DNA of 64,000 nt from a bacterium (GTDB taxonomy: Bacteria > Vulcanimicrobiota > Vulcanimicrobiia > Vulcanimicrobiales > SCRA01). The notes beneath the pieces were generated by a model, which saw only the letters and a program-made list of their open reading frames with translations, ran no database searches and was not told the DNA's origin. Positions within the stretch are counted from its first letter, which is position 1. Each line of letters starts with the position of its first letter. The DNA is taken from NCBI GenBank assembly GCA_004297985.1, contig SCRA01000043.1, positions 1 through 64,000 on the forward strand. The letters run 5' to 3'. The position numbers were made by a program, and so were the translations under genes. Positions 1 to 64,000 of the stretch are shown piece by piece.

Positions 1-48
1 GCCGATGTTGACGTGCGGCTTGGTCCGCTCAAATTTTGCCTTCGCCAA
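1..48 (-). CDS. tuf: Elongation factor Tu, first 16 codons (truncated by window edge)
   Basis: Reading leftward from 48, the frame gives MAKAKFERTKPHVNIG, the conserved N-terminus of bacterial EF-Tu, just before its first GTPase loop. The start is TTG at 46-48. An AGGAG-type ribosome binding site lies about 10 bases upstream, and the resulting N-terminus matches the family exactly, so this start is well supported. The gene follows fusA after a 129-base spacer, as in the classical rpsL-rpsG-fusA-tuf order. EF-Tu delivers aminoacyl-tRNA to the ribosome. The rest of the gene lies outside the window. Confidence 0.93.
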   Translation of the reverse strand, partial: MAKAKFERTKPHVNIG

Positions 49-177
49 TGTAGGTCTCTCCTGCTCCTTGCGTGTGCTATGCGTTGTTGCCCTGGTGGGG
101 CCGTCCCGCATCGCCCACCATCGGAGCGATGCGTGTCGCTTGGTCTCCCGCCCGCGCGGTGGCGCGGCCGGACTCTC

Positions 178-2271
<2,094 letters not shown>

Positions 2272-2281
2272 GATGTCTTAA

Positions 2282-2407
2282 CCTCACTCCCCACTCACTT
2301 CGCTGCGCTCCGCTCGCGGGGACCCCATTACTTGAATTGTTCCGGGCCACTCGGCCCGGTTTTAATTGTTGCGCTTCACGCGACAAGGGCGGCCGATGGC
2401 CGCCCTT
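2282..2407 (-). repeat. Hairpin-rich spacer between rpsG and fusA (composite element, copy 1)
   Basis: Three inverted repeats fill this spacer. They are CCCC(2289-2292)/GGGG(2318-2321); a perfect 7-bp stem CCGGGCC/GGCCCGG at 2342-2359 with an ACTC loop on the plus strand; and a perfect 10-bp stem AAGGGCGGCC/GGCCGCCCTT at 2385-2407 with loop GAT. The 2282-2359 part aligns with 2947-3015 in the rpsL-rpsG spacer (same ACTCCCCACTCACTT start, GGGGACCCCA core and final ACTC-loop hairpin), with an extra ten bases here. The fusA ribosome binding site is inside the element, so it could affect fusA translation; that role is inference. Confidence 0.75.
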
Positions 2408-2431
2408 CGTCTCGCAGCGGGCGGCCGTGCG

Positions 2432-2902
2432 CTACCAGCGGTAGTGTGCGAATGCCTTATTCGACTCTGCCATCTTGTGCGTATCTTCGCGCTTCTTGAC
2501 GGCGGAGCCGATATTGTTGGCCGCGTCCATGATCTCGGCTGCCAACCGTTCGAACATCGGACGGCCGGTACGCTTGCGCGCGAAGCCGATCAGCCAGCGC
2601 ATCGCCACGGCCTGGCGGCGATCCGGGCGCACTTCCATTGGCACCTGGTAGGTGGCGCCGCCGACGCGGCGGGGGCGTACCTCGACCATCGGCATGACGT
2701 TGGTCATGGCCTGCTGGAAGACGTCCATCGGATCGCGCCCCATCTTCTCCTGGATGATGGTTAACGCGTCGTAGGTGAGCTTCTCGGCGACGCTCTTCTT
2801 CCCGCCGACCATGATCTTGTTGATGAAGCGGGCGAGCATCTTCGAGTTGAAGCGCGGATCCGGCAGGATCTGCCGCTTGGGGACCGGTCCCTTACGAGGC
2901 AT
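2432..2902 (-). CDS. rpsG: 30S ribosomal protein S7
   Basis: S7 is a primary 16S rRNA-binding protein that nucleates assembly of the small-subunit head. The 156-residue product begins [10 protein letters not shown] and carries the usual S7 features: an [11 protein letters not shown] segment, the [16 protein letters not shown] beta-hairpin that contacts rRNA, and the C-terminal [17 protein letters not shown]. Length and sequence are normal for bacteria. AAGGAG and AAGGAAG lie just upstream of the ATG. In E. coli, S7 represses its operon by binding the rpsL-rpsG spacer. Here that spacer is full of repeated hairpins, so similar feedback is possible but not shown. Confidence 0.98.
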
Positions 2903-2946
2903 GGACTTCCTTATTCTCCTTCAGGTTGCTCGGGTAGCGTGCCCGA

Positions 2947-3072
2947 CCTTACTCCCCACTCACTTTGCTCGTGGGGACCCCAGGTTCTTAAACGGTTCCG
3001 AGGCACTCGCCTCGGATCGAACTGCTTCGAGGCACTCGCCTCGGGTTGAATTGATTCGAGGCACTCGCCTCG
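2947..3072 (-). repeat. Hairpin-rich spacer between rpsL and rpsG (composite element, copy 2, plus tandem hairpins)
   Basis: The part 2947-3015 repeats the element at 2282-2359. It contains stem CCCCAC/GTGGGG (2954-2976) and the hairpin CCGAGGC-ACTC-GCCTCGG (2998-3015). Two further near-identical hairpins follow, CGAGGC-ACTC-GCCTCG at 3028-3043 and 3057-3072, spaced 29-30 bases. All loops are ACTC on the plus strand (GAGU in the mRNA), while the stem of the homologous hairpin in copy 1 has a different sequence (CCGGGCC). Conserved loop with compensating stem changes suggests selection on RNA structure. It is positioned where S7-mediated control acts in E. coli. Confidence 0.75.
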
Positions 3073-3087
3073 GGTTGAAGATTGCGA

Positions 3088-3525
3088 CTACTTCTTCGGA
3101 CGCTTGGCGCCGTACTTGGAGCGCCCTTGCTTGCGATTGGTAACGCCGGACGTGTCGAGCGTGCCGCGCACGATGTGGTAGCGGATACCTGGCAGATCCT
3201 TGACGCGGCCGCCGCGAATCAGCACCACCGAGTGTTCCTGCAGGTTGTGGCCGATGCCCGGAATATAGGCGGTGACCTCGATCCCGTTGGTCAGACGCAC
3301 GCGGGCGACCTTGCGAAGCGCCGAGTTCGGCTTCTTCGGGGTGATCGTCTTCACTTGGGTGCAGACGCCCCGGCGCTGCGGGCTTCCGGGCACCGTGAAG
3401 CTACGGTTCGGTTGATCCGCATGGCCCGGCTTCGGCCCTGTGGAGCTGAAGCGGAAGGCCGGCGACTTCGTCTTTTTCCTGCTGGTAACGCGCCCTTTGC
3501 GAACGAGCTGACTAATGGTCGGCAT
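3088..3525 (-). CDS. rpsL: 30S ribosomal protein S12, with an N-terminal insertion
   Basis: S12 sits at the decoding centre and governs accuracy; streptomycin-resistance changes occur in its conserved loops. The product is 145 residues from the [11 protein letters not shown] start, preceded by [26 protein letters not shown], the [22 protein letters not shown] loop and the C-terminal [11 protein letters not shown] are intact. It is longer than the about 124-residue E. coli form because some 20 extra residues (from about 29 to 51) lie between KSPAF and SPQRRGVCT. Bacilli S12 proteins carry a shorter insertion at the same point. First gene of the operon, with a good promoter upstream. Confidence 0.98.
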
Positions 3526-3585
3526 GAAGCCCCTTTGCACACAGAAACGCGGCCTGCCCCGCGACGGGTAGGCCGGAACCTTGGT

Positions 3586-3615
3586 AGTATAGCAGACCCG
3601 CTGGAGGCCGGTCAA
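3586..3615 (-). promoter_or_regulatory. Promoter of the str operon
   Basis: On the minus strand there is a -35 TTGACC (3610-3615), an 18-base spacer and a -10 TATACT (3586-3591). Initiation would fall near 3578 and give a leader of roughly 50 bases before the rpsL ATG at 3525. Both boxes are one mismatch from the sigma-70 consensus, and no other gene intervenes. Confidence 0.75.
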
Positions 3616-3722
3616 CGGTCCGAATTAGCTTGTAGGCGCAAAGCAGAGATGTCCCTTGAGGTCCAAAAGGGCTTTCCTTATAGCAGAAGGGCGGGGACGA
3701 AGGGCTGCGAAGCGAGCAGGCC

Positions 3723-4568
3723 ATGTACACGACGATCGTCGATCCGCGGTCCCTGCACGAGCACCTGAACGACCCGGCATGGGTGGTCATCGACTGTCGC
3801 AACGACTTGACTCACCCCGATGCCGGGGAGCGGGCGTATGCGCTCGGGCACATCCCGGGGGCCTTCCACGCCTCGCTCGAAGGCGTGCTCACCGGCGCGA
3901 AGACGGGGCGTAACGGGCGACACCCGCTGCCGGAGCCCGAGAACTTCATGCGGTTTCTGCGCCAGGCCGGGGTGGACGATCAGACGCAACTGGTGGTCTA
4001 CGACGACGGGGGCGACATGTATGCAGCGCGCCTGTGGTTCATGGCGCGCTGGGTAGGTCATGACGCAGCGGCGCTGCTCGACGGCGGTTATGCCGCCTGG
4101 ACGGACGCGGGTTACTCCGTCTCCCGCGAAGCCGCCACGCCGCGGGGCACGACGACGCCCGGAGTCCTTCTGGTCCGACGCGAGACCACCACGGAGGCAG
4201 GCGAGATCCTGGCTGCACTGGGCACCCCGCACCTACTGATGCTCGACGCGCGCAGCCCCGACCGCTTCGCCGGCCAGAATGAGAGTATCGATCCCGTAGC
4301 CGGCCACATCCCTGGGGCGCACAATCGCTTCTTCAAAGAAAACTTCGACGAACGCGGGCGCATGAAGCCGCCGGAGCAGCTACGCGCGGAGTTCGTCGCC
4401 GCCGGCGTCGCGGCGCCGGAGCGGGTGGTGCACCAGTGCGGATCCGGCATCTCGGCGTGCGTCAACCTGTTGGCGATGGAGCATGCCGGCCTGGCGGGAT
4501 CGCGGCTCTACCCCGGGTCGTGGAGCGAGTGGATATCCGATCCCTCGCGCCCCGTCATGCGCGAGTAG
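3723..4568 (+). CDS. sseA: Two-domain rhodanese: 3-mercaptopyruvate or thiosulfate sulfurtransferase
   Basis: This family moves sulfane sulfur from 3-mercaptopyruvate or thiosulfate to cyanide, thiols or thioredoxin through a cysteine persulfide. The 281-residue protein has two rhodanese domains (about 5-130 and 155-280). The first is inactive; the second carries the catalytic loop CGSGISA with Cys239. CGSGxTA-type loops are typical of mercaptopyruvate sulfurtransferases, while thiosulfate enzymes more often have CRxGxR/T, which favours mercaptopyruvate. There is no signal peptide, so it is probably cytoplasmic. It diverges from the str operon and is followed by a cytochrome c gene on the same strand 92 bases on. 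Confidence 0.9.
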   Translation: MYTTIVDPRSLHEHLNDPAWVVIDCRNDLTHPDAGERAYALGHIPGAFHASLEGVLTGAKTGRNGRHPLPEPENFMRFLRQAGVDDQTQLVVYDDGGDMYAARLWFMARWVGHDAAALLDGGYAAWTDAGYSVSREAATPRGTTTPGVLLVRRETTTEAGEILAALGTPHLLMLDARSPDRFAGQNESIDPVAGHIPGAHNRFFKENFDERGRMKPPEQLRAEFVAAGVAAPERVVHQCGSGISACVNLLAMEHAGLAGSRLYPGSWSEWISDPSRPVMRE

Positions 4569-4660
4569 ACGGGGCGGCGCCCGGTCGCTAGGGGTGCGGC
4601 ACAACCCGAGCGAAGCGCTCTGGCCTTGGAAGCACTTCGACTTCGTGAGGAGCGTGCGTA

Positions 4661-5035
4661 ATGATGATTCGCCTTACGATTGCGTCTTTGACCGCCATGG
4701 CTTCCCTCTCCATTCTCGGTCTCTGGCACGCCAATGCAGTGTCCGCCGCAGGCTACGGCGTGGCGGGCGTGCAGGTGGCGTCGACCAGCAACATCAGCAA
4801 CGGCAAGAAGATCTACGCCGCGAACTGCGCGTCGTGCCACGGCGCCAGCGGCGAAGGCGGCGTCGGTCCCAGCTTGCATGGGGATCTCAAGACGCCCGTC
4901 ATGAAGCGCACGAAGACGGCGCTGGTCGCATGGATCAGGGACCCGAAGCCGCCGATGCCCAAGCTCTATCCCGGGACGCTGAAGGCGAAAGACGTCGACG
5001 ACGTTGCGGGGTACGTGCTGGCGACCTTCAAGTAG
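4661..5035 (+). CDS. Small secreted class I cytochrome c
   Basis: A mono-haem periplasmic electron carrier of 124 residues. The N-terminus (residues 1-30) is a hydrophobic signal peptide ending near the AVSAA segment. The haem attachment motif CASCH is at 56-60, and Met99 in a PPMPKLYP segment is the probable distal ligand. It is preceded by GAGGAG about ten bases before the first of two adjacent ATGs, so the start could be 4661 or 4664. The redox partner is not evident. It shares orientation with the upstream sulfurtransferase; electron transfer linked to sulfur oxidation is possible, but sequence alone does not show it. Confidence 0.88.
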   Translation: MMIRLTIASLTAMASLSILGLWHANAVSAAGYGVAGVQVASTSNISNGKKIYAANCASCHGASGEGGVGPSLHGDLKTPVMKRTKTALVAWIRDPKPPMPKLYPGTLKAKDVDDVAGYVLATFK

Positions 5036-5047
5036 CACGCACCAACC

Positions 5048-5437
5048 TCAGCCGTAGATATCTGCCGTGTCGGCGTCTGCGTTGGATTTGGTCGCGTGAA
5101 CCGTGCCGGGCCGGTGATGCGGCGGGCTGTAGATGGTGTAGAGTCTCAGCGCCTCTCCCGCATTGGCCACGAAGTTGTGGCGGGTTCCTTCCGGCACGAC
5201 CACGACGTCGCCGGCGGCAATCGGCCGCCGCTGACCGCCCAAAATTGCTTCACCCCTGCCTGAGACAAAGGCTAGGATCTGATCGGTCCCGGTATGGATC
5301 TCCTCTCCGATCTCACCACCGGGCTCCACGCACATCAGGACGAGCTGCGTGCGCTCGGTCGTGTGGAGTACTCGTCGAAAGTCGGTATTCTCGAGCACGA
5401 GCCTGCGGACGTCAGCCGCGTACGATTGGTACGCCAT
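5048..5437 (-). CDS. Cupin-fold protein
   Basis: A 129-residue single-domain cupin. Cupin motif 1 (residues 41-60) reads GEIGEEIHTGTDQ..., with His48 but no second His, so the metal site is of the reduced H..DQ type. Motif 2 (76-90) is GDVVVVPEGTRHNF with His87. Such small cupins include sugar-binding, metal-binding and regulatory proteins; no specific reaction can be assigned. A good AAGGAG ribosome binding site precedes the ATG. It converges on the cytochrome c gene with 12 bases between, and an 8-bp perfect palindrome lies 33 bases upstream of its start. Confidence 0.82.
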   Translation of the reverse strand: MAYQSYAADVRRLVLENTDFRRVLHTTERTQLVLMCVEPGGEIGEEIHTGTDQILAFVSGRGEAILGGQRRPIAAGDVVVVPEGTRHNFVANAGEALRLYTIYSPPHHRPGTVHATKSNADADTADIYG

Positions 5438-5469
5438 CGATGTCTCCTTTTCTCTCCGCCCGCGCGCCG

Positions 5470-5492
5470 TTGGTAGGTGTTTACCCTACCAA
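5470..5492. promoter_or_regulatory. Perfect 8-bp inverted repeat upstream of the cupin gene
   Basis: TTGGTAGG (5470-5477), a 7-base centre and CCTACCAA (5485-5492) form a perfect palindrome 33-55 bases before the cupin start codon, in a 119-base gap with no gene. The position and half-site length suit an operator for a dimeric regulator. No promoter boxes I would trust overlap it. Confidence 0.5.
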
Positions 5493-5556
5493 ATGCGGGC
5501 GAAGACGCACGGAACTTTTCGCGAAAGCAAACGCCCGGTAGGTTCGCGGATTGGCG

Positions 5557-6804
5557 TCACGACATCGACGGCGTCAATTCGTTCTTTACAAGATCTCCAG
5601 CCTTCATGATCAGGTCGAGGTGCTCACCTTGGCCGGTCAACAACGCGATGTCCTTCAGCGGGTCACCATCGACAACCAAGAGATCGGCGGAGGCGTCCGG
5701 CGCGATGACGCCGAGCCGGCCGTCCATTCTCAAGATCTCCGCGCCGACTGCCGTAGCGCTAGCGATCACCTCCGCAGGCGAGAGTACCTCGGTACGGAGC
5801 AGGAACTCGCGGCTCTGGAATCGATGCAGTTCACCAAGCAAGTCACTCCCAAACCCCATCTTCACGCCGGCGTTCCTAAACCGCTCGAGGGACCGCAATC
5901 CCTCCAGCCGCACGTCGTCGATCTTCGCTACGGAGGCAGCGGGCAGGCCTAGCGAAGCGCCCTGCGTAGCCAATGCCTCATACGTGATGAGCGTGGGGAC
6001 GGCGTAGGCACCCAGTTCGTGCATCCGTACCGCCGTTTCGTCGTCAATCAAATTGCCGTGCTCGATCGTTCGTACGCCGCTGTCGATCGCGCGGCGGATA
6101 GCCAGCGCCGTATAGGCGTGGGCGAGGACATACGTATTCTGTGCCTGCGCCTCGCCCACGATGGCTTTCATCTCGTCAAGCGAGTACTGCGTACCGTCGA
6201 TCCTATCGGTTGGTGACGCGACTCCGCCGGACGCCATGATCTTGATCTGCCCCGCACCCTTCCGAAGTTCGTCGCGCACGGCCTGGCGAACGGCATCGAC
6301 GCCATCAGCCACCCGAGCCATTGCACCAATGCGGCTGCCGCAGGCGCAGGGAGCCGCCTCATCGCCCCTGCCACGGAAGTCGCCGTGCCCGCCCGTTTGG
6401 CTCAACGCCTTACCAGACGGAACGATGCGCGGTCCCGCCACCAGGCCCTCCTGTACCGCCTGCGCAAGGAAGAGATCGGCCCCCCCGGTGTCGCGTACCG
6501 TGGTAAAGCCCCGCATGAGCATACCCTGGAGAATGGGGATAGCACGATATGCAGCGAGCGCGTTCGGGAGCTCGGAGTTCGCGGCGAGGTTCAGTCGCGA
6601 GGCCGTCACGTGTACATGGCAGTCGATGAGGCCGGGCATCATGGTACGGCCGCCGAGATCGATGACCGTAGCACCGGGCGCATGGATCGGCTTATCCGAG
6701 ACATCGCGAATGCTCGGGCCCTCGACGAGCACCTCGAAGCCATCGCGGAGCTGGGCCTCGTACGGGACGAGGAGCCGACCATTCCTAAAGAGCAGTTGAC
6801 TCAT
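5557..6804 (-). CDS. Metal-dependent amidohydrolase (imidazolonepropionase/prolidase-like, COG1228 type)
   Basis: A cytosolic amidohydrolase-superfamily hydrolase of 415 residues. Binuclear metal ligands are visible: H63xH65 in DCHVHV, Lys188 (IKIMASGG, the lysine that is carboxylated in this group), His229 (LAHAYT), His249 (TIEHGN) and Asp321 (GSDLL). This arrangement matches the group containing Xaa-Pro and Xaa-Arg dipeptidases and related amidases, so a peptide-like or N-acyl substrate is likely but not certain. AGGAGG lies 15 bases before the ATG, further than usual. It diverges from the IclR gene next door, its probable regulator. Confidence 0.87.
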   Translation of the reverse strand: MSQLLFRNGRLLVPYEAQLRDGFEVLVEGPSIRDVSDKPIHAPGATVIDLGGRTMMPGLIDCHVHVTASRLNLAANSELPNALAAYRAIPILQGMLMRGFTTVRDTGGADLFLAQAVQEGLVAGPRIVPSGKALSQTGGHGDFRGRGDEAAPCACGSRIGAMARVADGVDAVRQAVRDELRKGAGQIKIMASGGVASPTDRIDGTQYSLDEMKAIVGEAQAQNTYVLAHAYTALAIRRAIDSGVRTIEHGNLIDDETAVRMHELGAYAVPTLITYEALATQGASLGLPAASVAKIDDVRLEGLRSLERFRNAGVKMGFGSDLLGELHRFQSREFLLRTEVLSPAEVIASATAVGAEILRMDGRLGVIAPDASADLLVVDGDPLKDIALLTGQGEHLDLIMKAGDLVKNELTPSMS

Positions 6805-6836
6805 GGCGTTGTAAAGTATCCTCCTGACCGGCGGCC

Positions 6837-6858
6837 GGGAACGAGACGGGAACGAGAC
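6837..6858. repeat. 11-bp tandem duplication in the amidohydrolase-IclR divergent region
   Basis: GGGAACGAGAC occurs twice head to tail (6837-6847 and 6848-6858) in the 73-base gap between two divergent genes. Tandem 11-mers put the same face of the helix forward once per turn, which suits cooperative regulator binding. No independent support for that. Confidence 0.45.
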
Positions 6859-6877
6859 GAGAGGGCCCGAGGACGGC

Positions 6878-7717
6878 TTGACACAATATCACGCACGGAT
6901 GGAACGAGCCCAAACCGTCGAGCGAGCCATGCGTCTACTTGCGGCCTTCAGCGAAGACGAGCCGGAGATGACTGTTGCCGAGATCGCGCGCCGACTCGAG
7001 CTCCCGCGGACGATCGTGGTTAGACTCGTCGATACGCTCGCCTCGGCCGGCTACCTGGAACGAAGTGCCCGCGATGGCCGCTACCGGATAGGGCTCGCCG
7101 CGTTCAAACTCGGAAGCCTGTACGCGGCCACGAACCCTCTGCACGCCTATATCTCGAGCGAGCTGGCGGATCTTGCGTCCGAAACGGGCTACACCGCGTA
7201 TTTCGGAGTGCTCGACGGCGCCGAGGTAGTCATCATCTCGCATCACGAGGGGCGTCTACCCGTCCGCTTCGTTTGGACCGCAGGTGATCGCCTTCCCGCT
7301 GCTACGACCGCACTCGGCAAGGCCATGCTCTCGCAGCTCGATATGCAGCAACTGGATGCCGCGCTCGGCAATGATCGGCTCCGCGGGCTCACCGAACACT
7401 CTCTGGCGACGCGTGAGGAACTCGATCGACAGCTCTCCGAGATTCGGGAGCGAGGCTGGGCCCTTGCGCGCGACGAGAGCGCCATCGGCATCACCGCCGT
7501 CGGCTCGGCTGTCCTCAACACGCATGGCGCACCGCTCGGCGGCCTCAGTTTGAGCTTTCTGGATTACCCGCACGATCCAGCCCACCTGAAAGATGTCGGC
7601 ACGATCGTTCACAAGGCCTCGGTCCGCGCAACCGAGCGGGTCGCCTTCTACGAGCACTACGGTCATCGGGCCGTCGCCACATCATCGGGACGCCGGTCTC
7701 GTTTCGCCCGCACCTGA
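6878..7717 (+). CDS. IclR-family transcriptional regulator
   Basis: An N-terminal winged helix-turn-helix (TVAEIARRLELPRTIVVRLVDTL, about residues 30-55) is followed by the IclR effector-binding domain, with the family features GYRIGLAAFKLG, PAATTALGKAMLS and the GWALARDESAIGITAVGSAV segment that forms the ligand pocket. Length is 279 residues from TTG at 6878, which has GAGGA four to five bases upstream; an ATG at 6899 would give 272 residues and starts closer to where IclR alignments usually begin. It diverges from the amidohydrolase and probably controls it, possibly also the importer operon that ends just downstream on the other strand. Confidence 0.92.
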   Translation: MTQYHARMERAQTVERAMRLLAAFSEDEPEMTVAEIARRLELPRTIVVRLVDTLASAGYLERSARDGRYRIGLAAFKLGSLYAATNPLHAYISSELADLASETGYTAYFGVLDGAEVVIISHHEGRLPVRFVWTAGDRLPAATTALGKAMLSQLDMQQLDAALGNDRLRGLTEHSLATREELDRQLSEIRERGWALARDESAIGITAVGSAVLNTHGAPLGGLSLSFLDYPHDPAHLKDVGTIVHKASVRATERVAFYEHYGHRAVATSSGRRSRFART

Positions 7718-7720
7718 GGG

Positions 7721-8191
7721 TTACGCAACGCGGAGCGACTTGGAGGCGAGATCGTACAGTTTGTAGAGGCCGCCGGCGATGCTTCGCGCCGCCTCCGGCC
7801 CGTCGACCAGATGCTCGCTGCTGACGTACTGGCTCTCCCCCGCCGCCTCGGCATAGTACGCCTCCAACCCCTGCGCTCGGCACAGCGTCTTCAGGCTTTC
7901 AAACGCTTCGCATGCGGGGCGCGCGCTCGCCAAGCAATGGATACCGAGGCGAACACGCAGGTTGTCCGGGTTGACGACGGCGCCGGCATGGAGATCCCAA
8001 AACGAAAAGGGACCTAGTGGGACGGCAACCCAGTAGAAGTGGGCGTTTTGTCTCCGGAGCCGCAGGACCTCGGGCTCCTTCGTCTTCTCCATCTCGGGGC
8101 CATAGTAGATCTTCACCTCATCCGCAAACAGCGGATGAGCGGCGTCTCTTAGAGACGCACAGACACGCACGATGTCATGACGCTTAGTCAT
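7721..8191 (-). CDS. Unrecognised 156-residue protein, last gene of importer operon 1
   Basis: I do not recognise this family. The product, counted from an ATG that overlaps the livF stop as ATGA, is a soluble alpha/beta-looking protein with no signal peptide or membrane segment. It has a central hydrophobic strand region (HFYWVAVPLGPFSFWDLHAG, 51-70), four cysteines and a C-terminal helical stretch. Translational coupling to the ATPase gene argues for a function tied to the transported substrate. An upstream extension of the frame exists but lies wholly inside livF, so the coupled start is preferred. It converges on the IclR gene with three bases between. Confidence 0.7.
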   Translation of the reverse strand: MTKRHDIVRVCASLRDAAHPLFADEVKIYYGPEMEKTKEPEVLRLRRQNAHFYWVAVPLGPFSFWDLHAGAVVNPDNLRVRLGIHCLASARPACEAFESLKTLCRAQGLEAYYAEAAGESQYVSSEHLVDGPEAARSIAGGLYKLYDLASKSLRVA

Positions 8192-8895
8192 ACTCGAACT
8201 CCAAGGTAACGCTGCCTCACCACATCCGAACCGAGCAGCGATGAGCCGGCGTCTTCGATAGAAATTTGACCACTTTCCATTACGTACGCGCGATCGCATA
8301 TCTCGAGCGCTTTGTTGGCATTCTGCTCAACCAACAGTACCGAGATGCCGTTCTCGCGGATCCACGATATGCGGTCGAATATCGCACGCACGTTGTCCAC
8401 CGACAAGGCCGCAGAGGGTTCATCCATCATGAGCAGGTCGAACGGCTTATTTATCAGCGCTCGTGCGATAGCCAGCATCTGCCGCTCACCACCCGAGAGC
8501 AGGCCGGCGCAGGTACGCATGCGAGCGCCGAGGCGAGGAAAGAGCTGAAGCACCTCCGCGAGGGCCGTTCGGAAATCCCTTCGCACGTAGCAAACCTGCA
8601 GCGTCTCGTAGACCGTCAAGGTCGGGAAGATGTTTCCCACCTGAGGGACGTAAGCCAGACCCGCGGCCAACGTCTTCTCCGGGTCGATGCCGGTGATATC
8701 CCTGCCGTTCAGCCTTACGCTCCCGCTGCGCGGCGGCAGGAGGCCGGCAATGGTATTGAGCAGAGTTGACTTCCCCGCGCCGTTAGGGCCGATCACGGCC
8801 ACGATTTCACCCTGCTCCACACGAAGTGTCACGCCCTTGACGATGTGCTGGCCGCCGTAGCCCGATTCAAGCGCAGTTACGGTAAATTGCTTCAT
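8188..8895 (-). CDS. livF: Branched-chain-type ABC importer ATPase, LivF-like (operon 1)
   Basis: One of the two ATPases that power a HAAT-family (LivJHMGF-type) importer at the inner membrane. In 235 residues it shows Walker A GPNGAGKST (36-44), signature LSGGER (133-138), Walker B LLMMDEP (154-160) and a switch region ending LLVEQN. The EQN ending and short length are typical of LivF rather than LivG. The start at 8893-8895 (MKQFTV) is chosen because the longer frame reads back into livG. Substrate specificity is set by the binding protein and cannot be read here. Confidence 0.92.
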   Translation of the reverse strand: MKQFTVTALESGYGGQHIVKGVTLRVEQGEIVAVIGPNGAGKSTLLNTIAGLLPPRSGSVRLNGRDITGIDPEKTLAAGLAYVPQVGNIFPTLTVYETLQVCYVRRDFRTALAEVLQLFPRLGARMRTCAGLLSGGERQMLAIARALINKPFDLLMMDEPSAALSVDNVRAIFDRISWIRENGISVLLVEQNANKALEICDRAYVMESGQISIEDAGSSLLGSDVVRQRYLGVRV

Positions 8896-8905
8896 CTTCC
8901 GAACC

Positions 8906-9673
8906 TCACGCCTTCCCGAGATATGCGGCTTGCACTCTCTCGTTGCACTGCACGTCACTCGGGCGGCCGCTCGCGAGCAGCTCGCCATCGACGAGCACAT
9001 ACACCCAATCGGCAACTCTCATTACCGCCTCGAGATTATGCTCGACGATGAGGAGCGTTTTCCCTTGAGCACCTATATCCACGAGGTGTTCGAGGATCTG
9101 CTCGCCTACACTCACCGGCACGCCGGCGAGAGGCTCGTCGAGCATCAGCAGCCTCGGTGCGAGCATCAGCGCACGAGCGAGCTCCAGTAACTTCTTCTCG
9201 CCGGCGGAGAGCGTCTCGGCCTTGACCTCGCGGCTAGCGAGAAGCCCCAAAAACTCGAGAATTCCGTACGCCGTCTCCGTATTGACGCGCTCCTGCTCAC
9301 GCGCCGCCCGCCGGGACCAAAGGCCCACCGGAAAGCGCTCGCCGATTTGATCGCTGCTGGCAACGAGCAAGTTATCGAGAACGCTCAAACCGCCGAACTC
9401 GTGCGGAATCTGGAACGTCTTGACGATGCCTCGGCGGGCGCGCAGGAAGGCTGGTTTGCGCGTGATCTCCTCCCCGCTATACCGGACCATGCCGCTGTCG
9501 GCCTGGACGAAACCCGAGATGATGTCGAAGAGCGTGGTCTTCCCCGCGCCGTTGGGGCCGATGAGTGCGGTGATCGATCCTGGCTTCAGGGCAACCGATA
9601 CCGACTTGAGGACGCGGCTTCCGACATACGATTTCTCGATGTCACGAGCTTCAAGAAGCATCTCTTCGCTCAC
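8906..9673 (-). CDS. livG: Branched-chain-type ABC importer ATPase, LivG-like (operon 1)
   Basis: A 255-residue ABC ATPase with Walker A GPNGAGKTT (39-47), Q-loop Gln88 in KTFQIP, Walker B LLMLDEP and an H-loop IVEHNLE. The ABC signature is LSAGE (155-159) instead of LSGGQ, an unusual but still glycine-centred variant. The longer region between Q-loop and signature (about 95-150) is typical of LivG. Its ATG overlaps the livM stop codon as ATGA, so synthesis is coupled. It pairs with the LivF protein encoded 10 bases downstream. Confidence 0.92.
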   Translation of the reverse strand: MSEEMLLEARDIEKSYVGSRVLKSVSVALKPGSITALIGPNGAGKTTLFDIISGFVQADSGMVRYSGEEITRKPAFLRARRGIVKTFQIPHEFGGLSVLDNLLVASSDQIGERFPVGLWSRRAAREQERVNTETAYGILEFLGLLASREVKAETLSAGEKKLLELARALMLAPRLLMLDEPLAGVPVSVGEQILEHLVDIGAQGKTLLIVEHNLEAVMRVADWVYVLVDGELLASGRPSDVQCNERVQAAYLGKA

Positions 9674-10581
9674 GACACATCAGCCGATCGTCTCGACCGC
9701 CTACTCTTCATCCTTCCCATGATGCCCTCGGGACGGAAGACGATGAGCAGGACAAGAGCAAGGCCGATGATCATGAAACGCAGAGCCGACTGTTGATTCG
9801 CGGAGAAGATATGCACGTAATCCTGGAGCACGATCGAGCCCTGCAGGAAGAAGATCAAGACGAACGCCCCGATCACCGGCCCGAGCAGGCTTCCGACCCC
9901 ACCCAAAATCAGCGCGATAAAGGTATTGAAGGTAACGTCGGGCGAGAACTGGTCCGGCGATATGTACTGTACCCAATGCGCATAGAGTGCGCCGGCAAGT
10001 CCAGCAATCGCGGAGCCGACCACGAGTACGAGCACCTTGTAGCCGACCGTGTTCTTTCCCAATGCCTGCGCCGCAGACTCATTGGCCTGAATCGCTCGCA
10101 AGAGGCGCCCCAACGGGGAATGGCCGATCTGCCAAATGAGATATGCCGTGAACGCGGTCAGCGCGGCGATTGTCAGGAGCGCCAACGGAGCGGAGAGGTG
10201 GGGGCCAAGCGCCGCAAACGGCCGATGAATGCCCGTTATGCCGATCGCGCCGTGCGTCAACTGCCGCTCGTTCAATACGACCAGGAGCGCCAGCTCGGAG
10301 AAGCCCAAGGTGACCACCGCGAAGTAATCGCCCCCCAAACGGATGGTGAGCAGCCCCAGCGGGTAGCTCGCTAACGCCGCCAGGGCTGCCCCCGCTGCCC
10401 ATCCGGCCAGAAGCGGCCAGTGGAGATCAACCGTGAGGAGTGCACTCGTATAGGCGCCGATTGCGACGAACGCAACGTACCCGAAGTTGATGATACCGGT
10501 GAAGCCCATCTGGAGATTCAAGCCCAGTGCCAGCATCGTATAGATGAGGCCGAAGGCGATGACCGTATAGACGTACGTCAT
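9670..10581 (-). CDS. livM: Branched-chain-type ABC importer permease, LivM-like (operon 1)
   Basis: An inner-membrane permease of 303 residues with several strongly hydrophobic spans. The LivM hallmarks are GLNLQMGFTGIINFGYVAFVAIGAY near the N-terminus, the cytoplasmic coupling segment SPLGRLLRAIQANESAAQALG, and GGVGSLLGPVIGA before the last spans. The start at 10579-10581 overlaps the livH stop (ATGA). The longer open frame upstream lies within livH and is not used. Confidence 0.92.
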   Translation of the reverse strand: MTYVYTVIAFGLIYTMLALGLNLQMGFTGIINFGYVAFVAIGAYTSALLTVDLHWPLLAGWAAGAALAALASYPLGLLTIRLGGDYFAVVTLGFSELALLVVLNERQLTHGAIGITGIHRPFAALGPHLSAPLALLTIAALTAFTAYLIWQIGHSPLGRLLRAIQANESAAQALGKNTVGYKVLVLVVGSAIAGLAGALYAHWVQYISPDQFSPDVTFNTFIALILGGVGSLLGPVIGAFVLIFFLQGSIVLQDYVHIFSANQQSALRFMIIGLALVLLIVFRPEGIMGRMKSRRSRRSADVS

Positions 10582-11447
10582 GCTCTCACCGCCTCTCCAA
10601 ACAACCCACGCGGCCTCACCAGCAGGACGATCATGATCAGGAAGAAGGCGATACCCTCCTCGTAACTGGTTGGGATCCACATGATGCCCAACTGGCTGAC
10701 CAACCCCATGAGAAACGCACCGACGGCGGCGCCGAAGGGATTTGAGATGCCGCCGAAGATCGCAGCCGCGAAGGCCAGCAACAACACATCCCAGCCTAGC
10801 GTTGGGGAGATCACGTTCCTCGCGCCCAAGAGAATGCCGGCCGCTCCCGCCAGCACCGACACGAGTATCCACATCGCTAAGTGAATACGCGCCGGGCTGA
10901 TTCCACTGAGCCTGGCCAAGAAAGGGTTATCCGAGACGGCACGCATGCGCCTCCCAATCTGGGTTCCTCGAAACATCCACCACACACCAAGGAGCGCACC
11001 AAACGCGACGCCCAAAAGCACGAGATCCAGCGGCCTCACGACAACGAGGCCGAGACGAACACCACGCTCGGCAGGCAGCGGAAATGTCTGAAAGTCGCTG
11101 CCGAACGAGAAGATGACGCCGTAGCGCAGGAATAGCTCTACCCCGATCGACGCGATGAAGAGATTGAGCATCGGGCGTCCTGCGAGGTACCGATAGACTC
11201 CTAGGTGCATCCCGACACCCGTAGCGGCTGAGATCGCGAGGCCAAAGAGCACCGCGAGGGGCAGGGGTAGGTGCCAGACCCCTGCCGCCAGCCACGCGGC
11301 ATAGGCCGCGATCGTCATGAGCGAACCGTGAGCGAGGTGAGGAAAGCCGGCGATGCGCCACACGAGCGCCAACCCCAGCGCCGGCAGTGCAAGGATCGCC
11401 CCCAGGACCACGCCATCGACGATGTGTTGCGCGAGTTCAGCTATCAT
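10578..11447 (-). CDS. livH: Branched-chain-type ABC importer permease, LivH-like (operon 1)
   Basis: A 289-residue hydrophobic permease that would pair with the LivM-like subunit. The family features are the early FPHLAHGSLMTIAAYAAWL segment, a cytoplasmic loop QIGRRMRAVSDNPFLARLSGI that docks an ATPase, and the near-terminal FGGISNPFGAAVGAFLMGL. It lies 21 bases after the binding-protein gene and is coupled to livM by a 4-base overlap. Confidence 0.92.
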   Translation of the reverse strand: MIAELAQHIVDGVVLGAILALPALGLALVWRIAGFPHLAHGSLMTIAAYAAWLAAGVWHLPLPLAVLFGLAISAATGVGMHLGVYRYLAGRPMLNLFIASIGVELFLRYGVIFSFGSDFQTFPLPAERGVRLGLVVVRPLDLVLLGVAFGALLGVWWMFRGTQIGRRMRAVSDNPFLARLSGISPARIHLAMWILVSVLAGAAGILLGARNVISPTLGWDVLLLAFAAAIFGGISNPFGAAVGAFLMGLVSQLGIMWIPTSYEEGIAFFLIMIVLLVRPRGLFGEAVRA

Positions 11448-11468
11448 GACGTTTGCCTACCTTGCGGT

Positions 11469-12731
11469 CTAGATGAGTTCCCGAGCCGGGTAGAGCTCCA
11501 ACTGCTGCCGCGACGTTCCATCGAGTCTCCAAACCGCGAAGTTACTCACGATATCGTGATGGTCGTCGAAGTCACAAGGGCCCGAGGCACCTTGGTAGTT
11601 GATCTTCTTGCCTTCTCTCAGAAGCTTCGCCCCAGTCGCGAAGTCGTAGACCTCGACTCCCGGAGGGCCCGCGATGTCGCGCATCTTGGCCGCCACGGCC
11701 GCAGCGTCAGTCGACTTCGCCGCCTCCATAGCCAGCGCCAACAAGTTCATCTGATCGTGAGCCTGAGCCGGCCAGAAGTTATCGGCGAGGCTAGAGCCCG
11801 TGGCCGCCTGGAACGTATCGGCGAACGCCTTGTAGCCAGGCTGCGTCACCGGCGGTATGCCGTCGACGGCAAAAAAGCCATTGACGACCGCCGCACCAAC
11901 GTTCTTCACCAACGCATCGTTGAACGCGAAGCCAGGACCCATGACATGCGTCTTGACATTCGCGGCATACCACTCTTTCGCAATGATGGAGGCATCCGGT
12001 GTATACCCGACGATGATGAGCAGGTCCGGATTCCCCTGCAGCGCTTTCTGGACCTCACCCGCGTACGACGCCGCCTTGGGATTGTAGATGACGATATTTT
12101 CGATGTTCGGCATGCCCAGACGCCGCCATTCACCTTGAATGGCATCGCGCATCGTCAGCGCGTACGGGTTGTTCAACACCAAGAGCGCCAGCTTGCGATA
12201 GCCTTGCTTCTTCGAGAACCTCGCCATGGCAAGACCATACGGGCGGTCTGTCGGCTGAGTCCGGAAGACCAGACGGCGATACTTCGGCGAGGTAACGTCT
12301 CCCGCACCCGACGTGTTCATCTCCAGCACGCCCGCCTGCGTCGTGATGGGCAGCACAGCGAGCGTAACGGCGCTGGACCACGTACCGATGATCGCCCCGA
12401 CGTGGTTCAGGCTGATGAGCTTCTGCGCAGCGGCGACTGCGGCATCGGGGCTCGTCTGGCTGTCTTCGCTGATGATGCGGAGCTGGCGCCCGATCGGTCC
12501 GCCCGCCTTATTGATGCTATCCGCGGTGATCTCGATCGCCTTGAGCATATTCGGGCCGTACGGCGCTCCGCCGCCGGTCAACGGAACCATGACGCCCACG
12601 GGAATATCGGGCCCGCCCTTGGCGAAAGCCGGCAGGTTAAAGGCAAGCCCGCTTGCGAGACCCGAGAAGATTCCCGCCGCAGAGGCTCCCGCCCCGAGGA
12701 CGAAATGCTTACGAGTGACATCTTGACGCAT
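11469..12731 (-). CDS. Periplasmic substrate-binding protein of importer operon 1
   Basis: A type I periplasmic binding fold (Leu/Ile/Val-binding type) of 420 residues. The first 37 residues are an export signal with a TRKHF stretch and a hydrophobic core ending AFA; an arginine-lysine pair makes Tat export possible but not certain. The mature part opens with DIPVGVMVPLTGGGAPYG, the classic first strand and ligand loop. GGAGAA precedes the ATG. The preferred ligand (amino acid, amide or small organic acid) cannot be deduced. It is the second gene of the operon, after the unrecognised 450-residue protein. Confidence 0.9.
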   Translation of the reverse strand: MRQDVTRKHFVLGAGASAAGIFSGLASGLAFNLPAFAKGGPDIPVGVMVPLTGGGAPYGPNMLKAIEITADSINKAGGPIGRQLRIISEDSQTSPDAAVAAAQKLISLNHVGAIIGTWSSAVTLAVLPITTQAGVLEMNTSGAGDVTSPKYRRLVFRTQPTDRPYGLAMARFSKKQGYRKLALLVLNNPYALTMRDAIQGEWRRLGMPNIENIVIYNPKAASYAGEVQKALQGNPDLLIIVGYTPDASIIAKEWYAANVKTHVMGPGFAFNDALVKNVGAAVVNGFFAVDGIPPVTQPGYKAFADTFQAATGSSLADNFWPAQAHDQMNLLALAMEAAKSTDAAAVAAKMRDIAGPPGVEVYDFATGAKLLREGKKINYQGASGPCDFDDHHDIVSNFAVWRLDGTSRQQLELYPARELI

Positions 12732-12823
12732 GTTCTTCGTACCTTCTCCTCTATCGCCGAGGCGCGGACGTCCGCATCCCGTCACAGAACGCATCGCAAC
12801 GGTCGAGTTGTGAAATACGCCGG

Positions 12824-14176
12824 CTAGATGATGTACCCCAGACGCTCCATGCGGCGTAGATAGAGCTCTGGCTTCGCGGGCTCCCAGGGCAGAGGCTCGA
12901 TCGGGTCAACTGGCGCGAAGCGCGGGTGAATCGGCCTTCCGCTCAGCTCTGGAAGCCACGACTCCTGAAAGTCGATCTCCCGATCGAACGTGGCGTCGAT
13001 CGTGCCGGTGACGCGATCGAAAAAGTGTTGGATACCGGAAGGGCCTAACGCCCCGATTTCGGACGGAAGATTGCCGTCCGCGACGTGGTGCTGGAACGCG
13101 CGCTCGAGCGAACCGACCAAGCCGAGCAGGTCCACCTTTGCGCCGCGCAGCCGATGCTGGAACGCGACCTGACAGAGGGCGAAGCGTACCGCTCGGTCTT
13201 GCAGCTCGCGATCCCGAACGGAGTCCGGAGCCGCACCCAGGCCCGCTTCGCCATTGAACTCGCCGGCGTTACCGCCGCTCGCGAAGAATGGCCGTACGAT
13301 TGCAATGGCGTCGATCCAGCCATCGAAACGAGTCGGAACCATCCGATCGCCGAGGCGAACCGCCAGCCAACGATCGGCGATTCCGGCCCGGCGCGCCTCT
13401 TCGACCCACGACTTCGCAACCGTCTGCGTGCCCTGCTTCACCGCGGAGGTGATGCGTGGAAAAGGCGGGATCAGCTCCGCTTCACCACCGACTGGCCTGC
13501 CGTTAGCCGCGCCAGAAAGAGGTTGACCTGCCAGCACACGACCGATGTTCGCGGCATCCTGACCCTGCGAGAGGCCCAAACCCAGCGGAAGCTGGTCAAA
13601 CGAAACTTGTGGAAGGGGCCGCGTCACCTCGTAGGAGTATCCATGCGTCGAGGCGCCGGCAGTACGATCCGGATGGGGGGCGAACCCGCGCGAGCGCTCG
13701 ATGACTTCCCAGCGCCAAGCGAGCGCGATCTCCGCCTGATCGAAGAACTCGGTGACGACGCGTTGTACTTCGGCCCGCTCACCGGTCGTAAAGGCCGGCG
13801 AGTCGTCGATCGCATCGCGATATGCATCCCGCATGAACTTGAGGTAGAGAACGTACTGCCACAGACGCGTGTCGATCTTCCAGTGAAAGTCCGCCTGCCA
13901 TCGGCCATAGCGAGTCGCTGCGTTACCGCCCGACCAGGACGTCACCTCCTGCGTGTCGAGCTGCGGCACTTTGCCGCCATCGACAAATCCGAAGATACTC
14001 TTCGTCGTCACGTTGGCGGCATGGATCCAGCCGTCGATCTTCGTGGTGAAGATTCCGTCCGCAATCGGAATTCGCAGCAGCTCGTCGACCGCGCCGGCCG
14101 CGCACGCCTGCTTGAACCAGTTGCGGCCAATCTCGTCATCTAAACTCGCGAGCTTATCAAGAATAAGTCGATTCAT
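12824..14176 (-). CDS. Unrecognised 450-residue protein with an internal duplication, first gene of importer operon 1
   Basis: I cannot assign a family. No signal peptide or membrane span is visible, so it is probably cytoplasmic. Two segments are clearly homologous: residues 20-68 and 257-302, each opening with W-x3-A-x2-AG-x2-D and reaching T-x2-DGWI-x-A and a closing GG. A tryptophan- and aromatic-rich helical region (92-165) separates them, then a proline-glycine linker. So it looks like a tandem two-domain protein. It heads the operon for a branched-chain-type importer and diverges from proline dehydrogenase, so an enzyme acting on the imported compound is a reasonable guess, no more. 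Confidence 0.75.
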   Translation of the reverse strand: MNRLILDKLASLDDEIGRNWFKQACAAGAVDELLRIPIADGIFTTKIDGWIHAANVTTKSIFGFVDGGKVPQLDTQEVTSWSGGNAATRYGRWQADFHWKIDTRLWQYVLYLKFMRDAYRDAIDDSPAFTTGERAEVQRVVTEFFDQAEIALAWRWEVIERSRGFAPHPDRTAGASTHGYSYEVTRPLPQVSFDQLPLGLGLSQGQDAANIGRVLAGQPLSGAANGRPVGGEAELIPPFPRITSAVKQGTQTVAKSWVEEARRAGIADRWLAVRLGDRMVPTRFDGWIDAIAIVRPFFASGGNAGEFNGEAGLGAAPDSVRDRELQDRAVRFALCQVAFQHRLRGAKVDLLGLVGSLERAFQHHVADGNLPSEIGALGPSGIQHFFDRVTGTIDATFDREIDFQESWLPELSGRPIHPRFAPVDPIEPLPWEPAKPELYLRRMERLGYII

Positions 14177-14212
14177 GAAACATCCTCATGGACCGTCCGT
14201 TTATCGGTTTAC

Positions 14213-14242
14213 TTGACTCAAGTGCGGTTGGCGGATTATACC
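14213..14242 (+). promoter_or_regulatory. Probable promoter of the proline dehydrogenase gene
   Basis: A -35 TTGACT (14213-14218), an 18-base spacer and a -10 TATACC (14237-14242) lie 75 bases before the ATG at 14317. This is the only good sigma-70-like pair in the 140-base divergent gap. Confidence 0.55.
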
Positions 14243-14316
14243 ATTACGGTAACGAGTTGCGCAAGCCGTTGCGCTCGCGCCTCGACCCTCATCCGAAACA
14301 GGAGTGATGCCGGACC

Positions 14317-15207
14317 ATGGCTCTACTCGAGCGCGCGATTGCAAGTCCCCGCTTTCAAGAGCGTTGTTTCTTCCTAGCCAAACGTTTCGTTGCAGGCGAA
14401 ACGACAGGACACGCGATCGATGCGGTGCGCCGTCTCAACGCAGACGGGCTGAGCGCAACGCTCGACTTCCTCGGTGAGGACGTCTCAGATGCTACGGAGG
14501 CACGCGCATCCGCACATCAGACATTGCGGACGATCGAGGAGATCGATAACGCCGGCGTTGACGCGAACATCTCCGTCAAGTTGACGGCACTCGGTCTCAC
14601 GATCGATGAAGATCTCGCTGCCGATCATCTCATGCAGATCGCCGAGCGTGCGTTGCACAACCACGATCCCTTCGTCCGAGTCGACATGGAAGGCAGCGAC
14701 GTCGTCGACGCCACACTCCGCGTCGTAGAGCGCATCTATTCCGGCCATGACAACGTCGGCGTGGTGCTGCAGGCCTACCTGCATCGCACCGAGCGCGATC
14801 TCGAGCGCGCAATCGCGCTGCGGCAGCGCGTACGGGTGGTCAAAGGCGCCTACAACGAGCCGGCTGCCATTGCTTACAAGAACATGGCCGAGATCCGGCG
14901 CCGCTACCTAGAACTTACGAGGCGTCTCCTCACGGACGGCCACTACCCGGCCATCGCCACGCATGACGTCTCGTTGATCGAGCGCGTCATGCACATGGCC
15001 GAGGAGCTCGGGGTGACGAAGGATCGCTTCGAGTTTCAGATGCTCTACGGAATCAGAACGGATACACAACGGCGACTCGCCGTCAACGGCTATCGCGTCC
15101 GCGTCTACGTCCCGTTCGGCAGCCATTGGGCGGGCTACTTTTATCGACGCCTGGCCGAACGTAAGGAAAACGTCTTGTTCGTGCTTCAGTCGCTCTTCAC
15201 GAAGTGA
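14317..15207 (+). CDS. Proline dehydrogenase (monofunctional, FAD-dependent)
   Basis: This enzyme oxidises L-proline to delta-1-pyrroline-5-carboxylate and passes electrons to the quinone pool. At 296 residues it has only the beta/alpha-barrel catalytic domain, not the PutA fusion. Family signatures are the NISVKLTALGL strand, VRVDMEGSD, VVLQAYLHRTERDL, VVKGAYNEP (FAD/substrate contact) and the C-terminal YVPFGSHWAGYFYRRLAERKEN block with the paired arginines that bind the proline carboxylate. No pyrroline-carboxylate dehydrogenase is adjacent. Its 3' end overlaps the convergent GGDEF-EAL gene by 22 bases. It diverges from importer operon 1, which may import the substrate. Confidence 0.94.
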   Translation: MALLERAIASPRFQERCFFLAKRFVAGETTGHAIDAVRRLNADGLSATLDFLGEDVSDATEARASAHQTLRTIEEIDNAGVDANISVKLTALGLTIDEDLAADHLMQIAERALHNHDPFVRVDMEGSDVVDATLRVVERIYSGHDNVGVVLQAYLHRTERDLERAIALRQRVRVVKGAYNEPAAIAYKNMAEIRRRYLELTRRLLTDGHYPAIATHDVSLIERVMHMAEELGVTKDRFEFQMLYGIRTDTQRRLAVNGYRVRVYVPFGSHWAGYFYRRLAERKENVLFVLQSLFTK

Positions 15208-17624
15208 TCCGCATCGACGGCGCCTGCATCGGCTTCTCCGGCGTAACGATCTCGTTCAGCGGCTAGCAGCCGTGTGCACTCCCCGGCGGCCAACGGCATG
15301 CCGAGCAGATACCCTTGCAGCTCGTCGCACTCCATCGAGCGCAGCAAGTCACGCTGTGCCTCCGTCTCAACGCCTTCGGCGGTTACTTGAAGGCCGAGCG
15401 AATGGCCAAGCGAGATGATCGATCGTGCGATGGCAACACCGAATCGATCCTCGGGCATATCCTTGACGAATTGACGGTCGATCTTCAGGGTATCGACGCG
15501 CATGCTCTTGAGGTACTGCAGCGAGCTGAATCCGGTGCCGAAGTCGTCGATCGAGAGGCGTGTACCAAGCAAACGCAGTGCGCTGAGCGTCTTGAGAACG
15601 GCCGGCTCGGCATCCAGCATGATGCGCTCGGTGAGCTCCAGCTCGAGGAGGCGTGGGTCGAGCCCCGTCTCCTCGAGCGCCATGTAGACACGATGGGCAA
15701 AGTTGCTGTAGCGCACCTGGTGAGATGAGATGTTGACGCCCATGCGTACCGGACCCAGCCCTTGGTCTTTCCATTCACGACCTTGACGACACGCCTCGTG
15801 CATCACCCAGGCGCCGATCGGGTCGATGAGCCCAACCTCCTCGGCAACCGGCACGAACTCGGTCGGCTCCACTCGCCCCAAGACCGCTGAATTCCAGCGG
15901 ATCAGCGCCTCCACACCCACAATACGCAACGTACGGGCCGACCTCATGGGCTGGTAGACTACCGAGAACTCGTTGTCGGCGAGCCCCACGCGCAGCTGAT
16001 TCTCATTCGAGAACCGGCGCTCGGCTGCAACTTGCAGCTCCTCGTCGAAGAAGGCGATGGCGCCGCGCGCCCGCTTCTTCGCCCGGGACATCGCGGCATC
16101 GGCGGCACGCAGCAGGCTCACTTGATCCATCCCGTTGGCGGGGGCCAGAGCCACCCCTGCGCTCGCGTCGATCTTGTAGTGCTGGCCGTACAGCACGAAA
16201 TCTTCGCCGAACGCCTCGAGTATATATTCGACTCGCTTACCGATCTCTTCGCGCTCGCGTCTGCCTTGGTGGACGATCACGAACTCATCGCCGCTCCAAC
16301 GACAGAGAAAGTCGTTCCCCATCATGCGGGAGCGTAAACGTTCCGCCACGGCCACGAGCAGCTCGTCTCCACGCGCGTGGCCAAGCGCATCGTTGAAAGC
16401 AGCGAAGCCATCGAGATCCGCGAAGATGACCGCCAGCTGGCCGATACTCGTATCGAGCTCTGCGAGGAGCCTCTGCAGGATGCGCTCCAGCGCAAGACGA
16501 TTTGGCAGGCCAGTGAGCGCGTCGTGGTAGGCGAAGTACTCGAGGTGTTGTTTGGCCTCGCGCTCCTCGGTGACGTCGTGCGCCACGCCGGCGACGCCGA
16601 CGATGACGCCGGACCGATCGCGCAGCGGCTCCACGTAGACTTGGAACGTGAGCGAGCCCCAGACGGTCTCAAAGGCCTCCGATCTCCCGACCAGCGCATT
16701 CGCGTGAGCCGGCGTCATAGCGCTATCCGACAACTGTGCTGCTATTTCGGCTACCGTGCGACCGAGCAGCGCCTCCTCGGTAAGGCCGGCCGCTGCCAGC
16801 GCCTTCCCGACCACGAAGGTGACGCGCAACTCCCGATCGGTGCTCCAGACGATCGTGGGAAGCTGCTCGTAGAGCATCTTCAGACGTACTAGCGCCTCTT
16901 CTGCCGCGTTCTCGGCCTCCTTGCGCTCGGTAATATCCACCGAGGTACCGTTCAGCTCCGTAGGGCGCCCGTCGTTGCCAAGGGAGGCTTCGGCACGCGT
17001 CTGCAGCCAGCGAACTGCGCCGCCCGGCAAAACGATGCGGTGATCCAAGACGAAGGCGGTACCATCTCCTAGCGCGCGTTCGAGAGCATCGGAGAGGGCA
17101 AGCAGATCGTCGGGATGAGTACGGTGAAGCAGTATCCCGATGCCCGGTTCTTCTGCGGGTCGCTCCACCCCGTAGAGGCGATACATTCCTTCGGAGCGCT
17201 CGACCCGCGCGCTGCGCACATCGACATGCCAACTGCCCACGTGACCCGCATGTTGTCTTCGTTGCGCCGCGCTGCGGTCCGTTACGTCGCTTACCGAGAC
17301 GGCCACCGCCGGCCGGCCATGCCATGAGACGTTCGATGTCACGATCTCGACGTCGATGATCGAGCCGTCCCGGCGCCGATGACGCCAAAAGCCATCGAAC
17401 GTCGCTGGTGGCGGATCCGTCAAGCATTCATCGAGCAAGAGCGCCGCATCCTCGGTAGGACGAATGTCGGCGAGCGTCATCGCGAAGAACTCGTCGCGCG
17501 AGTACCCGTAATGCTCGAGCGCCGCTTGATTAACCGCCAAGAAGCGCAACGTCTGCGCATCGTACACCCAGGCAGGGTGGGGTGACCGTTCGAAGAGCTC
17601 GCGATACAGGTTGTCGTCATCCAT
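15186..17624 (-). CDS. PAS-PAS-PAS-GGDEF-EAL cyclic-di-GMP enzyme
   Basis: A cytosolic sensor of 812 residues. Three PAS/PAC modules lie at about 8-118, 127-238 and 250-355, then a diguanylate cyclase domain (365-525) and an EAL phosphodiesterase domain (540-790). The cyclase signature is SGDEF (444-448) rather than GGDEF, and the inhibitory RxxD site is absent (MGND). The EAL domain keeps its catalytic set: EAL (572-574), Asn631, ELTE, DDFGTG (693-698), KIDR (714-717), EGVE (750-753) and QGY. Phosphodiesterase activity is therefore the safer prediction. Start MDDDNLY is preferred over an upstream in-frame ATG because the first PAS domain begins there. No membrane spans. Confidence 0.93.
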   Translation of the reverse strand: MDDDNLYRELFERSPHPAWVYDAQTLRFLAVNQAALEHYGYSRDEFFAMTLADIRPTEDAALLLDECLTDPPPATFDGFWRHRRRDGSIIDVEIVTSNVSWHGRPAVAVSVSDVTDRSAAQRRQHAGHVGSWHVDVRSARVERSEGMYRLYGVERPAEEPGIGILLHRTHPDDLLALSDALERALGDGTAFVLDHRIVLPGGAVRWLQTRAEASLGNDGRPTELNGTSVDITERKEAENAAEEALVRLKMLYEQLPTIVWSTDRELRVTFVVGKALAAAGLTEEALLGRTVAEIAAQLSDSAMTPAHANALVGRSEAFETVWGSLTFQVYVEPLRDRSGVIVGVAGVAHDVTEEREAKQHLEYFAYHDALTGLPNRLALERILQRLLAELDTSIGQLAVIFADLDGFAAFNDALGHARGDELLVAVAERLRSRMMGNDFLCRWSGDEFVIVHQGRREREEIGKRVEYILEAFGEDFVLYGQHYKIDASAGVALAPANGMDQVSLLRAADAAMSRAKKRARGAIAFFDEELQVAAERRFSNENQLRVGLADNEFSVVYQPMRSARTLRIVGVEALIRWNSAVLGRVEPTEFVPVAEEVGLIDPIGAWVMHEACRQGREWKDQGLGPVRMGVNISSHQVRYSNFAHRVYMALEETGLDPRLLELELTERIMLDAEPAVLKTLSALRLLGTRLSIDDFGTGFSSLQYLKSMRVDTLKIDRQFVKDMPEDRFGVAIARSIISLGHSLGLQVTAEGVETEAQRDLLRSMECDELQGYLLGMPLAAGECTRLLAAERDRYAGEADAGAVDADHFVKSD

Positions 17625-17748
17625 GGGACAGGCGGCCTTTGAGGGAGGCAAGGAAAACGAGGAACGTCCATTGCTCGTACGGGCGGGCAATTGCCTCTGG
17701 CATCACGTTCTACCCAGATCGTCGCCTATCGCCAACCAATAAGGGCGA

Positions 17749-18105
17749 TCACCCAAGCGAGCCTGTGTATGCCCAGACCTCCATCTCAACGCGCGCCCCG
17801 CGGACCAGCTGCGCACCGATCGTCGTGCGCGCCGGCCGGTGCGCGCCGAAACGGCGTGCCATCGTCTCGTTCATTACGGCGTAGTCGTCGAGATCGGCGA
17901 GATAGACGTTGATCTTCACGACGTGCTGCAAACGCGCGCCTTCGCTCTCGAGAAGCTGTTCGATGTTGTCGATGACGCGTTCGGTCTCAGGGCCGATGCC
18001 GCCCTCGATGAGATGCCCGCCCTGCATGGCGAGCTGGCCGGAGACGGCGAGCCAGCCCCCAGCGGAGGCGATCGGTGCGTTAAAAGCAGGCGGAAACTCG
18101 GGCAT
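17749..18105 (-). CDS. RidA (YjgF/YER057c/UK114) family protein
   Basis: A 118-residue Rid-fold protein. Archetypal RidA hydrolyses reactive enamine/imine intermediates made by PLP enzymes. The conserved features are YLADLDDYAVMNE and the RPARTTIG stretch, whose Arg93 is the position that binds the substrate carboxylate in active RidA. AAAGGGGGG lies just before the ATG at 18105. An export signal is absent. The 281-base gap upstream holds two copies of the AGTGTCGACA decamer, one overlapping a possible leftward promoter (-10 TATAAA at 18212-18217), so it may belong to the same regulon as the next genes. Confidence 0.9.
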   Translation of the reverse strand: MPEFPPAFNAPIASAGGWLAVSGQLAMQGGHLIEGGIGPETERVIDNIEQLLESEGARLQHVVKINVYLADLDDYAVMNETMARRFGAHRPARTTIGAQLVRGARVEMEVWAYTGSLG

Positions 18106-18231
18106 CGTGGGTACCCCCCTTTCATCGGAGCGCGCAACTGCGCGTATTCGCAAGCGTTCAGCCGCATATGCGCCAAGGCCGCATCAATGCCTTCGATTTT
18201 CATTTTTAGAATTTATATCGGGGTTTCGCGA

Positions 18232-18241
18232 AGTGTCGACA
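18232..18241 (+). promoter_or_regulatory. Operator-like site A, AGTGTCGACA
   Basis: The palindromic core TGTCGACA occurs within the decamer shared with three other intergenic sites (18296, 22840 and 22917). Its GTCGAC occupies the -35 position of a possible leftward promoter toward the RidA-like gene. The GT-N2-AC core fits GntR-family operators, and a GntR gene lies at 29343. Confidence 0.6.
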
Positions 18242-18292
18242 TCTCAAGAGCCGTCTCGAAAGGTCACGGTCAACCGCATTGGGAACGTTCGA

Positions 18293-18305
18293 TATAGTGT
18301 CGACA
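18293..18305 (+). promoter_or_regulatory. -10-like box TATAGT overlapping operator-like site B
   Basis: TATAGT at 18293-18298 runs directly into AGTGTCGACA (18296-18305), 64 bases from site A and 82 bases before the binding-protein start at 18387. A repressor bound here would block rightward initiation. The -35 element is poor. Confidence 0.55.
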
Positions 18306-18386
18306 GTCTGAACGGGTGTCCGACGGTCGAACATTTAAAAATCTCGTCCGCTGCCAGCCCACGGGCTTGGCGCGAGGAGGCAATCA

Positions 18387-19658
18387 ATGTTCGAACGACT
18401 CATGAGGCGCGAGACTTTCATTAAATCGGCGGCAGCCGGAGCCGGCGCCCTGACATTCGGTGCGCCGGCCTTCATACCAGCACGCAGCGAAGCGGCCGAT
18501 CGGATCGTGCTTGGCATGACGAACCCCCTGACGGGGACGTACGCGAGCCTCGGACAGGGCCAGATGCGCGGTGCCCAGATGGCGGTTGCTGCGTGGAACA
18601 AGCGGGGCGGCGTCATGGGGCGTGAAGTCGACCTCCTCTCGGAAGACGACGCCGCGGACCCTGGAGTAGCGGTAGAAAAAGCGCGCAAGCTCGTCAATCA
18701 AGGGAAAGCGGTTGCACTCGTCGGCACGGTGTCCAGCGCCACCACGCTATCCGTCAGCTCTGCGGCTAACGCGCTTGGTAAGGTCTTCATCGACATGGGC
18801 GGTTCCGCGGACTCCATGAGCGGAAAGGACTGCAAGTGGGGCTCATTCCGAACGTGTAAGACCGCCTACCAGCTTACACATGCCACCGGATTCGTCTTTC
18901 AGAAGAACTTCGGTAAACGTTGGTATATGATCACGCCCGACTACGCGTTCGGCCATGGGCTTGCCGCCGGCTATACCGCGGTTGCCGAGCAAGCGGGCGC
19001 AACCATCGTCGGAAACGACTTCACGCCGCTGGGCACCACCGAGTTCAGCTCCTACCTGCTGAAAGTACAAGCCGCGAAGCCCGATGTGCTGATCGTCAAC
19101 GTCAGCGGCAACGATTTCGTCAGTTGCATGAAGCAGGCCCAGGCATATAACATCCTCAAGAACACGCCCGTCGGCGGGCCGCTGATGGAGCTCGAAGGGT
19201 TGTGGGCGCTTCCCGAGAGTGCCCGGATGGGATATTGGGGCGTCGAATGGTACTTCAGCGGCGACGCAGTGCTCGGCAAGAAGCAGAGCGCGATCGACTT
19301 CGTGCGTCAATACCGCAAGGCACACGGAACTCCCCCTACCGCCCGCTCGTGCTTCGGCTACATCACCGTAGACCGGCTCCTCACCGCCATGAGCGAGACG
19401 AAATCGACCGACGCGGTCAAGGTGGCTCGTGCGCTCGAGGGATCTGAGTTCGATTCGCCGCTGTGGTCCGGCAAAGCGTACATCCGCAAGGACGACCATC
19501 AGATGATGTGGCCGATGTGGGTCGCCAAAGTCCGACCGAGCGGTGTTCCTGGCGACAAGTACGATACGTTTGAAGATTTCGCGCGCGTCGACGCGGAGCG
19601 GATCACGGTTCCCGTGTCGGAAGTCCGCAAGACCTGCACCATGTCCTATCCATCTTGA
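18387..19658 (+). CDS. Orphan branched-chain-type substrate-binding protein
   Basis: A 423-residue Leu/Ile/Val-binding-type protein. The N-terminal 36 residues form a signal with a twin arginine (MRRETFIK) and a hydrophobic stretch ending ARSEA, suggesting Tat export. The mature start IVLGMTNPLTGTYASLGQGQ is the usual ligand-binding first strand. No permease or ATPase gene lies next to it; instead it heads a run with a zinc alcohol dehydrogenase and an aldehyde dehydrogenase (gaps of 15 bases each). It may lend its ligand to one of the three importers elsewhere in the window or act as a sensor. GAGGAGG-like ribosome binding site upstream. Confidence 0.88.
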   Translation: MFERLMRRETFIKSAAAGAGALTFGAPAFIPARSEAADRIVLGMTNPLTGTYASLGQGQMRGAQMAVAAWNKRGGVMGREVDLLSEDDAADPGVAVEKARKLVNQGKAVALVGTVSSATTLSVSSAANALGKVFIDMGGSADSMSGKDCKWGSFRTCKTAYQLTHATGFVFQKNFGKRWYMITPDYAFGHGLAAGYTAVAEQAGATIVGNDFTPLGTTEFSSYLLKVQAAKPDVLIVNVSGNDFVSCMKQAQAYNILKNTPVGGPLMELEGLWALPESARMGYWGVEWYFSGDAVLGKKQSAIDFVRQYRKAHGTPPTARSCFGYITVDRLLTAMSETKSTDAVKVARALEGSEFDSPLWSGKAYIRKDDHQMMWPMWVAKVRPSGVPGDKYDTFEDFARVDAERITVPVSEVRKTCTMSYPS

Positions 19659-19673
19659 AGTGATTGGGGAACG

Positions 19674-20711
19674 ATGAAAGCAGCAGTAATTACGGATGTC
19701 GAGAAGATCGACATCCGTGAACTCGATCTCCCTACGATCCGTCCACACTACGCGCTCGTACGCGTGGCTGCGGCAACGCTGTGTGGAACGGACTTACATC
19801 AATACGGCGGCAAGATCAAGACGCCGCTGCCCCGCATTCCAGGCCATGATTTCAGCGGTGTCATCGAACAGATCGCCCCTGGCCACGACAGTTTTCGCGA
19901 GGGCGATCGCGTGGTGGTCAAGCCGTCGTTTCCGTGCGGAACCTGTGAGTACTGCACCCGTTGCGACTACGGCGCTTGCGAAGACAAGAAACTCATTGGA
20001 CTTCACGGCGACGGCTGCATGGCCGAGTACATTGTTGCACCGATCGCCAATTTGATACCCTTGCCGCAGGGCGTATCGTTCGAGGCCGCCGCCAACCTCG
20101 AGATGTTCACTGTCGCAATGAACACGATGAAGCGCATTCAACCGCGCTTGGGCGAGTGGGTCGTCGTTCTGGGGCAAGGACCAATCGGTTTGGGACAGAC
20201 GCGGATGGCCAGCCTCTCCGGGGCGCGCGTGATTGCCGTCGACGTGCGCCGCGAGGCGTTAGAGATGGCGCGCGACTTTGGCGCAGACATCACCCTCCAG
20301 TCCGCCGAGTGTGACGTCGTTGCCGAGGTCAAGAAACTCACCGGCGTTGGGGCCGACATCGTCATCGAGTGCGTGGGCGCAAAGGCCACCGTCGATCTCA
20401 TCTTCCAACTCGTACGTAAGGAAGGGCGTGTCGCCAACGTGGGCTTCCAGATTGGCGCCGCCACGTACGACCTTATTCCAATCATGCTTCGCTCGCTTAC
20501 CATCTACGGCATCGGCGGAAACGGCGGGCGTGGTCAGTACGAGACGGTGATCGCCCTCACGGAGAGCGGAAAGATTCAGCCGGAGCGTTTGATTACTCAC
20601 CGCATGCCGCTCAGAGATGCGGCCAAAGCGTTCTCGATCGCTCACAGGAAGAGCGAGCCGGTCCTGAAGGTCGTGCTCTCTCCGAACACGGACCTGGCCG
20701 GTCACCCATAA
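19674..20711 (+). CDS. Zinc-dependent medium-chain alcohol dehydrogenase
   Basis: A 345-residue NAD(P)-dependent dehydrogenase. The catalytic zinc ligands are Cys37, His58 and, unusually, Asp59 where most relatives have Glu (PGHDFSG). The structural zinc site is Cys88, Cys91, Cys94 and Cys102, with an extra Cys97. The Rossmann fold is marked by VVVLGQGPIGLG and IAVDVRREAL (an acidic residue favouring NAD). Located between an orphan binding protein and an aldehyde dehydrogenase, it probably oxidises an alcohol intermediate to an aldehyde that the next enzyme converts to an acid. The substrate is unknown. Confidence 0.92.
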   Translation: MKAAVITDVEKIDIRELDLPTIRPHYALVRVAAATLCGTDLHQYGGKIKTPLPRIPGHDFSGVIEQIAPGHDSFREGDRVVVKPSFPCGTCEYCTRCDYGACEDKKLIGLHGDGCMAEYIVAPIANLIPLPQGVSFEAAANLEMFTVAMNTMKRIQPRLGEWVVVLGQGPIGLGQTRMASLSGARVIAVDVRREALEMARDFGADITLQSAECDVVAEVKKLTGVGADIVIECVGAKATVDLIFQLVRKEGRVANVGFQIGAATYDLIPIMLRSLTIYGIGGNGGRGQYETVIALTESGKIQPERLITHRMPLRDAAKAFSIAHRKSEPVLKVVLSPNTDLAGHP

Positions 20712-20726
20712 CGCGAGGATATCGAT

Positions 20727-22220
20727 ATGACGAGCATAGCTGAAGCCCCAGTCAAGAACTACCAACTGTACGTTGACGGTCAATGGACGGACTCGCTCTC
20801 CGGCAGGACGTACGAGTCGTCGAATCCTTTCGATGGTCGAGTGTGGGCGCGCGTGCCGGACGGCGACGCCGCCGACATCGATCGAGCCGTCGCGGCGGCA
20901 AGAAACGCGTTCAAGAAGGGCCCATGGTCGAAGATGACCGGTCGCGACCGTGCGAGGCTGATGCGGCGCCTGGCCGACATTCTGGCGCGTGACTACAAGG
21001 AGCTCGCGCTTGCCGAAACTACGGACAACGGGAAGCTGCTGCGCGAGTCCCTAGGCTCCTCGGCATCCTGGCCTGACTGGTATAACTACTTCGCCGGCAT
21101 GGCCGATAAGATCGAAGGCTCGACGATCCCGTCCGATCGCAAGAACTTCTTCGTTTATACGCGGCACGAGCCGATTGGCGTCGTCGGCGCCATCTTGCCG
21201 TGGAACTCGCCGATTCTCCTTTTGACGTTCAAGCTTGCGCCGGGTCTTGCTGCCGGCTGCACGTTCGTCGTCAAACCCTCCGAATTCACCCCGGTCTCAA
21301 CGCTCGAGTTTGCCAAACGGATGGAGGAGGCGGGCTTTCCACCGGGTGTCTTCAATGTGGTGACGGGCGGGACGGCTGAAGCCGGCCGCGCCCTCGTTCA
21401 GCACCGAGGGATCGACAAGATCGCTTTCACGGGCTCGGCCCAAACCGCCATTGCCATCGGCCGCGCCTCGGTCGAGAACCTGACTCCGGTCACCTACGAG
21501 TTGGGCGGCAAGTCGCCGAACATCATCTTCGACGACGCCAACCTCGATATCGCGGTGAACGGCATTCTCTCCGGCATCTTCGCCGCCAGCGGACAGACCT
21601 GTATGGCGGGCTCACGGCTGCTCGTCCAAGAGGGGATCCACGACGTGCTCGTGGAGCGGCTTGCCGCTCGAACGAAGACGATCCGACTGGGGTCACCGAC
21701 GGAGCCGGAGACGGAGATGGGACCGCTCGCGAATCGGCCTCAATTGGAGAAAGTGCTGTACTACCTAGACGTCGCGAAGGCCGAAGGCGTGCAGATCGTG
21801 TGCGGAGGGCGGGCGCGGCCCGACCTCGGCGAACTCTTTGTCGAGCCGACGATACTCACGAATGTTCGCAACGAGATGCGGGTCGCGACCGAGGAGATCT
21901 TCGGCCCAGTGCTCTCCGTCTTACGTTTCTCGACGGAAGAGGAGGCGATAGAGATCGCCAACGAGACACGCTACGGCCTGGCGGCGGCGGTTTGGACGGA
22001 GAACATCCGCCGCGCGCATCGCGTAGCGCACGCGCTGCAAGCTGGAACTGTCTGGATCAACGCATACCGGACGGTCGCGCATAACGCACCGTTCGGCGGC
22101 TACAAGATGAGTGGCTGGGGGCGCGAGAACGGCGTCGATGCGGTGCGCGAGTACACGCAGACCAAGTCCGTATACGTCGAACTCGAAGGCGCTACTCGCG
22201 ATCCGTTCATTCTAGGGTAG
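20727..22220 (+). CDS. NAD(P)-dependent aldehyde dehydrogenase
   Basis: A full-length 497-residue ALDH. The catalytic Cys292 is in SGQTCMAGSR, the general base Glu258 in TYELGGKSPN, and the cofactor motif FTGSAQTA is present. The C-terminal NAPFGGYKMSGWGRENG block is typical of the betaine/hydroxymuconic-semialdehyde-like branch. Its ATG lies 15 bases after the alcohol dehydrogenase stop, so the pair should act in sequence (alcohol to aldehyde to carboxylate). The 3' end overlaps the convergent RraA-like gene by 9 bases. Confidence 0.93.
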   Translation: MTSIAEAPVKNYQLYVDGQWTDSLSGRTYESSNPFDGRVWARVPDGDAADIDRAVAAARNAFKKGPWSKMTGRDRARLMRRLADILARDYKELALAETTDNGKLLRESLGSSASWPDWYNYFAGMADKIEGSTIPSDRKNFFVYTRHEPIGVVGAILPWNSPILLLTFKLAPGLAAGCTFVVKPSEFTPVSTLEFAKRMEEAGFPPGVFNVVTGGTAEAGRALVQHRGIDKIAFTGSAQTAIAIGRASVENLTPVTYELGGKSPNIIFDDANLDIAVNGILSGIFAASGQTCMAGSRLLVQEGIHDVLVERLAARTKTIRLGSPTEPETEMGPLANRPQLEKVLYYLDVAKAEGVQIVCGGRARPDLGELFVEPTILTNVRNEMRVATEEIFGPVLSVLRFSTEEEAIEIANETRYGLAAAVWTENIRRAHRVAHALQAGTVWINAYRTVAHNAPFGGYKMSGWGRENGVDAVREYTQTKSVYVELEGATRDPFILG

Positions 22221-22850
22221 GCGATCGAACACCGCTTGCATACCGTAGAGATCGAACGTGAAGCCGCCGCGCTCGATCTCTGCGCGTACCCGCTGCTCGC
22301 GCTGTTCCCGCTCCCCGCACGCCTGTAGCACCGGCTGAGCTTTGGCCGCCTCGACGGCAACCCCACCGTCCGCGTCGAGCACGACGACGTCACCCGGCTG
22401 GATGAGGCAGCTGCCGACGGTCACCGGTACGTTGACGGCACCGATATGTCTCTTCGTGGCCGTGCGTGCTCGAATGAAGCGCGCCCAAACCGGTACGCCC
22501 AGCGACTGGAGCTCCTCCACGTCGCGGACCGCGCCGTCCACCAGGATGCCGGCGGCACCGCGAGCCCGCGCCTGACGCACCATCAGCTCGCCCATCAAGG
22601 CGACGGCCTCGGGAAGCGGCATGCTGAGCACGAGTATCTCACCTGCCTCCAGCTCTTTGAGCGCCGCGTGAACCATCAGGTTGTCGCCCTGCCCGCAGAG
22701 AACCGTCCGCGCGGGCCCGGCTGCTCTGGTGCCGGGGCACAACTGGATGAGCGGAGCGTCGATCAGACCAGTACGGCCGTTACCCTCCAAAACCGTCGAG
22801 ACGCCGTACTCGGCGAATCGCCGATACTCATCCGGCATAAGTGTCGACAT
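22212..22850 (-). CDS. RraA-like protein / 4-hydroxy-4-methyl-2-oxoglutarate aldolase family
   Basis: A 212-residue member of the family that holds class II HMG/CHA aldolases and the RNase E inhibitor RraA. The loop DGAVRD (105-110) supplies the catalytic arginine and metal-binding aspartate, and GDVVVLDADGGVAV is the usual closing motif. In aromatic catabolism the aldolase cleaves 4-hydroxy-4-methyl- or 4-carboxy-4-hydroxy-2-oxo acids to pyruvate plus pyruvate or oxaloacetate, which fits the oxidative genes around it. The start codon ATG at 22848-22850 sits inside operator-like site C, so a repressor there would cover the start; an alternative ATG is at 22838. Confidence 0.85.
   Translation of the reverse strand: MSTLMPDEYRRFAEYGVSTVLEGNGRTGLIDAPLIQLCPGTRAAGPARTVLCGQGDNLMVHAALKELEAGEILVLSMPLPEAVALMGELMVRQARARGAAGILVDGAVRDVEELQSLGVPVWARFIRARTATKRHIGAVNVPVTVGSCLIQPGDVVVLDADGGVAVEAAKAQPVLQACGEREQREQRVRAEIERGGFTFDLYGMQAVFDRLP
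22840..22849 (+). promoter_or_regulatory. Operator-like site C, AGTGTCGACA, over the RraA-like start codon
   Basis: Exact decamer match to sites A, B and D. It overlaps the first codons of the leftward gene and lies 75 bases from site D, so the two sites bracket the divergent promoter pair. Confidence 0.6.
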
Positions 22851-22867
22851 TATTAGCTGCTTCCCCC

Positions 22868-22904
22868 TTGACAATACGGTAGTTTCCCGAGCATACTTTG
22901 TCAA
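22868..22904. promoter_or_regulatory. Interlocked divergent promoters between the RraA-like and hydrolase genes
   Basis: Rightward: TTGACA (22868-22873), 18 bases, CATACT (22892-22897). Leftward: TTGACA (22899-22904 on the minus strand), 17 bases, TACCGT (22876-22881). The two promoters occupy the same 37 bases, so polymerase could use only one at a time. The same layout recurs at 56251-56285. Confidence 0.55.
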
Positions 22905-22916
22905 TACCGCGACAAC

Positions 22917-22926
22917 TGTCGACACT
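22917..22926 (-). promoter_or_regulatory. Operator-like site D, AGTGTCGACA (minus strand)
   Basis: Located between the rightward promoter and the hydrolase GTG start (22940), in the opposite orientation to site C. It would act as a downstream roadblock for the molybdenum-hydroxylase operon. Confidence 0.6.
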
Positions 22927-22939
22927 GAGGTACTGTTCA

Positions 22940-23800
22940 GTGGTAAATCCTCGTGGTGAGACCCACTCCGGTGTGACCGTGATCGAAGGCAGACATCGCA
23001 TGGCCGACGGCGCATGGCTGAGCACGACGTTGCGCACCCATCCCCATCGGCACGCGCCCAAGATCGCCCTCGTCCATTCGCTCGCACTCGATCGCTACGT
23101 CTGGGAGTTCGTGGCGGAGCGGCTCGCTCCGCACTGCACGGTGCTCACCTACGACTGCCGCGGCCATGGCAGCTCCACAAAAGCGGCGGGCCCCTACTGC
23201 GTCGAGCAGTTCGCAAACGATCTTGGAAGCCTGTTCGAGGCGCATGGATGGGATTCGGCCACCGTGGCCGGCTGCTCGATGGGAGGCGGCGTGGCGCTTG
23301 CGTTTGCCGGGCTCTATCCGCAACACGTGCGGAGTCTGGCGCTGGTCGACACGACGGCATGGTATGGCCCCGACGCACCCATTCGTTGGGAGGAGCGCGC
23401 GCAGAAGGCAGAGCGCGAAGGGATTGCCTCGCTCGTGGAGTTCCAGCGGCGGCGCTGGTTTACCGAAGAGTTCCTGGGCACGCACGAGCCTGTCGTGGAG
23501 CACTGCGTCCAAACGTTCTTGGCCAACGACATCCCCGCGTATGCCGCCACGTGCCGCATGCTCGGCGCGCTCGACGCACGCCCGCTCCTCGGCAGCATTC
23601 GAGTCCCCACGACCATCCTCGTCGGCGAAGAAGACTACGCCACTCCTCCAGCGATGGCCGAAGCGCTGCACTCCGCGCTCCCTAACTCCACATTGACGGT
23701 AGTGCCCAAGGGCCGCCACTTACTGCCGCTGGAGCGGCCCGGCGTGGTTGCCGACGCCATCGCCGCCCTTATTCGCTCCGTCGACCCTCAGAGGCCATAA
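22940..23800 (+). CDS. Alpha/beta hydrolase (enol-lactonase-like)
   Basis: A 286-residue alpha/beta-hydrolase from a GTG start that has TGAGGT eight bases upstream; a longer TTG-initiated frame would run through the promoter region and is rejected. The probable catalytic triad is Ser113 (GCSMGG), Asp232 (EEDYATP) and His260 (KGRHLLP). Order of motifs and length resemble 3-oxoadipate enol-lactonases and other C-C or ester hydrolases of ring-degradation pathways. It is the first gene of the operon that continues with a CoxG-like protein and the molybdenum hydroxylase, six bases apart. Confidence 0.88.
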   Translation: MVNPRGETHSGVTVIEGRHRMADGAWLSTTLRTHPHRHAPKIALVHSLALDRYVWEFVAERLAPHCTVLTYDCRGHGSSTKAAGPYCVEQFANDLGSLFEAHGWDSATVAGCSMGGGVALAFAGLYPQHVRSLALVDTTAWYGPDAPIRWEERAQKAEREGIASLVEFQRRRWFTEEFLGTHEPVVEHCVQTFLANDIPAYAATCRMLGALDARPLLGSIRVPTTILVGEEDYATPPAMAEALHSALPNSTLTVVPKGRHLLPLERPGVVADAIAALIRSVDPQRP

Positions 23801-23806
23801 CCGACC

Positions 23807-24274
23807 ATGCACGTCGAAGGCAACATCCTCATCCATGCCCCGCAGAGCGACGTCTTCGACTTCGCGGAAAACGTGGAACTCCTGACACAATGCATCGAAG
23901 GCTGTCGCAACGTGCACGAGCTCGGCGACGGCAAGTATGCCGCCCTCCTCGAAGCGCAGATCGCCTTTTTGCGCATGGCCTTCAAGGTCACGGTGGAGCT
24001 CTCGCGTGTGGAACGCCCAAACACCATCGAAGCGCACATCGCCGGAACACCCGTGAACCTCGTAGGCAAGATCGACGCCCGCGCCGGCCTCACGCTCGAG
24101 CCAGCCGGTCCCGCGGAGACCCGCGTCACCTATGCGCTCGACGTGAGCCTGGCGGGTAAGCTCGGCGGCATGGGTGAGTCGGTTTTCCGCGCCAAGGCCA
24201 AGGAATATGGCGACCGATTCGCCGTGCACTTACGCGACGCCGTGGAGTCGAAGCTCCTAGAGAAGGCACCATGA
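23807..24274 (+). CDS. CoxG-like SRPBCC protein
   Basis: A 155-residue START/SRPBCC-fold protein resembling subunit G of CO dehydrogenase clusters. It has the early DVFDFAENVELLTQCIEGC segment and a C-terminal amphipathic region, but no long hydrophobic tail. CoxG is reported to help anchor or mature molybdenum hydroxylases at the membrane, and homologues accompany many xanthine-dehydrogenase-type operons that do not oxidise CO. The stop overlaps the next ATG by four bases, so it is made together with the flavin subunit. Confidence 0.85.
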   Translation: MHVEGNILIHAPQSDVFDFAENVELLTQCIEGCRNVHELGDGKYAALLEAQIAFLRMAFKVTVELSRVERPNTIEAHIAGTPVNLVGKIDARAGLTLEPAGPAETRVTYALDVSLAGKLGGMGESVFRAKAKEYGDRFAVHLRDAVESKLLEKAP

Positions 24275-25131
24275 TTCCCTTCGACTTACAAGAGCCGGCG
24301 TCGCTGGCCGAGGCGATCGCGCTGCTCGACCCCGATGACCCGTCCGTGAGGCCCGTTGCCGGCGGCACGGCGCTAATGCTGATGATGAAGGCCGGTCTCT
24401 TCCAACCGACGCGCTTGATCAGCCTCCGCCGCCTGGAAGGCGATCTACGACGCGTCCACGTGGACGAGCACGGCGATCTCCACCTCGGCGCGCTGGTGCC
24501 GCTGTCGAAACTCGAGCTCTCGCCGCTCGTAGCCGAGCACGCGCCGGCCGTCAGCGAGACCTGCCGCACGCTCTCGAACGTTCGGGTGCGCAATGTTGCG
24601 ACGCTGGGCGGCCACGTGGCGCACGGCGACCCGCACATGGACCTTCCGCCGCTGCTTATCGCGCTGGGCGCGCGCGCCCGCGCTGTCGGCCCGCGCGGGG
24701 AGCGTTGGATCGACGCGGCGGATCTCTTCGTCGGCTACTACCAGACAGCACTCGAACGCGACGAGCTGTTGGCCGAGATCGTGATTCCCGCACCGTCGCC
24801 CGATTCGAGCGCCGCCTACGTGAAGTTCACGGCACTCTCCGCCGACGACTGGCCCGCCGTGGGCGTGGCAGCCGCCGTCCGGCGGCGCGAAGGCGTGATC
24901 CTCGACGCGGTGCTCGCGGTGAGCGCCGCCACCGAGAAGCCGATTCGCCTTGCCGCGGCGGAGGCGGCGATCCGCGGAAAGTCCACGTCCAGCGGCTCCT
25001 TCGACGAAGCCGCGGAGGCGGCGGCGCACGAAGTGGAGCCGCTCGCGGATATCCGCGGCTCCACGGCCTACAAACGCGAGATGGTCCGCGTCCACGTACG
25101 GCGGGCGCTCATCAAGGCAAGCCACTCCTGA
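24271..25131 (+). CDS. Molybdenum hydroxylase, FAD-binding medium subunit
   Basis: The 286-residue flavin subunit of an (alpha-beta-gamma)2 xanthine-dehydrogenase-family enzyme. FAD contacts are PVAGGTALMLMMKAG (about 28-43) and VRNVATLGGHVAHGDPHMD (about 107-127), where the usual TIGGxxxxxxP motif is TLGGHVAHGDP. It passes electrons from the iron-sulfur subunit to an acceptor. It is followed by the molybdenum subunit after 7 bases, with the ribosome binding site overlapping its stop codon. Confidence 0.93.
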   Translation: MIPFDLQEPASLAEAIALLDPDDPSVRPVAGGTALMLMMKAGLFQPTRLISLRRLEGDLRRVHVDEHGDLHLGALVPLSKLELSPLVAEHAPAVSETCRTLSNVRVRNVATLGGHVAHGDPHMDLPPLLIALGARARAVGPRGERWIDAADLFVGYYQTALERDELLAEIVIPAPSPDSSAAYVKFTALSADDWPAVGVAAAVRRREGVILDAVLAVSAATEKPIRLAAAEAAIRGKSTSSGSFDEAAEAAAHEVEPLADIRGSTAYKREMVRVHVRRALIKASHS

Positions 25132-25138
25132 GGTCGAG

Positions 25139-27514
25139 ATGTCTACACACGTGGATGCACCAGCACCAGTCGAGCGCAAGGCGCCGACAACAACACAGAT
25201 CGGGCGTTCGATCCCGCGCTTGGAGAGCCGGGCCAAAGTCACGGGCGAGGCCGAGTATATCCACAACCTGCGCCTGCCCGGCATGCTGTACGGCAAGATC
25301 TTCCGCAGCACCGTGCCTCACGGGCGCATCGTTCGCATCGATACGCGCGCGGCCAAGGAGCTGCCCGGCGTTTTCGCCGTCATCACCGGCGAAGACGTGC
25401 GCGCGCTGATCCCCGATCCTTACTACGGACCCGCCTTTCACGATCAGCCCGTGCTGGCGATCGACAAGGTTCGCTACGTCGGCGAACCGGTGGCCGTAGC
25501 ACTCTCCGAGGATCCGCACATCGCCGAGCACGCGGCCAACTTGATCGAGGCGGAGTACGAGGATCTGCCCGCCGTCTTCGATGAGGTCGAAGCTGCCGCC
25601 GCCACCCAGGTTTTCGTCCATGACGCCTTGAGGCCGGCGGGAATGTTTCCCGACCTCAAACACCTTCACGGGCGTACCAAGACGAACGTTGCGCTGGACT
25701 TCACGCTGCGGCGCAACGACGTGGAGCAGGGCTTCGCGCAGGCGGATTACGTCTTCGAACACGTCTTCCGCACGCCGACGGTCGCCCACACGGCGCTGGA
25801 GCCCATCGTGTCGGTAGCCGAGCCGCGCGGCCCGCAGGCGTTGACCATCCATACGTCTTCTCAGAGCCCGTCGTTCGTGCGTTCGGAGGTAGCGCGCCTG
25901 CTAGGTTGGCCGGAGAACCGTGTCCGGGTCCGCACAGCGTTCCTGGGCGGCGGCTTTGGCGCCAAACTCTACATCAAGCTCGAAGCCATGGTGGCCGTGC
26001 TGGCGCTGATGGTGAAGCGGCCCGTGAAGATTTCGCTGACGATGGAAGAGCAGTTCTACACGATCACCAAGCACGCCACGACCGTGCACTTGAAGACGGG
26101 CGTGACGAAGGCGGGAAAGATCACCGCGCGACAATGCGAAGCGTGGTGGAACGGCGGAGCCTACGCCGACATCGGCCCGCGCGTGACGCAGAAGTCCGGC
26201 TTCACCGCCGCGGGTCCCTACGACATAGAGAACGTAGCGCTCAACTCATACGCCGTCTACACGAACCTGCCGCCGGCCGGCGCTCTGCGGGGCTTCGGTA
26301 TTCCGCAGCTCGTGTGGGCGTACGAGAGCCATACGGACCTGATCGCGCGCGAGCTGGAGATCGACCCTTTGGAGTTCCGGCGCGCGAACATCCTGCGCGA
26401 CGGGCGGCCGCAGGCTACCGGTACCATCATGCACGACATCGCGACCGTTGAGGTGTTGGATGCCTTGTCGAGCGCCATGCGCTGGGGCGAGTCTTTCGAC
26501 CGCGGCAAGGGAAGCATACGGCGCGGCCACGGCATCGCTATCGGCTTCAAAGCATGCATCGCACCCACCACGTCGGGGGCGATCGTCAATCTTTACGGCG
26601 ATGGGAGCTGCGCCGTCTACTGCGGAACGGTCGACATGGGCCAAGGCTCCGATACCGTGATGGCGCAGATAGCCGCCGAAGTACTGGGGCTCGATCCGCA
26701 GTCCGTCTCGGTCATCCACCCGGATACGGACGTGACGCCCTACGACATGGCGACGCTTGGCTCGCGCTCGACTTTCCACATGGGAAATGCGGTACGCTTA
26801 GCCGCGCTAGAAGCGCGCGAAAAGCTTTTTGCCATCGCGGGGAAGGCGCTGGAGGCCGATCCCTCGCTATTGACCGTTGCTGACAACGGCGTCAGCGCGC
26901 CGAGCGGCCGGCGACTCTCGATCGCCGACGTCATCAAGTCCACCTTCCTCATGCAAGCCGGCAACATCATCGGCACAGGAAGCTTCCGCCCCACGTACAC
27001 CTCGCCCAGTCAGGGTGACGGACAGTCCGACGATATCACGCCCTTCTGGATGGTCGGCGCGGTGGGCGCGGAGGTAGAGGTGGATACGGAGACCGGCCGC
27101 GTCCGCGTGACGCGTTTGGTCAACGTGGCTGACGTGGGGACGCCGATCAACCCCGGCATCGTTACCCGACAGTTGAACGGCGGCGCGCTCATGCAACTCG
27201 GCTTCACGATGTCCGAGGCCGTGCGTTTCGACAACGGTCAGGCCGTCAATGCCTCGCTGGCCGACTACAAGATACCCGGAATCTTGGATATTCCCGACCA
27301 GACCCTCGCGAAGATCGTCGCGGGATGCCAAAGCACGGGACCCTTCGGAGCAAAAGGCGTGGGCGAAACGGGAACGTTCGCCGTCTCACCCGCCATCGCC
27401 AACGCCGTCCACGACGCCGTCGGCGTGCGGATCTTCGATCTTCCCCTGACGCCGGAGACCGTCTATCGAGCGCTCCGTGCGGCGCAACACAACCCGCTGG
27501 AGGACCAGCAATGA
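25139..27514 (+). CDS. Molybdenum hydroxylase, molybdopterin-binding large subunit
   Basis: The 791-residue catalytic subunit. It hydroxylates a substrate with oxygen from water at a Mo-molybdopterin cytosine dinucleotide centre. It shows the GGGFGAK cofactor loop, the arginine-containing PPAGALRGFGIPQ, the GQGSDTVMAQIAAEVLG segment, and GVGETG near the C-terminus with the conserved base Glu. The AYxCSFR loop of form I CO dehydrogenase is absent, so CO oxidation is unlikely; aldehydes or N-heteroaromatics are the usual substrates of such enzymes. The start MSTHVDAP is chosen since the longer frame reads back through the FAD-subunit gene. Confidence 0.94.
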   Translation: MSTHVDAPAPVERKAPTTTQIGRSIPRLESRAKVTGEAEYIHNLRLPGMLYGKIFRSTVPHGRIVRIDTRAAKELPGVFAVITGEDVRALIPDPYYGPAFHDQPVLAIDKVRYVGEPVAVALSEDPHIAEHAANLIEAEYEDLPAVFDEVEAAAATQVFVHDALRPAGMFPDLKHLHGRTKTNVALDFTLRRNDVEQGFAQADYVFEHVFRTPTVAHTALEPIVSVAEPRGPQALTIHTSSQSPSFVRSEVARLLGWPENRVRVRTAFLGGGFGAKLYIKLEAMVAVLALMVKRPVKISLTMEEQFYTITKHATTVHLKTGVTKAGKITARQCEAWWNGGAYADIGPRVTQKSGFTAAGPYDIENVALNSYAVYTNLPPAGALRGFGIPQLVWAYESHTDLIARELEIDPLEFRRANILRDGRPQATGTIMHDIATVEVLDALSSAMRWGESFDRGKGSIRRGHGIAIGFKACIAPTTSGAIVNLYGDGSCAVYCGTVDMGQGSDTVMAQIAAEVLGLDPQSVSVIHPDTDVTPYDMATLGSRSTFHMGNAVRLAALEAREKLFAIAGKALEADPSLLTVADNGVSAPSGRRLSIADVIKSTFLMQAGNIIGTGSFRPTYTSPSQGDGQSDDITPFWMVGAVGAEVEVDTETGRVRVTRLVNVADVGTPINPGIVTRQLNGGALMQLGFTMSEAVRFDNGQAVNASLADYKIPGILDIPDQTLAKIVAGCQSTGPFGAKGVGETGTFAVSPAIANAVHDAVGVRIFDLPLTPETVYRALRAAQHNPLEDQQ

Positions 27515-27993
27515 GCCCGCAGCTTCGCCACATTTCGTTCACCCTCAACGGCAACAGTGTCACGGCCGAGGTGGCACCCCATCATACGCTGGTGGAGATG
27601 CTGCAAGAGCAGTTCCACCTGTACGGCGCGCGCGAGAGCTGCGGCCAAGGACTCTGCGGCTGCTGTACCGTGATCGTCAACGGACGATCCGTCTCCGGGT
27701 GTCTCTACCTCGCGGCGTTCGCCGACCAGGCGAATATCGTGACCGTCGAGGGGCTCGCCAAGGGTGAGCAGCTCGACCCCGTGCAAGAGGCCTTCGTTTC
27801 GTGCAGCGGCTTTCAATGCGGCTTCTGCACCTCGGGGTTCATCCTCATGGTGAACCAACTGCTCGAGAAAAACGCCAATCCGACAGAAGACGAGATCCGT
27901 CATTATCTCTCGGGCAATCTCTGTCGTTGTGCTACCTATCCAGACATCATCAGCGCGGTTCACGCCGCCGCCACTACGCTTCGCAAGGAGTAG
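27511..27993 (+). CDS. Molybdenum hydroxylase, [2Fe-2S] small subunit
   Basis: A 160-residue protein with two [2Fe-2S] domains. The plant-ferredoxin-like cluster is held by ESCGQGLCGCC followed by a cysteine in SVSGC. The helical C-terminal domain holds the second cluster by QCGFC and, about 30 residues on, LCRC. It wires the molybdenum centre to FAD. The ATG overlaps the large-subunit stop (ATGA). No dedicated cofactor-maturation genes (XdhC or MobA-like) are in the window, so those must be elsewhere. Confidence 0.95.
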   Translation: MSPQLRHISFTLNGNSVTAEVAPHHTLVEMLQEQFHLYGARESCGQGLCGCCTVIVNGRSVSGCLYLAAFADQANIVTVEGLAKGEQLDPVQEAFVSCSGFQCGFCTSGFILMVNQLLEKNANPTEDEIRHYLSGNLCRCATYPDIISAVHAAATTLRKE

Positions 27994-28000
27994 AGACGCC

Positions 28001-29350
28001 GTGGAGACAGCCGTACCCGTTGCCGCAAGGCAAGCCCCCTGGTATCGCGCGCTCGACAAGAGTCAATGGCGAGCCTTGTTCGCCGCCAATCTCGGATGGC
28101 TCTTCGACGGCTACGAGACGTACGCGCTCATCTTGACGCTGGGAATGGCGCTGCACCAGCTCTTGGCTCCCTCGCAGTACGCCCGCATCCCATTCTTCGC
28201 CGGCGCGGTGATCGCCATAACGCTTCTGGGATGGGGCATCGGCGGCATCCTGGGCGGCGTGCTCGCCGACTATATCGGCCGCAAGCGCATGATGATCTTC
28301 GCGATGATCGGCTACTCGGTGCTCACCGGGCTGACGGCCCTCTCGTGGTCTTGGGTATCCTTCGCGCTGCTCCGCTTCCTCGTAGGCATCGCCATCGGAT
28401 CGGAGTGGGGAACGGGCACCGCCATGGTGGCCGAGCTCTGGCCCAACGGCACGCGCGGCAAAGGCGCTGGCCTCATGCAGTGCGGGTTGGGCATCGGCTT
28501 CTTCCTCGCATCGGCCATCTGGCTGTTCGTGAGCGGCATGGGCCCGATGGCATGGCGCTACATGTTTCTGCTGGGCATCGTGCCCGCGTTCGTGACGCTG
28601 TGGATCCGCGGCAAGGTTCCGGAGTCGGAGCTCTGGGAGAAAGCCAACAGACATCGCACGCAGGCACTGGCGCGCGCGAAGGGCGGCGAGAAACTCGACG
28701 AGGCCCAGCGGCGCTTGACGCGCTTCACGCTGGTGGATCTCTTCGCCGACCCCGTGGTGCGCCGCAACACCATCGTCGGTCTTCTGATGTCTGGTACCAC
28801 GACCCTGGCATGGTGGGGTATCTCCACCTGGGTGCCGCCGTATATCGGCTCGCTGGCTGCCAAGGACGGCCTCTCCGCCCCCCAGTGGGCCAGTTACGCC
28901 GGCATGGTCTACAACGTTGGTGCGGTCGCCGGGTATATCGCACTGGGCTTCTTCGCCGACCGCTTCGGACGCAAGCCGGTGACGCTGGCGTACTTCGTCG
29001 TCTCGCTGATCCTTACGCCCGTGCTCTTCCTCTGGACGCACAATCTTACCGCGCTGCTGATCGTCGCACTGGTCAACGGTTTCTTCACCCTGGGCCAGTA
29101 CTCGTGGATGCCCACGTGGCTCCCCGAGATCTATCCGACGCACATGCGCGCCACCGGGATCGCGTTCAGCTTCAACGTACCGCGCTTCGTAGCGTTCCTC
29201 GGGCCGCTGGTGGCGGGCTCGCTCATCGCCAGCTTCGGCGGCTACGGCAAGGCGGCCAGCATCGTTGGCCTGATCTACATCGTGGGCATCGTGGCGACGC
29301 CGTTCTTCCCCGAGACGCACGGCAAGCTCGCCGGAGACGACGATGGATAA
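28001..29350 (+). CDS. Major facilitator transporter, aromatic-acid/sialate:H+ symporter-like
   Basis: A 449-residue, 12-span MFS carrier starting at GTG with AAGGAG ten bases upstream. Marks are NLGWLFDGYETYALILTLG in the first span (the D-G-Y/F-E motif common in AAHS and sugar-acid carriers), ADYIGRKRMM in loop 2-3, RFLVGIAIGSEWGTG in span 4-5 and the repeat ADRFGRKPVTL in loop 8-9. Loop 6-7 is long and charged. It would import the carboxylated or aromatic substrate of the adjacent molybdenum hydroxylase. Its last codons overlap the GntR start. Confidence 0.9.
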   Translation: METAVPVAARQAPWYRALDKSQWRALFAANLGWLFDGYETYALILTLGMALHQLLAPSQYARIPFFAGAVIAITLLGWGIGGILGGVLADYIGRKRMMIFAMIGYSVLTGLTALSWSWVSFALLRFLVGIAIGSEWGTGTAMVAELWPNGTRGKGAGLMQCGLGIGFFLASAIWLFVSGMGPMAWRYMFLLGIVPAFVTLWIRGKVPESELWEKANRHRTQALARAKGGEKLDEAQRRLTRFTLVDLFADPVVRRNTIVGLLMSGTTTLAWWGISTWVPPYIGSLAAKDGLSAPQWASYAGMVYNVGAVAGYIALGFFADRFGRKPVTLAYFVVSLILTPVLFLWTHNLTALLIVALVNGFFTLGQYSWMPTWLPEIYPTHMRATGIAFSFNVPRFVAFLGPLVAGSLIASFGGYGKAASIVGLIYIVGIVATPFFPETHGKLAGDDDG

Positions 29351-30092
29351 CTACCCGGAGCTCGTGCCCACCAGCGAGGAGTCGTCGCTGTTGGCAACCG
29401 TCCTGGGCGACCGCGCCACCGGCTCCTCGCTGGTGGCGCGCATCGCCGACTGGATAGGGCGGGCCATCGTGGAGGGACGTCTGCGGCCGGGGGACGATTT
29501 GAACTCCGTCGATCTCTCCAAGCGCTTTCAGTCGAGCCGGACGCCCGTGCGCGAGGCGCTCATGCTGCTCGAGCGCGAGGGTTTGGTGGAGATCACCCCG
29601 CGCCGCCGGCCGCGCGTGGCGCTCTTCACCTTGAAAGAAGTGCGGGAGATCTATCAGCTGCGCGCGGCGCTCTATGCCTTGGCATCCGAACTCATCGTGG
29701 GCCATGCCTCGGACGACGGAATCGCCTCGCTATGGCGCTGCTACGAGACCCTGGACTCGGCCGCCGAGCGCGATGACGTCGACGGCTACTTCTGGGCGAA
29801 CGTCGCCTTCCGCGACGCCGAGATGGATCTCTGCGAAAACACGCAACTGCGACGGATCATCGATTCGTTGCGCTTGCGTACGATGCAGCTGCGCCATTTT
29901 AGCCTCTCGTTACCCCGCCGCCTCGAGCGCTCGAACCTCGACCACCGGCGCCTGATGCAGGCGTACAGCGATCGCGACGCGGCGCTCGCAGCGGCCCTCA
30001 ACCGATCGATCGTCTCGGAGGCACTACACGCCATCGAGGCGGCATGGGGACAACTAGAACGCGGCATTGGACACCAAGAGACGGCGCCCTAG
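29343..30092 (+). CDS. GntR-family regulator, FCD subfamily
   Basis: A 249-residue one-component regulator. The winged helix is at about 27-90 (GRLRPGDDLNSVDLSKRFQSSRTPVREALMLLE..., the canonical GntR SRTPVREAL box), and an all-helical FCD effector domain follows (about 97-225) with the conserved metal-site residues of the fold. It is the last gene of the catabolic operon, overlapping the MFS gene by 8 bases. FCD regulators bind palindromes with a GT-N-AC type core, which matches the TGTCGACA sites at 18234, 18298, 22842 and 22917; it is the best candidate for their regulator. Confidence 0.93.
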   Translation: MDNYPELVPTSEESSLLATVLGDRATGSSLVARIADWIGRAIVEGRLRPGDDLNSVDLSKRFQSSRTPVREALMLLEREGLVEITPRRRPRVALFTLKEVREIYQLRAALYALASELIVGHASDDGIASLWRCYETLDSAAERDDVDGYFWANVAFRDAEMDLCENTQLRRIIDSLRLRTMQLRHFSLSLPRRLERSNLDHRRLMQAYSDRDAALAAALNRSIVSEALHAIEAAWGQLERGIGHQETAP

Positions 30093-30115
30093 GACGAATG
30101 GCGCCTCTTACTTGG
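30074..30115. terminator. Stem-loop over both stop codons between GntR and SSADH genes (probable bidirectional terminator)
   Basis: A GGCGCC/GGCGCC stem (30083-30088 with 30100-30105) is extended after small bulges by CCAAG (30074-30078) and CTTGG (30111-30115). It covers the convergent stops of the GntR (30092) and dehydrogenase (30108) genes. There is TCTT but no real U-run on either strand, so efficiency is uncertain. Confidence 0.5.
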
Positions 30116-31580
30116 CGAGGTCCCCGAAGCAGCAGTACTTGATCTCGACCCACTCCTCGATCCCGTACTTCGAGCCCTCGCGGCCGATACCGGATTCCTT
30201 GATACCGCCGAACGGCGCCACTTCGTTCGAGATCAGCCCCGTGTTGATGCCGACGATTCCGGTCTCCAAGGCCTCGGCGACGCGCCAAACACGTCCGATG
30301 TCGCGGCTGTAGTAGTAGGCAGCCAGCCCGAACGGCGTAGCGTTGGCCATGGCGATAGCATCGGCTTCCGTCTTGAAGGTGGCGATGCCGGCCACCGGCC
30401 CAAACGTCTCTTCGTTGCTCATCTTCATCTCGGCCGTGACGCCGGTGAGGATCGTCGGCGTGTAGAACGTGCCGCCGAGCTCACTGGGCGTGCCGCCCGA
30501 AACGACTTTCGCCCCACGCGACCGAGCATCGCCGACGTGCTCGACTACTTTGGCCAGTCCCTGCTCCTCGATCAAGGGTCCGACGTTCACGCCTTCCTCG
30601 AGGCCGTTCCCGACACGAAGCTTCGCCACCGACTCCGCAAGCTTCGCCACGAAGGCATCGTGGATGCCCTGCTGCACCAGCAGTCGGTTGGGACTCACAC
30701 AAACCTGTCCGGCATTGCGGAATTTTCCGGACATCGCGCCGCTTACGGCCGAGTCGAGATCGGCGTCGTCGAAGACGATGAACGGCGCATTGCCGCCCAG
30801 TTCGAGCGCGACTTTCTTCACGGTCCTCGCGCACTGCGCCATCAATAGCTTGCCGACGGCCGTGGAGCCAGTGAAGCCCAGCTTGCGTACCGTGGGGTTT
30901 GAAGTCATCTCCCCACCGATCAGCGGCGCATCCTCGGCGTCGCCCGTGACGACGTTGAAGACGCCGCTGGGCAATCCCGCCTGCTCGGCGAGCGCGGCGA
31001 CGGCCAGCGCCGACAGCGGCGTCTGCTCGGCCGGCTTCAAGACGAACGTGCACCCGGCGGCGAGCGCGGGCGCGGCTTTCCGGGTCACCATGGCAAACGG
31101 GAAGTTCCAGGGCGTGATACCGACGCAGACGCCGATCGGCTGTTTGAGCACCACGATGCGCTTGTCCGCCGCATGTGAGGGAATCACGTCGCCGTAGACG
31201 CGCTTGGCCTCCTCGGCGAACCACTCCACGAACGACGCGCCATAGGTGACCTCGCCGCGCGCCTCGGCCAGCGGCTTGCCCTGTTCCAGCGTCATCAGGG
31301 TAGCCAGCTCCTCCTGGTGCTGCATCAGCAAGTTGAACCAGCGGCGCAAGATGGTCGCGCGCTCCTTGGCCGTCTTCGCGCGCCAGGCAGGCAAGGCGGC
31401 GTTGGCGGCAGCGATGGCGCGCCGCGTCTCCGCGGCTCCCATGCGGGGCACGTCGGCGATGCGCTCGCCGGTCGCCGGGTTACGGACGGCGAAGGTGCTG
31501 CCCGAGTCCGCGGGGATCCACGCCCCGTCGACGTAGCCGAGATTCTTGAGCAGGCTCAGCCGCTCGATCGCGATGGCCAT
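30108..31580 (-). CDS. gabD: Succinate-semialdehyde dehydrogenase-type ALDH
   Basis: A 490-residue ALDH close to GabD in motifs. The catalytic Cys lies in NAGQVCVSPNR, the Glu in LELGGNAPFIV, the cofactor loop in FTGSTAVGKLL, and the C-terminus ends in GGIKESGIGREGSKYGIEEWVEIKY. The IKESGxGREGS ending and FVEWFAEEAKRVYGD segment are typical of NADP-dependent succinate-semialdehyde dehydrogenases, though related semialdehydes are possible. The start MAIAIERL has GGAGAG upstream. It follows the alcohol dehydrogenase of importer operon 2 after 102 bases, so it may be read from that operon or from its own promoter. Confidence 0.88.
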   Translation of the reverse strand: MAIAIERLSLLKNLGYVDGAWIPADSGSTFAVRNPATGERIADVPRMGAAETRRAIAAANAALPAWRAKTAKERATILRRWFNLLMQHQEELATLMTLEQGKPLAEARGEVTYGASFVEWFAEEAKRVYGDVIPSHAADKRIVVLKQPIGVCVGITPWNFPFAMVTRKAAPALAAGCTFVLKPAEQTPLSALAVAALAEQAGLPSGVFNVVTGDAEDAPLIGGEMTSNPTVRKLGFTGSTAVGKLLMAQCARTVKKVALELGGNAPFIVFDDADLDSAVSGAMSGKFRNAGQVCVSPNRLLVQQGIHDAFVAKLAESVAKLRVGNGLEEGVNVGPLIEEQGLAKVVEHVGDARSRGAKVVSGGTPSELGGTFYTPTILTGVTAEMKMSNEETFGPVAGIATFKTEADAIAMANATPFGLAAYYYSRDIGRVWRVAEALETGIVGINTGLISNEVAPFGGIKESGIGREGSKYGIEEWVEIKYCCFGDLAK

Positions 31581-31682
31581 ACGAACATTCTCTCCTCGTT
31601 CATCCACAGCGCGCAGTGACTCTTGACGTATCATCTACCCGAACAGTCCAAGCGTTCAAGAGGTTGCGGCGGCACTCCGGGT

Positions 31683-32810
31683 TCAGAAGCGCAACACCTG
31701 ACGGACGACCTCGCCCGCGTGGAGCGCGTCGAAAGCCGCGTTGATCTCATCCAAACCAATCGTGCGGCTCACCAGCAGATCCACCGGCAGCAGGCCCGCG
31801 CGGTACATGGCGATGTAGCGCGGTACGTCGCGGCGCGGCACGGCCGATCCCATGTAGGAGCCGCGAATCACGCGCTCCTCCGCCACCAGGGAGACGGCGG
31901 GGATGGAGAGCTGGCGGCTGGGATCGGGGAGGCCCACCGTCACGGTCGTGCCGCCGCGCCCCGTGGCGGCATAGGCCTGCGCCAACACCCGCTCGTTGCC
32001 CACCGTCTCGAAGGCGTAGTCGGCGCCGCCTTCGGTCACCTCCCGCACGCGCTCCACGGCGTCGTCATCGCGGGCGTTCACCACATGCGTGGCGCCGACG
32101 CGCTGGGCCAGCTCGAGCTTGCTGGGGACGAGATCGACGGCCACGATGGGGTTGGCGCCGGCGGCGCGCGCCCCCATCACGGCGCTCAAGCCCACGCCGC
32201 CGAGGCCGAAGACGGCGACGCCGGTTCCCGGCTCGACATGCGCCGTATTGAAGACGGCACCGACGCCGGTGATGACGGCACAGCCGAAGAGCGCCGCCCG
32301 TTCCAGCGGGAGGTCGTCGTCGATGCGCACCAGCGACTCCGGTGCCACGATGGTGTAGCGGCTGAACGACGAGACGCCCAGATGGTGGTGATACGTCTGC
32401 CCGCCGCCGTCGTGGAAGCGGCGCGCCCCGGTGAGCAGGGCGCCCGTGCCGTTGGCTCGATTGCCGCGCTCGCAGAGCGCGGGGCGGCCGATGGCGCAAT
32501 ACTCGCAGCGCCCGCACATCGGCACGAAGGTGAAGACCACGTGATCACCGGCGCTCAGCTCGCTGACCCCGGGGCCCACCTCGCGCACGATCCCGGCGCC
32601 CTCGTGGCCTAACACCATCGGCATGACGCGTGGCCGCGAGCCGTTGATGACCGAGAGGTCGGAGTGGCACAGACCCGCGGCTGCCACCTCCACCAAGACC
32701 TCGCCCGGACCCGGCGCATCGAGATCGATCTCGCGCACCTGCAACGGCTCCGACTGCGCATACGGCTGGGGGCGACCCATCTCGCCCAGAACGGCTGCAC
32801 GCGTCTTCAT
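31683..32810 (-). CDS. Zinc-dependent alcohol dehydrogenase (class III-like branch)
   Basis: A 375-residue MDR dehydrogenase. The catalytic zinc site is Cys48, His69 and Glu70 (LGHEGAG), and the structural zinc ligands are Cys99, Cys102, Cys105 and Cys113. The Rossmann motif is VFGLGGVGLSAVMGA, followed by an aspartate in VAVDLVPSK (NAD preference). The sequence layout is that of the AdhC/FrmA side of the family, but glutathione or formaldehyde use cannot be claimed. Its ATG overlaps the livF stop as TGATG, tying it to importer operon 2; with the downstream semialdehyde dehydrogenase it could turn a hydroxy acid into a dicarboxylate. Confidence 0.92.
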   Translation of the reverse strand: MKTRAAVLGEMGRPQPYAQSEPLQVREIDLDAPGPGEVLVEVAAAGLCHSDLSVINGSRPRVMPMVLGHEGAGIVREVGPGVSELSAGDHVVFTFVPMCGRCEYCAIGRPALCERGNRANGTGALLTGARRFHDGGGQTYHHHLGVSSFSRYTIVAPESLVRIDDDLPLERAALFGCAVITGVGAVFNTAHVEPGTGVAVFGLGGVGLSAVMGARAAGANPIVAVDLVPSKLELAQRVGATHVVNARDDDAVERVREVTEGGADYAFETVGNERVLAQAYAATGRGGTTVTVGLPDPSRQLSIPAVSLVAEERVIRGSYMGSAVPRRDVPRYIAMYRAGLLPVDLLVSRTIGLDEINAAFDALHAGEVVRQVLRF

Positions 32811-33453
32811 CAATTTCTCAGTATCTCGCCACGCTCGATGGTGACGATGCGATCCGCCAGCCTGCCGATCAACTTCAGCTCCGATTCCGCGATCAGCATG
32901 GCATAGCCTCGCGCGCACAACGCACGCAGAAGCCTTGCCAGCCTTTCGGCCATCGCAGGTGCGAGACCCTCGAAGGGCTCGTCCAGCAGCAAGAGTTTGC
33001 TGCCGGTCATCAGTGCGCGCGCCAGCGCCACCATCTTTTGCTGGCCGCCGCTGAGCTGAACGGCTTCGCGGCGCGCCAGCTCGCGAACCTCGGGGATCTG
33101 CGCATAGATCGTCTCCAGGCGCCGGCGCGGATCGCTCAAGCGGTTGGCCCAGGCTGGCAGGAGCACGTTCTCCTCGACGCTCATCCCGGCCAAGAGCCGC
33201 CGGTCCTCGTGCACGTAACCGATGCCCAGGCGCGCGCGGCGATGCGGCGGAACATTCCGCAGATCGTCCCCATCCAGAGTGATCGCGCCGCGGGCAACGC
33301 CGATCAGGCCGAGCACGCTCTTGATCGTCGTGGTCTTGCCCGCGCCGTTACGCCCCACCAGACCCACGATGCGCCCAGCCTCTACCTGGAGCGAGACGCC
33401 TCGCAGGATCGGCACGGCACCGAGGGTGACCCAAACGTCCGTGATCTGCAGCA

Positions 33454-33454
<1 letters not shown>
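32810..33454 (-). CDS. livF: Branched-chain-type ABC importer ATPase, LivF-like (operon 2)
   Basis: A short ATPase (214 residues from the ATG that overlaps the livG stop; GTG at 33455-33457 would add one). It has Walker A GRNGAGKTT (34-42), signature LSGGQQK and Walker B LLLLDEP. The usual LLVEQN after the switch strand is replaced by LIAESEL, so the H-loop histidine/glutamine position is atypical, and the C-terminal tail is shorter than in other LivF proteins. It could still work when paired with the LivG-like ATPase. ADH follows directly. Confidence 0.88.
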
Positions 33455-34205
<751 letters not shown>

Positions 34206-34209
<4 letters not shown>

Positions 34210-35165
34210 CGCGCCCGCCTCGCCGCCAGCGTCTGGTAGATGCTCCAGAGCCCACGCGGCAGGAGCAGGATGATCGCCAGCATGACCACGCCCAGCGCCA
34301 TCTGCCACACGTTGGGGAAGGAGGCCGAGAGATAGCTGTTCAGCGACTCGAAGACGACGGTGCCGACGACGGGGGCAAAAGGACTGGACGTCCCGCCAAG
34401 CAGTGCCGCGAAGATGAACTCACCGGACTTCGTCCAGTAGGCCAGCGTCGGGCTCACATGGCCCACGGAGAGCGCGAACAGGCCGCCGCTCAGACCGGTG
34501 AGTGCCGCGGCGAAGAGATAGGTTCGAAACGTCACGTCGCGCACGGAGGCACCGAGATACTCCAGACGGATTTCGTTGTCGCGAACGGCACGGGCGAGAT
34601 AGCCAACCGGCGACGCGCAGTACACGGCCGTGGCGAAGAGCGCCGCGCCGAACCACGCCAGCGTCAGGTAGTAGTATGAGGCGGCCAGGCCCCCGGCGGA
34701 GGCATGGAAGCCCAGCACCGTCGCGGCGGGCACCTCCATGCCGTCGCTGCCGCCGGTGAGCGCGTTGAACTTCAGCAAGATGCTGTAGAGCACCATCGAG
34801 AACGCCAGGCTGATCATCGCGAAGAAGATCTGACGGTAGCGGCAGATCAGCGGCCCGATGACAGCCGCCAGCACGATGCTGGTGACGATGGCAACGGCCA
34901 GCAGGACGAACGCCTCGTGGACGCCCCATAGCCGCATCGCGTAGGCAACGGCGTACGCACCCGCCGCGGAGAAGAGCCCTTGGCCGAAACTGACGAGACC
35001 GGCGCGCATCAGGAGCGCCACGCCGATCACCGCCAGACTCTCGCCCAGCGCGACCGTCAGCAGGAACTGCGTCCAGCCCACAAGGCGCGGGCCGAGGAGC
35101 GCCAGGATCGCGACGAGGATCGCCACTCCCAGAAGCCGGCGTGCGTGGCCGGAGTCCGCACTCAC
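34206..35165 (-). CDS. livM: Branched-chain-type ABC importer permease, LivM-like (operon 2)
   Basis: A 319-residue hydrophobic permease. The GTG start at 35163-35165 overlaps the livH stop (GTGA); the longer frame upstream is antisense-like low-complexity sequence inside livH and is rejected. LivM marks are MRAGLVSFGQGLFSAAGAYAVAYAMR, the coupling loop SPVGYLARAVRDNEIRLEYLG and GGTSSPFAPVVGTVVFE. It forms the channel with LivH. Confidence 0.91.
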
Positions 35166-36049
35166 AGGCGCTTGACCTCCGCACGCCCGAAGAGCCCCTG
35201 CGGCTTGAAGATCAGCACGATCGTCATGACGAGGTAGATCGCCACCAGATCGAGATCGGGAAAAAGATGCACGGCGGCCGCGCGCGCGATGCCCACGATC
35301 AGCGATCCTAACGCAGCCCCCTCGAGACTGCCCAGACCACCGATCACCACCACGGCGAACGAGAGCACGATCACCGTTACATCGATCCCCGGAACCACCG
35401 AGATGGTGGGCGCGGTGAAGGCACCGCCGAGCGCCGCGAGCACGGCGCCGATGGTGAAGGCGGCGGTACAGACCAACGGCACATTTATTCCCAGCGCCGT
35501 ACTGATCTCGCGATCGCGGATCACCGCGGTCATCAGCCGCCCGAAGCGCGTGCGGTTGGTGATCAGCCACAGCGCGACGCCGACGATCACCGCGATGCCG
35601 ATCAGCACGAGGTCGTACCGAGGATACGGAATGGTGCCCACGGAGATGTTTCCCAACATGCTATACGGCGCATAGGCGTAGTACGGATCGACGCCCCAGA
35701 CCAGCTTCGTGAGATCACCGAGGATCAGAAAGAGCGCGTAGGTCACGAGCAGTTGCATGACCTCATCGCGCCCATAGGTATGGCGCAGCAGCAAGCGTTC
35801 GATGAGCGGACCGAGGACCAGGCCGGCGATGAGCGCCCCTGCCAGCAGCAGCGCGAAGCTCAGCGCAAGCGGCATGCCGGCATGGAAGTAGCGCACCACC
35901 AGCCAGGCCCCCATGTACGCTCCGACCGCATAGAGACTGCCGTGAGCGAGATTGAGGATACGCAGTACCCCGAAGACCAGCGTGAGGCCGACGGATACCA
36001 GGAAGATCCACGAGGCATAGACGACGCCGTCGACGAGGATTGCGCTCAC
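35162..36049 (-). CDS. livH: Branched-chain-type ABC importer permease, LivH-like (operon 2)
   Basis: A 295-residue permease with the LivH N-terminus GLTLVFGVLRILNLAHGSLYAVGAYMGAWL, the coupling loop RTRFGRLMTAVIRDREISTALGI and GGLGSLEGAALGSLIVGI near the end. The gene starts four bases after the binding-protein gene upstream ends in transcription order and is coupled to livM. Confidence 0.92.
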   Translation of the reverse strand: MSAILVDGVVYASWIFLVSVGLTLVFGVLRILNLAHGSLYAVGAYMGAWLVVRYFHAGMPLALSFALLLAGALIAGLVLGPLIERLLLRHTYGRDEVMQLLVTYALFLILGDLTKLVWGVDPYYAYAPYSMLGNISVGTIPYPRYDLVLIGIAVIVGVALWLITNRTRFGRLMTAVIRDREISTALGINVPLVCTAAFTIGAVLAALGGAFTAPTISVVPGIDVTVIVLSFAVVVIGGLGSLEGAALGSLIVGIARAAAVHLFPDLDLVAIYLVMTIVLIFKPQGLFGRAEVKRL

Positions 36050-36053
36050 GGAA

Positions 36054-37385
36054 CTACTTCGGACAGTTCTTCGCGCCGGGGAAGTGCTGCGCGATCCACT
36101 GATCGGCCTTCATGCCGGCCGGCGGATTGACGCATTCCACGGGATAGTGCTTGACATCCACGAGCGTCACTTTGCCGTTCTCCACCTTCGTCACGCCGTA
36201 GGCAGCCGGCTCCACGGCCTGGTGGCCCTTGCCCAGTGCCATCGTGATCGTGCCGCTGGGCGTGGTGAACGAGAGGTGCTCGAACGCGGAGATGATCTGC
36301 GCGTTCGTGGGATGCTCGGTGTGGTTTACCGTTTGCGCCTTCTCGAAGGCCGCCTTGAGGCCCAGGATCGCCTGCGCCATGTGGTAGGACGGATAGGCGG
36401 GCGTGTTATTGTAACGATCCTCGTAGGTCCTGGAGAACCAGTCGTCGAGCTTGCTCTCCGGAGCCAACGGCCCATGGGGACCGCGCGCGCCTAGGACCAC
36501 GCCGGATGGCATCAGCGACGCGATGCCCTGCCGGTGGAGGATCGGCTCACCCGCCGTCAGTACGACGTGGCTGCGCGTGAAGAGGCCCAGTGGAGCGCCC
36601 TGGATCAGCAGACCCTCGGCATCGCCACCCCAGAAGCTGGAGTGGATGACGTCCGGATCGGCCGAGAGGAGCGCGGAGATCTGCGACGAGTACGAGCCGG
36701 CGAAGATGGCCGGGAACTGCGCCGAGCCGATCTTGACCTTGGAATCGAGGCTCGTGATCGCCGCGCTGAACTCTTTCCACGAGTCCTGTCCCCAGGCGTA
36801 ATTCTGGTTGATGCCGCTGACCGTCTTGATGTTCGGATAGAGCGAGAAGACGTAGCGCGCCGCGGCGATGTTGTCGACGGCGGCCGTCGCCGTCGTGCGG
36901 AAGACGTAGTTGTAGCTGTTGTCCTCGAAGATGCGCGGCGTGCCGCAATCGAAGAAGACGGTAAGCTTCTGCTGCTGCTCGGCGGCCGGCGCGATCGAGA
37001 GGCAGTGCTCGCTCGATATGTAGCCGATGACGAAGTCGACCGATGAAGCCAGGCGCCGATAGGCGGTGATGGGATCGGGCCCGGCGGCTTCATCCATGTA
37101 GACCGGCACGATCTTGATGCCGCCGAAGCCCTTCTTCTCATACGGCGCCGGCACGCTGCCTTTATCGAGGCCCTCCAGCAGTATCTCCGCTCCGTTGCGC
37201 GCGGGTATGCCGAACGGAGAGGCGGCGGCCCCGGAGAGGAACGCCACGATACCAACCTTGATCTCCTGCGGCTGCGTCTGTGCCGCCGCCGGAGCGCGCG
37301 CGGCGAGCGAGACCAGAGCGATCGCAACCGCGGCAGCCGCCGCCGTGGCGACACGGCTGAACGTCAGTGAAAGATGCCTTTCCAT
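36054..37385 (-). CDS. Periplasmic substrate-binding protein of importer operon 2
   Basis: A 443-residue branched-chain-type binding protein. A Sec signal (residues 1-36, hydrophobic core of alanines, ending AAAQ) precedes EIKVGIVAFLSGAAASPFGIPARNG, the first strand and ligand loop of the fold. Start MERHLS has the strong ribosome binding site AAGGAGG. It carries several cysteines (SEHCLSI, FFDCG, VECVN, AKNC), some of which may form disulfides in the periplasm. The ligand is unknown; the dehydrogenases at the end of the operon suggest a hydroxylated or amide-type carbon source. Confidence 0.9.
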   Translation of the reverse strand: MERHLSLTFSRVATAAAAAVAIALVSLAARAPAAAQTQPQEIKVGIVAFLSGAAASPFGIPARNGAEILLEGLDKGSVPAPYEKKGFGGIKIVPVYMDEAAGPDPITAYRRLASSVDFVIGYISSEHCLSIAPAAEQQQKLTVFFDCGTPRIFEDNSYNYVFRTTATAAVDNIAAARYVFSLYPNIKTVSGINQNYAWGQDSWKEFSAAITSLDSKVKIGSAQFPAIFAGSYSSQISALLSADPDVIHSSFWGGDAEGLLIQGAPLGLFTRSHVVLTAGEPILHRQGIASLMPSGVVLGARGPHGPLAPESKLDDWFSRTYEDRYNNTPAYPSYHMAQAILGLKAAFEKAQTVNHTEHPTNAQIISAFEHLSFTTPSGTITMALGKGHQAVEPAAYGVTKVENGKVTLVDVKHYPVECVNPPAGMKADQWIAQHFPGAKNCPK

Positions 37386-37411
37386 CGCTATCCTCCTTAT
37401 CTTTGAGCACG

Positions 37412-38632
37412 TCAAGGATGACCGAACGACCTCCCAGCCTCGCTGCGGATGCGCAGCACTTCCTCTTCATCCGGCAGCGTGAGGTCTGCACCGATCACCT
37501 CCCACGAGCCGAGCATGACCTGCGCCGGCGGATAGATCGAGCACGGCTGGGTGATGCCGATGAACATCTCTTGTGAGATCTGATGATCCACGGCCCGCAT
37601 GACGGAGGTGACGCCCTCGCGATCGCGTGGCGTAACCAGCTCCATCCCTTCCGCCGCGGCAACGAAATCGTCGGGCTCGAGCGAGTTCGCGCGGCGCAGC
37701 GCGCTCGCGATGAACTGAACGCCAACGTAGGCGCCGTGCGCCGCATACGAGGGAAAGCGGTGTGCCCTGCTCCAGAAGGCGTCGACGAAGGCGCGATTGG
37801 CCATCGTATCGGGAAAGTTGATGTGGTGGCGGCAACTCAGCGCCAGACCCAGCGGCATGCGGTGGCCGAGCGCCTCGAAGGCCTCGTAGTTTCCACCGGC
37901 GTCGAAGCTCATCACGCGTGCGCGATCGAAGAGGCTGCGCGGCAGGCTCTGCTCCAGGAACGCGATCGTGTCACCGCCCCAGAAGCCGTGAACGACGACA
38001 TCGGGCCGCGCCGCCACGATGGCGCCGATGTACGGCGCGTAGTCGACCTCGTAGAGCTTGGGCCACGCGGTGCCCACCACCTGAACGTCGGGCCGCAGGC
38101 GCTGGAGGTGCTCGCGCAAGTCTTGATACTGCCGGTGGCCGTACTCGTAATCCGGCCCGATGTAAAACAGCCGCTCCCACGGACGGCTGCTGAGATAGAT
38201 GGCCCCGGCGCGCATCGACTGCTGGGTATCGTTGGTGACGCGAAAGTAGTAGGGCTGAAAGTCTTCGAGGCTCAGGCGAGCCGACGCATGGTCCGTGCCC
38301 ACGAACGGAATGCCGAAGTAGCGCGAGACGGCCGAGACTCCTAGCGCGACGGCGCTGCTGACCACGCCCATGAGAAAGTCGACGCGATCCTCCACGACGT
38401 AACGGCGCGCGACCTTGACCGCATAGGTCGGCTCGGACCGGTCGTCGGCGAAGAGCAGACGGACTTCGCGCCCGTCGATCCCGCCGGTACGATTGATCGT
38501 CTCCGCGCCCATCTCGGCGGCCTGGATGGAGTCGGAGCCATAGCGAGCAGCCCTGCCCGATAGCGGGTAGAGGCATCCGACGGTCACCGCATCCCGGCTC
38601 CCGCGACCCTTTGCTGGAAGTCTTCGAGCCAT
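37412..38632 (-). CDS. AmiC-like binding protein without signal peptide (possible cytoplasmic ligand sensor)
   Basis: A 406-residue type I periplasmic-binding fold of the urea/short-chain amide branch (VTVGCLYPLSGRAARYGSDSIQAAEMG opens the domain; VVVHGFWGGDTIAFLEQ and FPSYAAHGAYVGVQFIASAL follow). Unlike the other binding proteins here, its N-terminus (MARRLPAKGRGSRDA) is charged and shows no hydrophobic export signal, even if an upstream in-frame ATG is used. In Pseudomonas, AmiC is a cytoplasmic member of this fold that senses amides and controls AmiR. A sensor role is therefore plausible. It is the first gene of operon 2 and diverges from the PucR regulator. Confidence 0.82.
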   Translation of the reverse strand: MARRLPAKGRGSRDAVTVGCLYPLSGRAARYGSDSIQAAEMGAETINRTGGIDGREVRLLFADDRSEPTYAVKVARRYVVEDRVDFLMGVVSSAVALGVSAVSRYFGIPFVGTDHASARLSLEDFQPYYFRVTNDTQQSMRAGAIYLSSRPWERLFYIGPDYEYGHRQYQDLREHLQRLRPDVQVVGTAWPKLYEVDYAPYIGAIVAARPDVVVHGFWGGDTIAFLEQSLPRSLFDRARVMSFDAGGNYEAFEALGHRMPLGLALSCRHHINFPDTMANRAFVDAFWSRAHRFPSYAAHGAYVGVQFIASALRRANSLEPDDFVAAAEGMELVTPRDREGVTSVMRAVDHQISQEMFIGITQPCSIYPPAQVMLGSWEVIGADLTLPDEEEVLRIRSEAGRSFGHP

Positions 38633-38706
38633 GATACTGCCACCATTGAAGCATCGACCTCGGCAGCGAGACAAGGGCCCAATCATACAATCTCACCGCA
38701 CGATTC

Positions 38707-38734
38707 TTGACAACTTGTCACATATCCGTACGAT
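38707..38734 (+). promoter_or_regulatory. Promoter with embedded palindrome before the PucR gene
   Basis: TTGACA (38707-38712), 16 bases, TACGAT (38729-38734). The -35 box lies in a perfect palindrome TGACAA-C-TTGTCA (38708-38720), a likely operator, set between divergent genes. Initiation would fall about seven bases after the -10, at or very near the ATG (38741), and I see no Shine-Dalgarno there, so the mRNA may be leaderless. Confidence 0.6.
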
Positions 38735-38740
38735 GGAACC

Positions 38741-40345
38741 ATGGGACTCCGGGTTGCCGATCTCTTCGAGCGGGGCGTCATGGGCGACGTCCAACTGCTC
38801 ACCCGGGCGAGCCTCGACCGCCAGGTTCGCTGGGTCCACACCTGGCCTGAGGTCGAGCCCTGGCTGCATGGCGGCGAGCTGCTGCTGACCACCGCCTATA
38901 GCTGGCCCGCGGAAGTGGATCAGCAGCGGCGCATCGTCCGGGAGCTCGACGGCGCCGGCGTCGCCGCACTGCTCTTCGGGGCCGCCGAGCCGTTCTTTCC
39001 GCGCACCCCCGCAGCCATCGTCGAGGAGGCCGATAGGCTGGGCTTGGCGATCTTCGAGTCCGGCGAAGACCGTTCGTTCGCCGAGCTCGTCGAATGCATC
39101 AACCGCGAGATCATCCGCACGCAGTTCGAGACGATCGAGCGCTCCGAGCGCATCCACCGGACTTTGACCGCGGCGGCCCTCGAGGCCCACGCCGTCGGCG
39201 ACATCGCCGAGCGGCTCGCGCAATTGATCGACAAGCGCATCGCCATCCTCGATCGGCGCCGCGGCCTGCTGACCGACACCGCGCCCGATTGGTCCGTCGT
39301 CGGCGAGGCGGTCGAGGCGGCGATCGACGCGCTACCCATGCAGGAGACGCATCCCATCCGGCACTTCACGCTGCCTGGAGCCGACGTCGCGATGCACGGT
39401 GCCGTCTTCCCGGTGCGCGCCGGCCGCGACTTGGCGGGGTACCTCGCGATCTGGTGCGCCGGCGGCGAGATCACGGAGCTCGACGTTCGCGCCGGAGAGC
39501 ACGGCGTGGTGGTCGTTGGGCTCCATCTCCTCCGCCAGCAGGCGCTGGCCGACGCAGAGACGCGGGTGCGCAACTCATTCGTCGAAGCGGTCTTGCAGGG
39601 CCGGCTGGCGGACGACTCAGGGCTGCGTGAGCGCGCCCAGATGCTCGGCTTCGACCCGGCCGGCACGTATCACGTGGTCCTCGTCTCGCCCGTCTTGCCG
39701 GACGGCGGAGCCCACGCGGGGCCGCTCTCCTCCGCCGAGGACGTTCGGCTGCGCGCGCGGCTCGGCCACGCGCTGCAAGCCTCGCTTCAGGACAGCAGGC
39801 TGCCGAGCTTCATCGCCTACGCCTTGAATCAGGTGATCGCGCTCGTGCCCGCCGCGTCCACTCCGGCCCAGATGCGCGAGCGCGTGGAGCGGCTCTGGCG
39901 GCTGACCTGCGAACTGGAGCCACAGCCGCCCTTCGCCTTCGTGGTAAGTCGCGCCAGCCGCGGCGACGCCGACGTTGCAGGAAGCCTGAGAGATGCCCAA
40001 ACGACGCTGCGATCCGCGCGTGGATCCGGCGTATGGTGGTACGAGGATTTCTTAGTGATGCGGGTCTTAAGGTCGGCTGCCGATCACGAGGCGTTGGACG
40101 CGCTGATCTCATCGACGCTGAAGCCGCTGCGCAGCCAGAGCGACGCGCTCTACGAAACGGCGCGCACGCTCGTGGCCGTGGGGTTCTCCCAACGCCAGGC
40201 GGCGCGCGAGCTGGGTGTGCATTGGAACACACTGCGCCACCGCGTCGTCCGGATCGAGGAGCTGCTGGGCGCGCCGCTCTCGAACCCGGAGCTTCGGCTA
40301 CGCCTTCATCTCGCCTTGGAAGCCGAGCGCGTCTCCCAGCTCTGA
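38741..40345 (+). CDS. PucR-family transcriptional regulator
   Basis: A 534-residue regulator. The N-terminal PucR domain (about 5-125) has the typical opening [20 protein letters not shown] and [21 protein letters not shown]-like middle region (about 280-430) follows, and the C-terminal helix-turn-helix of the PucR/CdaR type is at about 470-525 ([31 protein letters not shown]). Members control purine, amide and amino-acid catabolism in response to metabolites. Its divergence from importer operon 2, with a shared palindrome in between, makes that operon the probable target. Confidence 0.92.
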
Positions 40346-40449
40346 GGCCGATGGCGGGTATCGCCCGTTCCCGAACGCGCCGAAAATACCCGTGTGGGCG
40401 CTCACGTCAGCATGGTCGTGTACCAACATCTACGAAGGGCACCGTAACG

Positions 40450-42144
40450 ATGATCGTCGACTCCCAGCAGCAGAATGCGGCCAACTTCCCAGGTCGGAGC
40501 CCCCTTGCCGATGCGATCCGCGAGCGTTCGGCAGGCGAATTGCTCGATTTGGCGCGCCCCTTCGTCCTGCCGCCCGGCGCACCGGCGGGCGAACAGCGCT
40601 GTGCCGAGGAGCTCAATGCACTCATCGCGCGCATGCGCAACGAGACCGTGGCGCTCTCCACGAGCATCAGCGAAGCCTCCGCGTCAACGGCCTACAACGC
40701 CTTCCACCTCAAGAAGATGGACCACGTGGCCGACGCCCAGGCGCTCGAGGTGCAGCAGATCGCTTCGGCGATCCAGGAGACCAGCGCCGGCGCCTTGCAG
40801 ATCGCGCAAGCATGCGAGAACGCGCGCACGCTCACGGAGCGCCTGGAGTCTATCGCTCGCGGTGCGACGACGACCATCGACGAGAGCGTCACGGAGCTTC
40901 AACGCCTGCGCGAGGACGTTGACCGCTCGATGCAGGCTGTGAATGCGATCAGCGACTACTCCGAGCGCGTGGGCGGCCTGCTCGAGATCGTGGAAGACAT
41001 CTCCGCGCAGACCAATCTGCTGGCGATCAATGCCGCCATCGAGGCGGCCCACGCCGGGGAGCACGGGCGCGGCTTCTCCGTGGTAGCCGACGAAATCAAG
41101 AAGCTGGCTGAATCGACGCGCAAGCAGACCCGCGAGATCGCGAAGCTGATCAACCAAGTGGCCGTTGCCATCGACCAGGGTCTGGCATCGGCGCGCGACA
41201 GCGCGGGAAGCGTCCAGCGGGCGAACGAGCGCTCCATGGGTATCGTCGCGGCCCTAGCGGAGCTGGACCGTCTAGTCGACCAGTCGCGCGGGCAGGTAAC
41301 GGAGATTGCTGTGGTCACCGAGCAGCAGTCATCGGTGCTTCAGACGCTCTCCAGCAACGTGGAGGCCGCAGCGCGTCACGCGGCCGAGTCCGCACGCCTG
41401 GCCAAGGAAGCCGGCGGTCTCGAGCTGGGCGAGATGACGGAGCGCAGCCACCAGGTCCTCTTACATTTTCAGATCGGCGCACCCTACGAGGGGCCGCGCG
41501 CCGCCGGCGCAGAGGCAGCCGAAGCTATCGAGGCGCTCCTTACAGCCGCGGCCGCCGACGGGCGTATCGACAAACATGCCGTCGACGACGCGCACTATCG
41601 CGAACTCGACGTGGACACTGCCGCCGACCGCCTCCGCCTCGAACGCCTCTTCAACACCGCACGCCTGCGCTCGCCCGTCAAGCCACCCAAGTTCGCCACC
41701 CTCTACGACGAGCACATCGATCGCGAGGCCTGCGAGCTGCTCCAACGCATCCACGAGCGCAACCAGCACCTCAAGTTTGTGAGCTTCCTGGACCGCAACG
41801 GACTGCTCATAGCCACCGCGCGCAACCTGTGCGGTGATTGGACGGGCGACTACGATCGCGATTTGGCCAACAATCGGATCAAGCGCATCTTCGACGACAA
41901 CTTCGGACTGCGCACCGCGCGGGTGGGCGTACAGAACCGTGACCTCGTCCCGCAACGGGCGACACGCTCGCAGTTTCTTACGGCCGGTGCCGAGCTGCGC
42001 CGCCCTACCGGTCCGCGCCCCTGCGAGATTCGCACCTATGTGCGCGACACTGGTGAGATTCTCAATGACCTCGCTACGGCGGTCTACCTCGGCGCGGAGC
42101 TCTTCGGCTCGATCCGGCTGGGCTACGATCCCTCGCTCGGCTGA
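40450..42144 (+). CDS. Soluble methyl-accepting chemotaxis protein with C-terminal sensor domain
   Basis: A 564-residue receptor with no transmembrane span. The coiled-coil signalling domain comes first (about 60-330), with the highly conserved hairpin tip [35 protein letters not shown] near 182-215, where CheA and CheW bind. A C-terminal domain (about 395-560), with [18 protein letters not shown] and [11 protein letters not shown], is the type found at the end of other cytosolic receptors and probably senses an internal signal. The order is the reverse of classical receptors. The start MIVDSQQQ has GAAGGG upstream. No other chemotaxis genes are nearby. Confidence 0.9.
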
Positions 42145-42262
42145 AGGGCGAACCAAGCACGCTTGCGCGCGAGAGATGGCTCTCCCGCAGAGTGTAGGCG
42201 GCGAACGCCTTCCTGGACCACCGTGGCGCCGGAGCGAATGGCACACGTCAGGGGTAGAAAAG

Positions 42263-42853
42263 ATGAACGCTGTATCAGGCACTCGTGCTCTGGGTGCCGC
42301 TCTCGCGCTAGCGCTGTCGCTGCCCGGAGCTGGCGTGCTCGCCCAGGCTCAACCACGCGGTCAGCCCGGTGTGACTCAGCCTGGAACAGGCACCTATCGA
42401 TCGGCCCCGCAGGCCGCGCGTCCCATCCAAGGGCGACCGGAGCGCGGCCGGGTTCCCGGCGGCTATCGCACCGCTCCAGACGGACGCGGATACTATCCGC
42501 CCACCGTGCGTCTCAACGGCCCGCCGCCACAGCTCTCCACGATGATCCCTCCGTGGTATCGGCACTATTGGAATCACCCATACGACTGGTGGCATCCGAC
42601 AGGCTGGTACGGTGACACCAGGATCTGGTGGCGCGAAGGTTGGTGGTTCGAGGTCGCGATCATCGGCCCCAATTTCTGGGAGTGGGGCTTCAACGGCATG
42701 GACATGCCGTTCGGATATGGCCAACCGCCGCCGGCGATCACGTGCCTCTATCAGGACCCGAACAGCGGACGCGCGATGGAACTGACGATCATCGGCTACT
42801 CTTGCCCACAGCCCATCGACGTGCAGGTTCCCGACGATAATACCGACGATTAG
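42263..42853 (+). CDS. Secreted proline-, tryptophan- and tyrosine-rich protein of unknown function
   Basis: A 196-residue protein with a clear signal peptide (residues 1-29, core ALGAALALALSLPGAGVLA). The next 60 residues are rich in Pro, Gly, Arg and Gln and probably disordered. Residues about 95-150 are packed with Trp, Tyr and His (for example PPWYRHYWNHPYDWWHP), suggesting a surface or metal/carbohydrate-contacting segment. Two cysteines (CLYQ and SCPQ) near the C-terminus could form a disulfide. I recognise no family. GGGG precedes the ATG by about nine bases. Confidence 0.75.
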   Translation: MNAVSGTRALGAALALALSLPGAGVLAQAQPRGQPGVTQPGTGTYRSAPQAARPIQGRPERGRVPGGYRTAPDGRGYYPPTVRLNGPPPQLSTMIPPWYRHYWNHPYDWWHPTGWYGDTRIWWREGWWFEVAIIGPNFWEWGFNGMDMPFGYGQPPPAITCLYQDPNSGRAMELTIIGYSCPQPIDVQVPDDNTDD

Positions 42854-42939
42854 GCGCCTATCTCCAGCACGACGCGGAAGCGCGCTTCACCGCTCATCAT
42901 TCGATCGTACGCCTCCGCCGCGCGTTCCAGCGGATACGG
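42850..42939 (-). pseudogene. C-terminal fragment of a zinc-type alcohol dehydrogenase
   Basis: On the minus strand, directly after the stop codon of the next gene and in the same frame, 29 codons read PYPLERAAEAYDRMMSGEAR followed by FRVVLEIGA and TAA (42850-42852). That is the usual C-terminus of medium-chain alcohol dehydrogenases. No start codon or upstream domain is present, so it is a remnant left after deletion or replacement of the gene body. Confidence 0.6.
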
Positions 42940-43524
42940 TCAGCGCGCGGCGGCGCCAAGCGTGGCCATCTGGTCCAACCAGCGGCGCCGCCGCGCTTCG
43001 TCGGCTTCGGCGATCCCACCGAGCAGGGTCACGCGGATCGGCGAGACGCCGCAAAACCCCAGAATATTCCGTTCGAGGCTCTTCAAGCTGTGGGCGCCGA
43101 AGTACCAGCGATAGGCGAACGCCGGCATTCCCATCGTGACGATGATGCGGGCGGACTTGCCGGTCAGCAGCTTCTTCGGAAACTGCCCGCCGGTCGTATC
43201 CATGGCGAAACCTTCACGGAACGTCTGCTCGAGGAACCCCTTGAAGAACGCCGGCATATCGCCGAGCCAGAGCGGGTAGAGCAGCACGAGGAGCTGCGCA
43301 GCCGTGATGGCGGACTGCGCTTGCAGAATCGCTTCCGGCGCGCGTGCGTGGTAGAAGTCGTCGTACGTGCGGATCAACGGGAAGTCCATGTGCGAGACGG
43401 CGATGCGGCGCACTTCGTGCCCAGCCGCTGCTGCTGCCTGCGCGTAGCGGTCCGCCAGCGCGTGATTCAGCCGGGCGTCCGACGGGTCGGGGTGGCCTTC
43501 GATGATCGTGATGCGGCGGCGCAT
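42940..43524 (-). CDS. Flavodoxin-fold NAD(P)H:quinone oxidoreductase
   Basis: A 194-residue FMN/FAD-dependent oxidoreductase of the KefF/NQO1-like family. It opens with ITIIEGHPDPSDARLNHALADRY, the phosphate-binding loop of the fold, and continues with LLVLLYPLWLGDMPAFFKGFLEQTF (flavin and dimer contacts). The start MRRRITII is where homology begins; the longer frame upstream is antisense to the lipoprotein gene. Such enzymes reduce quinones or other electrophiles by two electrons. Immediately downstream in the same frame lies an alcohol-dehydrogenase tail, so the 3' junction looks like a recombination scar. Confidence 0.86.
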   Translation of the reverse strand: MRRRITIIEGHPDPSDARLNHALADRYAQAAAAAGHEVRRIAVSHMDFPLIRTYDDFYHARAPEAILQAQSAITAAQLLVLLYPLWLGDMPAFFKGFLEQTFREGFAMDTTGGQFPKKLLTGKSARIIVTMGMPAFAYRWYFGAHSLKSLERNILGFCGVSPIRVTLLGGIAEADEARRRRWLDQMATLGAAAR

Positions 43525-43633
43525 GCCCAGAGCATAGATCGTCCGTGCGAAGCAGGCGAGAACGGCGTGTGGTCCGTTCCATGAGAAATCACAGGTCGAT
43601 GTGCCATGATCGCTCGTGTGGAGGGAACAAGTC

Positions 43634-44086
43634 ATGAGCGGTCTGCCACTCACTCGCCTTGGTGCGCTGCTGGTGCTCACCGGCGCGGCTGCCTTGGCAG
43701 GCTGCGGTAGCAGCGGCGGCGGAACGCCCTTCTTCTCGAGCGTCTGTGACACCGGCACGCAGGTGCAGCTCGCGAACCCCGTGCCCAATCAGTCGGGCGT
43801 CTCCACGACCATCGGCCAAGTGACGATCGTCGCGAACAGCAGCAGCAACACGCTCTATAGCACGTACATGCAGTGGCATGCTCTGCTGGTCGGCAGCGCC
43901 GGCAACCCGCTCAGCGGCGGGCAGCTCAACCTCGTCGCCTACCCGTCCGGGCCGCACCCGTATCCGTCCGACTTCTACTACTCGTCATCCATGCCGGCGC
44001 TCAACTCGGGGAGCACGTGGTCCGTCTATCTCAGCCGCACCGACGGATCGTGTCAGCCCGCGTTCGTCGGCACGTTCTCCACGTAG
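43634..44086 (+). CDS. Putative lipoprotein of unknown function
   Basis: A 150-residue exported protein. The signal peptide ends in a lipobox LAGC with Cys24 as the lipidation site, followed by a Gly/Ser linker. The remaining domain is a Ser/Thr/Asn-rich beta-type sequence with two cysteines (SVCDTG and GSCQPA) that may pair. GGAGGG lies upstream of the ATG at 43634; six extra codons from a GTG are possible but less likely. Family unknown. Confidence 0.75.
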   Translation: MSGLPLTRLGALLVLTGAAALAGCGSSGGGTPFFSSVCDTGTQVQLANPVPNQSGVSTTIGQVTIVANSSSNTLYSTYMQWHALLVGSAGNPLSGGQLNLVAYPSGPHPYPSDFYYSSSMPALNSGSTWSVYLSRTDGSCQPAFVGTFST

Positions 44087-44164
44087 CTCCCGATCTGCGC
44101 GGACAGCACTGCTGAGCGCTCGCCGAGAGACGGTGCAGCGCAAGCGAACGTGTTCGCAGCATGT

Positions 44165-44182
44165 AGCATGTGGGCACATGCT
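44165..44182. repeat. Perfect 7-bp stem-loop before the TonB-like gene
   Basis: AGCATGT (44165-44171), loop GGGC, ACATGCT (44176-44182). It ends 13 bases before the GTG start at 44196 and just ahead of the ribosome binding site, so it may influence translation. No U-run follows. Confidence 0.4.
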
Positions 44183-44195
44183 CTAGCAAGGACAC

Positions 44196-45068
44196 GTGAG
44201 GCAGAACGCGAGCGCTGCAGCGGGACGCGCTACCAAGGAGGACCTACCCAGCCGGTGCAGCGTCGGCATGCGCCGACTCGCCCTGGCGTTCGCGATCTCC
44301 GTGGGGCTGCACGGCATCCTCGCCGCCCTCTGGCCTCCGCGGCGCCTGGCTCTTCCCCCGGAGAAGACCACCGTCGTGATCTCGCACGTGGTAACGATCG
44401 AGCGTAGGCCCAAACCTACACCTCGCCCGCCGGCCGTACATCCGCGGCACGTCGTTGCGATCGCGCCGGCCCACGCCGCGGTGGCGACGCCCGGCCGTGC
44501 GGCACCGCGCCGCCGGGTCGCTCGCAGGGCACAGGCACCTCCGCGCGTGCGGACGCAACACCACTCCGTACCCAATGCCGTCCGCATCGTGATGGGCGGC
44601 CAAGGTGCCGGAGCGAACTTGGGCAAGGCCCCGGTCGGCGGTGCTGGTCCGGGCGGCGCGGGCTCGGGCCAAGGCGATACCGGACGCGGCACCGGCGAGG
44701 CTGCCTCCGACGAGCCATGCGGCTATGTCGAGTTCGTGGACATCGAAGGCCTCTTCGCGATCGACAAGCAACGGGGCGGCTTCTTGGTTAACATCCGCAT
44801 GATCGTTCACTTTCCCGACCAGCATACCGAGGATGTGGCCCTCGATTACCCCTGGTACTATCCAGACGAGGCCGACAATCCATGGTCGGAGCAGAACGTG
44901 AAGAACGCGGACTTTCCGGTGACCTTTCAATGGCCTCCGGCGGCAAGGGCGCCCAATGAACCGGCGCTTGTACGGTACGTCATGCAGCACACCACGCGGA
45001 GCGGCTACACGAAACTGAAGGATTGCCCGATCGGGCCGACTGCGAGCCCGAAGGCGCAACCGGGGTAA
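44196..45068 (+). CDS. TonB-like membrane-anchored periplasmic protein
   Basis: A 290-residue protein with an N-terminal cytoplasmic tail, one membrane span (about 26-47, ALAFAISVGLHGILAALWP, the SVxLH pattern of TonB/TolA-type proteins), then a Pro/Arg/Ala-rich region and a Gly-rich linker (about 55-165). The C-terminal domain (about 173-280) holds two cysteines and an aromatic-rich EDVALDYPWYYPDEADNPW stretch. I do not recognise this domain as TonB_C, so calling it an energy transducer is tentative. GTG at 44196 (AAGGAC upstream) is used; ATG at 44268 would leave almost no cytoplasmic tail. No ExbB/ExbD genes are nearby. Confidence 0.65.
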   Translation: MRQNASAAAGRATKEDLPSRCSVGMRRLALAFAISVGLHGILAALWPPRRLALPPEKTTVVISHVVTIERRPKPTPRPPAVHPRHVVAIAPAHAAVATPGRAAPRRRVARRAQAPPRVRTQHHSVPNAVRIVMGGQGAGANLGKAPVGGAGPGGAGSGQGDTGRGTGEAASDEPCGYVEFVDIEGLFAIDKQRGGFLVNIRMIVHFPDQHTEDVALDYPWYYPDEADNPWSEQNVKNADFPVTFQWPPAARAPNEPALVRYVMQHTTRSGYTKLKDCPIGPTASPKAQPG

Positions 45069-45090
45069 GAGAGGGGCGGAGGATTCTTCG

Positions 45091-45654
45091 ATGCGCTTTC
45101 TTTTCACCGCCGCCGCCCTTGTCGCGGCACTCTCCTTCACCACCCTTGGAGCGTCGGCCCAGGCCGTGGGCGTCGGAACGACGCTGAACGGCACGATGGC
45201 CCAGGATGTCGGCTCCAAAGACGCTCGCGTCGGGCAAACAGTGACCCTCCACAACGTGACGTCCGCCGACGGCAGTGGGCGCGTCGTCGGGGCATCGATG
45301 ACCGGACGCGTCACGGCAGTGCAACGCGCCGCCCAGGGGCGGCCCGGCAAAGTCGAGGTCACGTTCGACAGGCTCTCCACGACGGACGGCAACTCGTACG
45401 CTATCCAGAGTCAAGTCACGCATCTCGAGACGAAGACGAAGAGCAACGCGCTCAAGGAAGCCGGGGGCGCCGTTGCCGGCATGCTGGTCGGCAACTACCT
45501 TGGCAAGGTAATCGGCGTAAAGGGCGGCGGCCTGGTTGGTGCCGCTAGCGGCTACTTCGTCGCGAAGAACAACCGCGAAAATGTAACGGTACCCAAAGGA
45601 TCCGTAGTGACGGTGAAGCTGACCGAGGTGGCGCGCCGCCAGGCATCGCGCTGA
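45091..45654 (+). CDS. Secreted protein with a glycine-zipper segment
   Basis: A 187-residue protein. The signal peptide covers about residues 1-24 (ending ASAQA). Residues 25-105 look like a beta-rich domain. Residues about 120-155 form a glycine-zipper (AGGAVAGMLVGNYLGKVIG followed by GGGLVGAASGYFVA), a pattern that packs in membranes. A basic, Val/Thr-rich tail ends the protein. Glycine-zipper envelope proteins are common, and a specific role cannot be given. GGAGG precedes the ATG, and the TonB-like gene ends 22 bases upstream, so the two may be co-transcribed. Confidence 0.75.
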   Translation: MRFLFTAAALVAALSFTTLGASAQAVGVGTTLNGTMAQDVGSKDARVGQTVTLHNVTSADGSGRVVGASMTGRVTAVQRAAQGRPGKVEVTFDRLSTTDGNSYAIQSQVTHLETKTKSNALKEAGGAVAGMLVGNYLGKVIGVKGGGLVGAASGYFVAKNNRENVTVPKGSVVTVKLTEVARRQASR

Positions 45655-45738
45655 CGGCGAACGTGCTCCTGCCTATGACGTAGGGGCAGCGTACTGCGGT
45701 AGTATAAGTCGCAGGCGCAGGGTGAAGGGAGTCGAGCC

Positions 45739-46065
45739 ATGGCAACATTCGCGTTCTTTGGTTCGTACACGAGCGACGCGTGGGCGCACATGCTCAAGAA
45801 CCCCACCGATCGCACCGCGGAGATCCGCAAGCTGATAGAAGCGACCGGTGCCAAGCTGATCGGCGCGTACCTCATGTTCGGTTCGGACGACTTCCTCATC
45901 ATCGCCGAAGGCGACGATGCGGAAGGGGCTGCAGCGGGATCGATCGTGGCCGCCAGCGGCGGCGGCGTCAAGTCGGTGAGGACCCATCAGATCTTCCCGA
46001 TGAGCCAGATGCCGAGCATCCTCGCGAAGGCCAAAGCGGCGGTAAGCAGTTACCAACCGGTATAG
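45739..46065 (+). CDS. GYD-domain protein
   Basis: A 108-residue cytosolic protein of the GYD family, a ferredoxin-like (dimeric alpha-beta barrel type) fold. Marks are an early FFGSYTSDAWAHMLKNPTDRTAEI, the LIGAYLMFGSDDFLIIAEG strand pair (family motif around FG.yD) and a closing region with ILAKAKAA. The function of the family is not established; related folds bind small ligands or act in oxidative chemistry. AAGGGAG precedes the ATG. Confidence 0.85.
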   Translation: MATFAFFGSYTSDAWAHMLKNPTDRTAEIRKLIEATGAKLIGAYLMFGSDDFLIIAEGDDAEGAAAGSIVAASGGGVKSVRTHQIFPMSQMPSILAKAKAAVSSYQPV

Positions 46066-46435
46066 ACGCCTCGCGGATCACGCGCACTCGAAGGCGATCC
46101 CAACGATCGCTAGCATCCGCATTGCGAAATTCGCAAGACGCCTAGAGGCTCCGGCGCGCCGAGAAGACGCGTACCGGCATGGCCGCGACGCACGATAGCG
46201 AATCATCACTGACGAACGTCGGCGATATCCCGTTGCGCGCATAGCGCATGCTGCGATATGGTGCCGTCTTGACAGAAACTCTGTGCCTGCCTATGGTTAA
46301 GATCGACGGGACATACCATCAATGTCGTCCCGACTAGCGGAACGATCGAGAACGACCTAAGCAACCGGTGTACCTTCACGGTTCTCTCGGCGCGGCGCGG
46401 GCGGACATCCCCCTAGTCGACCGGCCCGAGAGGGA
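46066..46435. other. 370-base intergenic region before the NitT/TauT-type operon
   Basis: No open frame here looks coding. The region contains the promoter at 46269-46297. Just downstream is an imperfect inverted repeat around 46303-46335: CGGGAC is followed by AT, a short centre, ATGTCG and then TCCCG. It would sit in the leader of the operon and might be an operator. I see nothing else of note in the first 200 bases. Confidence 0.5.
46269..46297 (+). promoter_or_regulatory. Promoter of the NitT/TauT-type importer operon
   Basis: TTGACA (46269-46274), 17 bases, TATGGT (46292-46297). A perfect -35, consensus spacing and a 4/6 -10. Initiation would be near 46304, giving a leader of about 130-140 bases before the ATPase gene. 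Confidence 0.65.
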
Positions 46436-47254
<819 letters not shown>

Positions 47255-47257
47255 GGC

Positions 47258-48007
47258 ATGCGCAGCACACGCTGGCGTTGGCTAATCTTCGTGCTCGGCG
47301 TCCTCGTGCTCGAGCTTGTCGCACGGTCACATCTCATGGATGTGACGCTTTCCGTACCACCCAGTCGCATGATAACCGAACTCGTCGAACAGTTGACGAG
47401 CGGTGCGCTCACGCCGGATCTCATTCGAACCACATCGGAGATCTTCGCTAGCTTCGCACTTGGCGCGGCAATCGGGCTCCCGCTGGGCGTCGTCCTCTGG
47501 CGCGTACCCCTCTTGGCAATCGTGATCGAGCCGTATCTCTTGGCCTACTACGTCGTTCCGGTATTCGCTCTCTATCCGCTGCTCATCAAGATGCTTGGCG
47601 CAGGAGCGGCGCCGATCACCGCAATCGGCGCTATCGCCGCTGTGGGCGCGATCGCATCGAACACGTTGGTCGGGCTGCGAGGCATCCCGCGCGTTCAGCT
47701 CGCCGTTGCCCGCTCCTACCGGTTGACCGGCAGCCAAACCGCCCTGCACGTGGTGATCCCATCGGCAACGCCGCAGATCTTCGTGGGATTGAAACTCGGG
47801 TTCATCTACTCTCTGATCGGCGTACTGGCTTCGGAGTTCATCCTCGCCACGGTCGGCCTCGGATATCAGATTTCCTATCATTATGATAACTTCGAGTCGA
47901 CCAAGATGTTCGCCGTCATGGTGCTCGTCATCGCTATCAGCGTTAGCGTCAATTGGCTCTTGACGCTCGCCGAGCGCCGCCTTGGACGCTATCGGGGGAC
48001 GCTGTGA
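47258..48007 (+). CDS. NitT/TauT-family ABC importer permease 1
   Basis: A 249-residue inner-membrane protein of the SsuC/TauC type, with about six spans. The ATPase-coupling EAA-like loop is RSYRLTGSQTALHVVIPSATPQIFVGLKLG. The final LLTLAERRLGRYRG is a typical C-terminus. Four bases separate it from the ATPase gene, and its stop overlaps the next GTG start. Confidence 0.92.
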   Translation: MRSTRWRWLIFVLGVLVLELVARSHLMDVTLSVPPSRMITELVEQLTSGALTPDLIRTTSEIFASFALGAAIGLPLGVVLWRVPLLAIVIEPYLLAYYVVPVFALYPLLIKMLGAGAAPITAIGAIAAVGAIASNTLVGLRGIPRVQLAVARSYRLTGSQTALHVVIPSATPQIFVGLKLGFIYSLIGVLASEFILATVGLGYQISYHYDNFESTKMFAVMVLVIAISVSVNWLLTLAERRLGRYRGTL

Positions 48008-48789
48008 GCCACGCGCCCAGCACGGTGACTATCGTGACCGCGCGAGTCGCTTTCGTCGCACTTCTCCTGGCACTGTGGATTATCGGCTCGTCGGCTTACG
48101 GAAGCGCCGTACTCCCCTCGCCCCTCGAGGTCGTCGCGACGATCCTGCAGGGCTTCCGCGAAGGCTGGCTCATCCACGCCACGCTCGTGACGCTCTCAGA
48201 GGTGCTGCCCGCGTTCGCCATTGCGGCGATCGTCGGCGCGGGTCTCGGCATTGCTCTAGGCCTCGCGCGTTTCTGGGGAGATGTGCTCGAACCGATGGTT
48301 CTCGGCGTCTACTCGATTCCGAAGATCACACTCTACCCGATCTTTCTCGTACTCTTCAAGCTTGGGCTAGCCTCGAAGGTGGCCTTCGGCTTCTTTCACG
48401 GAGTCTTTCCCATCGAGATTCTCACGCAGGGGGCAACCTCGACAATCTCCCCGACCTACCTCAAGGTTGCCCGTACGCTCAACCTAACGCCGTGGCAAAC
48501 GGCCGCCCATGTCGTCATTCCAGCGATTGTTCCCGCGATGGCCGTGGGGCTGCGCCTCGCGTTCAGCCTGACCTTCATCGGGGTCATTCTCGCCGAGATG
48601 TCCGCATCGCGAGCCGGGCTGGGCTTCCTGCTCAACGCGGCCGACTCCACCTTCGACTCGCGGCGCACCCTCGCCGTGATCGTCATTCTGGCAATCATCG
48701 GTATCGGCACCAACCTCGTCTTCTATGCTCTCGAACGCCGCGTCAGCCCGGCACGTCCGGAGGCTCGTCAAGCGACGCTCGCGATGTAG
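48004..48789 (+). CDS. NitT/TauT-family ABC importer permease 2
   Basis: A second SsuC-type permease of 261 residues, starting at GTG 48004 within the previous stop (GTGA). The coupling loop is RTLNLTPWQTAAHVVIPAIVPAMAVGLRLA, and FSLTFIGVILAEMSASRAGLG follows. Most NitT/TauT importers have one permease gene used as a homodimer; two different subunits here imply a heterodimeric channel. Confidence 0.92.
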   Translation: MSHAPSTVTIVTARVAFVALLLALWIIGSSAYGSAVLPSPLEVVATILQGFREGWLIHATLVTLSEVLPAFAIAAIVGAGLGIALGLARFWGDVLEPMVLGVYSIPKITLYPIFLVLFKLGLASKVAFGFFHGVFPIEILTQGATSTISPTYLKVARTLNLTPWQTAAHVVIPAIVPAMAVGLRLAFSLTFIGVILAEMSASRAGLGFLLNAADSTFDSRRTLAVIVILAIIGIGTNLVFYALERRVSPARPEARQATLAM

Positions 48790-48815
48790 CCATCGCCATA
48801 AAGGAGGTCCCACTC

Positions 48816-49832
48816 GTGACTACCAACAGCATGAACCGTCGTACCTTCGTCGGCTCCGCCGTTGCCCTGGCGGCACTGGGCATTCCGCGCGTATCCGCGG
48901 CGGCAGCGCTCGAAGCGTTCAACATCACCATCACTCACTATCCAGGCCAGGATTACGCGCTGCCGGTCGTCGTCGCGCAGGAGCTGGGTTACATGGCGCA
49001 GGCGGGGATCGACGTAAAGTCGATCGTTGGCTCGAGCGGCGGCGGAACCACGGTTCGGAATATCTCCCAAGGCGGGCTCAGGGTGGGCGAAGCCGCAACC
49101 TCCGCCGTGATCAAGGCGATTCTCTCCGGCATCGACCTGAAGATCGTCGCCGCGGGCGTCCAGTCTCCCGGCACGATTTGCTGGGTGTCCAAGAAAGACT
49201 CCCCGATCAAGACCATCCACGACCTCGCCGGCAAGCGCATCGGTTTCTCCGCGCCCGGCTCGGTCAGCGAATCCCTGCTGCACATGTCCCTTAGCGCCGC
49301 CAGCGTCGACACCTCGAAGATCACCTTCAAGGCAGCCGGTGGCCTAGGCGAGAACCTCACGCTGCTCGATACGAACGGCCTCGACTGCGCGTTCACCGTC
49401 GATCCACTCCTCACGCGCAATCAAAGTAAGCTTCACGTGGTGTTCTTCGCGAAGGAGTACGTCCCACGCTACTTGCAGACCGTATGGGTCGCCGGGCCTA
49501 GCGTCCTTCAGGAGCAGAAAGACAAGATTGCAGCTTTTATAGCCGCGAGAGGACGCGGCCTCGATGCAATCATCAAAGACCCCCACACAGCCGCTAACAT
49601 CTTCGCGAAGGTAACGAACGCCGACCCCGGGATCACCTACACGACGCTCGAGCACGAGAAGCCGGAAGATTACTTCAGCCATGGGCGGCTCGACCCTAAG
49701 GCCTTGCAGTTGGTCGTCGACGGCATGCGCATCGGTAAGCTGATCGGCCCCGAGAAAGTTCCGGTCGGCAGCATGATCGACGATACGTTGCTCGTCGCTT
49801 CCGAGCGTGCAGCAATGCCGGCCCAGATGTAA
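48816..49832 (+). CDS. Tat-exported NitT/TauT-type substrate-binding protein
   Basis: A 338-residue type II periplasmic binding protein (NMT1/ThiY-like). The signal carries a twin arginine, MNRRTFVGSAVALAAL, and ends near VSAAAA, so Tat export is likely. The mature domain starts FNITITHYPGQDYALPVVVAQELGY, typical of sulfonate, nitrate and thiamine-precursor binders. A perfect AAAGGAGGT ribosome binding site lies seven bases before the GTG start. The adjacent lyase suggests an organic-acid or phosphonate/sulfonate-like ligand; nothing in the sequence decides. Confidence 0.9.
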   Translation: MTTNSMNRRTFVGSAVALAALGIPRVSAAAALEAFNITITHYPGQDYALPVVVAQELGYMAQAGIDVKSIVGSSGGGTTVRNISQGGLRVGEAATSAVIKAILSGIDLKIVAAGVQSPGTICWVSKKDSPIKTIHDLAGKRIGFSAPGSVSESLLHMSLSAASVDTSKITFKAAGGLGENLTLLDTNGLDCAFTVDPLLTRNQSKLHVVFFAKEYVPRYLQTVWVAGPSVLQEQKDKIAAFIAARGRGLDAIIKDPHTAANIFAKVTNADPGITYTTLEHEKPEDYFSHGRLDPKALQLVVDGMRIGKLIGPEKVPVGSMIDDTLLVASERAAMPAQM

Positions 49833-49843
49833 GCCGGGAAGGG

Positions 49844-50737
49844 ATGATAACCGTGCTCAACGATGCTCCGCGACGCTTGCGCGAACTTCTCGCCGGGGAC
49901 CAGGTCGTCTGGGGGCCCGGCGTCTTCGACGGGATATCGGCACGCGTCGCGGCCGCCGTCGGCTTCCCGATACTCTACATGACCGGTGCCGGGACCTCCG
50001 CCAGCCGCATCGGCATGCCGGATCTCGGCCTCACGACGATGACCGAGATGGTGGAGAACGCCCGCGTGATCGCTCGCGTTGCCAATGTTCCAGTGATCGC
50101 CGACGCCGATACGGGTTACGGCGATACGCTCAACGTCGTGCGCACGGTCTACGAGTACGAACGTGCCGGCATCGCCGGGATACATATTGAAGATCAGGTC
50201 TTCCCAAAGCGATGCGGCCATCTGCAAGGCAAGGTCGTCGTTCCTGCGGACGAGTACCTGCGGCGTATCCGCGCTGCCGCCGGAGAGCGAACAAACCCTG
50301 ACTTCCTTATCATCGCGCGCACCGACGCTCGGCAACCCCATGGTTTCGACGAGGCGATGGATCGCATCAAGGGCGCCTTCGATGCCGGCGCCGACGTTGG
50401 CTTCCTGGAGGGGCCCGAGTCGATGGCGGAGATCGAGCATACGGTCGCGGAGGCGCCCGGACCGATGCTGCTCAACCTTGCGGCTCATGGAACAACGCCG
50501 AATCTCCGTATTACAGAAGTGCAGCGCCTTGGATTCAAGCTTGCAATCTTTCCCTCCGCCTGCATGATACCGGCCGCCCTCGCTATCCGCCGCGCACTTG
50601 AAGCACTCAAGCATGACGGCACCGATGCCGAAGTGACCGAAGGCCACAGCCCACGCGATTTCTTTTCAATTGTCGGCCTAGAGGAGCAATTGGAGATAGA
50701 CGCCGGCTACGGTGGAGGCACCCTATCGCCTGTCTGA
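49844..50737 (+). CDS. Isocitrate lyase/PEP mutase family enzyme (importer-linked copy 1)
   Basis: A 297-residue beta/alpha-barrel enzyme of the ICL/PEPM superfamily. Metal-binding DADTGYG is at 87-93 and the gating-loop motif is KRCGH (122-126) with catalytic Cys124; the cysteine indicates a C-C bond lyase (methylisocitrate, dimethylmalate or oxaloacetate-type) rather than a phosphonate mutase, though hydrolases of the group are not excluded. The products would be a small keto acid plus a dicarboxylate. It is 11 bases after the binding-protein gene, so probably in the importer operon. Its 3' end overlaps a convergent paralogue by 15 bases. Confidence 0.9.
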   Translation: MITVLNDAPRRLRELLAGDQVVWGPGVFDGISARVAAAVGFPILYMTGAGTSASRIGMPDLGLTTMTEMVENARVIARVANVPVIADADTGYGDTLNVVRTVYEYERAGIAGIHIEDQVFPKRCGHLQGKVVVPADEYLRRIRAAAGERTNPDFLIIARTDARQPHGFDEAMDRIKGAFDAGADVGFLEGPESMAEIEHTVAEAPGPMLLNLAAHGTTPNLRITEVQRLGFKLAIFPSACMIPAALAIRRALEALKHDGTDAEVTEGHSPRDFFSIVGLEEQLEIDAGYGGGTLSPV

Positions 50738-51664
50738 ATCTGCGAGGTGATGGGACGCGGCTCTCTTCACGACGTCTTGCTCGAACGCATTCGCCTCGGG
50801 GAGCCTCACCAACGCCTGACGATCCTTCCACGACAGGATGCTATCGAGCATGCCGGCCGATGTACCCGTGTCTCTCAGCGTCGCCAAGGCATCTCGCACG
50901 GCGTAGGCCGCGACGCGCAAGGCGAAGTTCGCATACAACACGATCCGATACCCCAATCGTTCGAGCTCCGCCGCGGAAACCAGGGGCGTCTTTCCACCTT
51001 CGACCATGTTGGCGATCAGCGGAATATCCGGAAGTGCCTCCGGAATCCGGCGCACTTCCTCGATGCTCTGCGGTGCCTCTACGAACAGCGCATCAACGCC
51101 CGTGCGCGCGTACAGCCGTGCGCGTTCGATAGCGGCATCGAGCCCTTCCACGGCACGCGCATCGCAGCGCGCGATGATGACAAAGTTCGGGTCTGTTCGA
51201 GCCGCTAGAGCAGCCTCCAGCCTCAGGATCATCTCCGCCGGTTCGACGAGCACCTTGCCTTCGAAGTGTCCACACTTCTTCGGAAAGGCTTGATCCTCAA
51301 TATGCAAGCCTTCAATGCCCGCTCGCTCATACTCACGCACGGTCCTCGCAACGTTCGCAACGCCGCCGAATCCCGTATCGGCGTCGGCCAACACCGGCAC
51401 GCTTACGGCATGAGCGATGCGAGATGCCTGCGCTACCATCTCTGACATCGTGACCAAACCGATATCCGGTTCACCGAGCAGCGTATTTGCAACGCCGGCA
51501 CCGGTCATGTACACCAGAGGGAATCCCGCCTCTTCAATCAAGCGCGCGACCCAAGCATCCGTCGCGCCTGGCGCAATGGCGATTCTCTTACCCGTCAGGA
51601 GTTCTTTCAGTCGAGCCACAACACGTACCCCCGCGGCACTCCAGCGCGTCATATCCGAACGCAT
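50723..51664 (-). CDS. Isocitrate lyase/PEP mutase family enzyme (importer-linked copy 2)
   Basis: A 313-residue paralogue of the previous gene, with DADTGFG (94-100) and KKCGH (129-133, Cys131), the canonical 2-methylisocitrate-lyase-type loop. It lies 37 bases after livF of importer operon 3 in transcription order, making it the operon's last gene. The start at 51664 is not certain: MTRW at 51652 or a GTG nearer the domain would shorten it by up to about 16 residues. Two paralogues, each tied to a different importer and meeting tail to tail, suggest divergence for different 2-hydroxy or branched diacids. Confidence 0.9.
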   Translation of the reverse strand: MRSDMTRWSAAGVRVVARLKELLTGKRIAIAPGATDAWVARLIEEAGFPLVYMTGAGVANTLLGEPDIGLVTMSEMVAQASRIAHAVSVPVLADADTGFGGVANVARTVREYERAGIEGLHIEDQAFPKKCGHFEGKVLVEPAEMILRLEAALAARTDPNFVIIARCDARAVEGLDAAIERARLYARTGVDALFVEAPQSIEEVRRIPEALPDIPLIANMVEGGKTPLVSAAELERLGYRIVLYANFALRVAAYAVRDALATLRDTGTSAGMLDSILSWKDRQALVRLPEANAFEQDVVKRAASHHLADSDRR

Positions 51665-51701
51665 GCGCTACATACGGTGAAACGGGATGTGCGGCCTGCG
51701 G

Positions 51702-52415
51702 CTAGATCGTGAGGAATCGCTCCGTCAGCGTGGGATCGCCTAGAAAGGCGTCGCGCGTTCCACTGAAGGCGATGCGCCCCTGATCGATGACCGCCACGTG
51801 ATCGGCAAGGTCGAGGGCGAAAGCGGCGTTCTGCTCGATCAAGAGCACGGTGGTCCCGAACTCCGCGCGCAGCAAGCGGACCGCCTCGCCGACCTGCTCG
51901 ACGATCACGGGAGCAAGCCCCTCCGTCGGCTCGTCGAGGATCAGCAGGCGCGGGCGGGCGACGAGGGCGCGCGCAACGGCGACGAGCTGCTGCTCCCCGC
52001 CGCTGAGCTCGCGTCCGCCGCGGGCCATGAGCGGCTCGAGCATCGGAAAGAGCGAGGTGACGCGCTCCAGCGGGAGCGCCCCGCCATCCGCGGCAGCATG
52101 GCGGCCCAACAGAAGGTTTTCACGCACGGTAAGGCCGGCGTAGATACGGCGGTCCTCGGGAACGAGCTGGATCCCGCGGCGTGCGCGTAGCGGGGTGGGG
52201 ATGCGGGCGAGCTCGACGCCGTCGAAGCGCACCGATCCGGTGGAGCGCACACCGGCCCCGAGGATGGTGCGCGCGGTGGTGGTCTTCCCCGCGCCGTTGC
52301 GCCCGACCAGCGCCAGGAGCGAGCCCGCATGAACGTGCAGCGCGAGGTCGAAGAGCACGTGCGCCGAGCCGTAGTACGCGTGGACGTCAGAGAGGGCGAG
52401 GAGCGGCTCAGCCAT
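51702..52415 (-). CDS. livF: Branched-chain-type ABC importer ATPase, LivF-like (operon 3)
   Basis: A 237-residue ATPase with Walker A GRNGAGKTT (38-46), signature LSGGEQQ, Walker B LLILDEPTEGLAP and LLIEQNAAFAL at the switch end; the DEPTEGLAP and EQN features are classical LivF. Start MAEPLLAL lies eight bases inside the livG 3' end. A longer frame by ten residues exists but lacks homology. Confidence 0.93.
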   Translation of the reverse strand: MAEPLLALSDVHAYYGSAHVLFDLALHVHAGSLLALVGRNGAGKTTTARTILGAGVRSTGSVRFDGVELARIPTPLRARRGIQLVPEDRRIYAGLTVRENLLLGRHAAADGGALPLERVTSLFPMLEPLMARGGRELSGGEQQLVAVARALVARPRLLILDEPTEGLAPVIVEQVGEAVRLLRAEFGTTVLLIEQNAAFALDLADHVAVIDQGRIAFSGTRDAFLGDPTLTERFLTI

Positions 52416-53175
52416 GGCCAAGATAGATCTCCCGTACATCGGCACGGTTGCGGATCTCCGCTGGCGCGCCGGTGCAGAGCACGCGGCCGCGATGCATCAC
52501 GGTGAGCCGTTGGGCAAGACGGAAGACGACCGACATGTCGTGCTCGGTAAGGAGGATGGTCAGACCTCGGCGGCGCCAGAGGCTCTCCACCAGCGCGACG
52601 GTGGCCGACGTCTCCTTGGGCGACATGCCGGCCGTCGGCTCGTCGAGCAACAGCAGGCGCGCGTCGAGCTGTAACGCCATCGCGATCTCGAGTCGCTTGC
52701 GGTCACCTTGCGAAAGGGAGTCCCCTCGGCGCTCGGCCAAGGCGCCCAAGCCCACGTCATCGAGCGCAACTCCCGCACGCGCGTGCGTGGCGCCGTCCAC
52801 CGCGCGCCACCAGAGTTGCGCCTTTCCTTCGCGACAGAGCCAAGCCGCCAAGACATTCTCGCGCACCGTCAGCGTGGGAAAGATGCGGCTCACCTGAAAG
52901 GCGCGCGCGACGCCGTAGCGGACGCGGCGGTGGGGCGCCCAGCGCGTGACGTCCACGCCGTCAAGCACGACGCTGCCCGAGGCGGGCGCCACCTCTCCAG
53001 CGATAGCCGCGAAGAGCGTGGACTTGCCGGCGCCGTTCGGCCCGATCACGGCGCGGAGCTCTCCGGCGGCGACTTCGACCGAGATACCGTCGACGGCGCG
53101 ATTGGCGCCGTAGGACACCACCAAGTCGCGCACGCATAACGCACCCGCCGTGCTCGCCTCGCTCGCGGCACTCAT
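52408..53175 (-). CDS. livG: Branched-chain-type ABC importer ATPase, LivG-like (operon 3)
   Basis: A 255-residue ATPase with Walker A GPNGAGKST (45-53), Q-loop AFQVSR, signature LSQGDRK, Walker B LLLLDEPTAGMSP and H-loop LTEHDMS. The LSQGDxK signature and the DEPTAGMSP box identify LivG. The ATG overlaps the livM stop by four bases. Confidence 0.93.
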   Translation of the reverse strand: MSAASEASTAGALCVRDLVVSYGANRAVDGISVEVAAGELRAVIGPNGAGKSTLFAAIAGEVAPASGSVVLDGVDVTRWAPHRRVRYGVARAFQVSRIFPTLTVRENVLAAWLCREGKAQLWWRAVDGATHARAGVALDDVGLGALAERRGDSLSQGDRKRLEIAMALQLDARLLLLDEPTAGMSPKETSATVALVESLWRRRGLTILLTEHDMSVVFRLAQRLTVMHRGRVLCTGAPAEIRNRADVREIYLGHG

Positions 53176-54098
53176 CGCGAGAGCCGCTCCCGGAGGCTCC
53201 GCGCCATGCTGAGCAAGCCCTCAGGCATGACGACTACGAAGAAGAGAAAGACCATGCCGACGTAGAGAATCCAGGCCGGCGTCACCTCGGCGAAAGCGTG
53301 CGTGACCCACGTGTAGATGAGCGCGCCGACGACTGGGCCCCAGAATGTCGACATCCCGCCGATGAGCGCCATGATGATGGGATCTCCGGAACGCACCCAG
53401 GCGAAGGCATCCGGCGTGACGATTTGGTTCGCATACGCGAAGAGCGCCCCGGCCAAACCGCCGAAGGCGCCCGCGACGACGAAGGCGCCGAGGCGCTGCG
53501 CTCGGATATCGACGCCCAAGAAGCGCGTGCGTAACGGATCGTCGCGCATCGCCCGCAGAAGGTAACCAAACGGCGAGAGATGGACGGTGCGCAAGGCGAG
53601 GATCCCCAGCCCCACGCAGGCGGCGCAGAGATACCAGAACGCCGCTGGGCTTCCCAGCGCGATGCCGAAGAGTTTCCCCCGGTCGATGCCGGCCAAACCG
53701 TTCTCGCCGCCCAGCACGGGCACGTGGAGGGTAGCGGTATAGAGTACTTGGCCTACCGCCAGCGTCACCATTGCGAAGGCGATACCGTACGTGCGTAGGG
53801 CGATCGCTCCGACGGCCAAGGCTGCAACCGCGGCGAGCACCATCGCCAACGGAAGCAGGACGATCGGCGGGAGCGCGGCGGAGGCAAGGCCGACGGCGTA
53901 GGCGCCGATGCCGAAGAACGCAGCCTGGCCGAACGACGGGATGCCGGCGTGGCCGATGAGGAGATTGACGCTGAGCGCATAGAGCATCTGGATCAGCACC
54001 GTCTCCCAGAAGAACAATTGCGCTCCGTTGGCCCAGTGCGGGAGCGTTAGCGCAAGGAGCACGGCGGCTGCAACGATAGCGCCGAGCGGCATTCTCAT
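53172..54098 (-). CDS. livM: Branched-chain-type ABC importer permease, LivM-like (operon 3)
   Basis: A 308-residue permease whose ATG (54096-54098) overlaps the livH stop; a second ATG lies two codons later. LivM marks are LSVNLLIGHAGIPSFGQAAFFGIGAYAVGL, the coupling loop SPFGYLLRAMRDDPLRTRFLGVD and GGMSTFWGPVVGALIYTW. The long frame extending upstream of the ATG is within livH and is not coding. A TGTCGACA octamer inside this gene (53346) is probably coincidental. Confidence 0.92.
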   Translation of the reverse strand: MRMPLGAIVAAAVLLALTLPHWANGAQLFFWETVLIQMLYALSVNLLIGHAGIPSFGQAAFFGIGAYAVGLASAALPPIVLLPLAMVLAAVAALAVGAIALRTYGIAFAMVTLAVGQVLYTATLHVPVLGGENGLAGIDRGKLFGIALGSPAAFWYLCAACVGLGILALRTVHLSPFGYLLRAMRDDPLRTRFLGVDIRAQRLGAFVVAGAFGGLAGALFAYANQIVTPDAFAWVRSGDPIIMALIGGMSTFWGPVVGALIYTWVTHAFAEVTPAWILYVGMVFLFFVVVMPEGLLSMARSLRERLSR

Positions 54099-54988
54099 GC
54101 GGCCAACTCTCCCGGAGAGCCCGCGCGGCCCATGATTCCTTGCGGCCGGAATATCAAGAAGAGGCCCATGCCGATGTAGAGGCTGAAGTCGGCCAGTTCG
54201 GGGCGCAGGGCCACCAGATACGCATTGAGCAGACCGAAGAAGATCGCGGCAAGCAGCGTACCGCGGACGCTCCCGAGCCCGCCGACGATGACGATCGCGA
54301 ACGCTTGGATGATGAACGAGACGGCGAGTTCCGGCGTCAGCCCGATGAGCGGCGAGACCAGACCCCCTCCGAGACCCGCGAGAAAGATGCCGAGGGAGAA
54401 CATCGCAAGGAAGATGCGCTCGACATCGATGCCCAGCAGAGCCGCCATCTGCCGGTCTGCCGCCGTTGCGCGCACCATGCGGCCGAACTCGGTCTTCTCC
54501 ACCAGCCACTCGAGCCCGACGACGACGCCCGCACCCACGACGTAGAGAAAGACGTCATAGGAGGGAAGCGTCACTGGACCGAGGTGCATCTCGCCGAGAA
54601 ACGCGGGCGACTGCGGCTGGGAGAGCGGAGCGATGCCCCAGACCAGGCGCCCGAGGCCCTCGAAGACGAGGAGCAGGGCGAAGGTAGCCAGCAGCGAGGA
54701 TATCTCGGGAAGCGAGTAGAGGCGGCGGAAGACGCCACGCTCCGTGATGGCGCCCACGAGCGCCGTGAGCAGTCCCGCGGCCACGACGACGGCCACGAGC
54801 AGCGGTGCCGGCAACACGTGGCCGCGCGCCAACGTGTACGTGAAGTACGCGCCAAGCATGAAGAATCCGCCGTGCGAGAAGTTCAGCACCCGCATCACGC
54901 CGTAGATGAGCGTGAGCCCGCTGGCGATCAGGAAGAGGAGTACGCCCTGCCCCAGACCGCCGACGAACGGCAACAAGACGTTGTGCAT
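54095..54988 (-). CDS. livH: Branched-chain-type ABC importer permease, LivH-like (operon 3)
   Basis: A 297-residue permease with GLTLIYGVMRVLNFSHGGFFMLGAYFTYTL at the N-terminus, the coupling loop KTEFGRMVRATAADRQMAALLGI and GGLGSVRGTLLAAIFFGLL near the end. It starts 22 bases after the binding-protein gene and is coupled to livM by ATGA. Confidence 0.92.
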   Translation of the reverse strand: MHNVLLPFVGGLGQGVLLFLIASGLTLIYGVMRVLNFSHGGFFMLGAYFTYTLARGHVLPAPLLVAVVVAAGLLTALVGAITERGVFRRLYSLPEISSLLATFALLLVFEGLGRLVWGIAPLSQPQSPAFLGEMHLGPVTLPSYDVFLYVVGAGVVVGLEWLVEKTEFGRMVRATAADRQMAALLGIDVERIFLAMFSLGIFLAGLGGGLVSPLIGLTPELAVSFIIQAFAIVIVGGLGSVRGTLLAAIFFGLLNAYLVALRPELADFSLYIGMGLFLIFRPQGIMGRAGSPGELAA

Positions 54989-55010
54989 CGCGGCGGTCCG
55001 GCGCGCAGCG

Positions 55011-56222
55011 CTACTTCGCCACTTTGTCCGCGGGAATCGCGGCCCAATGCGGACAGGTGTACTGCTTGGGAGCGCTCGCATCACCCTTGCACTCGAAGAC
55101 CGTCACCGGTTGAGCCAGCTCATGGTCGGAGCGGTAGTGCAGGACCCCCTTGGGCGTGGAGATCGGCGCCTGCTCGAGTGCTGCGATGATCTGATCGACG
55201 CCGACGCTCTTGGCGCGGTCGATGGCGGACCGCAGCGCGTAGATCGTGGCGTAGCCCTCGTACGACCACGAGTTCGGGGCATCGCGGTACGCCTTTTGGT
55301 AGGCTGCGACAAAACGACGGTTCATCGCCGTGGCGTATGCGCGGTGGTAGTAGTCGTAGACGAACCACGCGTCGGGGAAGTCGGCGCCGAGTTGCGCCGC
55401 AGTGGGCTCGGAGCCGCCGACGTTGATGGTGGCAGCGAACTTCCCGAACAGGTTCTCGGGCTTTCCTTGTTTCACCACGGCGGCGGTAGCCCCGCCGAAC
55501 GTGGCGAGGTAGAGGCCGTGGCTCTTCGCGCTGTCGGCTGGCAGATCGGAGCTGAGCGCCGTGACGTACGAGCGCACATCCTGCGCGGCCAGCGGGACGA
55601 AGACCGCTTTGCCGGTCTGCACGCCGGGCGAGAGCCGGCGCAGCTTCTCCGAGAAGAACGTCCAATCGTCGTGGCCGGTCACGTAGTCGGGCGCGTAGGC
55701 GTCCCACGTGCCGATCGCTGGAAAGTGCTCGTGCGCGAATTGCGCCGCCGCACTGGTGAGCATCGTGTCGCTCGGCGCGACACGAAAGAAGTGCTTGTCG
55801 AACTTGGTGGTGGTCAGCGCCGTGGCGATGCAGTTCGAGCCCATCACCAACATGTCGTTCTGCGCGGCGACCGGGAGGGCGGCAAGGCAGTCGGCGCTCG
55901 ACGCGTAGCCCATCGTGATCGTTACGCCGGCGGACTGCAATTCACGCAGCGCCTGGACCGTTGCGGTGGGGTTCAACTGCTCGTCCTTGACGACGAGCTC
56001 GAGGCGGCGGCCGCCGACGCCGCCCGCGGCGTTGATCTCGTCGATAGCGAGCTGAGCGCCGTGCTGCGTGTCGGTGCCGACTTGCGCATAGGCGCCGGAG
56101 ATCGTATCGATGAGTCCGATCTTCAACGCGCCGGCCGTGCCTTGCGCACGAGAAGGCGACGGTGCGAGGGGAACTGCGAGCGCGAACAGGGCCGAGAGAA
56201 CGAGCATCCGCCGGACGATCAT
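55011..56222 (-). CDS. Periplasmic substrate-binding protein of importer operon 3
   Basis: A 403-residue branched-chain-type binding protein. The Sec signal is residues 1-27 (MIVRRMLVLSALFALAVPL core, cleavage near SRAQ). The mature chain begins ALKIGLIDTISGAYAQVGTDTQHGAQLAIDEIN, the standard ligand-binding first strand. Cysteines at SADCLAAL, GSNCIAT, VFECKG and YTCPHW are available for disulfides. Start 56222 has AAGGAG upstream and a promoter 30 bases further. It is the first gene of the operon and diverges from the second IclR regulator. Confidence 0.91.
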   Translation of the reverse strand: MIVRRMLVLSALFALAVPLAPSPSRAQGTAGALKIGLIDTISGAYAQVGTDTQHGAQLAIDEINAAGGVGGRRLELVVKDEQLNPTATVQALRELQSAGVTITMGYASSADCLAALPVAAQNDMLVMGSNCIATALTTTKFDKHFFRVAPSDTMLTSAAAQFAHEHFPAIGTWDAYAPDYVTGHDDWTFFSEKLRRLSPGVQTGKAVFVPLAAQDVRSYVTALSSDLPADSAKSHGLYLATFGGATAAVVKQGKPENLFGKFAATINVGGSEPTAAQLGADFPDAWFVYDYYHRAYATAMNRRFVAAYQKAYRDAPNSWSYEGYATIYALRSAIDRAKSVGVDQIIAALEQAPISTPKGVLHYRSDHELAQPVTVFECKGDASAPKQYTCPHWAAIPADKVAK

Positions 56223-56250
56223 GCTTGACTCCTTCGTTCCACTGAACGGG

Positions 56251-56285
56251 ACGATATTGACAGGACGTTCCGTTGTCAATACCAT
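56251..56285. promoter_or_regulatory. Interlocked divergent promoters between importer operon 3 and the IclR operon
   Basis: Leftward: TTGACA (56274-56279 on the minus strand), 17 bases, TATCGT (56251-56256). Rightward: TTGACA (56257-56262), 17 bases, TACCAT (56280-56285). The two -35 boxes form an inverted repeat around a GGACGTTCC centre that could also be the IclR operator. The layout copies that at 22868-22904, and both share GGTATTGACAA on the minus strand. Confidence 0.6.
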
Positions 56286-56290
56286 AGGTC

Positions 56291-57067
56291 TTGCGCGGAG
56301 CTTCTGTCAAGACGGAGGGTAGAGCGATCCAAGCCATCGAGCGCACGTCACGCATCCTGCTCTCCTTCGTGGAAGGGGAGCCGCTGCTCGGAGTCAGCGA
56401 GATCGCGCGTAAGCTGGCGCTGCCCAAGAGCGTCGTTCATCGCGCGCTCGACGCCCTCGTCGAGACGGGCCTCGTAGCGCGCGACCGCGAGACATCGCGC
56501 TATCGTCTCGGACCGCGGGCGCTCGAGCTCGGGCTGGCCGCCGTGGGCGCGCCCGACGTGCGCACGCTGGCGCTACCGATCATGCAGGAGCTCGTGCGCG
56601 AGAGCGGCGAGACGGCGACGCTGAGCCTGCTCGTGGGCGTCGAGCGCGTCTATGTCGCACAGGTCGAGAGCCCCCAAGAAGTGCGCATGACGGTCGAAGT
56701 CGGGCGCCGTTATCCCATCTACGCCGGCGCCTCCGGGCGCGCGATCCTTGCGTACTTCTCGCAGGAGGAAGTCGGGCGCTACCTGGATCGCACTGCACTG
56801 GATGCGCTCACGCCTTCGACGATCACGGACCGCAAGCGTCTCGAGCGCGAATTGGCCAAGGTGCGCGCCCACGGCTACGCGGCCAGCTCCGGCGAGCGCG
56901 ATCCATGGGCCGCGGCGGTTGCCGCGCCGATCCTGCCCAGCGGACGGCGGGTGATCGGCTCGATGAGCATCTGCGGTCCGCGCACGCGGCTCTCCACAGA
57001 ACGCGTGGCCATGTACGGCGAGGTCGTGCGCCACGGCGCCGACGAGCTCGCCAACCAGCTTTGGTGA
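56291..57067 (+). CDS. IclR-family transcriptional regulator
   Basis: A 258-residue regulator. The helix-turn-helix is LGVSEIARKLALPKSVVHRALDALVETG (about 33-60). The effector domain has YRLGPRALELG, the PIYAGASGRAILAYF ligand-pocket helix and GYAASSGERDPWAAAVAAPI. The start is problematic: only TTG at 56291 is available in frame, and it coincides with the predicted transcription start. A strong GGAGGG (56314-56319) instead sits seven bases before an ATC codon at 56327 that is exactly where IclR homology begins. It is followed eight bases on by the hydantoinase-like gene and probably controls that operon. Confidence 0.9.
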   Translation: MRGASVKTEGRAIQAIERTSRILLSFVEGEPLLGVSEIARKLALPKSVVHRALDALVETGLVARDRETSRYRLGPRALELGLAAVGAPDVRTLALPIMQELVRESGETATLSLLVGVERVYVAQVESPQEVRMTVEVGRRYPIYAGASGRAILAYFSQEEVGRYLDRTALDALTPSTITDRKRLERELAKVRAHGYAASSGERDPWAAAVAAPILPSGRRVIGSMSICGPRTRLSTERVAMYGEVVRHGADELANQLW

Positions 57068-57074
57068 GGAGGAT

Positions 57075-58547
57075 GTGGTGGCTCGTTACGACAGCGTGAT
57101 TCTCGGCGGGCGCGTTGTGCTGCCCAACTACGGCGTGGTTCCCTGCGCCATCGGCGTCACCGCGGGGCGCATCGCCGCGCTCGCCGACGACCTGCGCGCC
57201 TGCGATGGCGACGAGGCGATCGACGCAGCGGGAATGGTGGTCTTCCCCGGCGGCGTCGACGCGCACTTCCACCTGGGTATCTACCGCGACCTCGCGACGG
57301 ATGCCGAGAGCGAGACGGAGTCCTCGCTGGTGGGCGGGGTCACCACGGTGCTCAGCTACTTCCGTACCGGCCAGCACTACTTGAACCGCACTGGCCCGTA
57401 TCGCGAGATCTTCCCCGCCGTCCTCGAGGCGACACGCGGGCGCGTGCACACCGACGTCGGCTTCCACATCGCGCCGATGACGCGAGCGCAACTCGACGAG
57501 ATCGGCTGGCTGGTGGGCGAGGCTGGCGTCGCCAGCTTCAAATACTACTTCTTCTACAAGGGTATCAACCTCGCCGCCGACTCCTCCGATGCCAAGTCGT
57601 ACACGATGAGCGACTCGTACGACTTCGGCCACCTCTACGCGATGATGGAGCAGGTGGCCGCCGCGGACGCCAAGTACGGCGCCGACGGACGCGTTTCGCT
57701 GAGCCTCCACTGCGAAAACGCCGAGCTGATCAAGCTCTTCATCGAGCGCGTGAAGGGTAGCGGCCTGCCGCCGCTGGAGGCCTACAGCAAGGCACGCCCG
57801 CCGATGACGGAGCGCCTCTCGATCCACGAGGCTGGCGTGCTGGCCGACGCGGCGCGCGTGCGCGTGAACCTGCTCCACCTCTCCAGCGAAGAGGCGATGA
57901 TCGCCGCCGGTCAGCTGCACGGTCTCTATCCGGGGCTGGACGTGCGCTTGGAGACGACGCTCCACCACCTCTGCCTCAGCTACGACATGCTCGAGGGCAA
58001 AGGCTTGGGCGGCAAGGTCAACCCGCCGATCCGCGAGCGGCGCGACGTCGAAGCACTCTGGGACGGCGTGAAGTCGGGCGCGATCTCGTGGATCGCCAGC
58101 GACCATGCCTGCTGCACGGAGTCGATGAAGGGCGACGAGCTGTGGCCGGCGCTCCCCGGCTTTGGGGGAACCGCGCTGCTCTACCCCGTGCTGATCTCCG
58201 AAGGCTACCACAAGCGCGGGCTCTCGCTGGAGCGCATCGCCGAGCTGGCATCGGCGAACCCGGCGCGCGCCTACGCTTGCTACCCGCGCAAGGGCGCGAT
58301 CACCGTAGGTGCCGATGCCGACTTTGCGATCGTGGACCTCGACCGCGAAGAAGTGGTGAACCCGGAGCTGCTCCACTCGGCGCAGGACCACACGCCGTTC
58401 CAAGACATCCGCGTGAAGGGATGGCCCGTGCACACGATCCTGCGGGGGCGCAGCGTCTATCGCAACGGCGAGGTCATCTCCCCGCCGTCGGGCACGTTCC
58501 TGGCCCGCCCCAACAGCGCAGCGCACGCGGCGCGCGCGCCGCGGTAA
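57075..58547 (+). CDS. Dihydropyrimidinase/hydantoinase-like cyclic amidohydrolase
   Basis: A 490-residue amidohydrolase (489 if the second GTG, 57078, is used; AGGAGG fits that better). The binuclear metal site is complete: H64xH66 (VDAHFH), Lys156 (SFKYYFF, carboxylated in the family), His212, His268 and Asp343 (SDHACC). It belongs with dihydropyrimidinases, hydantoinases and allantoinases, which open cyclic amides; it could also take an imide or lactam. As the first enzyme gene of the operon it may open a ring whose product is then activated to a CoA ester by the next gene. Confidence 0.9.
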   Translation: MVARYDSVILGGRVVLPNYGVVPCAIGVTAGRIAALADDLRACDGDEAIDAAGMVVFPGGVDAHFHLGIYRDLATDAESETESSLVGGVTTVLSYFRTGQHYLNRTGPYREIFPAVLEATRGRVHTDVGFHIAPMTRAQLDEIGWLVGEAGVASFKYYFFYKGINLAADSSDAKSYTMSDSYDFGHLYAMMEQVAAADAKYGADGRVSLSLHCENAELIKLFIERVKGSGLPPLEAYSKARPPMTERLSIHEAGVLADAARVRVNLLHLSSEEAMIAAGQLHGLYPGLDVRLETTLHHLCLSYDMLEGKGLGGKVNPPIRERRDVEALWDGVKSGAISWIASDHACCTESMKGDELWPALPGFGGTALLYPVLISEGYHKRGLSLERIAELASANPARAYACYPRKGAITVGADADFAIVDLDREEVVNPELLHSAQDHTPFQDIRVKGWPVHTILRGRSVYRNGEVISPPSGTFLARPNSAAHAARAPR

Positions 58548-58560
58548 GCGAGACGCAACC

Positions 58561-59754
58561 GTGTCCGACGCCCCACTGACCGGCATCCGAGTTCTCGACC
58601 TCGCCACGATCCTTGCGGGGCCGTTGGCGGCAACCTTCCTCGGCGACTTCGGCGCCGACGTGCTCAAGGTGGAGCACCCGCGCGGCGACTCGATTCGCTC
58701 CCACGGCGCAAGCAAAGATGGTCACGGCCTGCTCTGGAAGGTGGTGGGACGCAACAAGCGCACCGTCACGCTCGACCTCTCGAAGTCCGCGGGCGCCGAT
58801 CTGCTGCTGCGTTTGGCCGAGCGCGCCGACGTTCTGATCGAGAACTTCCGCCCGGGCGTGATGGAGCGCTGGAACCTGGGCTGGGAGCAACTGCACGCGC
58901 GCAATCCACGCCTAGTGATGCTGCGCGCAACGGGTTTCGGCCAGTTCGGCCCCTATGCCAAGCGCCCGGGGTTCGGCACGCTGGCGGAAGCGATGAGCGG
59001 ATTCGCCGCGATCACCGGCCAGCCCGATGGCCCGCCGACGCTGCCGCCGTTCGGCCTCGCCGACGGTATCGCCGGCATGGCCGGAGCCATGGCGATCATG
59101 TTCGCGCTCTACCATCGCGATGCGCGCGGCGGCGAAGGACAAATGATCGACTTGGCGATCATCGAGCCGATCCTCACCATCCTGGGGGCGCAGCCGACCG
59201 TCTACGACCAGCTCGGCCTGATCTCCAAGCGCACCGGCAACCGCTCGGTGAACAACGCGCCGCGCAACACCTACCGCACGCGCGACGGCCGCTGGGTGGC
59301 CGTCTCCACCAGCGCCAACAGCATCGCCGAACGCGTGGCGCGCCTCATGGGCCACCCCGAGGTGATCGAGGAGCCGTGGTTCGGCACGGGAAGCGGGCGC
59401 GCGCAGCACGTGGAGGAGCTCGACGCGATGGTGGGCGCGTGGGTCGTGCAACGCGATGCCGATGAGGTCGTCCGCGCCTTCGAAGATGCCGGCGCCGCCG
59501 TGGCGCCGATCTACGACGTGGCACAGGTGATGGACGACCCGCAGTACCGCGCGCTCTCTTCGTTCGTCACGCTCGACGACGAGGACTTGGGTCCCCTACG
59601 GATGCAGAACGTGCTGGCGCGCATGCTGGGCACGCCGGGGCGCGTGCGCTTCGCTGGACGGCGGCTGGGTCAGGACAACGAGGACATCTATTGCGGCGAA
59701 CTGGGCCTCTCGCGCGAGGCGCTCGCGGAGTTGCGCGAGCGGGGCGTAGTGTGA
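58561..59754 (+). CDS. Class III CoA-transferase (CaiB/BaiF family)
   Basis: A 397-residue transferase of the formyl-CoA/succinyl-CoA:carboxylate type. It shows the N-terminal VLDLATILAGPLAATFLGDFGADVLKVE, the nucleotide-contact RNKRTVTLDL, VLIENFRPGV, and Asp168 in FGLADGIAG, the position of the catalytic aspartate that forms an acyl anhydride. It moves CoA to an organic acid. GTG start. The stop overlaps the next ATG (TGATG), so its product is likely the substrate of the CitE-like lyase. Confidence 0.93.
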   Translation: MSDAPLTGIRVLDLATILAGPLAATFLGDFGADVLKVEHPRGDSIRSHGASKDGHGLLWKVVGRNKRTVTLDLSKSAGADLLLRLAERADVLIENFRPGVMERWNLGWEQLHARNPRLVMLRATGFGQFGPYAKRPGFGTLAEAMSGFAAITGQPDGPPTLPPFGLADGIAGMAGAMAIMFALYHRDARGGEGQMIDLAIIEPILTILGAQPTVYDQLGLISKRTGNRSVNNAPRNTYRTRDGRWVAVSTSANSIAERVARLMGHPEVIEEPWFGTGSGRAQHVEELDAMVGAWVVQRDADEVVRAFEDAGAAVAPIYDVAQVMDDPQYRALSSFVTLDDEDLGPLRMQNVLARMLGTPGRVRFAGRRLGQDNEDIYCGELGLSREALAELRERGVV

Positions 59755-60569
59755 TGGCCGCGGTGTTTACGCCCGCGCGCAGCTACCTCTTCGCCCCGGC
59801 GCATGACGCCAAACTGCTGGAACGCGTCTACACGGCGGGGGCCGACGTTGTGCTCCTGGACCTCGAAGACGCGGTGCCTGCGAGTGAGAAGGACCGCGCG
59901 CGCGCGATGGCCGTGGAGGCGCTGCGGCGGAGGCGCGCGTGGGTGCGCGTCAACGCCGCGCGCTCGGAGCGTTGCGCGGCGGATCTCGGCGCGGTGGCAG
60001 GCCTGGCACTGGGCATCCGTATCCCCAAGGTCGAGTCGGCGGAGGAGGTGGCCTGGGTGGCCGCGCGCGCGCCGGGCCTGCCGCTGGGCTGCACCATCGA
60101 GTCGGCGCGCGGCGTGCTGGCGGCGCGCGAGGTCGCCGCGGCGCCGCAAGCGGCGCATCTGATCTATGGCAACGCCGACTTCTGCGCCGACGTGGGCATC
60201 GACGGCGGCGAGCTTCCGACGCTCTACGCACGCTCGCACCTGGTGCTGGCCTCACGCGCGGCCGGCATCGCCCCGCCCTGCGACGCCGCCTATACGCGGA
60301 TCGCCGACGAGGAGGGCCTGCGCCGCGAGGCGGCCTTCGCCCGAAGTCTTGGATTCTTCGGCAAGTCGGCGATCCATCCGCGCCAGCTCGCCACGATCCA
60401 TGACGTCTTCCGGCCGAGCGCCGCGCAGGTGACGTGGGCGCGGCGGATACTGGCGGCGTTCGAAGCCGCGGGGGGCGCGGCCACGCGCACCGCGCAGGGC
60501 GAGATGGTGGACGCGCCGGTGGCGGAGCGCGCACGACAGATCCTGCACCTGGCAGAGCGGGGGGAATGA
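59754..60569 (+). CDS. CitE-like CoA-ester lyase (HpcH/HpaI aldolase family)
   Basis: A 271-residue beta/alpha-barrel protein of the citrate lyase beta/malyl-CoA or citramalyl-CoA lyase group. Catalytic features are SYLFAPAHD, LLDLEDAVP, Arg65 in WVRVN, and the Mg2+ ligands Glu116 (CTIESARG) and Asp142 (YGNADF). Stand-alone CitE-like proteins cleave malyl-, citramalyl- or related CoA esters to acetyl- or propionyl-CoA and a keto acid. The C-terminal lid (KSAIHPRQLATIHDVF) is present. It is coupled to the CoA-transferase gene, which strongly suggests consecutive steps. Confidence 0.9.
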   Translation: MAAVFTPARSYLFAPAHDAKLLERVYTAGADVVLLDLEDAVPASEKDRARAMAVEALRRRRAWVRVNAARSERCAADLGAVAGLALGIRIPKVESAEEVAWVAARAPGLPLGCTIESARGVLAAREVAAAPQAAHLIYGNADFCADVGIDGGELPTLYARSHLVLASRAAGIAPPCDAAYTRIADEEGLRREAAFARSLGFFGKSAIHPRQLATIHDVFRPSAAQVTWARRILAAFEAAGGAATRTAQGEMVDAPVAERARQILHLAERGE

Positions 60570-61405
60570 GGAACATGAGCACGATCGATGCCGAGAAGAC
60601 GACGAGATTGATCGCCACCGCGAGCGCGGCACGAGTCTACGATCTGGGACATACGTTGGAGGCGGGAACGCCCGTGAGCCCCAACCATCCTCCGTTCCGG
60701 ATGGCGCTGATGCGCCGCCATGGCGACCGCATGCGCGAGGACGGCGGCAGCGGGGCCAACGAGATGCTCTCGCTCGGCTGTCACACGGGCACGCACATCG
60801 ACGCCCTCTGCCACGTCTCGCACGAGGGACGTCTCCACGGCGGCCTCGACGCCGCGGAGGCCTCGCGCGGCGGACGCTTCAACGTCTATGGCGCGGAGAC
60901 GATCGCGCCGTTCGTCTGCCGCGGCGTCCTGCTGGATGTGCCGCGCGCCTTGGGCGTGGAGATGCTGGAGGCGGCGCACGCCACGACCGCCGCGCAATTG
61001 GAGGTCACGGAGCGCGCGCAAGATATCGAGGTTCGCGCGGGCGATGCGGTACTGATCCGCAGTGGTTGGCCCGTGGAGCGCTTCGGCGATACAGAGGCCT
61101 TCATCGGCTGGAAGAGCGGCGTCCCCGGACCCGACGCATCGGCGGCGCGCTGGCTGGCTGAACGCGAGATCCGCGCGGCCGGCGCCGATACCATCGCCTT
61201 CGAGTGGCTGGCGCCCGGCGCGGGGCATAGCCGCCTCCCCGCGCACATCACCCTGATCGTCGAGCACGGCATCCACATCATGGAGGTGCTCGACCTCGAG
61301 CAGCTAGCGCGCGATCGCGTCTACGAGTTCCTCTTCATCTGCTCGCCGCTCAAGCTCGCCGGCGCGACGGGCTCGCCGATTCGGCCGTTGGCCGTGGTGG
61401 CATGA
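60566..61405 (+). CDS. Cyclase/kynurenine-formamidase-like metal hydrolase
   Basis: A 279-residue protein of the cyclase family (KynB fold). The zinc motif is HTGTHIDALCH (73-83), with the GPDASAARWLAE and C-terminal HITLIVEHGIHIMEVL elements. Members hydrolyse formamides, isatin or cyclic imides; a ring or formyl group is the likely target. ATG 60566 overlaps the previous stop; ATG 60575 is an alternative with its own GAGG. Together with the hydantoinase-like enzyme it makes two amide-opening activities in one operon. Confidence 0.88.
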   Translation: MRNMSTIDAEKTTRLIATASAARVYDLGHTLEAGTPVSPNHPPFRMALMRRHGDRMREDGGSGANEMLSLGCHTGTHIDALCHVSHEGRLHGGLDAAEASRGGRFNVYGAETIAPFVCRGVLLDVPRALGVEMLEAAHATTAAQLEVTERAQDIEVRAGDAVLIRSGWPVERFGDTEAFIGWKSGVPGPDASAARWLAEREIRAAGADTIAFEWLAPGAGHSRLPAHITLIVEHGIHIMEVLDLEQLARDRVYEFLFICSPLKLAGATGSPIRPLAVVA

Positions 61406-62790
61406 CGCTCGCGCAGGAGCTGGCCGCCTGGGCCGCGGCCCTGCGCTTCGAGGAGCTCCCGCACGAGACGGTGCGCAGCGCCGCCGACCGCATCGTCGAC
61501 ACGTTGGGGATCGCGCTGGCCGCGCGGGAGACGGATGCCGCGCAGGCGGTGGCCGGCGTCGTACGAGCGTGGAGCGGGCGCGCCGAGGCGACGCTCGTTG
61601 GCGAAGGCGCGCCGTCGCTCCCCGCGGCGGCCGCAGCGTTCTACAACGGCACCTGCGCCCACGCCCTCGACTTCGACGATACGCACCTGCCGTCTGTGGC
61701 GCACCCCAGCGCCTCGCTGGTGCCGGCGCTGCTGGCGCAGAGCGAAGCCTGCGGCGCCGACGGCCGATCTCTCCTGACGGCGCTGGTGGCCGGATACGAG
61801 ATCTACGCACGACTCGCAATGGCCCAGTACGACCCGCAACTGCGTAACTCGATCTTCTTCGAACACGGTCTGCATGCGACGTCGATCATCGGGACGGTGG
61901 CAGGCGCCGCAGCCTGCGCCCGCTTACGCGGGCTTGACGCCGATGGCATCATGCACGCGCTGGCGATCGCCTGCAGCATGGGCTCAGGCCTCGTAGAGGC
62001 CAACCGCTCCGGCGGCTCTGTGAAGCGGATGCACTGCGGCTGGGCGGCGCACGGAGCGATCACGGCGGCGGATCTTGCGGCGAACGGCCTCACCGGCCCG
62101 CCGAGCGTGCTGGAGGGACGGTTCGGCTTCTTCGAAGCGTACTGTCGCGACCGCTGGCGCGCCGATGCCGTGCTGGACGGTCTGGGCACGCATTGGGAGA
62201 CGCCTCGCATCTTCTTCAAACTCTACCCGTGCAACCACTTCACGCACGCGATCGTCGACGCGGCCTTAGCACTGTGCGCACAGGGCATTGAGGCCGACGC
62301 CATCGAGCACGTGCTGATCGGAACGGCTACCGCCTCTCACCGCACGATCGGCAACCCCATCGAGCAGAAGCGTCACCCGCACTCACCGTACCATGCCGCG
62401 TTCAGCGGCCCGTTCGTCTTCGCGACGGCAATGGTGGGCGGCGGTGGTCTTGGGGTAGGCTTCGACGATTTCACGGAGGCCGCGCTGGCCGATGCGCGGC
62501 GCATCCGCCTAGCCGAGCGAACGGACGTGGTAGCCGACGCGGCATGCGATGCGGTCTTCCCCGAGCAGTTCCCCGCGATCGTCACCGTCCAACTGCGTGA
62601 CGGGCGCGAGATCACCGAACGTGTGATGGCCAATCGGGGTGGCGGCGGCCGTCCGCTCACACGCGAGGAGCTGCAGCGCAAAACGGAGATGACCGCGGGC
62701 ACGCCGCGCGCACGGCGCCTCCTCGAGGCCGCGGCTACGCTCGACAGAGCCGGTGGTCCGGGGGCACTCTTCGCCGCCGCGGCAGAGTAG
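61402..62790 (+). CDS. MmgE/PrpD family protein
   Basis: A 462-residue member of the family that includes 2-methylcitrate dehydratase (PrpD), cis-aconitate decarboxylase and epimerase/isomerase-like enzymes. Marks are HALDFDDTHLPSVAHPSASLVPALLA near 92-115, FFEHGLHATSIIGTVAGAAA and KLYPCNHFTHAIVDAALAL. The family's reaction cannot be told apart from sequence alone, but its place after a CoA-transferase and a CitE-like lyase suggests work on branched tricarboxylates or itaconate/citramalate-like acids. Coupled to the cyclase gene by ATGA; last gene of the operon. Confidence 0.9.
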   Translation: MTLAQELAAWAAALRFEELPHETVRSAADRIVDTLGIALAARETDAAQAVAGVVRAWSGRAEATLVGEGAPSLPAAAAAFYNGTCAHALDFDDTHLPSVAHPSASLVPALLAQSEACGADGRSLLTALVAGYEIYARLAMAQYDPQLRNSIFFEHGLHATSIIGTVAGAAACARLRGLDADGIMHALAIACSMGSGLVEANRSGGSVKRMHCGWAAHGAITAADLAANGLTGPPSVLEGRFGFFEAYCRDRWRADAVLDGLGTHWETPRIFFKLYPCNHFTHAIVDAALALCAQGIEADAIEHVLIGTATASHRTIGNPIEQKRHPHSPYHAAFSGPFVFATAMVGGGGLGVGFDDFTEAALADARRIRLAERTDVVADAACDAVFPEQFPAIVTVQLRDGREITERVMANRGGGGRPLTREELQRKTEMTAGTPRARRLLEAAATLDRAGGPGALFAAAAE

Positions 62791-62842
62791 CTGGGCGCTC
62801 CGGAGCCAAGGTCGGCGCGGCGAACGGGGCGAACCGACAGGA

Positions 62843-63394
62843 ATGAGATGGGTCTTCGAGCCCGGCCACAGCGCGGCGGAGTTTCGCGCGCGGCACATGA
62901 TGGTGACGTGGGTCCGTGGCTCCTTCAAGAACATCCAAGGGCGGCTCGACTTCGATCCGGCGCACCCGGCGCAGCTCGCCGTGGAAACGTCCATTTCCAC
63001 CAAGACCTGCTGGACCGGCGAGTCGACGCGAGACGACCATCTTCGCAGCCAAGACTTCTTGTACTGCGAGCAGTTTCCGACGATGCGGTACAAGAGCACC
63101 GGCACCATCCAGATCGGCCCCGCCGACTATGAGGTGACCGGCAACCTCACCATCAGAGATATTACGAAACGCGTGACTCTTGGCGTGCGATACTTGGGCA
63201 TGTGGCAGACGCCATGGTGGGAAGACGGCGTCGACAAGGGGCCGAAGACGCGCGCGGGATTCACCGCTCGCACGCGCATCGACCGTTACGACTTTGGGGT
63301 CAACTGGAACGGCGATCTACCCAACGGCGGCATCATCGTCAGCAGGGAGGTCGACATCATCATCGACGTCGAGGCCATCAGGGAAGACGGTTAG
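62843..63394 (+). CDS. YceI-like family protein, without signal peptide
   Basis: A 183-residue lipocalin-like YceI domain protein. The opening WVFEPGHSAAEFRARHMMVTWVRGSFKNIQG, KTCWTGESTRDDHLRSQDFLYCEQFPTM and the NLTIRDITKRVTLGVRYLG strand are the family signature. YceI homologues bind amphiphiles such as polyisoprenoids or fatty amides. Most are exported, but this one has no signal sequence and so appears cytoplasmic. The start ATG is preceded by ACAGGA at very short distance, and a longer in-frame extension overlaps the previous gene. Confidence 0.88.
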   Translation: MRWVFEPGHSAAEFRARHMMVTWVRGSFKNIQGRLDFDPAHPAQLAVETSISTKTCWTGESTRDDHLRSQDFLYCEQFPTMRYKSTGTIQIGPADYEVTGNLTIRDITKRVTLGVRYLGMWQTPWWEDGVDKGPKTRAGFTARTRIDRYDFGVNWNGDLPNGGIIVSREVDIIIDVEAIREDG

Positions 63395-63415
63395 AGAGGT
63401 TTCCGTTACAGCTTG

Positions 63416-63811
63416 CTACGGCGTCGCAGACGGGCCTGGCGTTGCTCTTGTGCGGCGATGCTTCCTCTTGCCGGTTGAGTCGGCGCTCGCGGCGGAGGGG
63501 CGCGGTGCACTCGCCGACTTCATCGAGCGGGATCCGGCCAGCTTGTCGCCCTCTGCCTTGGCGGCCGACTGGCACTCGTACTTGCCGTGTTTGGTCCTGC
63601 CGTAGTACTTATCACCCTGCAAATGATACACGCTGTCGCCGGTATTGACCCAGACCACCGGATCACCAGAGGCGCAGCGGGGCATGGTGGGGTTGGATGA
63701 TTCGCTCGTAGCGCCCGGTGCCGGACTAGCGACCGTTTTGTGGCTCTTTGCGAATACGGGAGTGACGCCGAGCGCGATCAGTGCGATGACAGCGATGACT
63801 CTACGATACAT
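63416..63811 (-). CDS. Small secreted basic protein of unknown function
   Basis: A 131-residue protein. The signal peptide spans residues 1-22 (MYRRVIAVIALIALGVTPVFA). The conserved-looking core, DPVVWVNTGDSVYHLQGDKYYGRTKHGKYECQ, with two cysteines (RCASG and YECQS), resembles small bacterial secreted proteins of unknown role; the C-terminal 40 residues are rich in Ser, Lys, Arg and Pro. AGGAGG lies just before the ATG. It converges on the YceI-like gene with 21 bases between. Confidence 0.78.
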   Translation of the reverse strand: MYRRVIAVIALIALGVTPVFAKSHKTVASPAPGATSESSNPTMPRCASGDPVVWVNTGDSVYHLQGDKYYGRTKHGKYECQSAAKAEGDKLAGSRSMKSASAPRPSAASADSTGKRKHRRTRATPGPSATP

Positions 63812-63835
63812 TGGCCCTCCTGTCGTATCGATAAC

Positions 63836-63859
63836 GCGCCTCTCAACGCTTCGAGGCGC
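63836..63859. repeat. Perfect 7-bp stem-loop in the leader of the small secreted protein gene
   Basis: GCGCCTC (63836-63842), a 10-base loop and GAGGCGC (63853-63859), ending 25 bases before the start codon at 63811 in transcription direction. The remaining bases to the window end (63860-64000) show no gene that I can support. Confidence 0.4.
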
Positions 63860-64000
63860 AGAACGTTCGCCCGGAAGAGGTTGGTTCCCGGGGGGCGAGG
63901 CCTCGCTCCGTATAACGGGCGGAACCGGCCAAGCCGCGGCGAAGATTCGCGCTAGGAGCGCACCCGGGGGGACTTTGCAGCGCCGGAACAGCAGCGGCAC

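Follow-up and report, generated by a model that had tools for sequence, protein, structure and literature searches.

A predicted soluble two-repeat protein of no recognised family heads a Liv-type importer operon next to prolidase and proline dehydrogenase genes

The closest described counterparts of the locus reported here are Liv-type (HAAT-type) importer operons headed by a gene for an M24 protein. On three rhizobial plasmids (Mesorhizobium amorphae, Sinorhizobium alkalisoli and Agrobacterium pusense) an M24 gene directly precedes the genes for a related periplasmic binding protein (SBP) and LivHMGF. A paralogous operon in the genome analysed here (G000; locus L041, contig C22, positions 3562-11765) has the order: PucR-type regulator - M24 - SBP - LivH - LivM - LivG - LivF - proline dehydrogenase (proDH). 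This arrangement, including the terminal proDH, is present in G000 and in its relative G029, and its first part is seen in a second relative, G031. The M24 protein of the analysed genome has creatinase (PDB 1chm) as its best match (E 3.5e-42), and in the M24 proteins beside the related importers, which look creatinase-like, the usual metal ligands are replaced, taking the ligand positions to be those established for M24 enzymes. Since the usual metal-ligand pattern is lacking, the imported solute may not be a proline peptide.

A second point of reference is provided by the cog1228 prolidases. The amidohydrolase encoded near the importer is ~60% identical to the proteins of PDB entries 3mkv and 3feq/3n2c, the latter of which were deposited as 'PROLIDASE', and we take these to be the two cog1228 prolidases (Sgx9260b/c) of Xiang et al. 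2010. The likeness concerns the flanking amidohydrolase, which is a neighbour of the protein that is the subject of this study. Relatives of the amidohydrolase (57-58% identity) occur on two Burkholderiaceae plasmids: in Burkholderia they adjoin genes for 4-hydroxyproline epimerase, an FAD oxidoreductase and a member of the DHDPS family, and in Paraburkholderia proline racemase-type genes; the three other contexts of amidohydrolase relatives that were inspected held no link to hydroxyproline or proline racemase-type genes. The study of Xiang et al. 2010 is cited in PMC10781821.

The locus lies in a stretch of 64,000 nucleotides, which was analysed as a whole and is called the window below. Its central operon has the order X450 - SBP - LivH - LivM - LivG - LivF - orf156, in which X450 denotes the 450-residue protein under study and orf156 a second orphan (Table 1). 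A gap of 92 nt separates the X450 and SBP genes, and there are 4-nt overlaps between livH and livM and between livM and livG. The five central genes make up a Liv-type importer (an SBP followed by a pair of permeases and then a pair of ATPases), and a prolidase and a proDH gene adjoin it, as in a locus for proline or Xaa-Pro salvage; the proDH beside X450 matches NF045947 (E 4e-87, under the curated cut-off). The operon resembles the M24-headed ones in its SBP-LivHMGF order, in its SBP (38-42% identical to theirs) and in having a soluble protein encoded immediately before the SBP. The nearest relative of its SBP within the same genome is the SBP of the paralogous operon (41% identity), and the paralogous-operon SBPs of G000, G029 and G031 are all 40-42% identical to it. 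The operon differs from its paralogue in ending with orf156 instead of proDH, and X450 bears no detectable sequence relation to the M24 proteins: an assignment to that family (creatinase, prolidase or ectoine hydrolase) was rejected on the lack of a Pfam match and on profile P values of 0.15-0.47. The locus, in our verdict, is of an ordinary operon type with an unusual protein at its head.

Table 1. Features of the X450 locus (positions in the window)
Feature	Position	Strand	Basis or remark
X450 (two-repeat orphan, first gene of the operon)	12824..14176	-	ATG start at 14176, reading to 12824; 450 residues; repeat, codon and dN/dS tests; no family match
N-terminal X450 repeat	13577..14146	-	residues ~11-200 as aligned; includes the most constrained stretch, 81-190
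C-terminal X450 repeat	12827..13438	-	residues ~247-450 as aligned; 301-400 relaxed, 401-450 constrained
SBP, periplasmic (Peripla_BP_6)	11469..12731	-	Tat-like signal; family match and sequence inspection
LivH-type permease	10578..11447	-	PF02653, 1.7e-38
LivM-type permease	9670..10581	-	PF02653, 5.8e-46; start set by relatives
LivG-type ATPase	8906..9673	-	similarity to LivG of related operons
LivF-type ATPase	8188..8895	-	PF00005 and relatives; start codon seen
orf156 (second orphan, last gene)	7721..8191	-	ATGA overlap with livF
IclR-family regulator	6878..7717	+	convergent with orf156, divergent from prolidase
cog1228-type prolidase (amidohydrolase superfamily)	5557..6804	-	PF01979; PDB 3mkv, 3feq/3n2c, E about 1e-151
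Proline dehydrogenase	14317..15207	+	divergent from X450; family match, 71% identical to proDH of the paralogous operon
Perfect palindrome ACTTGACTCAAGT	14211..14223		putative element in the X450/proDH divergent intergenic region

The order from X450 to orf156 is found in full in G029 and in a third relative, G030, while the contig of G031 stops inside the SBP gene. A survey of the genomic context, which had been proposed for co-occurrence with the importer genes, thus recovered the X450-SBP adjacency in 4/4 genomes and orf156 as the terminal gene in 3/3 whose contig reaches that far. Upstream of X450, G031 carries a dihydroxy-acid dehydratase-like ORF instead of proDH, and therefore the link with proDH extends to 3/4 genomes. 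G000 (3.2 Mb) has three proline dehydrogenase genes, on contigs C29, C22 and C7, two of which adjoin Liv-type importers. Elsewhere in the window (18387-25128) there are genes for a second Liv-type SBP, a zinc alcohol dehydrogenase, an aldehyde dehydrogenase, an RraA-like aldolase, a PcaD-like hydrolase and an FAD-binding molybdopterin dehydrogenase subunit.

The intergenic region from which X450 and proDH diverge contains the perfect palindrome ACTTGACTCAAGT, which differs by a single change in G029 and likewise in G030. A conserved block, GGATTATA[CT]CATT, follows at 14233-14245. Both persist with few changes in three genomes and, judged by eye, could be elements of the divergent promoters. 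A scan of this intergenic region for strict consensus sigma-70 promoters found none.

X450 is a genuine gene under purifying selection, because its GC content per codon position (GC1/2/3 0.68/0.48/0.73) is normal for the window and its dN/dS values against the three relatives are low (0.09, 0.13 and 0.17; Nei-Gojobori). The encoded protein contains 13 tryptophans and 2 cysteines. Inspection for a signal peptide or a membrane segment revealed neither, and the hydropathy peak (19-residue Kyte-Doolittle mean) is 1.07, compared with 2.28 for LivH, so that X450 is predicted to be soluble.

The earlier note had proposed an internal duplication from the resemblance of residues 20-68 to residues 257-302, and this homology proved to be well founded. 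Local alignment of residues 1-225 with residues 226-450 gave a score of 80, whereas shuffled halves scored 32.1 on average (sd 4.9) and 56 at best among 1000 shuffles; it places residues ~16-74 onto ~253-309. The half-to-half match recurs in all four known sequences, and a comparison of the half-profiles with hhalign gave a P of 1.2e-6 (residues 16-58). The extent of the repeat had been underestimated, however: the two patches of ~50 residues are too short. In the most diverged relative (58-60% identity overall) the halves align across ~140 residues, and an alignment of all eight halves has the invariant positions W, A, G, D, L, D, T, GW, R, Q, F and HP, and conservation reaches as far as the HP motif, close to where each unit ends. 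The unit is therefore a whole domain of ~190 residues, and X450 arose by the doubling of essentially that entire domain.

Selection has not acted evenly on the two copies. The most constrained stretch comprises residues 81-190 (dN/dS 0.03-0.07), the tail (residues 401-450) is strongly constrained as well (0.02-0.12) and the helices of residues 301-400 are relaxed (0.20-0.37). Both repeats therefore contribute, but unequally, and we infer a pattern like that of duplicated folds in which one working site survives. An AF2 model, built on an alignment of four sequences, was too poor for a fold search (mean pLDDT 39, pTM 0.32), and with these four sequences no catalytic motif, cofactor motif or fold was recognised.

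X450 was found in four genomes of one genus: the window's own (G000) and G029, G030 and G031, whose proteins are 90, 77 and 58% identical to it. Searches with X450 against Pfam, NCBIfam and PHROGs returned no match at E ≤ 10, and those with its relatives, halves and consensus sequences returned chance-level matches only (best E 0.065). Against the sequences of the PDB, phmmer found nothing at E ≤ 10 and the profiles stayed at chance level (best E 0.24). A tblastn search of plasmids and phages, together with a scan of viral contigs, yielded no homologue, nor did a profile search in 388 relatives, and in the 149 genomes of the phylum outside the genus the profiles found nothing convincing (best E 0.05). 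In samples of two further groups (250 + 201 genomes) there were three matches with E 0.004-0.007, which were not taken as homologues because chance alone would produce such values over ~450 genomes; two of them (L046 and L047) overlap longer ORFs on another strand or frame and the third (L045, E 0.004) is a PAS-GGDEF protein. When ~85,000 species genomes were scanned with exact 8-residue patterns, which would miss distant relatives, X450 was recovered only in two members of the same genus; the two named members of the host genus that were found are both metagenome-assembled genomes. Within the genomes searched, X450 thus appears to be restricted to one genus. Its earlier portrayal as a soluble, unrecognised protein, encoded first in an operon whose last gene is also unrecognised, is upheld by the hydropathy, the gene map and the family searches, and X450 is probably the first member of a hitherto undescribed family of soluble, mostly alpha-helical proteins.

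Two distant family assignments were pursued by profile-profile comparison, with column shuffles and unrelated families as controls. One of these bears on the idea of a sensory or regulatory role for X450 in the cytosol, in which its tandem helical domains would bind the imported solute and act through another protein, for instance the IclR regulator, to control either the operon or the importer. Tandem helical repeats in the first gene of the operon, and the lack of a catalytic motif, would suit such a role, and the highest-scoring profile match of the C-terminal half was to the sensor domain RsbRD_N (PF14361; P 0.04-0.21, column-shuffle p 0.01), which is likewise helical and whose first helix, with a conserved W, aligns to both halves of X450 in the same register. 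Yet this alignment covers 22-28 residues only and is not significant, the rest of the ~100-130-residue domain fails to align, Pfam makes no call, and X450 has no output or DNA-binding domain. The homology to RsbRD_N is thus unsupported, and we regard a sensory or regulatory function as rather unlikely.

The other assignment was to the tryptophan 2,3-dioxygenase family (TDO; PF03301), in which case X450 would be a diverged member of this superfamily of His-ligated haem aromatic oxygenases and would oxygenate the imported compound. The best single profile alignment was indeed that of the N-terminal half with TDO (P 0.03 over 41 columns, column-shuffle p 0.02); it pairs residues 136-176, in the most constrained segment, with the haem-ligand helix and the G/T/S-rich loop after it, and the 13 tryptophans and several invariant histidines of X450 would be in line with such a relation. 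The resemblance is confined to this short motif, however, and the haem histidine has no counterpart in X450: there is a 3-residue gap at its position, and in an ungapped alignment R155 faces it. TDO was also chosen after the motif had been seen, and the match is not significant once the number of families tried is allowed for; a Pfam or PDB match at E ≤ 10 is lacking. X450 is moreover a tandem duplication, which TDO is not known to be. Homology to TDO is therefore unsupported and an oxygenase of this type very improbable. Neither RsbRD_N nor TDO was accepted, because IclR, an unrelated control family, reaches a P of 0.065 and both candidates had been picked after a resemblance was seen.

The last gene of the operon, orf156, is translationally coupled to livF and its product is 83% identical to that of G029 and 77% to that of G030. 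In the genomes searched it had no family match and no relatives outside the genus, so that X450 and orf156 appear to be equally restricted to one genus. A predicted model of orf156 was of medium confidence (pLDDT 65), and a proposed ExsC / DR_1245 fold was not accepted (best E 0.12, TM about 0.4 against PDB folds); a match in G117 was discarded as well, as it overlaps cytochrome-oxidase genes in a different frame. A Neorhizobium petrolearium plasmid (L027, 6390-12593) has a Liv-type operon with a gene for a 154-aa GAF-domain protein directly before that for an amidohydrolase, which is 50% identical to the window's prolidase, and L073 likewise has a gene for a GAF-domain protein in the neighbourhood of a related amidohydrolase gene; in a comparison by eye, no relation was seen between the L027 GAF protein and orf156. 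The seeming confinement of X450 and orf156 to the same genus, and the X450-SBP order in all four genomes, would agree with X450 having no chemistry of its own and serving as a scaffold or accessory subunit, either for the importer or for a complex that includes orf156, the SBP, LivG or LivF; its long, aromatic and invariant helices could then form an interface. The related Liv importers of the same genome and of rhizobia, on the other hand, have no X450-like subunit, and we consider this role rather unlikely.

The reading that we put first, tentatively and at somewhat less than an even chance, is that X450 is a cytosolic enzyme of a new duplicated-domain family that catalyses the first step on the importer's solute in a proline-salvage locus. 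Two features place it first: the slot is filled by an M24 enzyme in the related operons, and X450 has long aromatic helices that are almost invariant. The Liv-type importer would bring in a proline-related solute, on which X450 would act in the cytosol, most likely as the enzyme of its first conversion and not as a binding or partner protein. The locus may thereby salvage proline-containing peptides or N-substituted proline; the guess of the substrate was narrowed to these compounds because of the neighbouring prolidase and proDH genes, on which the earlier note had not drawn, and of the paralogous operon that ends with proDH. The working site is probably made up of the core of the N-terminal repeat (residues 81-190) together with the C-terminal tail (401-450), with a mainly structural role for the middle of the second repeat, and the split of constraint between these segments and residues 301-400 is what one conserved site predicts. 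A narrower version, in which X450 represents a new enzyme family born of the duplicated helical domain, acts first on a proline-derived solute in the cytosol and has taken over the slot of the creatinase-type M24 enzyme, seems to us possible but doubtful. It should be weighed against this reading that equivalence of position with M24 is no proof of equivalence of function, that the locus already encodes a hydrolase, that the M24 proteins of the related operons look creatinase-like and that G031 has no proDH upstream of X450; the evidence base is four known sequences. The suggestion in the earlier note of an undescribed catabolic or sensing activity can be kept for its catabolic half, for which X450 is a good candidate, and finds no positive support for sensing, given the missing output domain and the non-significant RsbRD_N match.

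If X450 were a scaffold or a sensor, the finding would be of less interest. The locus frames the question of its function tightly, since a full importer is accompanied by genes for prolidase and proline dehydrogenases and a paralogue exists in which the slot is held by an enzyme of known fold. Knowing which ligand the SBP binds would immediately hint at what X450 acts on, and imino-acid catabolism could thereby gain a new family of enzymes or binding proteins.
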